Shown here in pieces: positions 1 to 64,000 of a DNA stretch of 64,000 bases (position 1 is its first letter; every line of letters begins with the position of its first letter). The translations under genes were made by a program, and so were the position numbers. Below the pieces are notes generated by a model. It was not told where the DNA came from, made no database searches, and was given only the letters and a program-made list of their open reading frames with translations. Source of the DNA: Isoetes taiwanensis (taxonomy: Eukaryota > Streptophyta > Lycopodiopsida > Isoetales > Isoetaceae); assembly GCA_021234155.1 (NCBI GenBank), contig JAJEKV010000081.1, forward strand, positions 124,001-188,000. The letters run 5' to 3'.

Positions 1-96
1 TAATTTATCAAAATCATGAAAATGATATAAGAGTAAATTCGTGGTTATAGACGCGAGAAATTGCCTGCAACTTTAGAAATTATTTTTTATTTAGCA

Positions 97-705
97 GCAA
101 CAGTAATAGCAGGAGCCTTTGTATCGTGTGAGAAATTCTGATGCAGTCAAAGCTGTCGTGGGAAATGCACTTGAGCATCGTATGCAAACTATGAGTGGCA
201 GAATACACCTGTTACACATCATGTGAAAAATTCTGGTGGAGTTAATTGACAAATTCCAGAAGTGCTTGACTGAAACCCTAAGAATCTCTTTAAACATAAA
301 AGAGCATGACTGGAAGCTGAGAAAATGAACCATTAAAAACATCCAATATCCTTTAACTTATGTGTTGAGAGGGAAGAACATGAAGATCCTTTGAATGAGA
401 GCTTGAACTGTTTTCTGAAGCAACAGTAATAGCAGGGACTTCTGTTGTGAGTAGCAAAATATTTAGTATAGTTGTTGTCCGCACTTGAGCATCATGTGCA
501 AACAATAGTAGCAGAATATTGCCTGTTAGCTGTAATTGAGCATGTGGAAACTGTGATACAGTTAAACTTGTTGAAACTTGTTGCAAGAACACACACTTGA
601 AATCAAGTACAAATTTCAAAAGTCCGAGACCTTAAAAACCCTAAGAATCTCGATAAGCATAACAGAGGATGACTGAAGCTAAGAAAATAAAGCATTAAAG
701 GCATA
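97..705. repeat. Degenerate two-unit tandem repeat (~320-360 bp)
   Basis: Two diverged direct copies lie head to tail. The motif GCAACAGTAATAGCAGG occurs at 97 and 420. A shared CACTTGAGCATC block follows in both. AAACCCTAAGAATCTC occurs at about 273 and 636, each followed by a similar stretch ending in CATTAAA. Spacing grows from 323 to about 363 bp, so indels have accumulated. Neither copy has a convincing reading frame. Confidence 0.7.
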
Positions 706-1223
706 TTCAACATGCTTACCTGCTATGGCCCAAAATGTTCTAATATGTGAAGAGAAATTATAAAAGATCTAGAAAAGCTTGGCCAAGGACATTTGAGCGC
801 AATTGCTACCAATGCCCTAGAAAAACTTAGAATGTCAGAGCACAGTAAAGGCCAACTTAAAAGAATAACTGTACAATGCATATTTATTATCAAAATTGGA
901 TGTGAGACCTTTGAGTCCTCTGCAGTTGCTAAGGAGAGCCTCCAGAAACATCTAATGAATGCCTACATCTATTATCTGCTCCAAACCATCCGGCTATTCC
1001 TGCACACAACGAAAAGGCTTTTAGAGCATTTCAAGCCATGGCAAACTCAGAAATTCTGACATTCATTACACATCTAAATGCATCCATAAGTTTACCAAGG
1101 TAACAAAACACTATCCATTTTACAAATATTGTACCTGAGAATCACGCCTCAATTCCAGACCAAAATGTCACCTGTGGGATTTGGTCCCTAGCTTTGATAC
1201 TCGTTGTTCACCACTTTTGGCAG

Positions 1224-2246
1224 GAATTTGCAGCGCATGGTTCCAGATTAAATGCTGGGTATCAACTACCTTCTGAACTTTTCCTTATATATTCAAGAAA
1301 TAAAAAGCAAACACTGATCTTGCCAGAAGTCTTAAAGGTTAAGGTGGAAGCTATCTTTCCACATGATGTCTATTGTGGGCATATGGAACTACGGGTCAAG
1401 AAGAAAGGAAGCAATATATTTTCTTTCAAGACAACAGGCACACCATTGTCACAAACACTGACCAAATGTGGAGAGTATAATTTCAAATTCTACTTGGTAG
1501 TGCATATGGAGGATGTTTTCCGCCTTTAGGAACATGTAATCAAATTTAATCTGGAGTTCCCGTTGCACTTGTGCAGGCAAATGATTCTAACTGTATATAT
1601 GAGGCAGTACAGCCCATTGAAAAACATTTATTCATTGTACCATCAAGTGAAACAGCAAAATGGGATGCACAGTTTCCATATGATAATTCTGTCTTTAGGT
1701 TTGTTCTGTATCTTACCTAATCTACTTGCTCATTTTCTAAGATTAATACGTTAAGATCTGAAGTTACATTTCATCTGGTATTTTACAGGGAACAACTGAT
1801 AAAGTTCCTGATAAATGGAACTAAGTTGATAATAGCAGTGGGTTTAGCAAGTTCAGCTTGGCTTGGTTCCTCATCTTGTTACAGCCAGCAGAGTTTTCGA
1901 TTCTTAGCATATACATATTTTCTTGAATCACTTTTTACCTGATCTGCTTACTCATATTCTATGGCAGATATAAAAGTTACATTTTAGTTGGTATCTAGTC
2001 TAGAATCCTAATGTATTCTCGTAGTTCTCTCTGACATGGCGTTTCTTCCTAATGCCCAGATTAGGAGAACGTTTAGAGTTCGAATTTCAAATTCATGAAT
2101 ATGATAAGTACGAAAATAAACAGTGTTTTGAGAAAATACCTTCAGTTTGGGCCGAAGTTCTCTCCCCATATGGTCATCCTCTTGGCCTAGAATGGACTCC
2201 TGTGAAGGAAGCTGTTTTTGCAAAAGTGGAGACAATCCAGTTTCAG
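1224..2246 (+). CDS. Four internal exons of an unidentified spliced gene, possibly SMCHD1/GMI1-like
   Basis: Four exons join in phase across consensus splice sites: 1224-1496 (TGGCAG/ and /GTAGTG), 1577-1698 (GTGCAG/ and AG/GTTTGT), 1789-1841 (TTACAG/ and GTGG/GTTTAG) and 2065-2246 (ATTAG/ and TTTCAG/GTATAA). Exon phases are 0, 2, 1 and 0, and the joined frame has no stop over about 210 codons. The product contains beta-rich stretches of immunoglobulin-like character (for example GEYNFKFYL, KLIIAVGERLEFEFQI and EYDKYENKQ). This pattern recalls the Ig-like repeats of SMCHD1/GMI1 SMC-hinge proteins, but no diagnostic GHKL ATPase or hinge motif is present. The family call is inference. I could not place a first or last exon. 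A possible further exon near 2490-2526 does not fit the phase. The gene may be a fragment. Confidence 0.5.
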
Positions 2247-4863
2247 GTATAAATATCTTGTTCAAGCATCAATAGCACACCATATTGAGTGTTACAAAAA
2301 GCGAGACTCAAAGAACATAATCAGAAATAAAAAGGAGCGTGTTTCCAATGGTTCAACTATTGAATAGTTCAAAGTTGAAGTACCAAATACTCCAAGAACG
2401 TGCCTCTATGATATAGCAGCACAGCAGCCAGGTGTGGGAACATGCATATTATGAGGAAAGAATGGACTTCGTCTGTTCTTTCATTCAGGGATACAATTGG
2501 CATCTATGACAATGAGGCAGTGGAGGTATTGCAAAATCTAAAAATATTCAAGATTTAAACTGAAAATACAACTACTGGATCTCTATAATCTACATGAAAT
2601 AGCACCTTGAAATTTCCCAAACATGACATCCATACCTATTTTTCAAATTGCATGCTCGATCATCATGAGAAGACCTAGCCAAATCAAGGAAGAACCATTG
2701 CAAAAGAGATAAGAAATCTTCTCATTTCGAAATTCTGGATCCAAGATTATGCATCTGAAGATTGTCAAGCCTCCAAACTCCTGAGTGTTGCTTAGAATCA
2801 GTTCTAGCACAGATAACGAATAACTTCTGTATAGTAGCAAATGATTAAATGTGCAAATAAATTATCTGAAATGTTGACGTGTCAGTTACAATATGAATTT
2901 AAAAAATCAAACAATCGTCATTACCTTGGGCTTTGCACATGTGGTGGTTATAACATTTTCCTCTAAACTGGTGACTAATATGGGCAATGAGCATTGAAAT
3001 TGATTTGCCTCTGGCATTTTCAGAGGGTACATATTCTGTTTTTGCTGAACCAGAGATCATTAACCAACTAAGAAGTGTGGCAGAGTAAGGCAATTATTCA
3101 TAACGATCTCGTAACCTATAGCTTGTTGCTAGTATCACATGACATCCTAGGAAATGCATGAAATAGAATGTGCATTATCTCAACTGGAATGATGCCTCTC
3201 ATCTGGAATTCTCTACTAAGGAGATTCGGCTAACGGCAGTAGACATGGAGAACTTGATTCATAGTCCTAGATCATGAAGTACTTTCTCTACTCCTAACAT
3301 GCTAGATTATGCAGATAGCACCTCAACATTAGCTAGAACAAAAAAGACAGTTAGGTTAACGGAAAATTTTTAACGGAGCAATGACAATCAATTTGCCTTA
3401 CCTCAAAGGAAGACTTCATGTCGCCTGCTCTGCATCATGGCTGTTACCCTTTCCTCGTTAATAAAACTATCTATACAAAGCCATCAAATAAAAAACTTAC
3501 AAATCTGAAAATATTTCTATTGTTGTCATCTTGTATTTACATAAGCTGGTAGCAGCATGGAAGAGTCCATCAGATGACTTATGACGTCTCCAACATGTAT
3601 AATGTGCTACAAATTCAGAAATAATGCTCAATGCTGTTAGCAACCCATATCTTCTAGAGGAAATTCAAAATGCAGCATATACAAAAAGGCAAGTAGGAAA
3701 TTGTGAAGCTAGGAATGTGTCCTTATAAAAGATGGAATCAGCCTTTTACTATAAAAGTAGACGAATCTATCCGATTTAAATAGCTATTCAATGCATTAAC
3801 ATGATGAACAACCTGGAAATGTGTTGCAGAAACAATTAGATACTCAACTCTTTCCATGCATTTTGTTGAAGATGCTTGTAACAGAAATTGAGCCCTGCCA
3901 TTTAAGTAAGTGACAAAGTATTTTACCTCCAGAGAGCCCCCCTTTCAACTGGAATCCAAGAAGTTGGTCATTGCAACTCTATGTCTTCCTCTTCAATTGG
4001 AATCCAGGTGTTGGGAGAAAGCAAATATGCGGTAAAAAATACCCTGAGAAAACTCTATTCTATATCAAAATCCTATTATCCCACCTCCTTAAATTGGCCT
4101 GCATATTTAGTGCTGGAAACACCTATCGGAACTTGTTTACAACTTAATCTCCATTTAAAAAGGATAATATCTTGCGAACAACATCATGGATTAAGCATGC
4201 ATGCTGCATAACTGAATCATAAATCTAACACCATCCAAAATGCTACACAGCAGTAAATGGGCCTTATCCAGAGCAATATTTAAGAATTAGAAACCAAGCC
4301 AAGATCAAACCTGATTAGAAGCACTCCAGATATAAGCACCATGTCAGAAGGATTGTTTACTTCAGCCGAATCTATTTGTATTCAACTGTTTTGGGCATCC
4401 AAGCAAAACGTCACAGCACCAAGAATGCCTGCCAGGATCGGCTACATGAATAGGCACCCCTTCATCTGTCTATAAAGTCGTTGCAGTCCCAAAGAGCCGA
4501 TCCAATGAAGTGGCAGTCAAACGTCAAGAACAATCCAACCTGTAGGGCTTACCTATTGCGGCATCTTAGCGCTAAGAGTCCCAGTAGCAGAGCAAATACA
4601 TGGTGTCCTCCATGCCATCCACGATGTCCTCCATGCCGTTCACATAAGCATGCCGGATTTGAAGGTCGAAATAAAAAAGGGGCAAAATCGAAACCAAAAT
4701 CCAAGGCTAAAGGAATTTTTTGACTTTTGGCAAATCGGAATTGTTTTCCGGCAGGCAAAACCCTCGAAACCTTAGGAAATCAAGTTAAGAGAAAATTCCA
4801 AAAAGTTTTCGGAACCCCGGAAAAACCAAATTTAAACAATAGGATAGATTTATTAGGTGAGAC
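2247..4863. other. Gene-poor stretch, no supported gene
   Basis: AT-rich sequence whose short open frames (for example 3981-4211 and 4481-4723) show no recognisable domain, coherent codon use or splice structure. It may contain further introns or downstream exons of the preceding gene, but I could not support any. The last five bases, 4864-4868 (ATCTT), are the target-site duplication of the Copia element that follows. Confidence 0.5.
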
Positions 4864-4868
4864 ATCTT

Positions 4869-5097
4869 TGTTAGAATATTGAGTATTGGACTTGTAAAAT
4901 ATTATCAACATGCATTAGATTGCATGCATGTACATGCATATGCGCATGCACGCATGTGATTGCATGCACAACACTTGTATAGTATGCATATGCATTGAGA
5001 TTTATTCTTTGTATATATATTGGATGTGAATAAAGGAGAAAGTGTCTTGGTTTGGTGAAGGATCTTGATTATTGTTCTCCTCTACCTATTCTTTACA
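4869..5097 (+). repeat. Copia 5' LTR (229 bp)
   Basis: Starts TGTTAGAATATTGAG and ends CTATTCTTTACA. It matches the 3' LTR at 9311-9569 except for two transitions, one transversion and a CATG-rich simple-repeat patch that is about 30 bp shorter here. AT-rich TATATATAT near 5014 could serve as the promoter TATA box. Confidence 0.93.
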
Positions 5098-5110
5098 TGG
5101 TATCAGAGCT
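5098..5110 (+). other. Primer binding site, initiator-Met tRNA type
   Basis: TGGTATCAGAGCT directly follows the 5' LTR. This is the usual plant Copia primer binding site, complementary to the 3' end of initiator methionine tRNA. Confidence 0.9.
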
Positions 5111-5138
5111 GTAGGTTGATCTTGTCTCGTTGTTCGAG

Positions 5139-5991
5139 ATGTCTAAGTTTATAAAGATTGAGTCCACGCTAAAGCCTTTTGATGGAACGCATTGGCATTC
5201 TTGGAAGTTTCGAGTGAAGGGTTTGTTGGAAGCCGATGATTGTTGGTCTGTGATAGGAGAGTCTAAACCACAAACTCTGACAGATGATTGGAAGGAGAAA
5301 GATCGAAGGGCAATAGCATTTCTTCTAAATGTTATCACTGATGGTGTATTAATGCAGTTACCCGGAAGTAGTTCTATATCTTCATCATCTTCACCAACTT
5401 CTTTCACATCTGCGCATGATCTTTGAGAGGCTTTAGAAGCAAAGTATGGCCAATTAAACTCTGCAGAGCTTGCTGCTTTAGAGGCAAAGTTAGATACTTT
5501 GAAGTATAAGGAAGGAGAAGACGTGGAAAAACTCATTGTAGCTTTCAATGAGATATTTGCAAAGTTTGCTGCTGCAGGCCAAGCTAAGACTCAGGAGGCT
5601 CAAAGTAATAGCTTTCACAAAAGCTTTTCCTCAAAGACTTAATCCTTTAAAGATGTCTATAAGGACACTTTATAAAGGTAATTTTGTAGAAGCGTGTAGT
5701 TCCATTAAGGCTGAGCTTGAGACACAACAAGCTGCAGGATATAGAAGTAATTCTAATGAAGTGGCTCTTGCAATACGTGGCCGTGGACGTGGAAGAGGTC
5801 GCGCTTATGTATATCGTGGACGTGGTCGTGGTGGCCGAGGAGGTGTAGGTACAAGTAGAGGTACCACACAAGAAGATGGTAATGGTCGTGGAGGACGTTG
5901 GCGTGATGATGGGAGATTTGCCAATGTCGAGTGTAACTATTGCCATAAGTTGGGTCACATATAAAGATTTTGTAGACAAAGAAAAGCTGAT
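5139..5991 (+). pseudogene. Copia gag (nucleocapsid), disrupted
   Basis: The capsid/nucleocapsid protein packages element RNA in cytoplasmic particles. The start ATG at 5139 opens a plant Copia gag (MSKFIKIESTLKPFDG..., then HWHSWKFRVKGLLE). TGA at 5424-5426 sits where the family normally has Trp (LWEALEAKYG), which suggests TGG to TGA. A second frame resumes with LEAKLDTLKYKEGEDVEKL and is lost again near 5580-5640. An Arg/Gly-rich linker at about 5785-5900 leads to a zinc knuckle, CNYCHKLGHI-stop-RFC (about 5935-5975). It keeps CX2CX4HX4C spacing, with a TAA at one X position. Confidence 0.85.
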
Positions 5992-6861
5992 TTGATGAGA
6001 TTGTCAGCTAAGTACAAGAGCCAAAATGTGAATGATATTGCTCCAGCTAGTAGTGCAACAAACGTTGCATTCTCAGGTGATATAAAAAATGAAAATAACG
6101 AAGAGATTGGTTTGAAAGTTATGGAGGTTGCTGATAGTCGTTTGTGCATTGATTCTGGTGCAACAAACAATATGTTTTCATCTCGTGCTTGGTTTGATAA
6201 GTTGCAGAACACTTCAACTACGGTGAGAGTTGGAGATGGTGATGAGAAGATTGTAGGTGGAGTAGGAGATGCACGAATCCCTTTGTCAAATGGAAAGGTT
6301 TTGCGTTTCTATGATGCTTTATTGGTACCTGATTTGATAACTAATCTTGTATCAGTGGCAAAGATTTGCGACATGGGACATCGAATGTTGTTTGAGAGTG
6401 AATACTGTAGAATCTTCAATCTAGATTGGAAGGTGGTTCTTCAAGTTGAACGTCGAGGTAACTTGTATGAAATCTTGGTTGATTCTGACCAAGAGAAGTT
6501 GTTGAGTCTTGTAGCAAAACCTCCTGCTTCTCAACTTGAACTTTGGCATCGTAGGTTGGCACATTTGAATGTGGCCACGATCCAACATATGGTGAAGAAT
6601 CAATTGGTAGCAGATCTTAGTTGTGGACATGAAACTAAGATGGGTGTTTGTTCAGGATGCATGCTTGGAAAGATGCATGTTTTGCCTTTCAAAGACTCTG
6701 AAAGGAAAACTAGTGAAGTATTGGAACTTGTTCATTCTGATGTTGTTGGACCCATGCAGGTTTCTTCTTTGAATAGAAAATTATACGTTGTAACTTTCAT
6801 TGATGATTTTAGCAGGAAATGCAAATGTTATTTCCTGAGCACAAAGGATGAAGCTTTTTGA
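5992..6861 (+). pseudogene. Copia pol, part 1: protease, GAG-pre-integrase, integrase N-terminus
   Basis: The frame is open from just after the zinc knuckle. The aspartic protease active site is seen in CIDSGATNNMF (near 6145). The pre-integrase/HHCC zinc region follows: LWHRRLAHLN, then CSGCMLGKMHVLPF. The integrase core starts with VHSDVVGPM, whose Asp is the first residue of the DD35E triad. The frame ends at TGA 6859-6861, where the family usually continues through an aromatic residue, so this is probably a nonsense mutation inside one polyprotein frame that resumes downstream. Confidence 0.88.
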
Positions 6862-8310
6862 GTTTTCAAGCAATATAAAGCATGGGCAGAGAACTTGATT
6901 GGAAAAAAGATCAAATGTTTGAGATCTGATCGTGGTGGTGAGTACATGTCAAGAGAGTTCCAGGAGTTTTGTGCTTCTCATGGAATCAAACGTGAATACA
7001 CGTGCTTGTACATGTGTCCAGGTACACCTCAACAAAATGGAGTTGCAGAACGTAAGAATAGAACATTGGTTGAAGCAGCACGGAGTATGTTGTGGTTATC
7101 TGGTTTACCTCTCTCTCTTTGGGCTGAAGCAAGGAACACGACTTGTTATGTGCAAAATCGAATTCCCATCATCCGGAGACCGTATAAAATTCCAGAAGAA
7201 GTTTGGAGTGGTAAAAAGCAGAGTGTAAAACACTTACGTTCTTTTGGGTGTTTATCTTATAGTTTTGTTCCAGATGATGATCGAAGAAAGTTGGATGCCA
7301 AAAGTGAGGAGTACTATCTTGTTGGATATTCAGAAGAATCCAAAGGTTATCGTTTGTATAATCCAAGGAAGAGGAATATTCACATATCATGCAATGTAGT
7401 CTTTGATGAGACACGATTGTATAGGAGCGATCCAACTTCAATAAGTAAAATTGATGAAGAATGGATTCTTGTGGATTGGTTGGATGTGCAATCTAATACC
7501 AAGCCATTGGAGATCAAATTTGAAGATGGAGATGAGGAGCGTGATGGTGTACTCGAAGATGTTGATGGTGATGTACCTGCTGTACTTGCACCAGATGTTC
7601 AAAGAAAACGACGTGATGTTCCTGAACAGTTATATGATTCTGAATTGTATGGTCGCGGCAAACAGATAAAGCAACCATCAAAGATGCTTTGGAAATCTGG
7701 TGAACCCCAAGAAGAAGTCACTAGTGCATGTTTTCTAGTAACTGAGCCAATATCATACAAGGAGGCAATGAAATCGAAGGATGCTCCTAAATGGCGAGAA
7801 GCAACTGATGCAGAGTATACAAGTTTGATGGAGAATAAGACTTGGGTGTTGGTAGATTCTCCTCTTAATGCTCATGTGATTGGTTGTATGTGGGTTATGG
7901 TGCAGAAGCTTGATCTTGACGGCAAGATGGAGAGGTACAAAGCAAGACTTGTTGCTCAAGGTTTCTCACAGATTGAAGGGATTGAGTGCAATAAAAGATT
8001 TGCTCCAGTTGTGAAATCACCCACGGTAAAACTTCTTCTTGCCATGACAACAGAATTTAACTTGATTGCAGAGACAATGGACGTAAAGGCAGCATTTCTC
8101 AATGGAGATCTTGAAGAAGTGATTTACATGAAACAACCTGAAGGATACAATGTTCTAGGACGAGAAAACAAAGTTTGTTTATTGAAGAAGTCATTGTATG
8201 GATTGAGACAAGCTGCGAGACAATGGTATGCATGCCTAGATCAATTTTTCAAATCAAAAGGTTTTGTGACTTCTCCAGCAGATGATTGTCTTTTATATTG
8301 GAAGGTGTGA
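6862..8310 (+). pseudogene. Copia pol, part 2: integrase core and reverse transcriptase
   Basis: The open frame from 6862 (annotatable from ATG 6898) contains the second integrase Asp in RSDRGGEYMS and the catalytic Glu in QNGVAERKNRT. An acidic linker follows, then the Copia reverse transcriptase: WVMVQKLDLDGKMERYKARLVAQGF, TMDVKAAFLNGDLEE and KSLYGLRQAARQWY. The frame is lost at about 8306, one base out, just before the YVDD-type box. That box here reads IHVDDSLIVG in the next frame, with His replacing the usual Tyr. Confidence 0.9.
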
Positions 8311-9303
8311 TGATGGAGTATGTTTTATTGGGATTCATGTTGATGACAGTCTCATTGTTGGGAATTCACGACAATATGTGGATTTTGTGAAAAATATCTT
8401 AAGCGATTTCAAATGACAGATCAAGGTTATATACATCATTACCTTGGCATGAAGGTGAAGATTGATCATGATCAAGGTAAAGTCAAATTGAGCCAACGTG
8501 GATATGTTGAAAAGATGTTGGAGAAATTTAGAATGCAGACTTGCAAACCTGTGGCAACACCAATTGTACCAGGTACTATCTTATCTATGCAGATGAGACC
8601 TAAAACGCAGGGGAGTATGAAGCAATGTTGAAAACACCATACCAAAGCTTGATTGGAGCATTGATGCACCTTGCATTGAATACTAGATCAGATATTGCTT
8701 TTGCAACAGGATATCTTAGCAGGTTTATGTCTGAACCAGGTTCTCAACATTGGCAAGCTGCTAAGCGTGTTCTTTGGTATTTAAAAGGTACTATTGATTA
8801 TGGTTTACTACTTCATGGTGGACAAAAGTTGTTAGTATACTCAGATGCAGATTGGGCTGGTGACATTGATACTAGAAGATCCACTAGTGGCATGGGTGTT
8901 TTTCTTGATGGTGGAAGTTTGATTTCATGGAGATGTAAACGTCAAGAATCAGTGGCATTATCATCAGCTGAAGCAAAGTATATAGCGGTCTCAAAGTGCT
9001 GCAAGAGAAGTGGTATGGATGCGAAGACTTATGAAAAGTATTTTTATGAAACAAATAGAATCAACAAAAATATTGTGCGACAATCAAAGTTGTATTGCTA
9101 TAGCGAAGAATCCTGTGTACCATTATAGAACAAAACATATTGCTATTCGTCATCATTTTATACGTCAAGTAGTAAAGAAGCGGAAGATTAAGTTGGAGTA
9201 TGTACATACTGAAACACAGGTTGCAGATATATTTACCAAACCATTGCGGCGTGCTCGTTTTGAAGAATTACGCCATATTTTGGGAGTTCAAGTGTTGGCA
9301 TGA
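8306..9303 (+). pseudogene. Copia pol, part 3: end of reverse transcriptase and RNase H
   Basis: Frame-shuffled continuation of pol. HVDDSLIVGNSRQ lies at about 8337-8375. After one shift, MTDQGYIHHYLGMKV starts at 8413. After another, SLIGALMHLALNTRSDIAFA starts near 8645. RNase H is clear in LLVYSDADWAGDIDTRRST and ALSSAEAKY. A last shift near 8998 leads to CDNQSCIAIAKNP, YVHTETQVADIFTKPL and the stop at 9301-9303. All domains are present, but there are four frame breaks. Confidence 0.88.
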
Positions 9304-9310
9304 GGGGGAG
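9302..9310 (+). other. Polypurine tract of the Copia element
   Basis: GAGGGGGAG immediately precedes the 3' LTR and overlaps the end of pol. It would prime plus-strand DNA synthesis. Confidence 0.88.
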
Positions 9311-9569
9311 TGTTAGAATATTGAGTATTGGACTTGTAAAATATTATCAACATGCATTAGATTGCATGCATGCACATGCACATGCACATGCACATGCACA
9401 TGCACATGCACATGCACATGCACGCATGTGATTGCATGCACAACACTTGTATAATATGTATATGCATTGAGATTTATTCTTTGTATATATATTGGATGTG
9501 AATAAAGGAGAAAGTGTCTTGGTTTGGTGAAGGATCTTGTTTATTGTTCTCCTCTACCTATTCTTTACA
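9311..9569 (+). repeat. Copia 3' LTR (259 bp) with expanded CACATG microsatellite
   Basis: Same ends as the 5' LTR. It is 30 bp longer because of a run of about eight CACATG hexamers at roughly 9370-9422. The corresponding patch in the 5' LTR is short and interrupted. Since both LTRs are identical at insertion, the expansion (or the contraction in the 5' copy) happened afterwards. Confidence 0.93.
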
Positions 9570-9574
9570 ATCTT

Positions 9575-10937
9575 TATGTGGCAATCCATAAGAGACTGTA
9601 AGTTGTCTTTTGAGTTTTCTTTGCACGAATGCATGCAAGAAGCTAACATACTGGAGCAACCAGAACAACAAAGACATATGACATCTTGTGGATGTTGTTT
9701 GGTATTATGCTACTGGTGAGGTCCTTTGCCATGCTACAAGTTATGAAGTTGTTATGTAAATACTTAATTCTATAATTTATTTGAAGTAGCTTATAAATGC
9801 TTCATGAGTATACTATGGTTTAACGTGGTATTTTTTATCCTCATTGTCATAGCGCTATCTTCTATTAATTTAGGTCTTCGCTATGATTCAATTTATGCTT
9901 AACTGCCACAGTCGATGGGGTTATAAGCTTTTTGCACTAGGGTGACCATATTATTTTGTTCAATTTACTCTAAGTACGTAATAACTGTTGTTGAATGGTA
10001 TGTAGCGTTGAATGGTATGCAGCACGTGGGTAATGATCAAGAAAGATACAAGAAGGTTCCTCGAGGATACCAAAGGATATGCAAGTAGAGATATCTCCAT
10101 ATATTTAGACCGTTGTGTGATTCAAGATGATTTATTATCGAAGATGAAGAAGCTTGATGATGATGCACCACATAGGCCAAATATTGCAGTAGGTTGAAGG
10201 CCATTAGTGATCTTTAAAAGAGTTAATGAAATCAATCCTTAGAATACTTTAGCAGAAAAGAATCTGTAGAAGTCTATTCTAATCACATGTAATGCTGGAC
10301 AATATTGCACTAAGCTTAGCAACAGATAATTGCTGTGGTGCAAAATGGAGCCTATCAGGTGGAAAGTTGTTGAAACTAAATATTTGAACTACCTTCTATT
10401 GTAACATAGCATGATTGTTTCCACATAGGCATGTGAAAGTAGCTGATGTACGATGAGTGGAGCTCAGAAGAATCATAGCCTGTCGGATGTAAGATGTAAG
10501 ATTGGCTCTATACAAGAAGCAAAGTTTCTCAAGATCTTTAAGAACTTTATTGTCTTTTGAGACTGAGCATTCATGTGTCAAAGGATGTCCTGAGATTCTA
10601 CATTTCAAACTTGAGCATCTTGAGGCTTTGAAGGGAAAGTCAATGTGTCAAATGATGTTTGGAGATTGAGATGTAGAAATAGAAATATGTTGGAGAGCAC
10701 TATTCCACTATTGTTCACAAAGGCCTCGAGATTGAGATGTAGAAGCATTAAACATTCTTTTGGGCTTCTTTTATCTTGCTTTGTAAACCATACATTGGTT
10801 TTATTAAAGTCCCATGACTTCTACATTTGTAAGTGAGCAAGGGGTTAACATCTATAATTGATACATTTACTTAACAAGTCTACTTAACAATTGTAATCCT
10901 TTTTATCCATATATTGTTCCTTATGCATTTTGTCTAG
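9575..10937. other. No supported gene
   Basis: AT-rich sequence with only short, featureless open frames. It is the right flank of the Copia insertion site, so any older element interrupted by Copia would continue here from 4863. I recognise none. Confidence 0.5.
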
Positions 10938-11158
10938 TGGGCGTTTAGTCTAGTGGTAATACACTAGGTCTAGCAACTATAGGTCTCGAGTTCGAGACTG
11001 CCCAGAATCGCACTCTGAACTGTTGGGTGTCAAAACCCACAGACGCAATGTAAAGTGGTTGGGGGCAGGGCCCAACCAAGCAATGTGGTGTGTGGTCACA
11101 TGTCCAGTTGGATGCTGCCTAGTGGCGTGACGTTAAAATACTATCTATCTATCTATCT
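10938..11158 (+). mobile_element. tRNA-derived SINE with (CTAT)n tail
   Basis: The head resembles a tRNA. GGGC near 10939 can pair with GCCC near 11000, an A-box-like TAGTCTAGTGG lies at 10946-10956 and a B-box GAGTTCGAGAC at 10988-10998, spaced as an internal Pol III promoter. The body continues for about 150 bp beyond the tRNA part, through a GGTTGGGGGCAGGGCCCAACC inverted repeat, so it is not a plain tRNA gene. The tail reads GTGGCGTGACGTTAAAATA then (CTAT)n. The same tail occurs at 23661-23714 on an otherwise different insert. Confidence 0.8.
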
Positions 11159-11824
11159 TCTAATTTCTTCAGCTCATAATTTAATAAATTATTGTATTTA
11201 GCAAGTTCTAAGATTGTGCTACACAATCCTTGACATATAGAGTTCACGATTTAGGTTAATGTAGTTTAGATTTCACATAGTATAATTTCTCACCTAAATC
11301 CTAAACCCTAAACCATAAGTTGCCACAAAATTGACAACATAAAAAAACAATAATGGACCACATTAACACACATCAATGTTTTCATTGCAAAAAATATTGA
11401 TGTGAATGATTATTTTTCCTCTCAAGGTCCTTATAAACTTGCTAATGAACCATTTGTTTAATGAAATCTAATACAATGATTTTCTTCAAGAACTTTGATA
11501 ACAAATAGAAATAAGATGAATCACTCAGATGTATCAACCATTGTCACTCTTTCTGTTGCTTTTAAGGATCGTTTCTTCGGAAGGCATACATGTTTCATAC
11601 AAGATTAGATAATAGTGTGTTTACATTTAAGAACAAGATATGTTATCATGTAGATGAGTGTTTCCTATTTCTAGTCAACTACAATCATGCAATATGCCTT
11701 CTTGCCCATAACATTTACATAGATTTTATAAACTCTATTGTAGCTGCAGAATCTAATACCCTAGACCCATTCTGCACGCTCTCGAGAAGCGCTCGACATC
11801 GCCGGGCACACGTTTCTAGTACCT
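11159..11824. other. No supported gene; telobox-like motif
   Basis: AT-rich, without coding evidence. CCTAAACCCTAAACC near 11299-11313 is a telobox-like motif, common in plant regulatory DNA and in degraded telomeric repeats. Confidence 0.45.
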
Positions 11825-12205
11825 ATATATGACTTAGGAAGGAAGGAATATCCTTGGTCCTCAAGGATCATGGGAACATGTGTATTTTGACACGTATTCC
11901 CTTCCTAGGTCATTCGGTGGCCATGGTTTTGCCATCTCGTCCCTTTAGAAACCCGTAGCTGGATCACAATGTGATCATGGTTTCATCCTCTAGTCCCTTT
12001 GGAAACCCGTTCCCTGTATCACCTCATGATCATGGTTTTCATCCTAATCCATTCAAAAACCCCTTCTCTGAACCACGCCGTGATCATGCTTTTGTAGCTC
12101 ATTCTTTTGCAGACGTCCTACTTGTCATCTATATTGATGAAAGTCTCTAATTCTTTACTCTTACATAACTGACCTCACATTGACTCCACTAATCCTTCTG
12201 TGCCT

Positions 12206-12570
12206 TCATGGGTTTTGAGTCAGGTGAGGATTTGGTTGCACGTACTCTTCACTCTCCCATGTGCCCTCGGGAAGTGATTGATCTAGCCACAAGAACCAGT
12301 ACTCTGCAATATTCCTATTGTGCATCTTTTGAATGCAAGTGTCTAGAATAGCTTCAGGAGTTAGCTCAGAGCTAAGGGCTAGGAGTATTGTCACTATTCT
12401 TGGACATTGTTTCTTTCTTGAACTGGCTTATGTGGAATATAGGATGCATTCCTAATCCATTCACAAGTTCTAACTCGACTCGTATGATGTCTTCATTGAC
12501 CTTCTTGAGTCCAAGATATCGGGACATTGTTGACTAATGGTCTTAAGGTTCTTACCTTGCCACTAGTAGC
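12206..12570 (-). pseudogene. Gypsy B integrase C-terminus with chromodomain-like end
   Basis: The - strand frame ends PEAILDTCIQKMHNRNIAEYW, then LWLDQSLPEGTWESEEYV. This fits the chromodomain-like tail of plant Gypsy integrases (an aromatic cage region followed by ..ATWE). An inverted copy with about the same content lies at 16540-16870 on the + strand. Confidence 0.75.
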
Positions 12571-12687
12571 ATATTCTAGTAAAAGGAAAAGGAAATTGTT
12601 TCAAGAAGAATAATTAAGGTTTAGCAATTTGGAGAAAGGGTCACTCTTTCATCAGGATTTGAAATAGATTGTGGGACCATGCTTCTT

Positions 12688-13065
12688 TTAGAAGTGAACT
12701 TGGTCCATATTCTTCTTCAGCTGAATAGCCAAATGCGCATGGTATATGTTCATCAAGTTGCTCCAACTCGTCCAGCCTAGCTCTTGCTCAACAAAAATTC
12801 TTAAAGAAGGGACCTCCATCTCGTATGGTAAAACTGCTTCACAACCATAAACCAACTGAAATGGAGTATACCATATTGCACCTTTCTCATGTGTCCTGTC
12901 CGCCCAAAGGGCAGCATGTAAATGTGCATGCCAATTATTACCATTCTCAAAAATCATCTTGGTGATGATGTGTATCAGTTGCTTGTTGGTACTTTCTGCC
13001 TGTCCATTCCCCTGGAGGTAAAAACAGCTTGAAAAGACATTGTTGGTTAATTCTTGCATCAGCTG
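12688..13065 (-). pseudogene. Gypsy B integrase core, C-terminal half
   Basis: LQGNGQAESTNKQLIHIITKM carries the last catalytic residue (Glu) of the DDE triad. It is followed by HAALWADRTHEKGAIWYTPF and LVYGCEAVLPYEMEVPS, standard Gypsy integrase sequence. Upstream, the frame is cut by the family A LTR fragment and about 70 residues containing the middle Asp are missing. Confidence 0.85.
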
Positions 13066-13911
13066 TGTTTTGGAAAGGGGGGTAGAGACCTAGTGGCTCT
13101 TATCTATATGATGCTTGTAGCTTAGACCCCTTAGTTCCTATTATTATGTGGCCTGTGCATAGAAACCCACCCGGCTAGGGGCTATAGAGTGACTTAGCAC
13201 CATACAACGAGGCTAGTGGCAAAGCAGAGAGAGGTCCCTGCTGAGCACGGCTACTGGGGACCCATAGTGGGCTAGGCCTATAGTCCGTCACTTCGTGTGG
13301 GCCGGATATGGGTCCGAAACTTTCTGGGTCAATAGTGTCGCCCTGACCCTCAAGAGTTGCAGGCGTTGACCTGGCTCTTGTTTTGGGGAGTTCAGTCGGG
13401 TACAAATCGTGTGTCGCCACGATCCTCTAGCCGCCCATGGAACCACTAGACCTTGAGAAGGGGAAATGGAACCCTTCCTACCTCATCGGACTAGGGAGAT
13501 GCAATCCAGAGTAGTCTCGATGGGTGATACCATGAGACTACGTATCCAGCAAGTTATAGTCACACCAGAGCCCGATTTAGCCAGTCTGCAAAGTATGCAC
13601 GGGAGGAGCGAATGGAGTGGTCAACCCTAGCCATTGTCTATAGCTAGCCCCGCCATTGCCATATCTCGGTCCACTCTATCTTGAGGCTTAACTGTCAGTC
13701 TGCTTACCTTACGAGTCTGAGCCTGCGTAGGAGCTCATATGTTTTATGGCGTGTTGGTATCTTTGATGTATCTTTAGTAGTATGGATGTGCTACCCTTTG
13801 AGGTAGCCGATTGTATTATTTAGTGTTAGCGCTGACATTATGTTATGCTTTGGTTATTATAGGAGCCCATAGGGGAAGGGCACCAAGGCACCTCCGAGTC
13901 CCCTTCCCGCA
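13066..13911 (+). repeat. Fragment of family A LTR lodged in Gypsy B integrase
   Basis: About 850 bp match, in inverted orientation, the internal part of the family A LTRs at 22442-24657 and 37008-38467. Shared blocks include TTGGAAAGGGGGGTAGAGACC, CTTCGTGTGGGCC and AGGAGCCCATAGGGGAAGGG. Both outer ends of the LTR are missing and no target duplication is seen, so this arrived or decayed by rearrangement, with loss of integrase sequence at the junction. The long GC-rich frame at 13175-13420 is LTR sequence, not a gene. Confidence 0.8.
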
Positions 13912-14130
13912 CCTTTGCTGGAATTGCCTCTGCCCACTTAGTGAAGTAATCCATGGCCATAAGGATGTACTGGTGTCTAGAGGATGACATGGGGATTGGG
14001 CCTATGAAATCTATCCCCCAAAGTGTGGAAAGGTCCAAAAATAGGAACAATGGCTAAATCAGCAAAGTTGGCTCGCTTAGGTTGATGAAATTGACAGGCT
14101 TGGCATCTTAGGTATGATTATGTGCGTCCT
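13912..14130 (-). pseudogene. Gypsy B integrase core, N-terminal half
   Basis: WGIDFIGPIPMSSSRHQYI, then MAMDYFTKWAEAIPAK, is the first catalytic Asp block of a Gypsy integrase. The sequence runs straight into LTR fragment DNA after AKV. Confidence 0.85.
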
Positions 14131-14315
14131 TGAATAAGATGGGCCAATAATAGCCTGCTCGCAAGATCCTCTTGGCTGTAGCTTGCCCGGCGAAGTGACC
14201 TGAAACATACGGCAAATACCCACTTGTGCTAAGAGTGTGAGCTTATTTGACATTTACTTTTGATGCTTAGCTTTCTTAAGGCTCTTCCCTGATATGAGTG
14301 GCATGGGATTCTTTT

Positions 14316-15560
14316 TCATGATGACTTCAGTGTGCTCCTTAAGTAGAAGGTGTTCATGCCTATGAAATAAGAATACCAATGCACAATGTACAGGATATCT
14401 GTTCTCCACATCTGTAAGTTGCCTCCCGGAGTAGCAAATATATCATATCCCTTCATCTCATTCTTTTGATGTAAAGCAACCTTGATGGCCCACTTAGTTA
14501 CTGTGACAAATGCATTGTAAGGACGACCGTCTTGTGATGGCACTAAAACTGTACCACTTGTCATTATCTGCAGGCAGTTTGGCATTCTTCTGTCCAATGC
14601 ACAGGTGTACTTTTACTTTGCCATTTTAAGAGCTTCCCAACATGGGTAAGCTTGGTAATTGGACCCATTAAATGTGAAAAATCTAGAATATGTATCCGTA
14701 GAAAAGAACACAGCCCAATCGGCTTCCTTACCTCTTTCACTGTTTTGGGCACATGTAGCTTATGAATAATTTCGATCTTCTCACTTGAAATTTGTATCCC
14801 TTTGGTTGAAACATAGTGCCCCAAAAGCACTCATCCATCACAAAAGAACTGGCACTTAGCTAGATTAAGACACACTTGGGATGCTCCGCTTAAGGTCAGC
14901 ACTTCCTCCAACTATTTTAAGTGATTTGCACGTTTGTTAGCCAAGCATAAATCATCAAGGAAGATGTCTAAACCTTGCTGAAGCATGATGCGATATGCCA
15001 CGGCCATACATTTTGAAATGTGGCATGGGCGTTCATTAAGCCAAAGGCATCACATTCATGGCGTAGATGCGCCAAGGCGTGATGAATGCAGTTTTTGGCC
15101 TATCTTTCGGACAAAAAGAGATTTGGTTAAAACCGCTAAAGCCATCCATGAATGAAAATACCTCCTGTGTAGCCACTTGATAAAGTATATCTTCTTAGAA
15201 TGGTAAGGGATAAGGATCCTTCAAAGTGGCCTTGTTCAAGTCTTGATAGTCCACACATACTCTGATCTTCTTGTTCCTTTTTAGCACATGGACAATACGC
15301 GACACTCACATCGGATGTTCAATCTCGCAGATATAACCAACTTGCAACAATTTGTCAAGCTCTTCTTTCACCATATTGAGCAGGTGCGGGTTAATCCTCC
15401 TCAGCTTGTCCTTGACCGGCATCACTTCTTCTTTTGTATTGATATGGAACTCACAAACCTCTGGAGGTATTCCTTTTAGCTCCCCATAGTCCCAAGCAAA
15501 ACGGCCTACAAACTTGTTAAACATTTTGGTCAGCTCTGTTTTTTCTTTCTCATTAGCCAT
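14316..15560 (-). pseudogene. Gypsy B reverse transcriptase and RNase H, degraded
   Basis: From 15560 downward: FAWDYGELKGIPPEV, then LRRINPHLLNMVKEELDKLL, is the start of Gypsy reverse transcriptase. Degraded middle motifs follow, including IFLDDLCLAN (the YVDD-type box) near 14960 and FSGFNQISF. LLGHYVSTKGIQISSEKIEII (14830) and a damaged RNase H (14316-14597, GTVLVPSQDGRPY) come next. Several stops and shifts separate these parts. Confidence 0.85.
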
Positions 15561-15600
15561 GACTCTAATCTTTTAAGTTCTCTCCTTCCCATTCTTCACA

Positions 15601-16539
15601 ATTGTGATTTCAGATAATTCATTGGCCAAGTCAGTAGATATAGTAAAAATTTCACACATGTGCTATTCAAAACCCTGTGGCAGCTCGTCTTCTCTTACCA
15701 TTCCCTCATACAAAGCCTCCATAATAATCTTTTTACATAAAGCATCAGCTTCTGTGTTGTTATTCTTGTGTTATGCCCAATTATGATTTAGATCATTTTG
15801 CAATTATGGGACATGCATGTCGTTATGGGCTAATGAAATAATCTAATGCAATGGTATTTTGATTATTATGGTCGCGGGTTCCCCTAGTCTATATGAATGG
15901 TGCACCTTGATAGATCTTAGGCTAGGGTGCAACGGGATACGTGCAAATAATAAAATGTGGTTACAACATTGCTTGTTTGCATGGGGTCTTGTGATAGTGG
16001 GCGTTAGAATGGTTAAAATGCCAGTGGGCCATTTAAGGGTCCAATAACCTTTAAGATTAATGGGTCGTGAATTGAAATATGGATGTGGAACCCAACCGTG
16101 GTTATTAAAGAATTCATATAATAAGGACATATAGGTTGTTAGACTAAGGAGAAAAATTTAACCTAGAGAGGTCGTTGTTCTGACAGGGCCAGCCATACCA
16201 TGAAATAGTTAACAAGGCCAATAAAGGGCCGACTCTTAGCCACCCCTCCTTATTATCAAAGTAGTATTATTCATGATTAGCCATAATGGGTGTATTGTCT
16301 ATTTATGGAGCAAGGTCTCCAGAAATGCAAGAGCTAACCTGAGGTTTATATTGCATAAGATCTCTAATGAAAGATCAGAGTGTGAGTTAAGGTGGTACAA
16401 TTGTTAGAAGCTTGCTTCTAATTAGATTTACATGGGGTCTATAGTTATTACCATTGTATTGATATAATCACAAAGAAACAGGATCTTCTGCAGCATGGTA
16501 TTCTTAGATCTAAGATCAAGAATATGGTACTAATAGCAA
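15601..16539. other. No supported gene; probable degraded Gypsy B internal DNA
   Basis: No recognisable domain on either strand. By position it could be the gag/protease part of the - strand relic or the start of the + strand relic. A family assignment from sequence alone is not possible. Confidence 0.4.
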
Positions 16540-17074
16540 GATAAGAACCTTAAGACCATTAGTCAACGATGCCCCAATAGCTGGACTCAAGAAGGTCAAT
16601 GAAGACATCACATTAGTCGAGCTAGAACTTCTAAATGGATTAGGAATGCATCCTATATTCCATATAAGTCAACTCAAGAAAGCAATAATGTCCAGGGATA
16701 GTGACAATACTCCTAGCCCTTAGCCCTGAGCTAACTCCTGAAGCTATTATAGACACTCGCATTCGGAGGATGTGCAATAGGAATATTGCAGAGTACTGGA
16801 TCTTATAGCGAGATCCTCACCTGAAGAGTACATGCAACCAAATCCTCACCTGACTCAAAACCCATGGAGGCACGGAAGAATTAGTGGAGTCAATATGAGG
16901 CCAGTTACGTAAGAATAAGAATTAGAGACTTTCATCAACATATTGTGATCTAGGAACGGGTTTCTAAAGGGATTAGATGGTGAAACCATGGCCACCGGAT
17001 GACCTAGGGAATATGTGTCAAAATACACATATTCTCATGATCCTTCGGGACCAAGTATTTGAAGGGGAGAGGTA
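16540..17074 (+). pseudogene. Gypsy B 3' coding end, 3' untranslated region and PPT, + strand
   Basis: Inverted copy of 11825-12570. It has the integrase tail motifs HVSQLKKA-like and LTPEAIIDTRIRRM, then stops near 16806. The 3' region ends in a purine-rich GAAGGGGAGAGG (17061-17072) directly before an LTR, which fits a polypurine tract. Confidence 0.75.
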
Positions 17075-17490
17075 TGTTACGTACATATGTTAGGCCTTAG
17101 GTCATATAGGTATGTTACATATATATGTTGGGCCCTAAGTCATATGTGACCATTAAACCTAAGGATTTTAGGTTTAAGGACAAGTGGCATTAATGCATAA
17201 TAGAAGGGCCAAGTGTCTAAAGACAACCAATTAAGTGGTTGTTCACTAGAGTTAGCACATGCATGCATGCATATGCGTGGCAACATGCCACTAGAGTTGG
17301 TACGCTTTATAAGAGATCATAGATCTCATTATGTAGAATTGTTCTGGGAATGATTGGGAATTGCAGTATGTTGCAGTATGGATCTAAGGGATCAACGCAA
17401 GTTTGGCGTAAGGAGTCCAAGGGGCTCAAGGAGTGGGGAACCCATGGAGTTCATGGTAGTCAGACTTGACCTCTTGTGCGATTTTCAACA
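17075..17490 (+). repeat. Gypsy B LTR, + orientation (416 bp)
   Basis: Starts TGTTACGTAC and ends TTTTCAACA. It is preceded by a PPT-like tract and followed at once by TTGCCATCAGAGC, which resembles an initiator-Met-type primer binding site. An LTR with a PPT on one side and a PBS on the other suggests tandem elements sharing one LTR. An inverted copy lies at 18132-18520. Confidence 0.75.
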
Positions 17491-18131
17491 TTGCCATCAG
17501 AGCAAAGTTCATTCTCCTCATATGGCAATTAACGAGGTTAATCGTGGGACGTTGAACAGGGAGTGGTTCTTCTATTATTTTTTTCTTGTATTGTGTGTTT
17601 GTTACAGGTTCTGGAGGCATTTCAAAGAGTGAGGGGCTCTTGCACTGGTGAAAGGAGATCAAGGAATCCCGAGTGTAGTAATGGAATAATTGGTCATATC
17701 TAGGTCATGAGAAACTTATTGAGGTTATGCATAACTATCCAATTAGCCACAATAGCTTTTTGGGCATCAGGCAATGGATCTAACCCATAGAGCCTTGTCC
17801 CAGTGATATTATATTAAGATTATTCCTTCATCTAACTGGATTCATATAGGGTGTAGTCGCTCCAAGTGTGATGCTTGTCCCCAAGTGGCTTGTCCTTAAC
17901 ACTTGGGAAGTGTTAGAACAAAGTCGGGGACTCGCTAGCGGAAAGTAAATGAACTACATGGTAATGGGGAACATGGGCTATACTTTGAAGTATATAAACT
18001 CATAGAGTTTGGATCATAAATCTAGTTGATGACTAGTTTTGATCCAGGGATGATTCTTTTTGAAGAGCATCCTTACATTCAAGGAACTCAGAGAAATGTT
18101 GCTTTCACAAAAAGCATTATTGCCTCCTAAA
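17491..18131. other. Gypsy B leader/gag-start DNA between inverted LTRs
   Basis: After the PBS-like site the sequence reads ATGGCAATTAACGAGGTTAATC and continues in a form that recurs at 19755-20080 (89-mer-scale blocks such as GGAGGCATTTCAAAGAG and CACAATAGCTTTTTGGGCAT). The coding frame is broken. The right end, near 18132, is the PBS side of the second, inverted LTR. Confidence 0.6.
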
Positions 18132-18520
18132 TGTTAAAAAATCCTACAAGAGGCCAAGTATAACTACCATGAACTCCTTGGGTTCCCCTATCCTTGAGTC
18201 CCTTGGACTCCCCACGTCAAACTTGCGTTGATCCCTCGGATCCATGCTCCAACATAGTGTAATTCCCAATTATTTCTAGAACAATTCTACTTGGTGTCCT
18301 TTCCTTGATCTATGATCGCTTACATAGCATACCAACTCTAGTGGCATGCTGCTAGATATATTCATGCATTCATGTGTTAACTCTAATGAACAACCACTTA
18401 ACTGGCTCTCTTTAGACACTTGGCCCTTCTATTATGCATTAATGCCACTTGTCCTTTAAACCTATAATTCTTAGGTCTAATGGTACTATATGATCTAGGG
18501 CCCAACATACGTATGTAACA
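18132..18520 (-). repeat. Gypsy B LTR, - orientation (389 bp)
   Basis: The reverse complement begins TGTTACATACGTATGTTGGG and ends GGATTTTTTAACA, matching 17075-17490. Shared blocks include the CATTAATGC / AGAAGGGCCAAGTGTC and GATCAACGCAAGTTTG segments. The two LTRs point toward each other across 641 bp. Confidence 0.75.
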
Positions 18521-19564
18521 TACCACCAAAACGTACACAAGGTCAATCCTTGTATTCCGAAATGTTCTGGGGGCAATTCGGCCTGCTCCCAGCTTCCTTG
18601 AAATTCCATTCTTCCTTCTCGCCTCAATCTGCTATCTGTGTTTGTTCCTGGAACCCAATCCGGCTGCTGTAGTCTTCGCGGCTTGCCCCCTCTAACAGGC
18701 CGCCGCCCCTTTATGTTGGAAACCCCTACCCACATGGCAGGGCCACGTGGCAGCATACATATGGCAGGTCATCCTGTCGAGAACAAATCCGGTGGCCCAG
18801 GTCTCTCCCAGCCCGGCCGTTATGTTGCTGCAGACATCACGTTGGTGGCATCCCCCACTATTGGGGTGCTCACCTTTTAAACAATGGCTATTTAAACCAT
18901 TGTAGCATAAGCAATATCTTCATCAAACATATCCTAGATCACCACGTGGTAAGTTTGATAATGCTATTGCATTCCATCTTGCTTATTCTTTCTCGAGGTT
19001 AGGAAATCGTTTTCCTCTCCCTTTCAGAAAGTTAGCTAATTGAGCAATCCTTTGCTTTTGGAAGTGAATATTGAATTGAATTTAATTGAATTGAATGCTT
19101 ATCATCCACGGAGACCAATTGGCCTATGAGACCCAATATAGGAGCGCAGTAGCGTATCACTGCCCCGATTAAAAAACCAATTTACAACTTAACATAGAAC
19201 TTATCTAATACTCAGCTTGGATGATATACTTATAGGAGTTTTGACCATTCCCTAAGGTTATAAGACTTTTGACTCCTCTCAAGCTACCGTATGGTGGTGT
19301 TCCTAGTCAAACAATCCAAGTGCCTTGCCTTGCAATATTGAGCAATAAAACCCTTAAGTCTATGCTCACACTCTTTCTACAGAGTCAAAGGTTATAACAA
19401 CTTTAATATTTAACTATAACTGGCTTCCATAGCCTAGCATCCCAAGTAATGCATCATCAAATCCTAAATTTGATTTGCAACCCCAACTAACACATTGGCA
19501 TAGACCACTTCTAGGTCTCTTACATGCTCACATCAAAGAACTACTATCTCATCCCTAGATGTAA
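18521..19564. other. No supported gene
   Basis: The 18560-18860 part is GC-rich and has open frames on both strands (18439-18756 - and 18638-18880 +), but neither has a recognisable domain. The rest is AT-rich and featureless. Confidence 0.45.
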
Positions 19565-19633
19565 ATAATGGTGCTTCACTTGCATCGCAATGGTCTCTAA
19601 GAGACCATTGCATCGCAAGTGAAGCACCATTAT
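19565..19633. repeat. Near-perfect 69-bp palindrome
   Basis: The left arm (19565-19598) reads ATAATGGTGCTTCACTTG, then CATCGCAATGGTCTCT. The right arm is its reverse complement except for an inner hexamer: CATCGC on one side, GCGATG by complement on the other. There is essentially no loop. Such a structure can extrude as a cruciform or fold as RNA. Confidence 0.9.
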
Positions 19634-19754
19634 GCTCCATCCATACATCAATCAATATGGCCTCCATCCATACATGTGTTTGCTATTAATACAAAATTTA
19701 TGCAAAAAGGTGACGGTGTGTGGGGGTGTGGGGGTGAGCGGTAGGGGAGGGTAT

Positions 19755-20078
19755 CGAGCAAAGTTGTTCTCCTCTTATGGCAATTAACGAGCTTAATTGT
19801 GGGATGTTGAGCAGGGAGTGGTTCTTATATTTTTTTTTTGTTTTATTTTTTATTTTATTTTTTTGTGTTGTGTTTGTTACAGGTTATGGAGGCATTTCAA
19901 AGAGCCAGGAGCTATCGCACTAGTGAGAGGTAAGGGACTCTGAGGGTAGTAATGGAATAATTGATCATATCTAGATAATGAAAAAACCTTTTGAGAATAT
20001 GCATAATGATTCCAGCTAGCCACAATAGCTTTTTGGGCATTTGAGCAACGGATCTAACCTATAAAAGCTTGTCCTAGT
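19755..20078 (+). repeat. Second copy of Gypsy B leader/gag-start segment
   Basis: Matches 17500-17815 in the same orientation (GAGCAAAGTT, ATGGCAATTAACGAG, GGAGTGGTTCTT, TTTGTTACAGGTT, GCTTTTTGGGCAT). A T-rich simple-sequence patch sits at 19830-19865. Confidence 0.7.
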
Positions 20079-20117
20079 CAAATATTCTTTCCATTGGATG
20101 TCATCATATGTAAGTCA
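20079..20117. repeat. Fragment shared with the flank of the 11S-globulin copies
   Basis: TCAAATATTCTTTCCATTGG, then a TCATCATATGTAAGTCAT block, is nearly identical to 39373-39414 and recurs at about 60602-60638. Here it is joined to Gypsy B DNA on the left and to a LINE poly(A) end on the right. Confidence 0.8.
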
Positions 20118-20457
20118 TTTTTTTTTTTAATTTTTTTTTTTTTGATGAGTGAATGAGATATTTTTTCCATTAATTATAGATTGAAAAGTACATACTACTC
20201 AGGTATTTGACCAACTAAATGGATCAAATACCAGGAATAGGTAATAAGCATTCCAAAGAACAATGCATATAAGGTTCTAAAAACAACAATATAAGGGTTG
20301 ACCAAAAGGTGAACAAACAATGTAGCAGATATTTTAACAGAGGTAAGTAGCCGATTGAGATCTCCATATTATGCGTTAGAGGCATAAGTCTTGATAGCTG
20401 AGTACTTGAAAGCCTGAACGAGAAATATGATAATGAAAAAACAAATGAGGTTGGTCT

Positions 20458-21183
20458 TTATAAGTCAAGAAATGTAAAGTGGTCAGAGAAGGAAGGCTGC
20501 GAGATGAAATTGATGTGCTTTCCCCAGTCCAAACAATCCAGCAGATCAGAAACACAAGAAGTAGCCATTATGATCAATAAGTTTCCATAAGCATCTGTCT
20601 TTCCTCTACGGTAATAATAGCATTCCCTGTAGAATAAAAACTGCCTTTCTGTCATCTGCATGTTAATAGTATCCAGAAACCAGAGTAATGTATACATTTG
20701 ATATGTGCTCTTGCAAAACTCATATGCCCACTGGATTTCTGCAACTGGAAAATCTTCAAGCTTAGGAAGTATTCTGTTTGGTATCTTGGACTTCCAATAA
20801 AAATCCTCAAAGGCATTGACTTGAGTGTTTATCTGACCCAAATATCTGACTGCCTCTATGTAATCAAAACTAGTATCCAGATCCCTCTTGCGGAACTCTA
20901 GATACTCTAGCAGAATCATGAACAAAATTGCTGTTAGTATGTGAACAATGCAGTTTGAATAAACTAAAATTCCCATAGAAATTGCCAATTCTATTCCATT
21001 TGTCATCGAAGGAATTATCTTCATTTTGCAATCTTTGAGCAGTAGCAGCATTTTCCAGATCATATACAATATTAATCTTAATCCAAGGGATGGAGATTGG
21101 GTGTTTCCCATACAAACATCTGTTCCTGTGTTTCCAAATATTCCGTAATATGATAAAAACAACAGTGTTATAGAAAGCATCAT
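20458..21183 (-). pseudogene. LINE ORF2 C-terminal extension, 241-codon open frame
   Basis: Long frame downstream of the zf-RVT region of the same LINE. The first part overlaps, one frame off, the usual post-zinc-finger segment (NIWKHRNRCLYGKHPISI in the neighbouring frame). The later part, with LDTSFDYIEAVRYLGQINTQ and a C-terminus rich in Tyr and Cys, is not something I recognise. It may be a lineage-specific ORF2 tail. Confidence 0.45.
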
Positions 21184-21294
21184 TCTTTAAAAAGTATTCA
21201 ATAAAAGAATTAGCTTTTTTAATTCTGAAGTTCTCCTCACATCAATTCCATACATCATTTAATTTACTGCAATGAAACATGTGGAACCATGGAC

Positions 21295-21921
21295 TCAACA
21301 GAATTTTTCACATAATACACAATTTGAGGATAAAGGCTCAAGTCCACAATTGAGCCTGCTAGGATTGTATAATTTTGCAGCAGTTTCTATATTAGGGAGG
21401 CTTTTATTGGCCATGAGCCAAATAAAATATGATATCTTTGGGGTGCAGTAGGAAAGCCAGATATTTTTGCAAAGTCTCCTCTCCTTATTAATTTTCCAGT
21501 AAAGCTTAGCTTTTGAAGGCCTATCATTATTTGCAAGCATGTTGTAGATGGAAGAGACTTTGTAATTTGCTTTGCCTCTGCAAATCCAATCAGTAGCACA
21601 AGAGCTAGGGGTAATGCCGAGATTCAACAAAGAGGCTCTAATGTAATTGAAAAGTTTCTTATCAGATAAGGTGCCTCTTAACTTCCTCTTGAGCACAGTC
21701 CAAGTAATCCATCTGTTATCCTCTTGTAGATCACCAACGGTGGTAATCCCAGCATTTTTCCATTTCTTGTAAATCCTTGGATGTTTGAATGCCAAAGGAA
21801 TAGTCCTAGAATGAGAGAGAGCCGAATTCCAGAAAATTGAAGTATGCTTTTGGAAATTGTTGATCATCTGATGTTCAAAACAACCTGATATTTTATTCCA
21901 AGCAATAAACATATTTCTCAT
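21295..21921 (-). pseudogene. LINE ORF2: spacer and zinc-finger (zf-RVT) region
   Basis: The open frame contains WNSALSHSRTIPLAFK, then KKWKNAGITTVGDL (a typical linker of plant LINE ORF2). The zf-RVT segment follows, with IWLSYCTPKISYFIWLM and two Cys pairs (CGLEP..CVLCEKFC). It is a remnant of the domain that follows reverse transcriptase in plant L1 elements. Confidence 0.75.
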
Positions 21922-22441
21922 GATGGGCGAGATGTTTGGAGCAGGCCGGATTATGAAGAAAGCAGATGAGGGAAGATTGTGTTCAACAGTAGGATGACCT
22001 TTAAATTTGCATTTATCTAGCCAATATTTAATAAAGACAATGGCTGGATTATTTTTTTGGAAAAGAGCTCTCCAGATATATTTGCCAACTAAGGCAGAGC
22101 CTTGTAGAAAAAGGCTCTTGCAGCCAATACCACCCCTTGATTTGGGTTTAGTTAAATAGTTCCAATTGATTAGATGCTGTTTTCCCTAGATGAAGTTCCT
22201 GATAATTTTTTCCAACTGAAGATAAACAGATTTGGGTGCAAGCAATGCAGAGGAGAAATAGACGTGAGAACTTGCAATAACAGCATTTGCAATAATAATC
22301 CTTCCAGCGATAGAGAGAATTTGGTAACTCCAGAAGTTTGGTAGCTTGTGAGGAATTTAAACAATTAATTCCACATATACTTTGTTGCTCTATTTCACTA
22401 ATTATGCTGCATTTGCTGAAATTGAGAAAGATACCAGAGGC

Positions 22442-24657
22442 TGTGACGCTTTTTACAAAATATACGGCGCCCGGCCGTACACTCCATAGGAATTCCCCCA
22501 TCGGGTCCTTCGACCGCATGGGCCTTCCGTCTATCCCGCACTCCAGGGTATCCCTAGTGCTGGAAGGGGACACGAAGGTGTCTTGTGCACCCTTCCCCTA
22601 TGGGCTCCTATCACAGCAGAAGCATAAACAATGTCAGAACTAGCAATAACAATACATCACGCTACCTCGAAGGGTAGTACATCCACACATCCATAGCTAC
22701 AACAGAGATAAACATATGCCGTAAAACATGTGAGCTTCTACCTAAGACTCAGACTCATGGGGAGGTAGATTGACGGCTAGGTCTAAAGATAGAGCAGACT
22801 GAGTCATAACAATAGCAGAGCTGGCTATAGACAATGGCTAGGGTTGACCACTCCATCTGCCCCTCCTGTGCATACGTTGCAGATGGGCTAAATTGGGCTC
22901 TGGCATGACTCTAGCCTTCCTGATACGCAATCTCATGGCATCACCCATCAAGACTACTCCGGGTTGCATCTCCCCGGTCCGTTGAGGCAGGAAGGGTTGC
23001 ATCTCCCTTTTCCCGGGGTCTAGAGGTTCCTCGGGCGGCTAGAGAATCGTGGTGACGCACGATTCGTCCCCGACTTAACCCCCCAAAACAAGAGCCAGGC
23101 CAACACATGCAGCTCTTGAGAGGCAGGGCAACACCATTGCCCCAGGAGGTGTCAGACCCATGCCCCGCCCACACCATCGAAAAAATTAGTGGCTAAACTT
23201 AGCTAAATGGCGAAATTTTAGCCTTGTTTGAAAAAACATTGGCTAAACTATGGCCCTTTTTGGGCTAAAAAAAATAAAATTTTAGCCAAGTCTATTTCAC
23301 GCCCCACCTCCATTTCGTCCAACTTTAGCTAATCGCAAGAAAGTGTAAGTGCCAAAATTTGGAAAGTTTAGCCAAAACTTAGAAGCTTTTACGTCAAATT
23401 TTAGTGTACTTTAGCCAAATTAACTTATAGCCTTTATATTTATTATGGTCAGTTAATATTTCAGTCTTAAATTAGTGCAAAATAGTCAAAAGATAGAAGA
23501 TTTTTTCTTTTTTAAATAACAGTTTAGCCAAACGTAAGAAAGTATAGGTGGCAAAATTTAGAAAGTTTAGCTAAACATTAGAAGCTTTCACCTCAAATTT
23601 TGGCATACTTTAGCCAAGTCTATTTCACCACTTTGAATATAAAAGTTCCTTATGTCCTCATGGATGCTGCCAATGTGGCATGACGTAAAAATACTATCTA
23701 TCTATCTATCTATCTTAATTTTTTCCCTGGCCCACACGAAGTGACCAGCCATAAGCCTAGCCCGCTATGAGGTCCCAAGTAGCGACGCTCAGCAGAGACC
23801 CTCCCTTCGTATCTCCCCTAGCCCCGTTATGTAGTGCTGAGTCACATCATAGCCCCCGTAGCCCGGTGGGTTCCTATGCACAGGCTGCATAATAATAGGA
23901 ACTAAAGGGTCTAACTAGGAGCATTACTAAGTAAGGCTACTAGGTCTTTACCCCCCTTTCCAATACAAGAGGAGCAAACATGATCAACCATCATCATACA
24001 ACTTCATATCATGATAATCATCAGAATAGCATCTAACCTAATCATACATATCTAACTTACAGTTAGGGTTCCTTGATTAGGGTTCAAGATATTGAATGAG
24101 GGTTCTAGGATGGCTCTACTCTAGATACGATCTACTACCTCATCTGGAGTTCTAACTTCCAGATGAACTACTAAGAATACTACTCCAAATACCTGCTCCC
24201 GAAGCGCTCCCTCCCATTCCTGGCGTCTCCATGATCCTCGAAGCGATCGATGCTGCGCTCACTCCAAGATCGTGCGTGCACTCTGGAGCTGCTGCACTAG
24301 GCTATGCCACAGCAGACGACGCTCGAAACGGAGTTTCGAGTGCGAAGAAGGTTCCTAAGGTGTTAGGGCTAGGAAAAAAGATCTAGGGTTAGGGTTTAGG
24401 TTAATATAGGTTAGGGTCCACATGGGATGATACGTGGCTCCACGTGGCTCTAATGGGACATGGCCATGTGGTGGTTGCCCAATAGGGTACGACCATGTGG
24501 GAAATGGGCCTTATCCTAAGGTTATCTAAGTTATATATATAACTTAGATATGCACCCATGCCACTTCCTAAGGTATACAAGGCTACGAAGTAGACTTGTA
24601 TAGTGACGTACCTGGAAATATACGTATTTATAGTGTATATTACTCTGGAACGTCACA
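22442..24657 (-). repeat. Gypsy A 3' LTR (about 1.65 kb plus a nested insert)
   Basis: The ends are TGTGACG...CGTCACA. It matches the solo LTR at 37008-38467 and the fragment at 13066-13911. On the - strand it is preceded by a polypurine tract (24658-24672), which fixes it as the 3' LTR of a - strand element. A 555-bp insert at 23175-23729 explains most of its extra length. Telomere-like AGGGTTAGGGTTTAGG lies near 24386. No matching target duplication is seen at the 22442 side. Confidence 0.85.
23175..23729. mobile_element. 555-bp insert flanked by 8-bp direct repeats, SINE-like tail
   Basis: GCCCACAC occurs at 23167-23174 and 23730-23737, and LTR sequence resumes across it, so this is a clean insertion with an 8-bp duplication. 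The body is AT-rich with repeated GGCTAAA / TTTAGCC motifs and resembles 31610-32190. The right end has the same ATGCTGCC...TGACGT.AAAATA(CTAT)n tail as the SINE at 10938-11158. It may be a SINE-like element with a different head, or a non-autonomous DNA element. Confidence 0.75.
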
Positions 24658-24672
24658 TTCTCCCCCCTTTAG
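24658..24672 (-). other. Polypurine tract of Gypsy A
   Basis: The - strand reads CTAAAGGGGGGAGAA directly before the LTR start TGTGACG. This is the expected PPT-LTR junction of a - strand Gypsy element. Confidence 0.85.
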
Positions 24673-25211
24673 GACAATGCTATCCTCAGCATTGCGCTAA
24701 GGTGACGAACCTACACTATCCCTGCAAAAACAACATAAGTATACAACTTCAATTTAACTGAAGTGATCAACTTCCTATTAAACAGTTAATGTGTAATATA
24801 GGCTACATTTGTACTTATACAAAATTATATAGCCGTAACAAGGTTACTCCTTATAATAAGTCAAAACATTATCACAAAAGTTATTAGGGTTCATAATTTA
24901 AGTCTAAATCATGGCTCCCCATCTCCACGTAATGCGCTCCTCCTCGATGCTCCCCTCTCACTGGCCTGCACGAGTAGCACATTACGTTAGTTTAGTTAAT
25001 AAGTTTGTGGTTTTAGGGAACCACCCCCCTAATTACCTCCTCGAGCCAAACTACTAGCTCAAGCTTACCCTACTACCTTGCACTCGATCATGGCCCCATA
25101 AGGATTTGAGCTTAAGAACCATTTAAGATGATCCTATCATTGCCCATGATCAAGTGCTACCTTGTACTCGATTCCCGTGGTCGAGTAGTGCTTCATGCCC
25201 CCGAGGGATTA
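24673..25211 (-). other. Gypsy A 3' internal region, proximal part
   Basis: Non-coding DNA between the PPT and the inserted 9.2-kb element. Phrases such as GATCCTATCATTGCCCATGATCA resemble GATCCCATCATCGCTCATGATCA at 34455, beyond the insertion. This supports one element split in two. Confidence 0.65.
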
Positions 25212-25240
25212 GAGTTTTTTTGAGAGGTCAAATAAGGGCC
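25212..25240 (+). repeat. Left terminal inverted repeat of the 9.2-kb element
   Basis: GAGTTTTTTTGAGAGGTCAA, then ATAAGGGCC. It pairs with 34404-34430 with one 2-base indel. It is preceded by TA. Confidence 0.75.
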
Positions 25241-25439
25241 TTGTAAGAATATATTAGGGGGGCCGCCACGTAGGATCCCGAACCTAGCTTTCCCCCCTCC
25301 ATACCTAACTTTCACTCTCCCCTATAACCTAACTACCTAACCTCCGAACCTAACCTCCGAACCTAACTTTGCAATCATTATTTCGTAACGACCTGAATAT
25401 TTGATGATTACATCTAAGATTTTCATTTTCTCACCATCG

Positions 25440-25530
25440 AGCTTCAGCGCCATCGAGCTTCATCGCCCTCGCGCCATCGAGCTTGCCATCGCGCCATCGA
25501 GCGCCAACGATCTTGCCATCGCGCCCAAGC
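25440..25530. repeat. Short tandem repeats (GCGCCATCGAGCTT)n
   Basis: Several imperfect copies of GCGCCATCGAGCTT and GATCTTGCCATC. The motif makes both strands look coding for about 90 codons (25401-25712 + and 25444-25683 -), which I treat as artefact. Confidence 0.7.
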
Positions 25531-25554
25531 ATTGTTTGAATTCGAATTATGGCG

Positions 25555-25604
25555 GATTCTTGCCAGCAAATAGAGCGAAATTTCTCTGTTTGTTGGCAAG
25601 AATC
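25555..25604. repeat. Hairpin with 21-bp arms and 8-nt loop
   Basis: GATTCTTGCCAGCAAATAGAG (25555-25575) pairs with 25584-25604 at 19 of 21 positions around the loop CGAAATTT. It lies about 50 bp upstream of the first gene of the element, so it would fall in that transcript's 5' leader. Confidence 0.8.
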
Positions 25605-25651
25605 TTCCTAATTCTAAGCTCCGCTCCGGTTCTTGGTCTTTTGCAACGTCA

Positions 25652-26294
25652 ATGGCAAAGGTATTTGGTTTCCGAGTTGTCATTGCATTCCTTTGAGTGT
25701 TCTTGGTTCTAATACTTCTGTTTCAGGATCAAACTAATTTCGAGGGTCAATTTAGAGTGCAAGTGCCAAAAGGATGCCTGCCTTACAGGAATAAGTTCAC
25801 TTGGAAGCAACCAATAGATGAAGATGCATTGCGAGCTTCTGGAGCCATGAATATAGACCTCTGGGCTAAAGGCCAACTGTATCCTTGTGATCCTTTCACT
25901 CGAGCCCATCCAAACTTCCACTCTGCATCCGGTCTTATTGAATTTGCTTGTAAGGGACAGCAAGGGTTACTAGGTTACTGTAATAATTTGGTTAATGGTA
26001 ATACTGATCCACATTTGCGTGCCATGTATAACCACTTTATCAGATGTTAATCAGCTCCAACAGACGAACTACTTTCTGTCTCAACAATGCCGCAAGCTCA
26101 ATGAATTGGAGGTAGAAAATCAGAAATTGGTGACGGAGATGAAATCACTGCAGCAAGGAATAAAGAGGGTTGCGCAAGAAAATGATTCCCTTCACAAGCG
26201 AGTCAAACGCTTGAAAAGAACTCCACTGGGGATCAGGGAGAGGGCAAGAAACCTGAAGCCCATAAATATATTAGCCCATGGGGGTGGAGGCTAA
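25652..26294 (+). CDS. Unknown coiled-coil protein, first gene of the 9.2-kb element
   Basis: I propose a short first exon, ATGGCAAAG (25652-25660). An intron runs 25661-25726 (AAAG/GTATTTGG to TTTCAG/). The next exon, in phase, reads DQTNFEGQFRVQVPKG, then KFTWKQPIDEDALRASG and LWAKGQLYPCDPFTRAH. Near 26040 the frame must shift. A second open frame continues with DVNQLQQTNYFLSQQCRKLN and a clear coiled coil rich in Leu, Glu and Lys (LEVENQKLVTEM, KRVAQENDSLHKRVKRLKR), ending at TAA about 26292-26294. The shift may be a mutation or a very short intron (GTAATA..ATCAG, about 47 nt). I recognise no family. The basic coiled-coil end could dimerise or bind nucleic acid, but this is conjecture. Confidence 0.5.
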
Positions 26295-26306
26295 AAAAAA
26301 AGGGTC

Positions 26307-26832
26307 ATGGCTATTAAAAAGCTTGTTGATCCAAATCTTGCAGCCCGTTTATTAAAGAAATTAGTTACTAAAGATGATGTATTGAGAATGTTAAAGCTTC
26401 CTGGTAGCATTCAACTTAGGAAAGCTGTAGTACAACAACTGTTGCAGGAGTTGGGGAACAGTCAAACCTCAGAATCAGTGCAAGAACTGTGTGACAATGT
26501 CGGAATAAGTAGGCAAGCTTATATTGCTTTGTTCAGATGCTTGCAGGATGGCCTTAAACAACAAGGCATTACCAAAACTATTCTACTACCAAGGATGGCT
26601 AGTGTGAGGACTTGTAGGTCATCGAGAAACAGACAAGTGCAAGAGCTTCTTGGTGATATGTATCAGCTGACCAGCAGTGTCAATTTGGATACATTGCCAT
26701 CCTATACCAAAGGTAAGAAGAAGTCGAAGTTTGGTACAGAGGTTCAGTTGCGAATTCCTTACAGCAGATGTGTCAATGGTTTTACAGAAGGATCGAGTCC
26801 AAATGGGTGAAGAAATCACGGAACCAGAGTGA
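26307..26832 (+). CDS. Unknown helical protein, second gene of the 9.2-kb element
   Basis: Starts at ATG 26307, 12 bases after the previous stop and just past a run of nine A. Exon 1 is 26307-26712 and ends AAAG/GTAAG. The 3' site TTACAGCAG/ leads to exon 2 at 26768-26832, ending at TGA. The join is in phase and gives 156 residues. Visible features are MAIKKLVDPNLAARLLKKLV, then KDDVLRMLKLPGS (a DVLRML-type helix), a helix-turn-helix-like stretch VQELCDNVGISRQAYIALF at about residues 60-80, and a basic region near RTCRSSRNRQV. An alternative frame across exon 2 (26768-26983) encodes a Lys/Arg-rich 71-codon stretch, so splicing could add a basic tail instead. Function unknown. A DNA-binding role is only suggested. 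Confidence 0.55.
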
Positions 26833-27074
26833 ATCAACACTTGCTAAGTTGTTTAGACAAAAAACCCAGCGGAAAAAAAAGAGGGAAGCTTGGTATAAGT
26901 CCGCAGCTGTTGAGCGATCAAGGGAGTGGAGATCAATGAGATGTAGGCAAGGCAAAGGTTATGTCCGTATTGAGAACTCTTGATAATGTCTCTACTGTAA
27001 AAGAGTTGGTTTATTTATCAGTTCGATAGTGCTCAATGTACGAAATGCTGTATTGTAAGTAAACTGGATGCATG

Positions 27075-27392
27075 TATTGCGCATCGTGGCCACGGTGCAA
27101 AATAGGCCCTTCAATAATTTATAACTGAGTCGATTTCGAACCGTGGCTACGGTGCGAAATAGGCCCTTCAATAATTTGTAACTGAGTCGATTTCGCACCG
27201 TGGCTACGGTGCGAAATATGGGCCTGTAACTAAACTGGATCCACGTATTTTGCACCGTAGCCACGGTGTGAAATAGGCCCTTCAATAATTTGTAACTTAG
27301 TCGATTTTGCACCGTGGCTATGGTGCGAAATATGCCCTTCAATAACTTGTAACCGAGTCGATTTCGCACGTGGCTACGGTGCGAAATATGGG
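27075..27392. repeat. Palindrome cluster 1: TTTCGCACCGTGGCTACGGTGCGAAA units
   Basis: About six imperfect units, each an 11-bp inverted repeat (TTTCGCACCGT / ACGGTGCGAAA) around a 4-nt centre GGCT or AGCC. The units are separated by about 30 bp of AGGCCCTTCAATAATTTGTAACTGAGTCG. They directly follow the + strand gene pair. Confidence 0.88.
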
Positions 27393-27642
27393 CTTGTAAC
27401 TAGAGAATATTAACATATTAGAGAACATATTAATATATTAGAGAACATATTAACACGGTATCATATGAATTATGTATGATAGATAGCAAAGGTTACTAGA
27501 GACCACGGCAGTATGTCCCTAGTAACCTTCCCCTAGGTTCCTAACACCTTCCCCTTCCCCTTTTCCTTCCCCTGCGAGGGGTAACCCACGCAGCTGGATT
27601 AGGAAACCAGAGCTCACGCGTATCCCAGCTTGATTCTTCCCA

Positions 27643-28137
27643 CTATATGGGGTACCTAGTCATTAGAAAAAGTAATTCCGCGTGATGATACTCACGGAAG
27701 AAGAGCGGACTCAACTCCACAAAGTTGTTGTACTCGTTATAGTACATCCTAATAAGGCCATACATCTGTCCCTTACAAATTTCATGAATGAACTCTGATA
27801 TGTATTGATCCAGAGAGTATGCTAAATAACCAGCACGAAGAAGAGGCCTCAATTGCTGTAGCATCTCGTCCAAATAAGGAGGGGGTTCAAGAATTCCCCT
27901 CATTGCAAGTCTCTTATAACATTCAGATGGATTAATTTCCATCAGTGGCTCATGACCACAATCAAATCGCTCCAGAATGAAGTTGATCAACTCCATTGCA
28001 AGCTCCTTGGTGGGACTGTGGTGCAACCTCCACTCCAAGAAATGGTCAAATAGCTCATCAGTTTCAGGCCGCACAGAATGCCTGGGACATGCTTGCAGGC
28101 CTTCTGGAGTAGCCCAGGGAGGATTGGGTCCAATCAT
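27643..28137 (-). CDS. Unknown 164-residue protein, paralogue 1
   Basis: Single open frame from ATG 28137 to TAG 27643-27645. The longer frame upstream is minisatellite read-through, so I use this start (MIGPNPPWATPEGLQACPRH). Predicted to be mostly helical, with FDHFLEWRLHHSPTKELAME, then LINFILERF, and LEPPPYLDEMLQQLRPLLRAG, then YLAYSLDQY. A second, diverged copy of the same protein lies at 29154-29701. No family is recognised. Conservation of the core between copies (ELA..LINFI, GILEPP, AYSLD.Y) suggests past selection on protein sequence. Confidence 0.6.
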   Translation of the reverse strand: MIGPNPPWATPEGLQACPRHSVRPETDELFDHFLEWRLHHSPTKELAMELINFILERFDCGHEPLMEINPSECYKRLAMRGILEPPPYLDEMLQQLRPLLRAGYLAYSLDQYISEFIHEICKGQMYGLIRMYYNEYNNFVELSPLFFREYHHAELLFLMTRYPI

Positions 28138-28139
28138 TT

Positions 28140-28660
28140 GCAAAAGCAAGCAAGGATCACCGACGGAGCAAGGAACAAGGAGCAGAGCAAGGAACAAGGA
28201 GCAAGAAGCAAGAAGCAAGGAACAAGACCAAGTAGCAAGGAGCACGAAGATTAAGTAGCAAGGAACAAGGATCAAGATCAAGTAGCAAGAAGCAAGGAAC
28301 AAGGAAGATCGAGGAGCAAGAAGATCAAGGAACAAGGAAGATCATGGAGCAAGGAAGCAAGGAACAAGATCAAGTAGCAAGATCAAGAGCAAGGAACAAG
28401 ATCAAGTAGCATGAAGGAGCACGAAGATGAAGTAGCAAAGAACAAGGATCAAGATCAAGTAGCAAGGAACAAGGAAGACCAAAGACCAAGAAGATAAAGG
28501 AACAAGGAAGATCAAGGAGCAAGAAGCAAGGATCAAGATCAATTAGCATAGAACACGGAACACAAGGTGAGAAGTGAAAGCAAGGCGAGAACACGAGAAG
28601 TGAAAGCAAGGTGAAAACATGGAACAAAGGTGAGAAGTGAAAGCAAGGTGAAAGAATTTA
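28140..28660. repeat. Purine-rich minisatellite (AAGGAACAAGATCAAGTAGC)n
   Basis: Imperfect tandem units of about 10-20 bp built from AAGGAACAAG, GATCAAG, AGTAGC and GAAGC. It begins three bases upstream of the start codon of the - strand gene at 28137, so it would be its 5' leader or promoter. Confidence 0.85.
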
Positions 28661-28786
28661 TAGCTACGAATCCAATAATGTTGAAGTATAATACTAATAC
28701 TGTTGAAGTATAATACCAAGAATGTTGAAGAATAATACCAATAATGTCGAAGAATAATACCAATAATGCTGAAGTATTATACCATT

Positions 28787-28955
28787 CGATGGTGGCGAAA
28801 TAGGCCCTTCAATAATTTGTAACTGAGTCGATTTTGCACCGTGGCTACGGTGCGAAATATGGGCCTATTTTCGCACCGTAGCCACGGTGCGAAATAGGCC
28901 CTTCAATAATTTGTAACTGAGGCAATTTCGCACCGTGACTACGGTGCCGAATATG
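28787..28955. repeat. Palindrome cluster 2: TTTCGCACCGT units
   Basis: About three units of the same inverted repeat as at 27075-27392, including TTTCGCACCGTAGCCACGGTGCGAAA near 28868. They lie between the minisatellite and the second - strand paralogue. Confidence 0.85.
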
Positions 28956-29153
28956 ACCATAGAACAATCACATGAGAAAATACAAGGAAAATGGTAGAAG
29001 AAATCATTCAATTACACTAAAAGTGTAAGATTGCCAAGATAATACATGATAATATAAGGATGTTACTTAATTACACGGAAATCACTTGCCTATATACTTA
29101 ATTTCTATGAAAATCTTTATACCAGTTTATACACATATTCCAATGGAGTATCT

Positions 29154-29701
29154 TTACCTGTGATATGTACGTATTATGTGCTGTGTGCTATGTAGCCATA
29201 GGTCACGTGTGTCCCAAGGAATTGTATCCCAGGTGGGGAATTTAGATAGTAACCACAGGATGTTGAAGTCAAGGGAACAGATTAGGAGCTGGCCAATATC
29301 CACAAAAGATTTGTGATGGAAGTTGTAAAGTTCAATGAGGATATAAATCCTATTCCTTTCACTAGTAGGAATGACCAGAGGCACATAGTGATCCAGAGAG
29401 TAGGCCATGAAACCATGGAAAAGCATGTCCTTCAACTGTTCTAGCCTATCTTCTAAATCTGAGGGGGGTTCAAGAAGTCCCAAAGCACTTAGAGTGATCC
29501 TTGCAGTGGAGGGAGATGATGAGTATAGCGATCGATAATGAAGTTGATCAGCTGCCTTGCAAGCTCTGTGGTTGGACCGTGACGCCATCGATGCTCCCAA
29601 AAGTTGCTAAAAAATTCATCAAAAGTGCACGTATTTATTCTGCCGCATGCTTGCAGGTATTCCGGATCAGCCCAACGAGGATGTTCTTGCAAAGTTACCA
29701 T
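29154..29701 (-). pseudogene. Unknown protein, paralogue 2, one frameshift
   Basis: ATG 29701 opens MVTLQEHPRWADPEYLQACG, then FFSNFWEHRWRHGPTTELAR and LINFIIDRY, parallel to paralogue 1. The frame breaks near 29510. The adjoining frame continues LGLLEPPSDLEDRLEQLKDM, then HGFMAYSLDHYVPLVI, to TAA at 29154-29156. The C-terminus (FPTWDTIPWDTRDLWLHS) extends about 25 residues beyond paralogue 1. The frameshift makes this copy a likely pseudogene, unless it is sequence error. Confidence 0.6.
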
Positions 29702-29709
29702 TTGCAAGA

Positions 29710-29855
29710 AACTAGTGGAGCAGATAAGGAACAACTAGTGGAGCAGATAAGGAACAACTAGTGGAGCAGACAGGGAGGCAAGGAGCATGCAAGAAAGGAG
29801 CAGACAGGGAGGCAAGGAGCAACAAGAAGCGGACAGGGAGGCAAGGAGCATGCAG
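29710..29855. repeat. Minisatellite upstream of paralogue 2
   Basis: Three near-identical 22-23-bp units AACTAGTGGAGCAGATAAGG, then units of GGAGCAGACAGGGAGGCAA with AGGAGCATGC. It sits about 10 bp upstream of the start codon at 29701, the same arrangement as paralogue 1. Confidence 0.85.
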
Positions 29856-30048
29856 ACAACGACAATGAATGCATAGATGCCTATTTAAAGAGAAACCAGG
29901 TATATATACTATATACGTACATTATATTTACATGTGTATTTTGTGCATTATGCTCGTATATATAACCAATAATGCTGCTACATTGCATGTCAATAATTTT
30001 GTTCGATATAAGTACAGATCCATTCAATGCAGAAGGCATCCATTTGCT

Positions 30049-30279
30049 ATGTCTCGGCCTGGTTATTCTTATTACAGGGGGTCTACCTTGCCTCCTCGTC
30101 CCGAAGATATGGACTCCATTACTTGCACTATGACATATAATGATCTTTATAGATGTTCTCAGAGGGGTATCCCCCTTGATCCCTGGCTGGAAGGAGTAGC
30201 AGAGGGTCGAAATCGTTCTTCCAACGGGTTTTATCGTGTTGCTATCCACCTATCGGGTTCCAGAGCATCGCGTCTATGA
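30049..30279 (+). CDS. Small open frame of 76 codons, unknown
   Basis: ATG 30049 gives MSRPGYSYYRGSTLPPRPED, then CTMTYNDLYRCSQRGIPLDP and GFYRVAIHLSGSRASRL, stopping at TGA. It faces away from paralogue 2, across an AT-rich 190-bp stretch that could hold a divergent promoter. No family recognised. It could be an exon of a longer gene. Confidence 0.35.
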   Translation: MSRPGYSYYRGSTLPPRPEDMDSITCTMTYNDLYRCSQRGIPLDPWLEGVAEGRNRSSNGFYRVAIHLSGSRASRL

Positions 30280-30534
30280 GATTAATTGCATCACTCAACT
30301 ACCTGCTCATGATGATCTCGATTGCGAATGAACTTCTGCATTCATGTATGCTATGCCTCTTATATGAGTTCTAAATTCTGTTACTAGAATATTTCAGACA
30401 TTCGCTAGTTATATATAAGTATGTAACCATAAGTGATACATGTGATCCATCTGTTTACCGCATATTTTCAATTTGGAAAGCTCTTGGCCATTTTTCTTAC
30501 ATGTAGATTCTAAATTCAGATAAGCATTCTCTTC

Positions 30535-30850
30535 CGCGGTGTGTGGAGCGATGCATTTAGCACCGTGAAGTTACGATGTAAATTGCGCCCCAAAAACTTT
30601 GGAACTACTATTTTTTTCCGTGGCGGCGACGCGCGAAAATAGACCTTCCCACAAAGTGTGGAATAGTCATTTTCGCACCGTGACGACGGTGCGAAATAGA
30701 CCTTCCCACTAAATGTGGAATAATCATTTACGGTGCGAAATAGACCTTCCCACTGAATGTGGAATAGTCATTTTCGCACCGGCGACGGTGCGAAATAGAC
30801 CTTCCAACAGAATGTGGAATAGTCATTTTCGCACCGTGCCCACGGTCAAC
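30535..30850. repeat. Palindrome cluster 3: TTTCGCACCG(TG)nCGGTGCGAAA units
   Basis: About five units of a variant inverted repeat (CATTTTCGCACCGTGACGACGGTGCGAAATAG) separated by ACCTTCCCACTAAATGTGGAATAGT. The spacer differs from clusters 1 and 2 (ACCTTCC instead of GGCCCTTCAAT), so the clusters amplified independently. Confidence 0.85.
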
Positions 30851-31003
30851 ACTAGTAGATAAATACACAGCCGCAATAAATAGAATAGCAAATAATTACA
30901 GATAAATATAAAACACTCATAACCATAAATATTAAAAACACTCATATATTAACAACCAAAAACACTCATATATTAACAACCCAAAAAGGGTTACAAAAGG
31001 ATC

Positions 31004-31603
31004 CTAGGGGAGGCATCCACGGAAGTATCTAGCTAAGGCATAGTCCCTATCCTGCACAGTAACACGTCCTCTATGCACACAACAGCGGACACTATCCTCA
31101 AAGAGGCTAATTAGATGAGCCTCTGCTGCCTCTTGCAGTATATCCAAGGCCTCTGCTTGGATTCTATTCATCTCCTCCTCCACCATCGGGACGAAGTCTG
31201 CTGCTCTGTCCGTCCTCTTCCTCCTTGCTTCCTTCCTCCTGTCAATAATGGCACGCATCTCCGTGCACGACCATTCTAGCCAAGGCAAGCTTGGGAATCG
31301 AGGTCGGGTGCGTGCACACAAGACCCTAATCTCCCTTAAAGCCTGAGTGACAGGAGGAGCACCCTTTATCTTTTCAGGGCCACCATATCTAATACTAGGC
31401 TCCCCTTCCTTCGGCTTCCGCTTATTCCCAAGCTTATCTGTCTCCTTGGCTGCATCTCTCTCAGCTTGTCTCCAACTAGGAATAAGCTTAGGAGGCTTTG
31501 CTTAGGGTCGGTTTCTTCTAGTGGATTTTAAACACGCATGGGCTTCCCTAGTACCTGCTCCATTTGGGCTTTTGCCTGCAGTGATCAACCTGATCCTGCT
31601 CAT
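31004..31603 (-). CDS. Divergent histone H3-like protein encoded in the 9.2-kb element
   Basis: H3 is a core nucleosome histone in the nucleus. On the - strand, residues 85-93 read VTQALREIR (canonical H3: ..VALREIR, helix alphaN). Residues 156-169 read LQEAAEAHLISLFE (canonical LQEAAEAYLVGLFE, alpha2). Residues 176-196 keep the VHRGRVTVQDRDYALARYFRG pattern against [21 protein letters not shown] (loop 2, alpha3). SLPWLEWSCTEMR (105-117) sits at alpha1, and about 28 extra residues, rich in Arg and Lys, separate it from IQAEALDI, so loop 1 is greatly enlarged. The N-terminus from ATG 31603 (MSRIRLITAGKSPNGAG) is basic. TAA at codon 34 breaks the frame. An in-phase intron from 31554 (GCAG/GTACTAGG) to 31450 (GATGCAG/) would remove it and leave 164 residues. 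It is either an expressed variant or a decayed one. Confidence 0.72.
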
Positions 31604-31609
31604 GGAATA

Positions 31610-32195
31610 ATTTAAGGGCTAAACTTAGCTATTTGGCGATTTTTTAGCACATTTTCAAAAACAATTGGCTAAAGTAAATGGAAAAAATTGAGAAAAAAAA
31701 TATAATTTTAGCTTAACTTTTTTTGGGACTGCGCCAACCTTGGAGCTCTTTAGCCAAACGCTAGAAAGTAAGAGAGTGAAATTTTGTATTGTTTAGCTAA
31801 ACCATAAGAACTTTTGGAATGAATTTTGGGCTAGTTTAGCTCGCATCATTCTAGTTTATATGAAATATATGATTAGTAGTTTAGTTTCTAGCATTATGAA
31901 TTAATTTGAGTAGTAGACTTTGCTAATTAGCATTGTTTTAGAATGTTTTCACAAAGAAAATGACTAAAATAAGTGGAATATATTGAAAAAAAAGTATAGT
32001 AATTTGGCTTAATATTTTATGTTGGCCACACCATAGAAATTTTTGGGATGATATTTGGGTTAGTTTAGCTAAATGCTAGAAAGTATGAGAGGAAAAATGT
32101 GTACAGTTTAGCTAAACCACAGAAAGTTTTGGGATTAATATTGAGCAAGTTTAGCTAAAGTCATTATGGCTAATAAGAAATATGCGATTAGTAAT
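31610..32195. repeat. GGCTAAA-rich dispersed repeat
   Basis: AT-rich sequence with repeated GGCTAAACTTAGCTA, TTTAGCTAAAC and AGCCAAACGCTAGAAAGT phrases, matching the body of the insert at 23175-23729. It starts about 8 bp upstream of the H3-like start codon. Target duplications were not identified. Confidence 0.6.
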
Positions 32196-32589
32196 TTATT
32201 CCCGATCCTGGCGAGCATCTTTGGTCCTGGCGATCTTGTCGTCTTTGGTCCTGGCGATCTTCTTGGTCCGGCCCATCCTGGCCGATCATCTTTGGACCGG
32301 TGATCTTGATCATCTTGAACCGGTGATCGCGATCATCTTTGCACTTCCATATCTGGCTGGCGCCTCTAGCACTTGTTCCTCCCCCTCACCACTGCCTAAC
32401 ATTTGGGAATGTAGTGGTGGTCCCAACGCTGATGACGAGGGGGTTACCTGATTCAGCAGCCACTGGGCACCATGGCTCTGGTCAACCCGCCACAACACCT
32501 GGCCGTGTATAGAGGGGCCCTGTGGTTTCATCATGTAGTAACAACCCTTCAATATCTTATTGTATGTACAATTTAAGACCGTGGGCTCG

Positions 32590-32750
32590 GTCGGTCTCTC
32601 TTCCATTTTTATGTTGTGCACATTTTTGCACCATGGCTACGGTGCGAAAATGGCCCTTCCATATTTTATGAGATCCACAATTTCGCACCGTAAGTACGGT
32701 GTGAAAACACATCCGCAATTTATGTTGTACATAATTTTGCAACATGGCTA
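32590..32750. repeat. Palindrome cluster 4 (decayed)
   Basis: Two or three decayed units, for example TTTTGCACCATGGCTACGGTGCGAAAA near 32623 and TTTCGCACCGTAAGTACGGTGTGAAAA near 32681, with the GGCCCTTCCAT-type spacer. Confidence 0.75.
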
Positions 32751-34403
32751 CTTTAAGTCTTATATAATCCAACGAAAGCAAATATTTGCAATTAATATAC
32801 AATAGATCTCCAATTAACAATCACTTATATTTATATTAGATAGATTCATATACAGATATGACTTTGGGTGGCATGCATGATCCCAATTTATAGCATTCTT
32901 CTCTGCGCTTTCCCACCTTACGGCTAGTCTATCATGAAATGGAGGAAATTTAAGTCCGTCTCAAACTCTAATTGCCACCGAACATCGAATAGAGACCACT
33001 TCGCTCTCAACTCTCGACTTTTGAACAGTGATTATCCTTATGAATGTTCAAGTCTATGACAACGGAATGAGTGCCATCATTATCATCTTGTTCTCATGAA
33101 TCGGGCGTTTTTCTTCCTTCCGCGGACATTTAAGCCATCTCCTATACTTAAAAGTGACATACAAAGTTTGCTTCGAATGCAATATCATGAAAACCGTGTC
33201 TCGACTTATCCATTCGGTACATTTTGCTCCCAGAGCACTCCAACCTTCAAAAATACACTATCTAAAAACTATCCACCCATTTGAAGGCGTAAACATCTTC
33301 AAGGTCTTCTTTACATTGTCGGCTCTTGAATATGGCAATGAACGAGATCAATTCCTAAATTTACCTTCACATGCCCTCCTCCTCCTTCTCCTTCAATGCA
33401 CCGAACATTTTCTTGCGACAACTTACCGTGCTAATAAGATAGAAGTGGCATCGAGGCTGCGGTATAATCGGACAGTGGGCAATGGAAGCTCAATTAGCTT
33501 GGATCTTAGTGGAGAGTATTCATACCTCGAACTATATACCCCTTTCTACGAAATATGTCTTGGTGTGCTATCTTGAACAACAAGCAGCCAATACCTTGGT
33601 TGAAAGCAATGGAATACACTACTTATCAAGTGTGAAGAGGCGATGTTCTCCACATCGGATATACACAAACTGAGAGAATAGGAATGAACCGGATAAATGG
33701 CGAACTAATTTAAATATGGATTGCATAGAAGTGCATACTCACAATTTGCTTCTAGCAGTGGGAAAGTTAGGTAAAACTTGCTTATTTTTCTTTTGCCATA
33801 TACATTGGAGTGTATACATGCCTTACTTGTACAAATATCTCTTTGCACGATCGAAATTCGACCACCAAAACCTTCAATGTGAAACATCATTTCTCTCTGC
33901 ATCTTTTTGACTTCGCCATTCACCTCGCATTGCGGGGTTGGAGTGTAACAAAGCTCCGGTCGACACCACGAAGCTTTCAAAGTCATTTTCAACTGTGATA
34001 GAGCTTATAGCCATCTAGTCACAGAATTCAAATCAGAAGGTGGAGCAGAATCGAAATACTAGGAAAGACTACGCGATTTTACCTTGATCGAAGTTTTTCT
34101 GTGGTCGAAACTCCCTTTGGCGCAGGTCGAAGCAGCTCCCGAGCAAACCGAAGCTCCCTTGGCGCGGGCAATCGATCTTCGCGCAAACTCTGTTGAGAAA
34201 AACATCTGAGCGGGAATTGAGGGCGGGAGCTAACGGTCATAATTGCCACGTGTGTAATCTGACACCCGAAGCTACAAGCACGTATATTACCGAAGCTACG
34301 TTCAGTTGACACCTGGAACGGCCAAACCAAGGCTCGATAAAAAAGTTCTTTACAAGATCGGCTCCCCATTGGCCGCAAGCTTTTTGACGTGGCATCAATT
34401 AAG
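32751..34403. other. Right part of the 9.2-kb element, no supported gene
   Basis: Open frames at 33154-33576 (+), 33705-33992 (-) and 34079-34378 (-) have no recognisable domain and overlap each other on both strands. The last 330 bp have repeated GAAGCTCCCTTGGCGC-type phrases, loosely like the repeated motifs near the left end. Confidence 0.4.
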
Positions 34404-34430
34404 GGCCCTTATTTGACCTCAAAAAAACTC
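34404..34430 (-). repeat. Right terminal inverted repeat of the 9.2-kb element
   Basis: GGCCCTTATTTGACCTCAAA, then AAAACTC, is the inverse of the left end and is followed by TA. Gypsy A internal sequence resumes at about 34431. Confidence 0.75.
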
Positions 34431-36805
34431 TAATGGTTTTAAGCTAGGGAATGTCTCATGATCCCATCATCGCTCATGATCACTTATACCTCACCGTGAC
34501 CCCCCTATGATCAGGTGCGCGTGCCCCGCATCGTGGCATAGAGATCATCCGACAGATGTCCCATCATCGCCCACCATACCTAACTTCCTCTCTCACATGA
34601 CCCTCCTGGTCATGTGCACCCTTGGTGCGTGTTGGCCTAGAGAATGCCTTTGAAGCGTATCCCATCATCGCCTACACGTCCAAGATCCTGGCACATGCAT
34701 CTTACTGACTAGAATGCATGTGCCTTACTCAAGCTAACTAAGAGCACACTAAGCTAAGCACCTGGCAAGTCGGCGTCGACAAGATCGGAGACGACTCGCC
34801 CATCAAACTCCCTCATGAAGTCCGGGTACTGCTTCTCTAAATCTTGCTTCAATACCCACGTTGCATCTTACACGGGCAAGTGCTTCCACTTGACCAAATA
34901 TTGGAGCAACTGAGACCTCCTGGTCTTCTTGAATGCCTTATCAAAAAGCAATTCAGGCACAATTTCAACTTGTTCCTCCGTCATTTTCAACAGGGTTGGA
35001 GTTTCCAAAACCCCATTAGGATTTGGGTTGTGTCTTTTTAAGACGTTATGGACTTTGAGGTGCGCTGGAAGATCTAGCTTGTAGGCCTGGGTGCCCACCC
35101 GGTCCAAGATCTTAAAAGGACCACCTTAAATTCCCTTACGGTCCTGTGCCTGTCGGCTACACTCTTTTGCCGACTTCTTGTTGCTAATAAATATCCCTTA
35201 TCTCTTCAACCAGCTGCTGCATATCTGATAGCATTTGCTGGGAGACTTCTACCTTTGACACTGGGTTGTGCCATGTATCAGGGGTCAGGCACTAGTACCC
35301 ATAATTAATCATGAAAGGAGACATCTGCGACGATTCCTGCTTCGTGCTGTTGTAGACGAACTCCACTAAGTGGATGAAATCATCCCACTTAGACTGTTTA
35401 TTCCAAACATAATTTCGTAGCATGTCTTCAATGATTCTGTTGGTGCGTTTTGTCTGACCATCCGTCTGAGGATGATAGACCGTGCTCATGGAGAGCTTGG
35501 TCTGGATGGTGCTAAACAAATCCTGCCAGAATGCACTCATAAATTTTGAGTCTCTATCCGAGATTATCTCACGAGGCATGCCATGGAGTCTAAAAATCTC
35601 CTTTGTGAATAAGACGACGGTGTCTAGCGTCGTATCTATGGTTCTACAAGGCACAAAGTGTGCCACCTTGGACAACTTATCCACAACCACCATCAATGCA
35701 TCCTTGCCTCTTACAGTTCTTGGGAATCCCGTAATGAAATCCATACTCATGACTTCCCATTTTGCATTTGGCACGGGCAATGGCTCTAAGGCTCCTGGGA
35801 TTCGGAGTTTCTGACACTCCCGAACATATTTGGCTATCTGTTTCTTCATGCCTGGCTAGAATTAACTACTTCTTATCTTGAAATATGTCTTCATGAACCC
35901 CGCATGCCCGGCTATGGGACTGTTGTGTGTATCGTGGAGTATCAGCTTCCTTACTCCCGAAGATCCTGGTACACACAACTTATTCTTATGATATAGCAGG
36001 CTACCTTCCTTCTTATAATGCTTGAAGGTCTCCCTTTCCTTATCTGTTCTTGCCTTTTTAGAGAGGCTTGCCCATAGCTCCTTAAAGTCGCCATCTGATG
36101 GCAATGTTTCTTCAATCCTCTTGCCATACTCACTTGAGAGAGTCGATATGGCATTGCAATGGGTTCTTGTCTCGAATGGCCTTCTGGAGAGGGCATCTGT
36201 AACTACATTCAACTTGCCAGGTTTGTAGACTATTTCGAAGTCGTACTCTTCGAGAAACTCCATCCACCTCCTTTGACTTAGATTTAGGAGTGGTTGCATG
36301 AAGATGTACTGGAGACTTTGGTGATCTGTATCTAGTTGGAACTTTCTTCCCAACAAATAGTGTCTCCAGATTCTCAAGGCCCTCGCAATGGCCAAAAGCT
36401 CTTGGTCATGAGTCGAGTAGCATTGCTCTGCATCATTCATCTTCTTGGAGTCGTATGCGACTACTCTTCCTTCTTGCATGAGGATTGCTCCTGTTGCTAG
36501 CTTGCTAGCATCTATCGCCACTAGCTTATCCTTGCTTGGATCCGGTAGGATGAGGACCGATGCTGTGGTTATTGCCTCTTTGAGCTTCTCAAAGGAGGCT
36601 TGGACATTCTCGAACCAAGCCTTGGTGATGTCCAATAGAGGGGACGCCCACTTAGCGAAGTCTTTCACGAACTTCCGATAATACCCTACCACGCCGAGGA
36701 AGCTTCTTACTTCGCCCACTTTCCTTGGTGCCGGCCAATCTACTATGGCTTCAATCTTTGCCGGATCAGTGGAGATAGATGTCACTACATGACCCAAATA
36801 GCATT
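34431..36805 (-). pseudogene. Gypsy A pol (end of reverse transcriptase to chromodomain), truncated
   Basis: On the - strand from 36805: the reverse-transcriptase end [20 protein letters not shown], then [14 protein letters not shown]. RNase H follows ([59 protein letters not shown]). The integrase zinc region ([15 protein letters not shown]) and core (SMDFITGF, IISDRDSKF, QTDGQTKRTNR) come next, then RVGTQAYKLDLPAHLKVHNV and a chromodomain start (LQYLVKWKHLPV) near 34868. The third catalytic position of the DDE triad reads Lys where Glu is expected. A stop lies near 35860. The 5' half of pol and gag are absent: at 36805 the sequence switches to 11S-globulin DNA. Its 3' LTR is at 22442-24657. 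Confidence 0.88.
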
Positions 36806-37002
36806 CGTACTTATTACTATAGCATCGAGTTGGCAATGAAAGAGGAAGGTAACATTGACAAAGAGACGAAAAGGCGAAGGGTGATATCCCTCGCCTTAAG
36901 ATTCCTACCGATGTGGAAGAAAGCAATGCCAAGTATCTCTACCCGCTCTTCTTGGTCATTGTAAAACTAAAATGCATGTCCGCAAGATATGGCCCTTATA
37001 TG
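36806..37002 (-). pseudogene. 11S-globulin-like copy 0, downstream fragment
   Basis: About 200 bp matching 40795-40985 of copy 1 at the part encoding FWFYNDQEE-type and ILGI-type cupin sequence. Here the Trp codon is TAG. The fragment is cut by Gypsy A pol at 36805 and by the solo LTR at 37008. Confidence 0.75.
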
Positions 37003-37007
37003 GAATT

Positions 37008-38467
37008 TGTGATGCTCTCGATGAAATATACGACGCCCCATCGTATACCTCTTGGGAAATCCCCCATTCGGCAAGGTCTGCCACACTTGCCCTCCATCTA
37101 TCCCGTCTTGGGATGGCCCGGACACGGGAAGGAGACACGAAGATGTCTTGCGCGCCTGTCTCCTATGGGCTCCCATACAGCAGAAGCATAAATATAAACA
37201 TCAGCACTAGCAATAACAATACAAGCATCTACCTCGAAAGATAGTGCCATCCATCCATCCATAGATCCATCATAGACATCAATATGTCATCCATCACATG
37301 ATCTCCTACCCAGGCTCAGATTCATGGGGAAAGTAGACTGACAGCTGGAGTCTCGAGATAGAACAAACTGAGTTTATGACAATGACTTGGTTTGGCAATA
37401 GACAATGGCTAGGATTGACCACTCTATGCGCCCCTCCCATGAATGCTTTGCAGATACGATGAATTAGGCTTTGTTATGACTATAATCTGCCAGAGATATA
37501 ACCCCTTGATGTCACCCAATAAGGCTACTCCGGGTTCCCCTGTCCGATAACATAGGAAGGGTTGCATGTTCCCTTTCCAGAACCCAGTGGTCTGATAGGT
37601 GGCTGCAGGATCCTGAGGACGCACGTCCTTACCCAAATGAACTCCCCAAAACAAGAACCAGACCAACACTTGCAACTCTTATGGTCAGGGCGACACTATA
37701 ACTAAAGGGTCTAAACTAGAACCATCCTCTACACAAGGCTACTAGGTCTCTAACTCCTTTCCTAATACAGGAGGTGCAAACATGATCAACCAACATTGTC
37801 TACCCACATAACGCGATAAATAATAAGAATAATATCTAATCCTAATCGCATGCACCTAACTTACAATTAAGGTTCATTGATTAGGGTTCGAGATCCAAAC
37901 TAAGGGTCCTAGAATGGCTCTACTAGAGATACATGATGCTAACTCATTTGGACCTAACTTCCAGATGATCTACCAAGGAAACTACTCTAAATACCTACTC
38001 TAGAGGATCTTCCACCTGCTCCTGGCATCTCCATCGCTCTGCGAGTGGTTTGAGGTAGCTAATGTGCACATGCTCCTAGAGCTGTTGTGCTATGCTATGC
38101 TATGCTATGCTATGCTATGCTATGCTACGTTGCAGTAGACGATTCTCGAATGGAGTTTTGAGCGCGAACAGGGTTCTAGGACGGTTGAAGAAGAAGAATG
38201 GCATAGGGTTAGGGTTTGGCCATTAGTAGGTTCGGGTTGCCATGTCATGCCATGTGGCTCCAATAGAGTGCATCCATGTGGCAGGTTGCCAATAGGATGG
38301 AACCATGTGGAAATAGTTCCATACCTACGGTTAGCTAAGTTATGTATGATGACTTAGCCATGTTCCCTTCGACACACTAAGGTATACAAGGCTAGTAAGG
38401 TAGGCTTATATGGTAATGTGGCCTAAAATATACATATTTACATCATATATTTTAGGGGAACGTCACA
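37008..38467 (-). mobile_element. Solo LTR of Gypsy family A (1460 bp) with GAATT target duplication
   Basis: The ends TGTGATG...ACGTCACA are flanked by GAATT at 37003-37007 and 38468-38472. No internal retrotransposon DNA is attached, so this formed by recombination between the two LTRs of a full element. It interrupts an exon of an 11S-globulin-like gene. It contains a (CTATG)n run at about 38088-38127 and telomere-like AGGGTTAGGGTTTGG near 38206. Orientation is set by comparison with the 3' LTR at 22442-24657. Confidence 0.9.
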
Positions 38468-38747
38468 GAATTGACTTCTCTGAGCAATGATGACACCTAT
38501 GATTCCATAACCTATCACGATGGTCCTCAAGCAACCGACACTGGAACATAAAGGAGACCAATCCATTAGAGTCAACGGCAATTCGATCTGCATTGAATCC
38601 AAACTTTTCTAGCATTGAGGACTCTTCCATATTCTTTCTCTGTAGTCTACCTCCCTCACTCTCTATCTCAGTCCTTGGCTGTCGAGCTTGGATAATGCCT
38701 TAGAGAAGAAGGACAAGAACGGCAATTAGGAATTTGTGCATGGCCAT
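38468..38747 (-). pseudogene. 11S-globulin-like copy 0, N-terminal fragment
   Basis: ATG 38747 opens MAMHKFLIAVLVLLL, a signal peptide like that of copy 1, but TAA at 38700-38702 interrupts it. It continues GIIQARQPRTEIESEGGRLQ and SGFNAD-like / NGLVS blocks until the solo LTR at 38467. The gene lost function through at least the stop and the LTR insertion. Confidence 0.8.
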
Positions 38748-39513
38748 TTCGCTTGCAGAATCGTACGTTGCCTTTGGCGGAGGACAAGAGGCCTAGCCGC
38801 CAATCCAATTTCACACCCCCATAGCATGTTAGTCACCTACAAAGGCTGCACACATGTACATAAATTGCTTGCCATCAGTAGTTTGACTGGTAGATTAATG
38901 AGTTCATGTCTTCTACGTTTGAGACTCAGAAATAAACAAAATTACCAAAAAATGCATGTAAAAATATGATGTTTGATTGCTAAAACAACAATCTAGATTT
39001 CTTCCCCCCTTTTTTTTTGTTTTGTTCTATAACTGATGCAAAAAATTGCATGCAACAAAATCTATAGATGAGAGTGCGATCTTCTCAATGGAAGCAAAGT
39101 TGGAATCTTCAAATTACAATCTTTTCATTAAGTTATCTAAAAAACAACTCTAACGACCCTCAAACATTTCTTTTTTGTCACGTAAGCTTCAAACGTTTAT
39201 TGAGCCAATGAGTATGGGTAAGCTGCTCGATTGTTGATGCTTACTTTTAAGCTAGGTTTCATATGGATTTCACGTGAATACTTAACATGCCCTTTAAATG
39301 TTGTTGCAACTTATGCAGAGAAAACCACGACAAAGCAAAGTAAAGACAAAGACTACATGAACGCAAGAACATGATGTCAAATATTCTTTCCATTGGACAT
39401 CATCATATGTAAGTCATATATTTTTCATGCTCGACAACATGTTGTGTACTTCGATAGGCACACCACCACATTACAAATGGTGATGGAGAGGAAGAATGAA
39501 GCATATAGAAAAG
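38748..39513. other. Former promoter of copy 0 and 3' flank of copy 1
   Basis: Sequence up to about 38935 matches the region upstream of copy 1 (41290-41600), for example CTTGCCATCAGTAGTTTGAC, then TGGTAGATTAATG. The remainder is the 3' flank of copy 1 and includes the TCAAATATTCTTTCCATTGG block that recurs at 20079. No gene. Confidence 0.55.
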
Positions 39514-39835
39514 CTATACAGAGCTTCTCCTCTCCCTAGCTGGAAAAATAATTGAATCGCTTGGGCAACGAGATGATAGCTCCTCAGCCACCTCTGTGCT
39601 TGCTCCGAGCACGCTCAACAAGACATCTCTGGGAATGCATGCATGCACGAAATTGCCTACAACAAGAAAGGACGTCGTAGGCTGTATATTCGACATTAGG
39701 AGAAGACAAAAACAAATGAATGGAGAAAGTGAGAAGGGAGGCAACGTGCAAGTTTGAACAATCAATGAAAGTGCAGTGTTGGTTTATTGATCATTATTGA
39801 TCCCTTCAAACGAGTAGAACCCCTCCTCCTCGGCG

Positions 39836-39952
39836 AGCAACACATGAGTATGGGATCTAGGGATCAATGCAAGGTCTCCCTGCCTCACTTCATCGGCGAG
39901 CAACACATGAGGATGGGATCTAGGGATCAATGCACAGTCTCCCTGCCTCAGT
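39836..39952. repeat. 63-66-bp tandem duplication inside cupin 2
   Basis: Two near-identical units (GGCGAGCAACACATGAGTAT, then GGGATCTAGGGATCAATGC and so on). In translation the strand VRQGDLALIPRSHTHVLLA is repeated directly after LRQGDCALIPRSHPHVLLA. An extra copy in the middle of a beta-barrel would probably disturb the fold. The noisy second copy of the locus (61030-61150) has the duplication too. Confidence 0.85.
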
Positions 39953-40064
39953 TTCCCTTCGGCGACCCTTTTCCCATTGCTCGAAATGACCTCTAGCCCC
40001 GTGGATCCTTGGATGATGTAAACGATTTTGTCACCATTATGGACGTAGTTTGGTGCAAACATGG

Positions 40065-40635
40065 CTCTTTGACAACATGAAGAAGAAAGCACATGTAAGT
40101 CAAACCAAACAACTCAGGAAACATGGCTTAGCACCCCCTCTACGCTCCGTCCCTAAAGCAACATGCTCACCCCTTCTAAGCGCAGATAGTGTGTTGCCAT
40201 ATGCAAATGTGCAAAAAAGGGCATCCTTCCACTGTTCACGTCATGGGGATCTCTGTCGTTTCTCACTCTGACCTATGGGAAGCCTGCCCGGAGCTGGTGA
40301 ACAAGGTGGATAGCACGTAGGTTCAATATGGACCTTTGTGGCTGCATATCCTGTAAAACATGGCTCTCTAACGTCATGAACAAAAACACATGCATAAGAT
40401 AAACCAAACAACTAAGGTAACATGGCTTAGCACCCCCTCTACCCTCCGTCCCTAAAGCAATATGCTCACCCCTTCTAAGCCTAGATAACGTGCTGCCATA
40501 CGCAAATGTGCCAAGAAGGACATCCTCCTGTTGTTCACCTCGTGGAGCTCTCCGCCATTTCTTACTCTGAACTCTGGGAAGCCTGCCGCGAGCTAGTGAA
40601 TAAGGTGGGTGGCACCTATGTTCAAGATAGATCTT
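40065..40635. repeat. ~290-bp tandem duplication between cupin blocks
   Basis: 40070-40335 and 40370-40632 align closely: AACATGGCTTAGCACCCCCT, CATATGCAAATGTGC against CATACGCAAATGTGC, and GGGAAGCCTGCC. It covers a stretch between the cupin 1 and cupin 2 blocks, probably intron plus exon edge. The same duplication is seen at about 61280-61850. Confidence 0.8.
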
Positions 40636-41358
40636 TGTGGCTACATATCCTGTCTAGAGACCTTGATAATTCTAGTTTGGTTTTGTTGCCTCTCGACCAA
40701 CTCCCGCACACTTTGCTCAGAGATGTCCCACGCTTGAGGTAAAGCATGCGGGCTGAAGGCAGTGGCGACATTGAAGAGGTCAGAGTCCTGCATCCAAGAA
40801 CAACATGTGTTCGTAATTTATTACTATAGGATCGAGCTGGCAATGAAAGAAGAAGATAACATTGACAGGGTGGCATCCCTCGCCTTAGAATTCCAGCCGA
40901 TGTCGGAGAAACCAATGCCAAGTATTTCTCCCCGCTCTTCTTGGTCATTGTAAAACCAAAATGCATGTCTGCGAGGTATGGCTACACATTGCCCTCCCTT
41001 ACACGAAATTGACTTCTTTGGCTAATGGGTGCAGTAATGACACCTATGATTCCGAAACCTCTCACAATGGCCCTCAAGAAATTGACGCTCTGGAACACAG
41101 GGGAGACCAATCCATTAGACTCAACGACAATTTGATCTGCGTTGAATCCAGACTTTTCTAGCCCAGGAACTCTTCCCTATTCCATCTCTCTAGTCTACCT
41201 CCCTCACTCTCTATCTCAGTCCTTGGATGTCGAGCTTGAATAACGCCATAGAGGAGAAGGACAAGGACAACAAATAGGAATTTGTGCATGGCCCATTTCG
41301 CTTGCAGAAGCATTTGTTGCGTTTGACAGCGGACAGGAGGCCTAGCCACAAGGGCACT

Positions 41359-41400
41359 CTTTGTATAGACGTCAATAGGCCGTTGCATGCACATGCATGG
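41359..41400 (-). promoter_or_regulatory. RY (CATGCATG) motifs and TATA-like box upstream of 11S copy 1
   Basis: TGCATGCA (41384-41391) and CATGCATG (41392-41399) lie about 100 bp upstream of the start codon. In the - strand sense they read GCAGCCATGCATGTGCATGC, close to the legumin box that B3 factors (ABI3/FUS3 type) bind in seed-storage promoters. GTCTATACAAAG (about 41359-41370) could be the TATA box. The same motifs are kept at 62585-62602. Confidence 0.65.
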
Positions 41401-41809
41401 CTGCATTCCAATTTTACACTCCCATGGCATGGTGGTTACCTACCATTAGAGGCAATTTGAGATCTCATTTCATCCCCATAAGAATCCTCCAATAGAATGG
41501 CTACCCTCTATAGAAGGCCATGCACATGTATAGAAACTGCTTGCCATTAGTAGTTTGACTGGTAGATTAATGGATTCACGTCTAGGTTTGAGATTTTGCA
41601 GTACCATGGTGTTTAGGGTCTGGGTTCGGGATCGTCTGCAAGACAGCCCTTTGTGAGGACCCTTGAATCAAACAGACAAATCCTAGCAGAGTGTCACAGG
41701 GGATTTTGCAAAGAGATCAGAATAGAAGACCCTGGTCTTCACTCGCCGTCCGGCGTTAACTCAAACGAGGGGCTTCGATTTCACCAAGTGGACGGTCCAA
41801 CTATACTGT

Positions 41810-42310
41810 AGCATAGGTGATCCCGAAGGACTGCCTCACCGAAATATCCTCGCCGGGGATCCCGGAGGGCAGCATATTCTTGGCCCCCCGCGATCGGCCA
41901 TAGTGGTGATCCCGAAGGCGGGAATAACTTGGCCTATATCGAGGGGCCGATATCGGCCGTGCGTTGGCAATCCTGGAGGAGGGAATCACATCCGCCGGAT
42001 GCGGGGATCCCGGGCATCGAGGTTACCACAGTTGATTTCGGGAGCATTATCCATCACGGCAAGGAGATCCCGGAGGCCGGGATCACATGTTGGTGATTCC
42101 AGATGGCGGGATCACCATGTACTTTTATGGTGATACTGGAGGCGGGGAACACCATAGACGGTCCGGGTGTTTGACGGGAGCGGACGACCGAGATTGGCGC
42201 AGGGCCCCTCACGTGTGTCAGTACGATGAAACAGAGGGGCCTAGAACGCGTTCTATCGAGAGATAGCAGTAATACCGGAGGCAGGTATTTTCACCTCCGG
42301 GATCCCCGAA
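41810..42310. repeat. Array of GATCCCGGAGGCGGGGATC-type imperfect palindromes
   Basis: About ten diverged units built on GTGATCCCGGAGGCGGGAATC or its variants, spaced 40-60 bp. Each is partly self-complementary (GGTGATCCCG..CGGGATCACC). GC-rich against the AT-rich surroundings. Open frames here (41801-41989 - and 41903-42133 +) are by-products. Confidence 0.7.
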
Positions 42311-42608
42311 ACCAAGATAAGACTATCATGAGCCACCATGACGTAAGGCAGCTGCTTTAAATCAAGGCAGTAATATGGAATGATTACTTTATTACTGTTT
42401 ATAGTAGGTAACTTACTTGTGTTGTCATAGGTGAAACCGGCTGGATTCCCTACCAGAAAAACACCCTTTCTAGTTTGAAATTACCGAGTGGTTATTATAA
42501 AAGTTTTTATTAATCCAATCCAACCCATTTCTCCGTATACTAGGCTAGCTGTCTGTTTTTAGATCTACATTAAGCGTACTGCTAAACGCAAATTTCAAGA
42601 AGTTGGCT

Positions 42609-44152
42609 ATGGCGGGTATGCATAATTCTTCAAAAGATCCTCAACCCACAGAATTGACCCTTGCTCCGTCGACGCCCACAGCTCCGGCACAGAATTTTGA
42701 TAGGTAAACACAATCTTTATGACAGAATTTTCAACTTGAATTGTCTTCTTGTTCTTCATCTTTTTTGGTTCATACCGGTTGTTTTTAGACTCAATAATAA
42801 TTCGTGTTGATTTCTGATTGATCTGTGATATTATAGCAACATTTCCAAGAATCATGCAGCAGAAAGCTCACGTAAATCTATCAAGCTCAAATCTAGAACA
42901 AGAAGGGTAAGATTGAGGCATAATCCTTTGAAACGCTTGGCGGCAATACTCTGGAAAAAATTGAAAGATACAAACGGTTTTCCTTGCAGCTTATTACATG
43001 TTTGTCCTTTGCCCAAATGATTGAATCCTTATTCTGTTTACTCGATAAAGGGGATTGTTGCTAACTCTGTCGCTTTGTACCAATTCAGATAGCCAAAGAA
43101 ATTAAAGATGAGATTGGAGTAAGAATTGTGAGCCTTCTCTGTTTTTTTTTGTTCCCAGTTTTATTGTAGTAACGTTATTTTGCCTTCAGGACGAGAGTGA
43201 TACTTCTATGCGAAGAATTTATGATGTGGTGAATGTTTTTGAGGCCGTAGGTATGCGTCTGTTTATAGATTGCTGATTTGGAGGCATTGTTGCTTTATTC
43301 ATTTTCTTACTTGCAAATCTAGGTCTGATTGTCCGATTCGCTAAACCGGCTAATAACAGAAAATTATGGTGCGAGAACATGAAAAAGAAGATGAATCTTG
43401 CACCCAAGAGACCAAGAGGAGCTCAGATTATGTTAGTTTCATCGATTTTTTAAAGAATTGCGCATTCTTTTATCTATCAACCGATCTTTTTCCGCTTCTA
43501 AATGTCTGGTGGTATGTGTGGATGACCAGCTTGGTTAAAGAATCATATCAAGGAGTTGATCCTTCTAATCTCTTACTTCAGGTGTAAATTTTTATCTACG
43601 GATCTTCATTACTGGAAAAAAATACTAAATTATCTCTGAAAATGGTGTCGCAGGAGGAAAGATGTTATTGCATGCAAAGACTAGAAGAAAAAAACAGGGA
43701 GTTTTGTGCCCTTTCTGAGCAGGTATATTTTCAACGCTTTCTTGAGAAGAACAAATTAATATCATTTGTTCTAACATGAGATTTATAGCTTGCATCGCAA
43801 TTTGCCCTGATAAAGCACAATCAGAAGAATGCCCAAAGTAAGGACAATCGGACTGCCGGATTTACCCTTCAGAACCATCTGCTTAAGCAGCTCCATTTTC
43901 CCTTTACTTTCTTGACTACTAATTCCAACACGTAAGTATTAGTTTAACATCTAGCAGCATTTGGTGCACCCATTTCAATCCATGCATTCTTCACTCTGAC
44001 TTGGATTTGCAATAATTTTGCGCAGAAACATAGAAATTTCTATGAACGAGGAACCAACTGATATTGTTCATTTCCAGTTGGACCAAGAATACCAACTTTA
44101 CAATCATATCCAGGTAATAGAAATGCTTATCCTGACGAGAAAAGAGGAATAG
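42609..44152 (+). CDS. DP-like transcription factor (E2F dimerisation partner)
   Basis: DP proteins pair with E2F to bind E2F sites in promoters of S-phase genes. I join nine exons in phase: 42609-42703, 42837-42976, 43093-43118, 43190-43250, 43323-43431, 43530-43581, 43654-43722, 43789-43931 and 44026-44152. This gives 273 residues, close to plant DP length. The winged helix spans about residues 58-123 (LRHNPLKRLAAILWKKLKD, then MRRIYDVVNVFEAVGLIVRF). The coiled-coil dimerisation part is EERCYCMQRLEEKNREFCAL, then the DP-specific LHFPFTFLTTNSNT, NIEISMNEEPTDIVHFQL and YQLYNHIQVIEML. Recognition helix RRIYDVVNV resembles E2F (RRIYDIxNV) more than typical DP (RRRVYDALNV). The exon 2/3 junction is uncertain: 43002/43089 is an alternative. 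Exon 6 is short and poorly conserved. No stops or shifts. Confidence 0.85.
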
Positions 44153-44994
44153 CGTCACAAGATTAGTACTGCCCAAATGGCACATGTAGGATACTCACAT
44201 AACCACATTTGCCAAGGGAATGGCGATTCTTTTATCCCAACAATACATTCTGCCAATGGGAATGGCATGTGTCTCTATCTTTGAAATAAAGTAAGGAAGC
44301 ATTGCCATATACGTATGCTCTTTGATGTTCTCTCTATCTTTGAAATAAAGTAAATGAAGCATTTCCATATACTTATGGTCTTTAATGGTGGCCTTTAATT
44401 CCCTTTTTTGTTCGTGTGTGTAACCTCGTCCACAATATTAAATCTATGCGAAAAGCATGCAAAAGGAGAAGAAAGACAGAAGAAGTAAATTGTAATCCCA
44501 AAAAGCAAGAGTATGGGGTTGACCATTGGCTGTGCATTCAATTAACAATCTTCAAATACAATATGGTATTTGGGTCACTATTGTTTGCCTTGGGTTAATT
44601 TCGTACTGCCACGTGGCAGACAATTCCGTTGCAGAATGGTAGTTGAGTCTACCATTCCGCATCTCCGGTTTCTAGCCGGTTAATCCTCTGTTTCTTGCCA
44701 TCCTTTGTTTCTTGCCAGTCAACAATCCTCTGTTACTGGTAGAGCCAAGCCTGAATCGACCCTAGAGCAAGCTTCAATCGACCTGTTAAGACCAAGGCGA
44801 GGGCGAGCTTGAATCTGGTGGCTTGAATCCATAGATCATAGATTTTTGACTGTAAAAAATGATTGTGGCTTCTTTATCTGTTAGGACCAAAGATGGGGCC
44901 CCCGTTTTGAGAAAGGCAGCCATAGCTTGAATTATAGCTTCTTCACCTCGTAAAATGGCTAGTATTGCATGAAGTTAAGCAAGAAAAAGAGGAG
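44153..44994. other. 3' flank of the DP-like gene, no further gene
   Basis: Contains a ~55-bp tandem duplication (CTCTATCTTTGAAATAAAGTAA at 44274 and 44332, each followed by GAAGCATT.CCATATAC). The short frame at 44416-44598 has no recognisable features. Confidence 0.5.
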
Positions 44995-46625
44995 CCCAAC
45001 GGATGTGTGGTGAGTTGGTATAGGCCTAGTAATGCCAAAATAAATGTGCATTTAGTCGGGGGTTCAAACCCCGCCGCATGTTTAGCTTTGGGAGTTGGTT
45101 CTTGAGGTTATCTGCCATGATCCCCCGACGTGGTAGAACTTGTGTCTATAATGTCCTCCACTTTGTCTCGCCATATGGCGGCCAGGATAAAACTCCACAA
45201 TAATGAGTATGCACCCGGTAAAAATTGGCTTCCATGTACACGGGCCGGTATAATTGGTTGTTGCCTAAAATCCCCTCGACTTCCCGGCGGGGATTCTATC
45301 CCGCCTACAAAGTGTGCATGTATGGCTAAAGTTTTGCCCAACGGATGTGTGGTGAGTTGGTATAGGCCTAGTAATGCCAAAATAAATGTGCACTTGGTCG
45401 GGGTTCAAACCACGCCGCCAGTATGTTTAGCTTTGGGAGTTGGTTCTTCGGGTTATCTGACCATGATCCCCGACGTGGTAGAACTTGTGTCTATCGTGTC
45501 CACTTTATTCGCCATATGGCAGCGGATAAGCTCCACAATAATGAGTATGCACCCGGTTCCATGTACACCGGTATCTTGGTTGTTGCCTAAAAAATTCCCC
45601 CTTCTTCACGAGGGATTCTATCCCCCTACAAAGTGTGCATGTATGGCTAAAAGTATTTGCCCAACGGATGTGTGTGAGTTAGTAATGCCAAAATAAATGT
45701 GCACTTGGTCGGGGTTCAAACCCGGCGGTGTATGTTTAGCTTTGGGAGTTGATTCTTGGGGTTATCGGCCATGATCCCAAGCGTGGTAGAACTTGTGCCT
45801 ATATCGTGTCCTCCACTTTGTTCCGCCATATGGCGGCGGATAAGCTCCACAATAATTGTGTGAGTATGCACCAGGTAAAATTGGCTTCCATGTACACCGG
45901 GCCGGGTATCTTTGGTTGTTGCCTAAAAATTTCCCCACTTCTGAGGCGGGATTCTATCCCGCCTACAAAGTGTGCATGTATGGCTAAAAGTTTTGCCCAA
46001 TGGATGTGTGGTGAGTTGGTATAGGCCTAGTAATGCCAAAATAAATGTGCACTTGGTCGGGGTTCAATCACGGCGGTGTATGTTTAGCAGGTGTTGATTC
46101 ACTGGGTTATCCGATGATGATCCCCGGCGTGGTAGAACTTGTGCCTATATCGTGTCCTCCACTTTGTCTCCGCCATAAATAGGCAGGATAAGCTCCACAA
46201 TAATTGTGTGAGTATCGCAGTAAAATTGGCTTCCATGTACACAGGGCTGGTATCTTTGTTGTTGTCTAAAATTTTCCCACTTCGGGCGGGATTCTATCCC
46301 GCCTACAAAGTATGCATGTATGGCTAAAGTTTTGCCCAACGGATGTGTGGTGAGTTGGTATAGGCCTAGTAATGCCAAAATAAATGTGCACTTTGTCAGG
46401 GGTTCAATCCTGGCCAGTGTATGTTTAGCTTTGGGTGTTGGTTACTGGGGTTATACGATGATGATCTCTGACGTGGTAGAACTTGTGCTTATACGTGTCC
46501 TCCATTTTGTCTGCCATAAGGCAGCAGGATAAGCTCCACAATAATTGTGTGAGTATGCGCTAGTAAAAATTGGCTTCCATGTACACTGGGGCTGGTATAC
46601 TGGTTGTTGTCTATTGGCATTACAA
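44995..46625 (+). repeat. Five tandem ~335-bp units with tRNA-like head (SINE-derived satellite)
   Basis: GGATGTGTGGTGAGTTGGTA starts units at 45001, 45342, 45666, 46002 and 46341 (spacing 341, 324, 336 and 339). Each head has an A-box-like GTGAGTTGGTATAGGCC and a B-box-like GGTCGGGGTTCAAACC, as in a tRNA gene or SINE promoter. The body contains the phrases ACGTGGTAGAACTTGTG and CCATATGGCGG. Units differ mostly by small indels. The open frames here (45130-45696, for example) are not conserved between units and are not genes. Confidence 0.85.
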
Positions 46626-46960
46626 AGTCAGGGATTGAATAGGCTTTGCGTCTTCAATAGATGTCTCTACCTTTTAGAAAAGGTTTGCTGCCTGCCTCAC
46701 TGGATTTTTGTTTGCAGGTAAGATCTGGTGGAGTTTTGCAAGCCACAGTTTAATCTCCTTTCATGAAAAGGATGCAAACGAAAATCTTAGCTACGCACAA
46801 ACCACGCATAAAGCCTCAAGATCTTTAACCGAGGAACCAGGCCGATCTTTAACCTAGAAACCGGTCGAAGAGGCGTAAGATGGGCGAGAGCGTAAGACGC
46901 TTCTAGTAGCTAGGATCTCTCACACCAACACCATAGCCACCACAATGTCGAAAAAGCGCT

Positions 46961-47058
46961 CAAGGTGTTTGTTGGACGATTACATGGGTTAACTCCGTAA
47001 ACCAACGGGTCGGCGGGACCCCACCGGTCATGCATGGAATGTCCTCACAAACACCTTG
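46961..47058 (+). ncRNA. 98-nt hairpin with miRNA-precursor-like shape
   Basis: The arm CAAGGTGTTTGTTGGACGAT (46961-46980, continuing TACATG) pairs with 47033-47058 (CATGGAATGTCCTCACAAAC, then ACCTTG). All but about two or three of 26 positions pair, with two small bulges, around a loop of about 46 nt. Paired arms of 21-26 nt and this length are typical of plant miRNA precursors. No known miRNA sequence is recognised. A decayed mobile-element end is an alternative. Confidence 0.4.
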
Positions 47059-47066
47059 AAGCTATA

Positions 47067-48230
47067 CATTCAATCTTTGGTGAATTTATCAAAATTTACA
47101 TTGAAGACTTGAAGATTTATGAATAGATAGACCGCATTTACCATTGGATTGGAATCAGTAAAAAACAAATGCACACAATTGTACTATAACCTGCACTAAA
47201 AATAGGTAAATGATTTTGGACAAGGAGGTATGGAATGTATATTATCCTTACGCATACGGTTCGCGAGGTTTGTTCGGATTTAATGGACCGTTGGTTTTTG
47301 ATTTACCGCCGAATAATAACATGCTGCGGTTGAAAAATTACGTAGATCTTCTATAACAGCCTAGGATAATCTATGGACAATGCCATAACACCCTAGGGAT
47401 TTCCACCGGCTTCTCTATAATTTTTTTCGCAGATTACAAACCCGTTTCGAGACTACGCACCACATTTTTCAAAGATTTCTAGACCCTCATTCTGAGATGT
47501 TGATTTTGCTTCATTGAAACTTTGCGGGAATAGGTTTCATTTCACTTTATTGAGTGCTTCTCACGAGAATGGAGTTTAGCGCCAACGGGCTCTAAACTCA
47601 CGATTTTGCTTCAAAATAGAGCCAAGAAAACTCGCCATAGCCACCTCCGCCCGCGAAAAACAATACCACCTCCATTTCGGCCTCTGCTTCCATTCCTCGA
47701 AGAAAAACTCCTCTCTGCTTGCATTTCGAGCCACCCGAAAAAAACTACGCCTTGCTCCCAGTCCCGTGCCCTGCTTCTATTAAGGTGTTACACCACTTTT
47801 CATCTTTGGCGGATGCCTTCTCGCCCTCTCTCTTGCAAACCCTCGAACCCGAGGCGTTCTTGCCGCGACACCCTCGCCATTTGGCCATGGCCACATGGCC
47901 CTCAAATTTTCTCAATAACCCCTCGAGGCCGGGCGTTATCTACACCATAACAAAACAACGACCACCTGATAAAGTGCTTAATTTTATATTGACTTTATAA
48001 CTTTCTGTATTGAGGGTTTGAATGCAATTTCATAGTGTATATTGTTCATATCCTTACTCAGCATCAAAGTATCATATTCTATGTAATCAATGGATACCTT
48101 TGCTTGATTACGCAATATCTTGCTCAAATTTCTATTGGCAATATTTGCATGTGCGATTACTTTTGAAATCTAAATCAATTTGACTTCGATGACAAATTTA
48201 AGCTAAAGTACATTACCTTAATATTTATAT
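47067..48230. other. No supported gene
   Basis: Two overlapping frames at 47606-48000 are rich in Pro and Ser and have no domain. The rest is AT-rich without structure I can name. Confidence 0.45.
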
Positions 48231-48360
48231 GCCTTCACAGCTTCTATGAGTCAAGACAGTGGATCCAATATTGGTTGGAGACCATAGTGAAGGCCTTCAA
48301 AGTCATATGCCTTTACAGTTTCCTTGAGTCAAGATAGTGGATCCAATATTTGTTGTATAA
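48231..48360. repeat. ~78-bp tandem duplication
   Basis: GCCTTCACAGCTTCTATGAG, then TCAAGACAGTGGATCCAATATT, recurs 78 bp later with few changes (TCAAGATAGTGGATCCAATATT). Confidence 0.8.
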
Positions 48361-48489
48361 ACTGCCCTCTGTGGGAAATGCATTTATTACACGTACATTT
48401 GATGCAAATGAACTATCCTTAAAGGTCACAATACATATAAAAAAGAGAGAACTTGATTGGTCTTGCTTTTGCATGCTAGCGATGGCCAG

Positions 48490-48850
48490 TCGTGTTGAAC
48501 ATGCCGACGTGCCCAGAGATAGCTCAACATGGGCGTTGTTTACAATGTCTAATTTGCCTTCACCATTTGAAGTGTCTTCAACCCGTAATGCAGATAGGAC
48601 AAGCAGATGTATCCAGATATTATACTAGGAAAAGCCGTGAAGATATCCTAGCAAGATTCAGAATGGGAAGCCATGACCTAAGAATTGAAAAAGGACAGAT
48701 GGCGAGAATAGAGAAGATGATCTGATATGCAGAACTGCGGATGAGGGGAAGGAAGACAAAAAATTCATACGCTTAAATGAGTGTCTAATATATGAAGACA
48801 TCGTGAACAAGTACGTAAACGTAAGATGGGGTCACCCAGATACACCATGA
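48490..48850 (+). pseudogene. LINE ORF2 C-terminal relic
   Basis: The frame from about 48492 contains SREDILARFRMGSHDLRIEK, then GQMARIE, and after a shift ICRTADEGKEDKKFIRLNEC, then LIYEDIVNKY. This is the pattern ..RFR.GSH.L.IE.GR..., C..C ... ED..H.L.ECP.Y.. found at the end of non-LTR reverse-transcriptase polyproteins. The Cys/His positions are eroded. A (TATTC)n run at 49170-49197 may be the 3' tail of the same element. Confidence 0.5.
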
Positions 48851-49202
48851 TGGCAAGGACAAACAATGAGGGATCTGCGACGCAATACGAAAATGACGAA
48901 GACCGGGAAGGCACATAAAGCAAAAGGGCTTTTGTTATGAACCGGCCAGAGGCGCACCATACCTGCCCAAAATGCTCAACTCAAAGCTGATTGATAATGA
49001 CGATCTGCAAACGGCCTTTGAAGCCGATCCAAAGCGGTGCCTTATTATGAAAAGTGAAGCCTTCAAAAAGGCTACAATAGAAACCAGCATGATGTGCTAG
49101 TAGCACCCATCGAGAGCTCGCTCATGTTACATAAGTCCACGGGCCTCGGGGCACAAGGGACAATAATGTATTCTATTCTATTCTATTCTATTCTATTATA
49201 AT

Positions 49203-50617
49203 ATAACGACCACCATATAACATACATAACATTGAACCATTACATCCAACACTTAAAAATTAAATTCCCCGAAGCCCTTTGGTTTGGGTGCATATTCACC
49301 GCAGGGTTTTTTTGGACACCGAGTCGGATGGGCATATTTGCCCTTTATTCCTTGATCTAGGCCGCATACATAGCAATCCTTATTTTTTGGGGCAAGTTTT
49401 TGTATCTTTGTATATTGAGGTTTTGCAAAATACTATTAAGGTTTGAGGAATGTACATAATGGTATTAATTTTGTACATGTCATTCATCTCGTGAGTTTCT
49501 ACAATGGTGGATAATGGGTAGTCGCACACATCACGAACTACCCACAAAAAATAAAGGGAAAATCAATTATATCATTTGACTGACAAAATACAATGCTAAT
49601 AGAGATTGGACTAGTGTACACCTTGAAAGCTTATCATCGGGGATTAAAAACCCGCCCTTCGGGTTTTCGAGGAAAACCCTAGTGATAAGCCTTGACGAGG
49701 CTTGAACAAGCGTAAGGCATAAAAATCGGCTCCCAAAACCCACGAATGGAGAAGCCAAAAGCAGGATCTTGGCTCGCTAGCTTTGTACGCACATCACCAA
49801 TAAAACAACAAGACAAAACAAACCTCCCAGTGGAGGGAGTGATTCTGTGGCGTGCCGCGATAAAAATACTAAAAACAAAGAAGGGGGAGGGTGGGTTCAA
49901 GAGAAATAAGAGTGCTGGCGAGAAGAGGAAAGCGGGTAAGGGCGATCGATCTTGGCTCGCCTAAAATAGCGAACTCCCAACCGGGCAGACATCGCCGCGT
50001 CGTGACCGGGCTGGAGTGCTGGGGAGGGAGGCGGCTTCCTCAGCTGCTCTCGGTGATGTGATTCTAAGTCAGGATGAAACCAACAAACCGCGCAGATACC
50101 CGAAAGGACTTCCTTGACTGGATCGAAGGTCCTGAGGAATGAGCTAAGGCGGAAGGATGACGCCAATTGGTAGGCCGGTATTCAAAAGGCTAGCCTCATT
50201 GTTGCCTTGTTCAAATATTCATTGTCCTTCTGTGACCAGATCTTCTGTTCGATCTCAGCCAGTCGATTCTAGGTCCATCGTCCAGGGGCCGTCAAATTCT
50301 CGACCGTGCGTCGGCGGGCGCTCATCGATCCTCTCGGCGATACCTTCTGAACCCGCCTCCCCGCTGTTGTCGGCGGCGGCCTCCCGGGCTGATGACCGGT
50401 GATCGCGTTGATCGGTTCTTGTCGCAAGTTTTCTTCAGCCAGTTGGCCACAGGATCAAATGCCTGTTGCCTCCCTGTGGGTGGGCTGGTGATCCCAGGAC
50501 AGGTGATTTTTGGGAACCCACCGATGTGAATATGCACTCAAACCAAGGGGTTTGGGAATTTAATTTCTAAGTGTTGGATGTAATGGTTCATGTTATGTAT
50601 TGTTATATTATCGTTAT
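49203..50617. mobile_element. 1.4-kb element with ~100-bp terminal inverted repeats
   Basis: 49203-49310 (ATAACGACCACCATATAACA ... TTGAACCATTACATCCAACA) is the inverse of about 50518-50617. Arms match at most positions with small indels. The interior (49620-50520) is GC-rich and has open frames on both strands without recognised domains. Long arms and a captured-looking interior suggest a Mutator-like (Pack-MULE-type) element, but no 9-bp target duplication is evident next to the (TATTC)n tract on its left. Confidence 0.6.
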
Positions 50618-51340
50618 GGCTTAAAAAATTCGAGCCCCTTCGAGGCCAAAAGGATTACATTACAACAACAAAACAATGATATCGACAACACATGGTGATA
50701 GTGGATGGTGAACCATTGGGAATTTTAATGATTCCATTAGATGAAAAACTAGGGAATAAAAGCAATACCTCCAAACTAGAACGCAGAAAGATGCAATTTA
50801 TGCATGTAATAGTAGAACAATATACTTATGGCATGGGACTTGAACCAATCATATCTTTCAAATAATTGCAGCTATTTTGCGAATATATGTGCTTGTAGTA
50901 GGAAATACCATGTGAATTGATATTTAGGTTCTTGAAGATTCTCAATGTAATCAGTTCCATATATAAAATCCAAAAGAGCTTTATTAGCAAGAGCAAAGGC
51001 ACAGTTCATATTTAAAATCCAAAAAGCTTCATGTACAAGAGGTTGCACAATAACATTTGACCAATTTATAACACCATTTTTAATCCTAGATGATGTATGA
51101 AGGAGGATTCACATACATAAATTCACATATATAAAATAATAATGGAGAATTCTGTACTTATCTGGGTCTTGCCTCAAGGAGCCATTGCTGCTTCTTCCAT
51201 TCCTGCTTCTCTGTATAGATTTAGGGCAAGAGGTAACTGATTCTAAACTTAATGAAAGATTCTTAAACAGTTTGATCTCACAAGCTTGTTGTAGATTGCT
51301 TAGTCCCTACAAATTAGTAGAATATATGATAGTGTTGTGA
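50618..51340. other. No supported gene
   Basis: AT-rich. No open frame of note and no named repeat. Confidence 0.4.
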
Positions 51341-52070
51341 ATGACACATTCTTCCGGCAAACTCATCAACTTATTAGAAAGTAAAGCACCACAGGTACTC
51401 GATTTACCACCCAACTGGACCAACTAGAAGAGATGTCACCAAGTCAAGCTACTCCGCAAGACAAGCTCTCTCTAGCCACCAACCACTGGTGTTACATGAA
51501 CTCCTTCTAATGATATGATCAAGCAAGGAACAAGAAAAGATACTAGAAGGTAAGGCTAGGCACATCAGCAACATAGAAGAAGCGGCATCTATTGTGCGAT
51601 CAACTCAGACCCCTATGCACCTTTTCTAGGCATAACTTTCAAATCGTAAAGAATCTATGGACAAAGCAAGCCCAATCTGAAACTAGACTTCAAGGGCTTT
51701 CCAAAACGGTAAGGATCGCCGATTTCTGAGTTGTGGTCGCGGAGATATCACATCTCAAAGTTGTCCTTTATTTATAGGTAAATAATACCGCTTTTTGCCT
51801 TTTGCTTCTAAATAAAGGTCAAGGTTTATTTTTAGCTCTCTTTGATAATATCATACATTAGACATAATAGATGGCTTTCTTTACTTGACCATATCAATAA
51901 ATATTGTTCCATGCAACACCAGTATTGGTGGCTAGAGAGAGCCGTCTTGCTGAAAGAAGCTTGACTTGCGGACATCTCTTCTAGTTGGTCCTATGGTGGT
52001 AAATCGAGCACTGTGGTGCTTTTCTTTACTTTCTGTATCAGTTGATGAGTTTGCAGAAGAATGTGTCATC
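51341..52070. repeat. Inverted repeat with ~160-bp arms and ~400-bp spacer
   Basis: 51341-51507 (ATGACACATTCTTC ... CCAACTGGACCAACTAGAAG ... CCACTGGTGTTACATG) matches the reverse complement of 51908-52070 (GATGACACATTCTTC on that strand) with scattered differences. The spacer contains TTTATTTATAGG-like and AT-rich phrases. Transcription through it would give a long double-stranded stem. Confidence 0.7.
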
Positions 52071-55000
52071 TACACTTTGCATCGTGAGCGTACCAAGCCT
52101 TTGGGTTATGGGTCATGTTCGGACCAATCAGGTGTTGTGGTCCGATTGGAGCAGACCTAAGATCAGATCTTCGCGGTCGAACAAGTTCAATGCGGTTGCG
52201 GCGGATACCGGTGAATTCCGCTCGCGCCACCTCGGGTGGCGTCGTTCCCTGTTATAGCTGATGGGGCCTTTCAACCAAGGGTTGTTTCATCTATTTTCTC
52301 CTGATCATTTAAGGTGGAGTCTGTTCGATCCACTGCCTTTATTACAGTAGTTAACTGCGGAGCAATTTCCCTATTTTTGCCTTATCTCTTAAAAAATATC
52401 CCCTCTAATGGGGTGTTGAATAAACAATGGTTACAAGGGCAAGATACCATGGAATATGGGGGGCAAGATATTGATAAACGGTGAAAATCATTCACCTTTT
52501 GAGATCCAAGAAAAAGGAGCTTCAGACATTGTTAAAGAATATTTTCAAGTTGATCCGCTAACTCTTTATCATCATCATCCTACCATCGCTTTGATTATTG
52601 TGTGCTACAATTTGCTCATGACTAAAATGGGTAATCCGGGTATGTCTAGAAACAAGAAAACTTAAATATATAGTTGTATATGCATGTGTTCTTAAAAAAC
52701 TAATTTCTTTTCAAAAACTACCATTACATATGTCAATTTGTCTACACTCAACATGAACACAAGAAATGCCCATGACCAGGAAATCGGCATGATTGACAAC
52801 ATTGCAAAAGTTGGAATAAGCTAAATCTAGGATAATCCATGTTTACTTATTGACGCTTTTTATGATGGAAGAGCATTTGAAATGCAAGCATTAAATCAAT
52901 TCAAAACGACTAGCAAACAATCCTTGCAAGTACTAGTGGGTGTTCTGGCGCCTCAAGAAAATAATACATTTATCCAACTCATATCACATGGGTCTCCATG
53001 CACGCCAGCCCTTTGTGGAAGGATTGATCCTTTCCTCATAGCCTTAACGCTTTGGTAATTTAGAAGAAACCGATGCTCGCCCATAACCTCACGCTTATAG
53101 TCCTCTCAAGCCCACGGTTGATTCTCAAAACCCTATGCATATAATTCTTTTTTAATAAAAAAGAGGGTTTTCATTGTAAACCCTTTGATCTCTTTCAATA
53201 AAAAAGAGGGCTTCAAGAAGCTCCTTTATCTTTGAAGAAGGATAAGAAAATTGTACAAACCGATGCAAAAATGTGCACCTTCTAGATGTACCAATTAAGA
53301 CCATATAATATAATAATGCCATCAAATCAAACTATAAAAACCATATAAAAAAATGCATACTTCATATTGTGCTACATATTGCTCTTTTTACACTACTAAA
53401 AATAGGGACAACGGTAAAACAAATGGCACATTTTCATGAATTTTGCCATTTGGTAATCATTGTAATGGGCAAATAAAAAATGTGACATGGCAGCATTTAC
53501 GGGTAATTATTTTGCCTCCCTATTCAACAAGATTGCCTATACCAATGTAAAAGCACTACATGTGATGAACCAAGATAAACCCGCAGTAACATAAAAGAAT
53601 AAAATAAAAAGGTGCTACGACGGAGGGTTGCTCCATGGCCTGAGGGTGAAGTGGCTTAAATCATAGTTCAAAAGTCATATTTTGACAATCAATTCAAATT
53701 GGTTACTTCTAGACAATAGAATACTTGATACCATGGCTTTTATGGAAATTGGCCTCAAGAAATCTTTCGTGCTTGGCATGGAAGAAGCATAAGGATACTA
53801 GAGTAGAGAATGGAAATACATGTTTTGTTAGCATAGAAATGAGAGAACTCCTTGAAGACCCCCATCTATTTTTGTAATGGAGACCTTCAAACATCCGAGG
53901 AGCAGTGTTTTGTAGAGGAATGAAACATTATGTATAAGGGCATTGTATCAGCCCCACTTGCCCGGCAAGAATTTGTTTTAATCCTAATACCTTTCCTACC
54001 TCAATAGTCATGAATTCAAAAGCAAAGAAGATCTAAAAGCATCGTCTAGAAGCAAAGATCGGTCCAGAAGTAGAGGGGGCTTCCTCGTCTAATAAATATT
54101 AAAATGTATTAATGACATATAAAGAAGAAAGAATGATTTTGTCGTCCAAAAGAAAATTGGAATCTATCACATTAGAAAGAAATAAAAATATAACATCTCA
54201 AAGAAAAGTATTCCATGCAAAGAAACAATACTAGAGATAAGCCCCAAGATAGTAGAAACATGTAGTCTCGCCTTATTATAGAAAATGTTTGACCAAAGTG
54301 AGTTTTTTCTTATTAGAAACATACAAATAGGCCTTCTTATAGAAGATGTTATAATCAAGCCCTCCAACGCCAAGGAGTTGCAAAGGATTTTCTTATTGTC
54401 TCACAACGATAAATCTTTACGTGAAACTTTCATTTTATGACATTTTTTTCATCAATGCCTATAGATCCATATACCGTAAGAGCTTTTCAATATAGAACTA
54501 TTGTGCATGAGCAAAGTTTTATTTGGAAAAGAAAATAATATCTCCATGTAGATTAAATGAAGCCCGCGAAACCACGCATGCATGTGATCCACTTGGACAA
54601 GGCAGAAATTATGGCCCTTACATACAAAAATAGGTTTAGGTTAAAATGTTTAAGGCTTTTTATAATTCCTATCCCAAACGTCAGTTAAGAACATCCCGGG
54701 TTGAATGTACATTCCATATCGCTATTAAACAATTATATAATCCACATTTCTTTACCAAATTAAACAATTTTACCTTATTCATATTAGTTCTAACATTGTC
54801 CGCTCACATTAGCATAGTTTAGCATTGTCAACCGGTTTGATCTAAGAAGAGGAAGAATTATGAGTTGTTTTGCATGTGAATTTTGTTTTAGGTATGAAGG
54901 AAGAATTTTTAAAGTGAAGAAGGTTGCTAAGAATTTAACAAAGATGGAATACATGGAAGTTGCAAGCCAAGTAAAGATGTTTAAAAATATGAAGGGATGT

Positions 55001-56269
55001 CTTTTGTTGTTGTATAGTTATGGATCATGTTTTGAGCCTAGATCCCGTGGAAGGCAAAATGATTTGGAGTCCATGGCTTGAGCTCAAATGTGCATTTACT
55101 TGGGCTCATCGCTTTGGCTAATGATCGAGGATCCGCGATAAGGACAACCTTGTCGAATACAGCCTCCTACAGCTACACGAAATCGAACGATAAGAAATCA
55201 TGCCACAACAAGTAGGTTACACTTCCCGATAACAAGAAAGAATAAAAAAAAAAAAGTTTTAGCAAAACTAATTCTCGTGACTATCAAACTAGATACCCAA
55301 GTCCCATCGCTGCCATCTCAAGCCCATCAACAAGAGGCACGGCTTCAAGAAAAACAAGTATGTTAGATGTATATGTTATTACGACAATCACAGTGAAGTA
55401 AAAAGAATAACGTTTTTCAATCGCCGCATAAAGATGCAAAAGAAAACTTGTCAAATTATTTTGGCCAGCCACAGTTGAAGGTTCACGATTTAACATGTCC
55501 CCGAATAGGCTGCAAGATGTTAAATTGCTACAAAAACAGATTTTTTAAAACCACCAAAGAATCGAGATTGGAATTAAGTTTTGATATTTTCAGATCAAGC
55601 AGCTTTATTTCTTTCTTTCATTTTTAACTTGAACACCCTCAAATTTATAAACCAATAAAACAATATCATCGATACAAAATCGGCAGTCAAAACCTCAATA
55701 ATTCAATTTGAAGTGGAAGTTGGACCGATCAACATTCCCAAGGAGTTCCATGTAGTTTGAATTCAATGTTTCTTCCATTATAACGTGAAGTGGATTGGTG
55801 AACTTAAATCGAAGGGTACATAGAATGATGGCAATCTTCCCTTATATTCCAAGTTTCCATCTAGATAAATCGAATTAATGTTTCTAGAAGCACCATAATT
55901 GTATTTGTAGAACTACCATCCCTAAAAACATATCTATCCGCATCTAGTACTCATATAGGAATGTCTATCATTGGGGAAAACAATGCTAGGGTCATATGGC
56001 CAAAATGGTTTGGGCATGGCGGCATAAACATAGAAAATCCAAAAAGGCAAGCAACAAGAGGCTTGGGCGCCTAGGCTTGAATTCAAGAATATGTAGCATA
56101 ATAACAGGGGGTTACTTTTTATTTTTATAATGCCACATGGTTTTTCTATGATTTCGCTTTTGTTGTATTCATTGAGGTGTACCTAAAATAGTATTTCTAG
56201 AGTGCACCCCTTTGGGTCAAGCACTGGCTATCGAAACAATCCGGGGGTTGTTGTCTTCCTCGCATGTTT
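52071..56269. other. Long AT-rich region, no supported gene
   Basis: Several 60-75-codon frames exist (for example 52466-52665, 54860-55081 and 55284-55496), but none has a recognisable domain, splice context or paralogue in the window. There is nothing I can name as a mobile element. Confidence 0.45.
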
Positions 56270-56430
56270 GCATGAACACCGCCGCATGTGTATGCATGCA
56301 TGTGCGCATGTGCACGCAGCATGTGCATGCATGTGCATGTGCACGTGCATGTGCATGTGCATGTGCATGTGTATTCTGCATTGTGCATTCTCACAGATGC
56401 ATGTGCATGCGATGTGCATGTGTACTTGCC
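56270..56430. repeat. (CATGTG)n microsatellite
   Basis: Alternating purine-pyrimidine runs of GCATGT/GTGCAT. The Cys/Met-rich (+) and His/Met-rich (-) frames seen here result from the repeat. Alternating purine-pyrimidine DNA of this kind can adopt Z-form. Confidence 0.9.
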
Positions 56431-57626
56431 CTCTTGATCTTTTGTTGCCTGAGTGGATGTTTGTCATGGAAGGTTATCACGGTAGATGGATTGTTTGCTC
56501 ACATTTTACAAAGGTATTTGTTTTTAATGTTTCTTTTCACTAATATAATGGTATTTTTACAAGATATTGGTTTTTTATTCTACAAATGCAATGTCGAAAA
56601 AAACCCTCTTTTGTTTCTTCACTTTGTCTGCTCTAAGATTTGTTGCGTATTCTAAAAGAGTTTAGAGTTTTAGGCCCTCTCGTTTGCTTTAACTTTGGAT
56701 ATTCCCGCCCATTGATTATTCATAGTAACCAGCCTTAGCTTCAATCAACAAATGATTTCTTGTGCACACAACAAAGTGATTATTCCCATGCCGCTTTCCG
56801 AAGTCGCGTGACCGTACCAAACAAAGGCCATATGGAGCATCCAAAAATCATATATGGATTGATAAACAATGGTTTCCATTGTGAAAGAGAAATAGCCGTG
56901 AGTCATAACACGCGCAAATGCTAATGAAAGCAAGCTTGCTTCAAAAACCTCTATCCTTGATCTCGCCTTCATCGATCAAGTTACAGAAACCTACTCCCAC
57001 ATCACCAAACCGCCGATTCTCTTCACTTGTTAACCAAAGCCAAAGGCAACCTTATGAGTGCCATTAAGTTCTTGAAAACCCCAAACATTGTTACCGCAGA
57101 GTAACGTGATGTTGTTGTCTTTCATGCAATGGTTTAGAATAAACGGTCATTGTCGCATTATCAATGTCTAAAGCTTTTATTTGATTCAATTTTATTTTGT
57201 TTCAAAGGTTTGTGAATAAAACATTATTGTAGAGCATATCGTTGTCAAAAGCTTTTATTGATTCAATTTTATTTCACTAAGAAAATTCTATTTTCTAAAT
57301 TAATATCAATTCCAAATGCCACTTTTTCCTTTACGTCATGCATACGTATAGGGAATTCCTCAATCCATCAATTTCCATATGATATTTATGCTCGCCCGAA
57401 CATGATGTTGATCCAACACATCAGACAGAAATCCAATAAATGAAGATCAGTTCACCGTAGTCCCTCACTATCACAAGAACCACCACCGCAATAGGCTAAC
57501 GGCCAATGGTTTCCTCTTTATTTAAGCGCAAGTAAATAGGCTAACCAAATCGCTTTTTCTGATAGGCAAATCAACGAAGATGTATATCATATCTTAAGCC
57601 GCCCATTTTGAGTGCTTCAAAATTGC
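56431..57626. other. No supported gene; ~95-bp tandem duplication
   Basis: AAAGCTTTTATTTGATTCAA, then TTTTATTT, at about 57171 recurs near 57252. No gene is recognised up to the assembly gap. Confidence 0.45.
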
Positions 57627-57639
57627 NNNNNNNNNNNNN
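57627..57639. other. Assembly gap (13 N)
   Basis: Thirteen N between AAATTGC and GCTCTTAGTC. The sequence to the right starts abruptly inside Gypsy A pol. Confidence 1.
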
Positions 57640-59699
57640 GCTCTTAGTCATGAGTCGAGTAGCATTACTCATCCATTCATATTCGCAGTTATTATCAAGG
57701 CCTACTCTTCCTTCTTGCATGAGGATTGCTCCACCAATTTGCAGCTTGGCAGCATCTATGTACTAAACTTATCCTTGCTTGGATCCGGTGGGATGAGGGA
57801 CCGATCTTTGTGGTTTATTGCCTCTTTTGAGCTTCAAAGGAGGCTTGGACATTCGAACCAAGCCTTGGTGATGTCAACAGAGGGGATTTCCACTTAGCTT
57901 AAGTCTTTCCGCGAACTCCGATAATACCCTACCAATGGTGAAGCTTCTTACTTAGCCCACTTTCCTTGGTGCGACCAATCTACTATGGCTTCAATCTTTG
58001 CGGATCGGTGGAGATAGATGTCACTACATGACCCAAATAGCATTCGTGATTCTTATTACTATAGCATCGAGTTGGCAATGAAAGAGGAAGGTAACATTGA
58101 CAAGAGAGCTAAAAAGGCTAAGGTGATATCCTCGCCTTAAGATTCCTAACATGGAAGAGCAATGCCAAGTATCTCTACCCGCTCTTCTTGGTCATTTGTA
58201 AAACTAAAATGTATGTCCGCAAGATATGGCCCTTTATGGAATTTGTGATGCTCTCGATGAAATATCTACGGCCCATCAGATACCTCTTTGGGAAATCCCC
58301 ATTCTAAGGTCTGCCACACTTGCCCTCCATCTATCGAATCTTGGGGATGTGTCTGACACGGAAGGAGACAATGTCTTCTTTGCGCTTTGTCTCCTATGGG
58401 CTCCCCATACGTTGGTAAGCATAAATATAAACATCAGCACTAGCAATAACAATACAAGCATCTACCTCGAAGATAGTGCCATCCATCCATCCATAGATCC
58501 ATCATAGACATCAATATGTCATCCATCACATGATCTCCTACCCGTGCTCGATTCATGGGGAAAGTAGGATCGACAAATTGAGTCCGAGATAGAACAAACC
58601 GAGTTTATGACAATGACTTGGTTTGGCAATGAACAATGGCTAGGATTGACCACTCTATCGCCCCTCCATGGATAAGCTGCGGAATCACGATGAATTAGGC
58701 TTTGTTATGACTATAATGCGCGGAGATATAACCCCTTGATGTCACCCAATAAGGCTACTCGAAGGGTTCCACAATTCAGATAACATAGGAAGGGTTGCAT
58801 GTTCCCTTTCGAGAACCGGTCCGGATAGGTGGTGCGGGGATCGAGGGAGGACGTCCTTACCCAAATGAACTCCCAAACAAGAACTGGTTAACACTTGCAA
58901 CTCTTATGGTCGTATTTACACTATAACTAAAGGGTCTAAACTAGAACCATCCTCTACACAAGGCTACTAGGGTCTCTAACTCCTTTTCCTAATATGTGAG
59001 GTGCAAACATGATCAACCAACATTGTCTACCCACATAACGCCGATAAATAATAAGAATAATATCTAATCCTAATGGCATGCACCTAACTTTAATTAAAGG
59101 TTCATTGATTGGGGTTAGGAGATCCAAACTATAATATCCTAGAATGGCTCTACTAGAGATACATGATGCTAACTCATTTTGGACCCTAACTTCGGATGAT
59201 CTACCAAGGAAACTACTCTAAATACCTACTCTAGAGGATCTTCCACCGGCCTCGGCATCTCCATGCAGCTCTGCGAAGTGGTTTGAGGTAGCTAATGTGC
59301 ACATGCTCCTAGAGCTGTTGTGCTATGCTATGCTATGCTATGCTATGCTATGCTATACTTTCGTTCGAGACGAGGCGATTCTAATGGAGTTTGGCTGGCG
59401 AGCGAGGGTTCTAGGGCGGTTGAAGAAGAAGAATGGCATAGGGTTAGGGTTTAGCCATTAGTAGGTTCGGGTTGCCATGTCATGCCATGTGGCTCAATAG
59501 AGTGCATCCATGGCAGGTTGCAATAGGGATGGAACCATGTGGAAATAGTTCCATACCTGTTGGTTAAGCTAAGTTATGATGATGACTTAGCCATGTTCCA
59601 CTCCCGACACACTAAGGTATACAAGGCTAGTAAGGTAGGCTTATATGGTAATGTGGGCCTAAAATATACATATTTACATCATATATTTTAGGGGAATCG

Positions 59700-59985
59700 C
59701 CATGAATTGACTTCTCACGAAAGCAATGATGACACCTATGATTCCAGTAAACCTATCCGCGATGGTCCCTCAAACAAACGACACTGAACATAAAGGAGAG
59801 GCCAACCCATTAGAGTCAACGGCTAATTCGATAAGACGTGAATCCAAACTTTTCTAGCATTGAGGACTCTTCCATATTCTTTCTCCGTAGTCTCTACCTC
59901 CCTCACTCTCATCTAGGTCCTTGGTCAGCCGAGCTTGGATAATGCCCTTAGAAAGAAGGACAAAACGGCAATTAGGAATTTGTGC
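59700..59985 (-). pseudogene. Second-copy 11S copy 0, N-terminal fragment
   Basis: Counterpart of 38468-38747, read on the - strand from about 59987 down to the solo LTR end near 59703. The CATGCACAAATTCC start context is preserved, but several indels break the frame. Confidence 0.6.
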
Positions 59986-60744
59986 ATGGCCATTTCGCTT
60001 AAGCGGTCAGACGTTGCCTTTGGCGGAGGACAAGAGGCCTGCCGCCAATCAATTTCACACCCCCATAGCATGTTAGTCACCTACAAAGGCACACATGTAC
60101 ATATTATTGCTTGCCATCGTAGTTTGATTGGTAGATTAATGAGTTCATGTCTTCACGCTTGAGACTCGTAAATAAACAAAATTACCAAAAAATGCAAAAC
60201 ATGATGTTTGATTACAAAACAACAATCTAGATTTCCCCCTTTTTTGTTTTGTTCTATAACCGATGCAAAAATTGTAATTTTGCAACAAAATCTATGATGA
60301 GAGCAGCGATCTTCTCAATGGAAGCAAAGTTGGAATCTTCAAATTACAAATTTTCATTGTTATTCTAAAAACAACTCTAACGACCTCAAACATTTCTTTT
60401 TTTGTCATAAGCTTCAAACGTTTATTGAGCCAATGAGTATGGGTAAGCTGCTCGATTGTTGATGCTACTTTTAAGCTAGGTTTCATATGGATTTCACGTG
60501 AATACTTAACATGCCCTTTAAATGTTGCTTTGCAACTTATGCAGAGAAACCACGACAAAGCAAAAGTAAAGACAAAGACTACATGAACGCAAGAACATGA
60601 TGTCAACATTTTTCCATTGACATCATCATATGTAAGTCATATATTTTTCATGCTCGACAACATGTTGTGTACTTCGATAGGCACACCACCACATTACAAA
60701 TGGTGATGGGAGAGGAAGAATGAAGCATATAGAAAGCTATACGG

Positions 60745-62494
60745 TAGCCCTCCCTAGCTGGAAAAATAATTGAATCGCTTGGGCAAGGATGATAGCGTCA
60801 GCCCACTTCCTCGGTTTTGCTCAGCACGCCAACAAGACATCTCTGAATGCATGCATGACCCAAATTGCTTTACAACAAGAAAGGACGTCAGAGGGTCAGA
60901 TATCTCGAGCATTAGAGAAGACAAAACAAAATGAATGGAGAAAGTGAGAAGGAGGCAACGTGCAAGTTTGAACAATCAATGAAAGTGCAAAGGTTGGTTT
61001 ATTGATCATTATTGATCCTCTAAACGTAGAACCCTCCTCCTCGGCGAAAGCAACACATGAGTATGGGATCTAGGGATCAATGCAAGCGGTCCCCCCTCAC
61101 TTCATCTACAGCAACACATGAGGATGGATCTTAGGATCAATGCACGTTTCCCCGCCTCGGGCCTTCTACGGCCCCTTTTCCCATTGCTCGAATGACCTGA
61201 GCCCCGTGGATCCTTGGATGATGTAAACGATTTTGTCAATTTCATTATGGACGAAGTTTGGTGCAAACATGGCTCTTGACAACATGAAGAAGAAAGCACA
61301 TGTAAGTCAAACCAAACAACTCGTGAAACATGGCTTAGCACCCCCTCTATGGCCCCTAAAGCAACATGCTCACCCCCTTCTACGCAGATAGTGTGTTGCC
61401 ATATGCAAATGTGCAAAAGGGCATCCTTTCCACTGTTTCACGCCATGGGGATTCTCATTCGCTTTCACTCGGACCTATGGGAAGCCTCGCCCGAGTCCGG
61501 GTGAAACAAGGTGGATAAAGACGTGAGGTTCAATATGGACCTTTGTCGTGACATCCCGTAAAAACATGGCTCTCTAACGTCATGAACAAAAACACATGCA
61601 TAAGATAAACCAAACAACTAAGGTAACATGGCTTAGCACCTCTACCCCTCCGGCCCTCCTAAAGCAATATGCTCACCCCTTCTAAGCCTAGATAACGGCC
61701 GCCATAATGAAATGTGCCAAGAAGGACATCCTCCGTTGTTCACCCTGCGGAGCCTCCGCCCATTTCTTACCTCAACGGGAAGCCCCGGCCATGAAGCTAG
61801 TGAATAAGGTGGGTGGGTAACCCCTATGTTCAAGATAGATCTTTGTGGGCTACATATCCCGCCTAGAGACCTTTGATAATTCTAGTTTGGTTTTGTTGCC
61901 TCTCACCAACTCGACACTTTGTTTCAGATGTCCCACGCTTTGAGGTAAAGCATGCTGGCTGAAGGCAAAGGGCTTACATTGAAGAGGTCGAGTCCCGCAG
62001 ATCCAAGAACAACATGTGTTCGTAATTTTATTACTATAGGATCGAAATGGGCAATGAAAGAAGAAGATAACATTGACAGGTGGCATCCCGCTTTAGAATT
62101 CCAGCCGATACCTGAGAAACCAATGCCAAGTATTTCTCCCCATTTCTTGGTCATTGTAAAACCAAAATGCATGTCCGCGAGGTATGGCTACACATTGCCC
62201 CTCCCCATTAATCTAAATTGACTTCTTTTGGCTAATGGGCGAATGACAATTCCAAGGATTCAAACCTCTCACAATGGCCTCAAGAAATTGACGCTCGAAC
62301 ATTGTGGGAGACTAATCCATTAGACCTAACGACAATTTGATCTCGCTGAATCCGCACTTTTCTTAGCCCAGAACTCTTTCCCTATTCCATCTCTAGTCTA
62401 CCTCCCTCAATTTCCTATCTCAAATTTTGGATGTCGAAGCTTGAATAACGCCATAGAGGGAGAAGGACAAGGACAACAACAGGAATTTGTGCAT
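60745..62494 (-). pseudogene. Second-copy 11S-globulin-like gene (copy 1 counterpart)
   Basis: Counterpart of 39514-41289. The start codon is at 62494 (ATGCACAAATTCCTG) with RY motifs upstream (62585-62602), and the end lies near 60750. Indels are spread through every block, so the frame cannot be read. Their density matches the surrounding non-coding DNA, which points to sequence error rather than coding decay. Confidence 0.7.
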
Positions 62495-63795
62495 GGCCCA
62501 TTTCCCGGCTATGTACATTTTTGCGCTTTGACGGACAGAGGCCTAGCCACAAGGGCACTCTTTGTATAGACGTCAATAGGCCGTTGCATGCACATGCATG
62601 GCTGCATTCCAATTTTACACTCCCATGGCATGGTGGTTACCTACCATTAGAGGCAATTTGAGATCTCATTTCATCCCATAAGAATCCTCCAATAGAATGG
62701 CTACCCTCTATAGAAGGCCATGCACATGTATAGAAACCGCTTGCCATTAGTAGTTTGATCGGTAGATTAATGGATTCACGTCTAGGTTTGAGATTTTGGC
62801 ACCATGGTGTTTAGGGTCTGGGTTCGATCGTCACGCAAGACGCCTTTGTGAGGACCCTTGAATCAAACAAATGAACAAATCCTAGCAGAGTGTCAATGTG
62901 GGATTTTGCAAAGAGATCGTAATAGAAGACCCTCGGTTCTTCACGTCCGGCGTTAACTCAAAGCAGGGGCTTCGATTTCACCAAGTGGACGGTCCAACTA
63001 TATTTGAAAGCATAGGTGATCCCAAGGGTGACCAACCAAATATCCTCGCTTCACGGGGATCCCTGAGGGCAGATATTCTTGGCCCCCGCGATCGGCCATA
63101 GTGGTGATCCCGGCGGGGAATAACTTGGTTTATATCGAGGGGGCCGACATCGCCGCGGCGTTGGCAATCCCGGAGAGGGAATCATCCAGCGGATGCGGGG
63201 ATCCCCGCCGAGGTTACCACGCTTGATTTCGAGCATTATCCATCCATTTGCAAGGAGATCCCGAGGTCGGATCACATGTTGGTGATTCCAGATGGCGGGA
63301 TCACCATGTACTTTTATGGTGATATCGAGGCAGGGGAACACCATAGACGGTCCTGGTGTTTGACGGGAGCTTGACGACTGAGATTGGCGCAGGCCCTCAC
63401 GATGTGTCCGGCGACGATGAAGCAGAGGGGCCTAGAACGCAGCTCTCTATCGAGATAGCAGTATATCTGGGAGGCGTGTTTTCACCTCCGGATCCCCTCA
63501 AACCAAGATAAGACTATCATGAGCCACCATGAAGGCGGCTGCTTTTAAATCAAGGCAGTAATATGGAATGATTACTTTATTACTGTTTATAGTAGGTAAT
63601 CACTTGTGTTGTCATAGGTGAAACCGGCTGGATTCCCTACCAGAAAAACACCCTTTCTAGTTTGAAATTACCGAGTGGTTATTATAAAAGTTTTTATAAA
63701 TCCAATCCAACCCATTTCTCCGTATACTAGGCTAGCTGTCTGTGTTTAGATCTACATTAAGCGTACTGCTAAACGCAAATTTCAAGAAGTTGGCT

Positions 63796-63890
63796 ATGGC
63801 GGGTATGCATAATTCTTCAAAAGATCCTCAACCCACAGAATTGACCCTTGCTCCGTCGACGCCCACAGCTCCGGCACAGAATTTTGATAG
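63796..63890 (+). CDS. Exon 1 of a second DP-like gene copy (partial, runs off the window)
   Basis: Identical to 42609-42703: ATG at 63796, MAGMHNSSKDPQPTELTLAP, then STPTAPAQNFD, and the splice donor GATAG/GTAAAC. Intron 1 continues to the window end with two or three base differences from the first copy. Exons 2-9 would lie beyond 64000. Confidence 0.8.
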
Positions 63891-64000
63891 GTAAACACAA
63901 TCTTTATGATAGAATTTTCAACTTGAATTGTCTTCTTGTTCTTCATCTTTTTTGGTTCATACCGGTTGTTTTTAGACTCAATAATAATTCGTGTTAATTT

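Follow-up and report, generated by a model that had tools for sequence, protein, structure and literature searches.

An H3-fold gene with an enlarged loop 1 inside a TIR-bounded transposon of Isoetes taiwanensis

Within the window, a 64,000-nucleotide stretch of the genome of Isoetes taiwanensis (presumably an aquatic quillwort), a histone H3-like open frame lies inside an internally deleted copy of a transposon that we call element A. The borders of this copy were placed by combining pairs of TIRs with the limits of homology to other copies, which starts at 34435/34436 for L022 and L023 and stops at 25224 for L021. The features of the copy, in window coordinates, are as follows.

25207-34435, no strand: transposon copy (element A), internally deleted, 9.2 kb, from homology limits and TIR pairs
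25207-25240, + strand: TIR of type CATTAGAGTTTTTTTGAGGTCAAATAAGGGCC, here with GA for CA and a 2-base insertion
25697-26735, + strand: putative transposase, N-terminal portion of the gene (the L027 frame has 797 aa)
26735-26736, no strand: junction where the putative transposase gene lacks ~1.2-1.3 kb (7552 to 8815 in L012; 8434 to 9688 in L020)
27054-27402, no strand: palindromic repeats TTTCGCACCGTGGCTACGGTGCGAAA
27643-28335, - strand: A4b ORF, no known family
28789-28955, no strand: palindromic repeats TTTCGCACCGTGGCTACGGTGCGAAA
29154-29600, - strand: A4a ORF, no known family, paralogous to A4b
30624-30846, no strand: palindromic repeats TTTCGCACCGTGGCTACGGTGCGAAA, directly 3' of the H3 gene
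31004-31501, - strand: H3-fold open frame with enlarged loop 1, 165 codons and stop
31262-31299 (approximate), - strand: frameshifted stretch inside alpha1, from alignment with four other copies
31601-32304, no strand: insertion of ~0.6-0.7 kb splitting the N-terminal tail region, a collinear gap relative to L011, L012, L015 and L017
32305-32539, - strand: upstream A3/tail coding region that other copies preserve
32539-32540, no strand: junction at which ~2.7-2.8 kb (region of partner genes A1/A2) is missing relative to L011 (412 to 3103) and L019 (338 to 3135)
32620-32707, no strand: palindromic repeats TTTCGCACCGTGGCTACGGTGCGAAA
34404-34435, - strand: opposite TIR

The initial annotation, made from the letters alone, had read a series of H3 landmarks in the frame at 31004-31501, and their order was confirmed. 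A profile search matched the frame to the Pfam family Histone (PF00125) above the family cut-off (E 1e-12, 48.8 bits, cut-off 26.4), and another copy, L017, matched the same family at 2.9e-14. The closest solved structures in the PDB were those of H3 (1.4e-11), followed by Schizosaccharomyces pombe Cnp1 (5.6e-11). Alignment with four other copies further showed that a 1-base deletion near 31299 and a 1-base insertion near 31262 scramble part of alpha1 in the window copy, the frameshifted portion falling between LREIR and MRAI. The TAA at codon 34, which had been proposed to lie in an intron across 31450-31554, likewise derives from an indel and most other copies examined read on through the site, and the intron was therefore rejected. 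An AlphaFold model of the damaged copy was poor (pLDDT 67.8, pTM 0.30, central helices merged), which we count against the main explanation developed below. Upstream, homology to other copies ends at ~31600 and restarts at ~32305. The intervening insertion consists of two diverged repeats (31602-31883 and 31896-32198), resembles a stretch at 23175-23247 and is perhaps a small non-autonomous element. The window copy is thus a dead, internally deleted element.

The assembly (1,658,258,908 bases, 1,110 contigs) was searched with a 30-base TIR pattern at up to two mismatches, which returned 382 matches (185 forward, 197 reverse) and none for the reversed control. The shortest convergent TIR pairs enclosing H3 matches span 12.95 kb (C930), 12.99 kb (C937) and 14.65 kb (C907); the remaining pairs are longer, up to 37.7 kb (C974), and perhaps hold nested insertions. 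TIRs thereby bound repeated copies of element A, as expected of class II, and the proposal that the H3-like gene lies within a transposable element was upheld. No repeat indicative of a TSD was visible by eye at ten end pairs; the members of some lie far apart and perhaps do not belong together. A 12.3-kb element at C243 contains an A2 match and no listed H3. When its flanks were joined, they matched many genomic sites (40 scored of 1581 candidates), the two best being 91% identical over 282/282 bases and the others off by a few bases; the equal length of the two best suggests insertion without target-site duplication.

Read in the sense of the H3 gene, the order of genes is A1 and A2, A3, H3, and A4a/A4b (40% identical to each other in other copies, 3e-40), with the putative transposase on the other strand. 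Element A is therefore a TIR-bounded Isoetes transposon in which an H3-fold gene lies opposite a putative transposase of ~800 aa. The latter is termed putative on the basis of size, position, copy number and lineage structure: the 797-aa frame of L027 had no transposase family among 11 weak Pfam hits at E up to 1, a PDB search with a limit of E 5 returned nothing, and no relative was found among the viral contigs searched. Assignment to CACTA, considered for the CACTA-like palindromic repeats, was rejected on the termini, the absence of a visible 3-bp TSD and the lack of a Pfam transposase match. In C930 the 797-aa frame is open, yet the H3 carries a TAA, a further point that we count against the main explanation, and among the copies examined none combined an intact H3 with an intact transposase.

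Other mobile sequences were observed elsewhere in the window. Long direct copies at 36398-42813 and 57640-64000 are 88.5% identical over 6.6 kb and are adjoined by Gypsy-like integrase/RT ORFs at 35292-36932. ORFs at 5992-9128 resemble a Copia-type polyprotein by eye, and tandem-like repeats at 44994-46613 (~340-base spacing, 82-85% identical) overlap a 188-aa ORF.

The A-type H3 is a repeated gene, with at least 150 matches in the genome (150 scored of 5257 rough candidates, some being two pieces of one copy) spread over many contigs; canonical host H3 genes are numerous and separate from the element copies. Matches at C1049:11717764-11734140 and C1041:10802811-10808780 are clustered at 5-11 kb spacing, possibly as tandem or nested elements. 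Among the first 40 listed, 26/40 had no stop and 14/40 had stops. Random stops in all copies together with dN/dS near 1, the pattern that the initial annotation had named as contrary to its reading, was not what the selection test returned. Across 35 copies (15 at hand and 20 added, 19/20 of the latter without a listed stop, so that intact copies are over-represented by choice), pairwise dN/dS was 0.42, and 0.418 for the 34 copies other than that of the window. Changes were then split into shared and singleton classes relative to the commonest codon of each alignment column, a simpler procedure than a codon-model fit. Those common to two or more copies gave a dN/dS of 0.287 and no stop, and singletons gave 0.73 and five stops. 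Because shared changes are more constrained than singletons (0.29 vs 0.73), the H3 was under selection during element spread; the pattern is one of selection in the propagating lineage and release after insertion.

Relatives of the transposase were examined with a search for its core, which yielded 102 matches (94 scored of 3396 candidates), many at 57-73% identity and several of the diverged ones with long open frames. Partner A2 likewise has a diverged group (about 53-60% identity, 159-aa frames). In one such sister element, L101, an H3 fold stands at the expected place, 57% identical over 54 residues of alpha2-alpha3, with alpha1 directly upstream beyond a frameshift. This second H3 type, A', is present in many copies in one frame (25/31 first-listed without stops; the fold is open throughout in L103) and is 37-46% identical to A copies. 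Co-segregation was assessed with 94/102 transposase matches, after removal of 8 second fragments, together with 233 H3 loci; the latter set excludes second fragments, A copies recurring in the A' search and some weak last A' matches. At 78% identity or above, 21/41 transposases had an A-type H3 within 12 kb and 0/41 had A', and below 78% identity 18/53 had A' and 3/53 had A, the chance expectation of an H3 neighbour being 0.34% per transposase match. Where A' lies nearby, transposase identity is 59-73%, with a single case under 65%, and most of those below 65% have no listed H3 nearby. We count against the main explanation that 20/41 close and 32/53 diverged transposases have no listed H3 within 12 kb; such cases may represent fragments, copies left unscored or elements devoid of H3, and the H3 may accordingly not be essential, or it may be unscored or lost. 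Judged by these associations, transposase and H3 types co-segregate and the H3 evidently diversified together with the transposase. The initial annotation had offered either capture of a host gene or a chromatin protein of the element's own. Because both the gene and its loop insertion are common to two diverged transposase subfamilies, the second is favoured, and recent passive capture is disfavoured.

The loop interval, counted from the VR of alpha1 (CR in A') to the R before alpha2, is 33 residues in A, 31 in A' and 10 in canonical H3, as compared to 11-12 in CENH3/CENP-A. The insertion thus amounts to 23 residues in A and 21 in A', at the same place and basic in character (pI 9.9 for the A insert, 10.6 for the A tail). 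An enlarged, basic loop 1 had been claimed and holds; the claimed excess of ~28 residues does not, the measured value being 23 (33 vs 10). The tail proved as unlike that of canonical H3 as had been claimed: motifs of the ARKS/AKKS/RTKQTA/TKQT type, counted in any frame, occur in 8/8 host H3 loci, 3/15 B loci (described below) and only 1/29 A loci, the sole one (L061) lying by its look in a shifted frame. On this contrast between A and host H3, the A protein lacks the canonical modifiable H3 tail (K4/K9/K27 context) and shows no recognisable canonical tail start. The groups B and C differ in that C has PRKSG, a K9-like context, and some B copies are likewise ARKS- or PRKS-like, which weakens a general "no K9" idea.

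A tree of 19 folds was built with IQ-TREE from an alignment that contains six hand-entered reference sequences and retains the loop-1 columns common to A and A'. A and A' join at 90/94 on long branches apart from H3 and CENH3; plant CENH3 forms its own group (91/89), with A and A' outside it, in a tree that holds no Isoetes CENH3; and B and C cluster at 90/84 within the part that holds host H3. Only two branches exceed the strong-support mark and, given also the shared loop columns and the hand-entered references, the tree does not fix the origin of A.

The H3 folds of groups B and C came from a search with a CENH3 query, which returned many long frames (150 scored of 6966 candidates). Canonical and element-borne H3 dominate the 150 scored matches, and none of these could be recognised as Isoetes CENH3. 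Five frames were read; all have C-terminal H3 folds without the loop insertion behind a new N-terminal region, and they form two related groups, B and C. B is a protein of 463 aa in L079 and L080 with a strong match of its fold to Pfam (3.2e-41), and it is carried by a 13.2-kb LTR retrotransposon at C1031:17239108-17252266. The LTRs are 92.6% identical, and TG..CA ends, the TSD GACAT and a tRNA-primer-like site are visible by eye. Pfam domains above cut-off comprise gag, RVP_2, RT_RNaseH, Integrase_H2C2 and Chromo, with RVT_1 (26.4 bits) under its cut-off of 29.6, and by this domain content the element is a chromovirus Gypsy retrotransposon. The H3 ORF sits between the 5' LTR and gag (L079-L085, C1031:17238200-17256390), and a second ORF without known family is also present. 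The LTR had 41 matches including the query site (40 scored of 9229 candidates), 23/41 continuing past the LTR into the leader that precedes the H3 ORF and 18/41 being confined to the LTR. The N-terminal part of B was matched in 150/150 scored candidates (of 3548), with a stop inside the match in 17/150.

Selection on B was estimated from 17 copies taken from long open frames (L080 was left out and L091, with a frameshifted fold, was kept). The fold had a median dN/dS of 0.043 (ratio of sums 0.113, median dS 0.47) and the N-terminal part a median of 0.118 (ratio of sums 0.115, median dS 0.65). By these estimates the B fold is under strong purifying selection, tighter than that on A when medians are used. 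In group C (L081, L082), an H3 fold was observed behind an N-terminal region with the similar motifs IPYPLF and FFPPEG, together with a partner ORF. Finally, the partner genes of A were compared with those of B. The A1b domain scored 27.7 against the ORF2 region of B (maximum of 22.1 in 100 column shuffles, 23.6 for the reversed control), and the scores of A2, of A4, and of A3 compared with the B N-terminal part were reached by 11/100, 9/100 and 12/100 shuffles, respectively, and hence are not beyond controls. A common origin of partner genes is suggestive for the A1b domain only, given that the comparison was prompted by a motif resemblance noticed by eye. The data suggest either convergent or shared use of H3 in A and B.

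How might such a protein serve its element? Deposition of CENP-A is specified by its loop 1 and alpha2; the loop stands out from the nucleosome, and its region serves chaperone and reader recognition. Plant transposon silencing uses H3K9me2 and H3K27me1. Against this background, our main explanation, to which we give about an even chance, is that the A-type H3 pairs with host H4 in nucleosomes and acts as a self-encoded chromatin variant that aids the element. It would enter nucleosomes on or near the element, where, with the tail missing, methylation at H3K9 and H3K27 would find no substrate and the protruding loop 1 could direct deposition or recruit element proteins, so that the variant would keep the element active or guide its insertion. 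A broader version is more tentative, and we place it somewhat below even: that both mobile-element classes in Isoetes keep private H3 variants as selfish chromatin, the TIR element as a lineage with an enlarged loop 1 and the chromovirus as a fusion with an H3 domain, the two perhaps having a partner protein in common. Variant nucleosomes would then shield the element from silencing that acts through the tail, or label it for machinery of its own, and loop 1 would represent a transposon-evolved deposition code.

The main rival to this nucleosomal reading is that the H3 fold is non-nucleosomal and belongs to the transposition machinery: as a histone-fold subunit that binds DNA or nucleosomes alongside the transposase, it would choose sites for insertion or bridge the ends. 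The association of the H3 with a transposase lineage, the basic loop and tail, and the multiple palindromic repeats of the element, which a DNA-binding protein could read, are all consistent with such a role. We nonetheless consider it unlikely, although it deserves more weight than any other rival, as several residues for H3-H4, H3-H3 or DNA contact are kept by eye and an H3 fold is also in use in a retrotransposon, an element of a different class, which favours a role in chromatin over one tied to a single transposase. The kept contacts are the R before alpha2, the H and RVT of loop 2, and the D and L of alpha3; closer to the C-terminus, other such residues differ.

That a host H3 entered the element by transduplication and then multiplied with no function, as a passive passenger, is improbable. 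Two fungal studies supply a precedent, hundreds of H3 copies in a hAT element inactivated by RIP (PMC6710886; see also PMC3538342), and both the stops in 14/40 first-listed A matches and the more nearly neutral singletons (0.73) would fit it. A passenger would not, however, be expected to show a dN/dS of 0.29 for shared changes, nor to track two transposase subfamilies with its loop insertion intact, and the separately maintained H3 fold of the LTR retrotransposon (median 0.04) also argues against it. Similarly improbable is that the A-type H3 derives from CENH3 and remains CENH3-like, steering the element to centromeric chromatin or protecting it there. The enlarged loop 1, the LIP in alpha1 of most A copies, the (Q/T)A(E/D)AL at alpha2 (both judged against plant CENH3) and the position of S. 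pombe Cnp1 as second PDB hit recall CENH3, but A and A' stand apart from both H3 and CENH3 (90/94, long branches) and the copies lie on many contigs. Host-domesticated H3 variants sitting by chance in dead transposons, as the state of the window copy might suggest, are very improbable indeed, since copies are dispersed, tied to TIRs and transposase, numerous, co-segregating and separate from canonical host H3 genes.

Among known systems, the nearest to A are hAT elements carrying H3-like ORFs in Pyrenophora tritici-repentis (PMC3538342) and in Pseudocercospora fijiensis and relatives, those of P. fijiensis being RIP-inactivated (PMC6710886). The fungal elements resemble A as TIR DNA transposons with an H3-like ORF beside the transposase in tens or hundreds of copies, and differ in their hAT transposase and in H3-like copies described as recent captures. 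Element A, in contrast, has a plant host and a putative transposase without a Pfam match, and its H3 is deeply diverged, carries a conserved loop insertion of 21-23 residues, shows selection and has diverged in step with the transposase; no hAT Pfam match was obtained for it and no 8-bp TSD was seen by eye. Viral histones, including bracovirus H4, single viral histones and giant-virus histones, offer a second parallel, that of a mobile genome with a core histone gene of its own; bracovirus H4 has an extended tail and is believed to enter host nucleosomes (reviewed in PMC9145170). Element A differs as a chromosomal transposon with a single H3 fold only, and no capsid or other virus family was matched among ten of its frames scanned with Pfam. 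CENH3/CENP-A shares with A a divergent H3, a longer loop 1, a new tail and an AEAL-type start of alpha2; A departs from it in an insertion of 21-23 as opposed to 1-2 residues, in being multicopy in transposons and in falling outside it, on long branches, in the tree without Isoetes CENH3. B has the chromodomain integrase architecture of chromovirus Gypsy elements by its Pfam domains, and differs from other chromoviruses in an extra 463-aa protein that ends in an H3 fold. Chromovirus chromodomains read histone marks, and the VANC proteins of VANDAL elements are transposon-encoded anti-silencing proteins. VANC counters host silencing, as proposed here for A, and unlike A is not a histone.

In the open-access literature searched, we found no report of H3-carrying transposons in plants, of H3 in LTR retrotransposons or chromoviruses, or of a long-maintained, diverged transposon H3, and the word "histone" is absent from the main text of the two Isoetes genome papers. 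H3 in transposons is already known from fungi, and the functional reading given for A may be categorically new. There is also a practical consequence for annotation, as transposon-borne H3 could pass as host histone genes. Repeats that match plant proteins were removed from the repeat library of I. taiwanensis (PMC8566536), and H3-bearing elements could as a result be annotated as histone genes.

In eukaryotes, transposon silencing is written onto histone tails. If the main explanation is true, a transposon with its own tail-altered H3, long under selection, would be a direct counter-move against that silencing, and would also amount to a natural experiment on what loop 1 of H3 can encode. The presence of H3 in two element classes of one genome suggests that mobile elements can use private histones.
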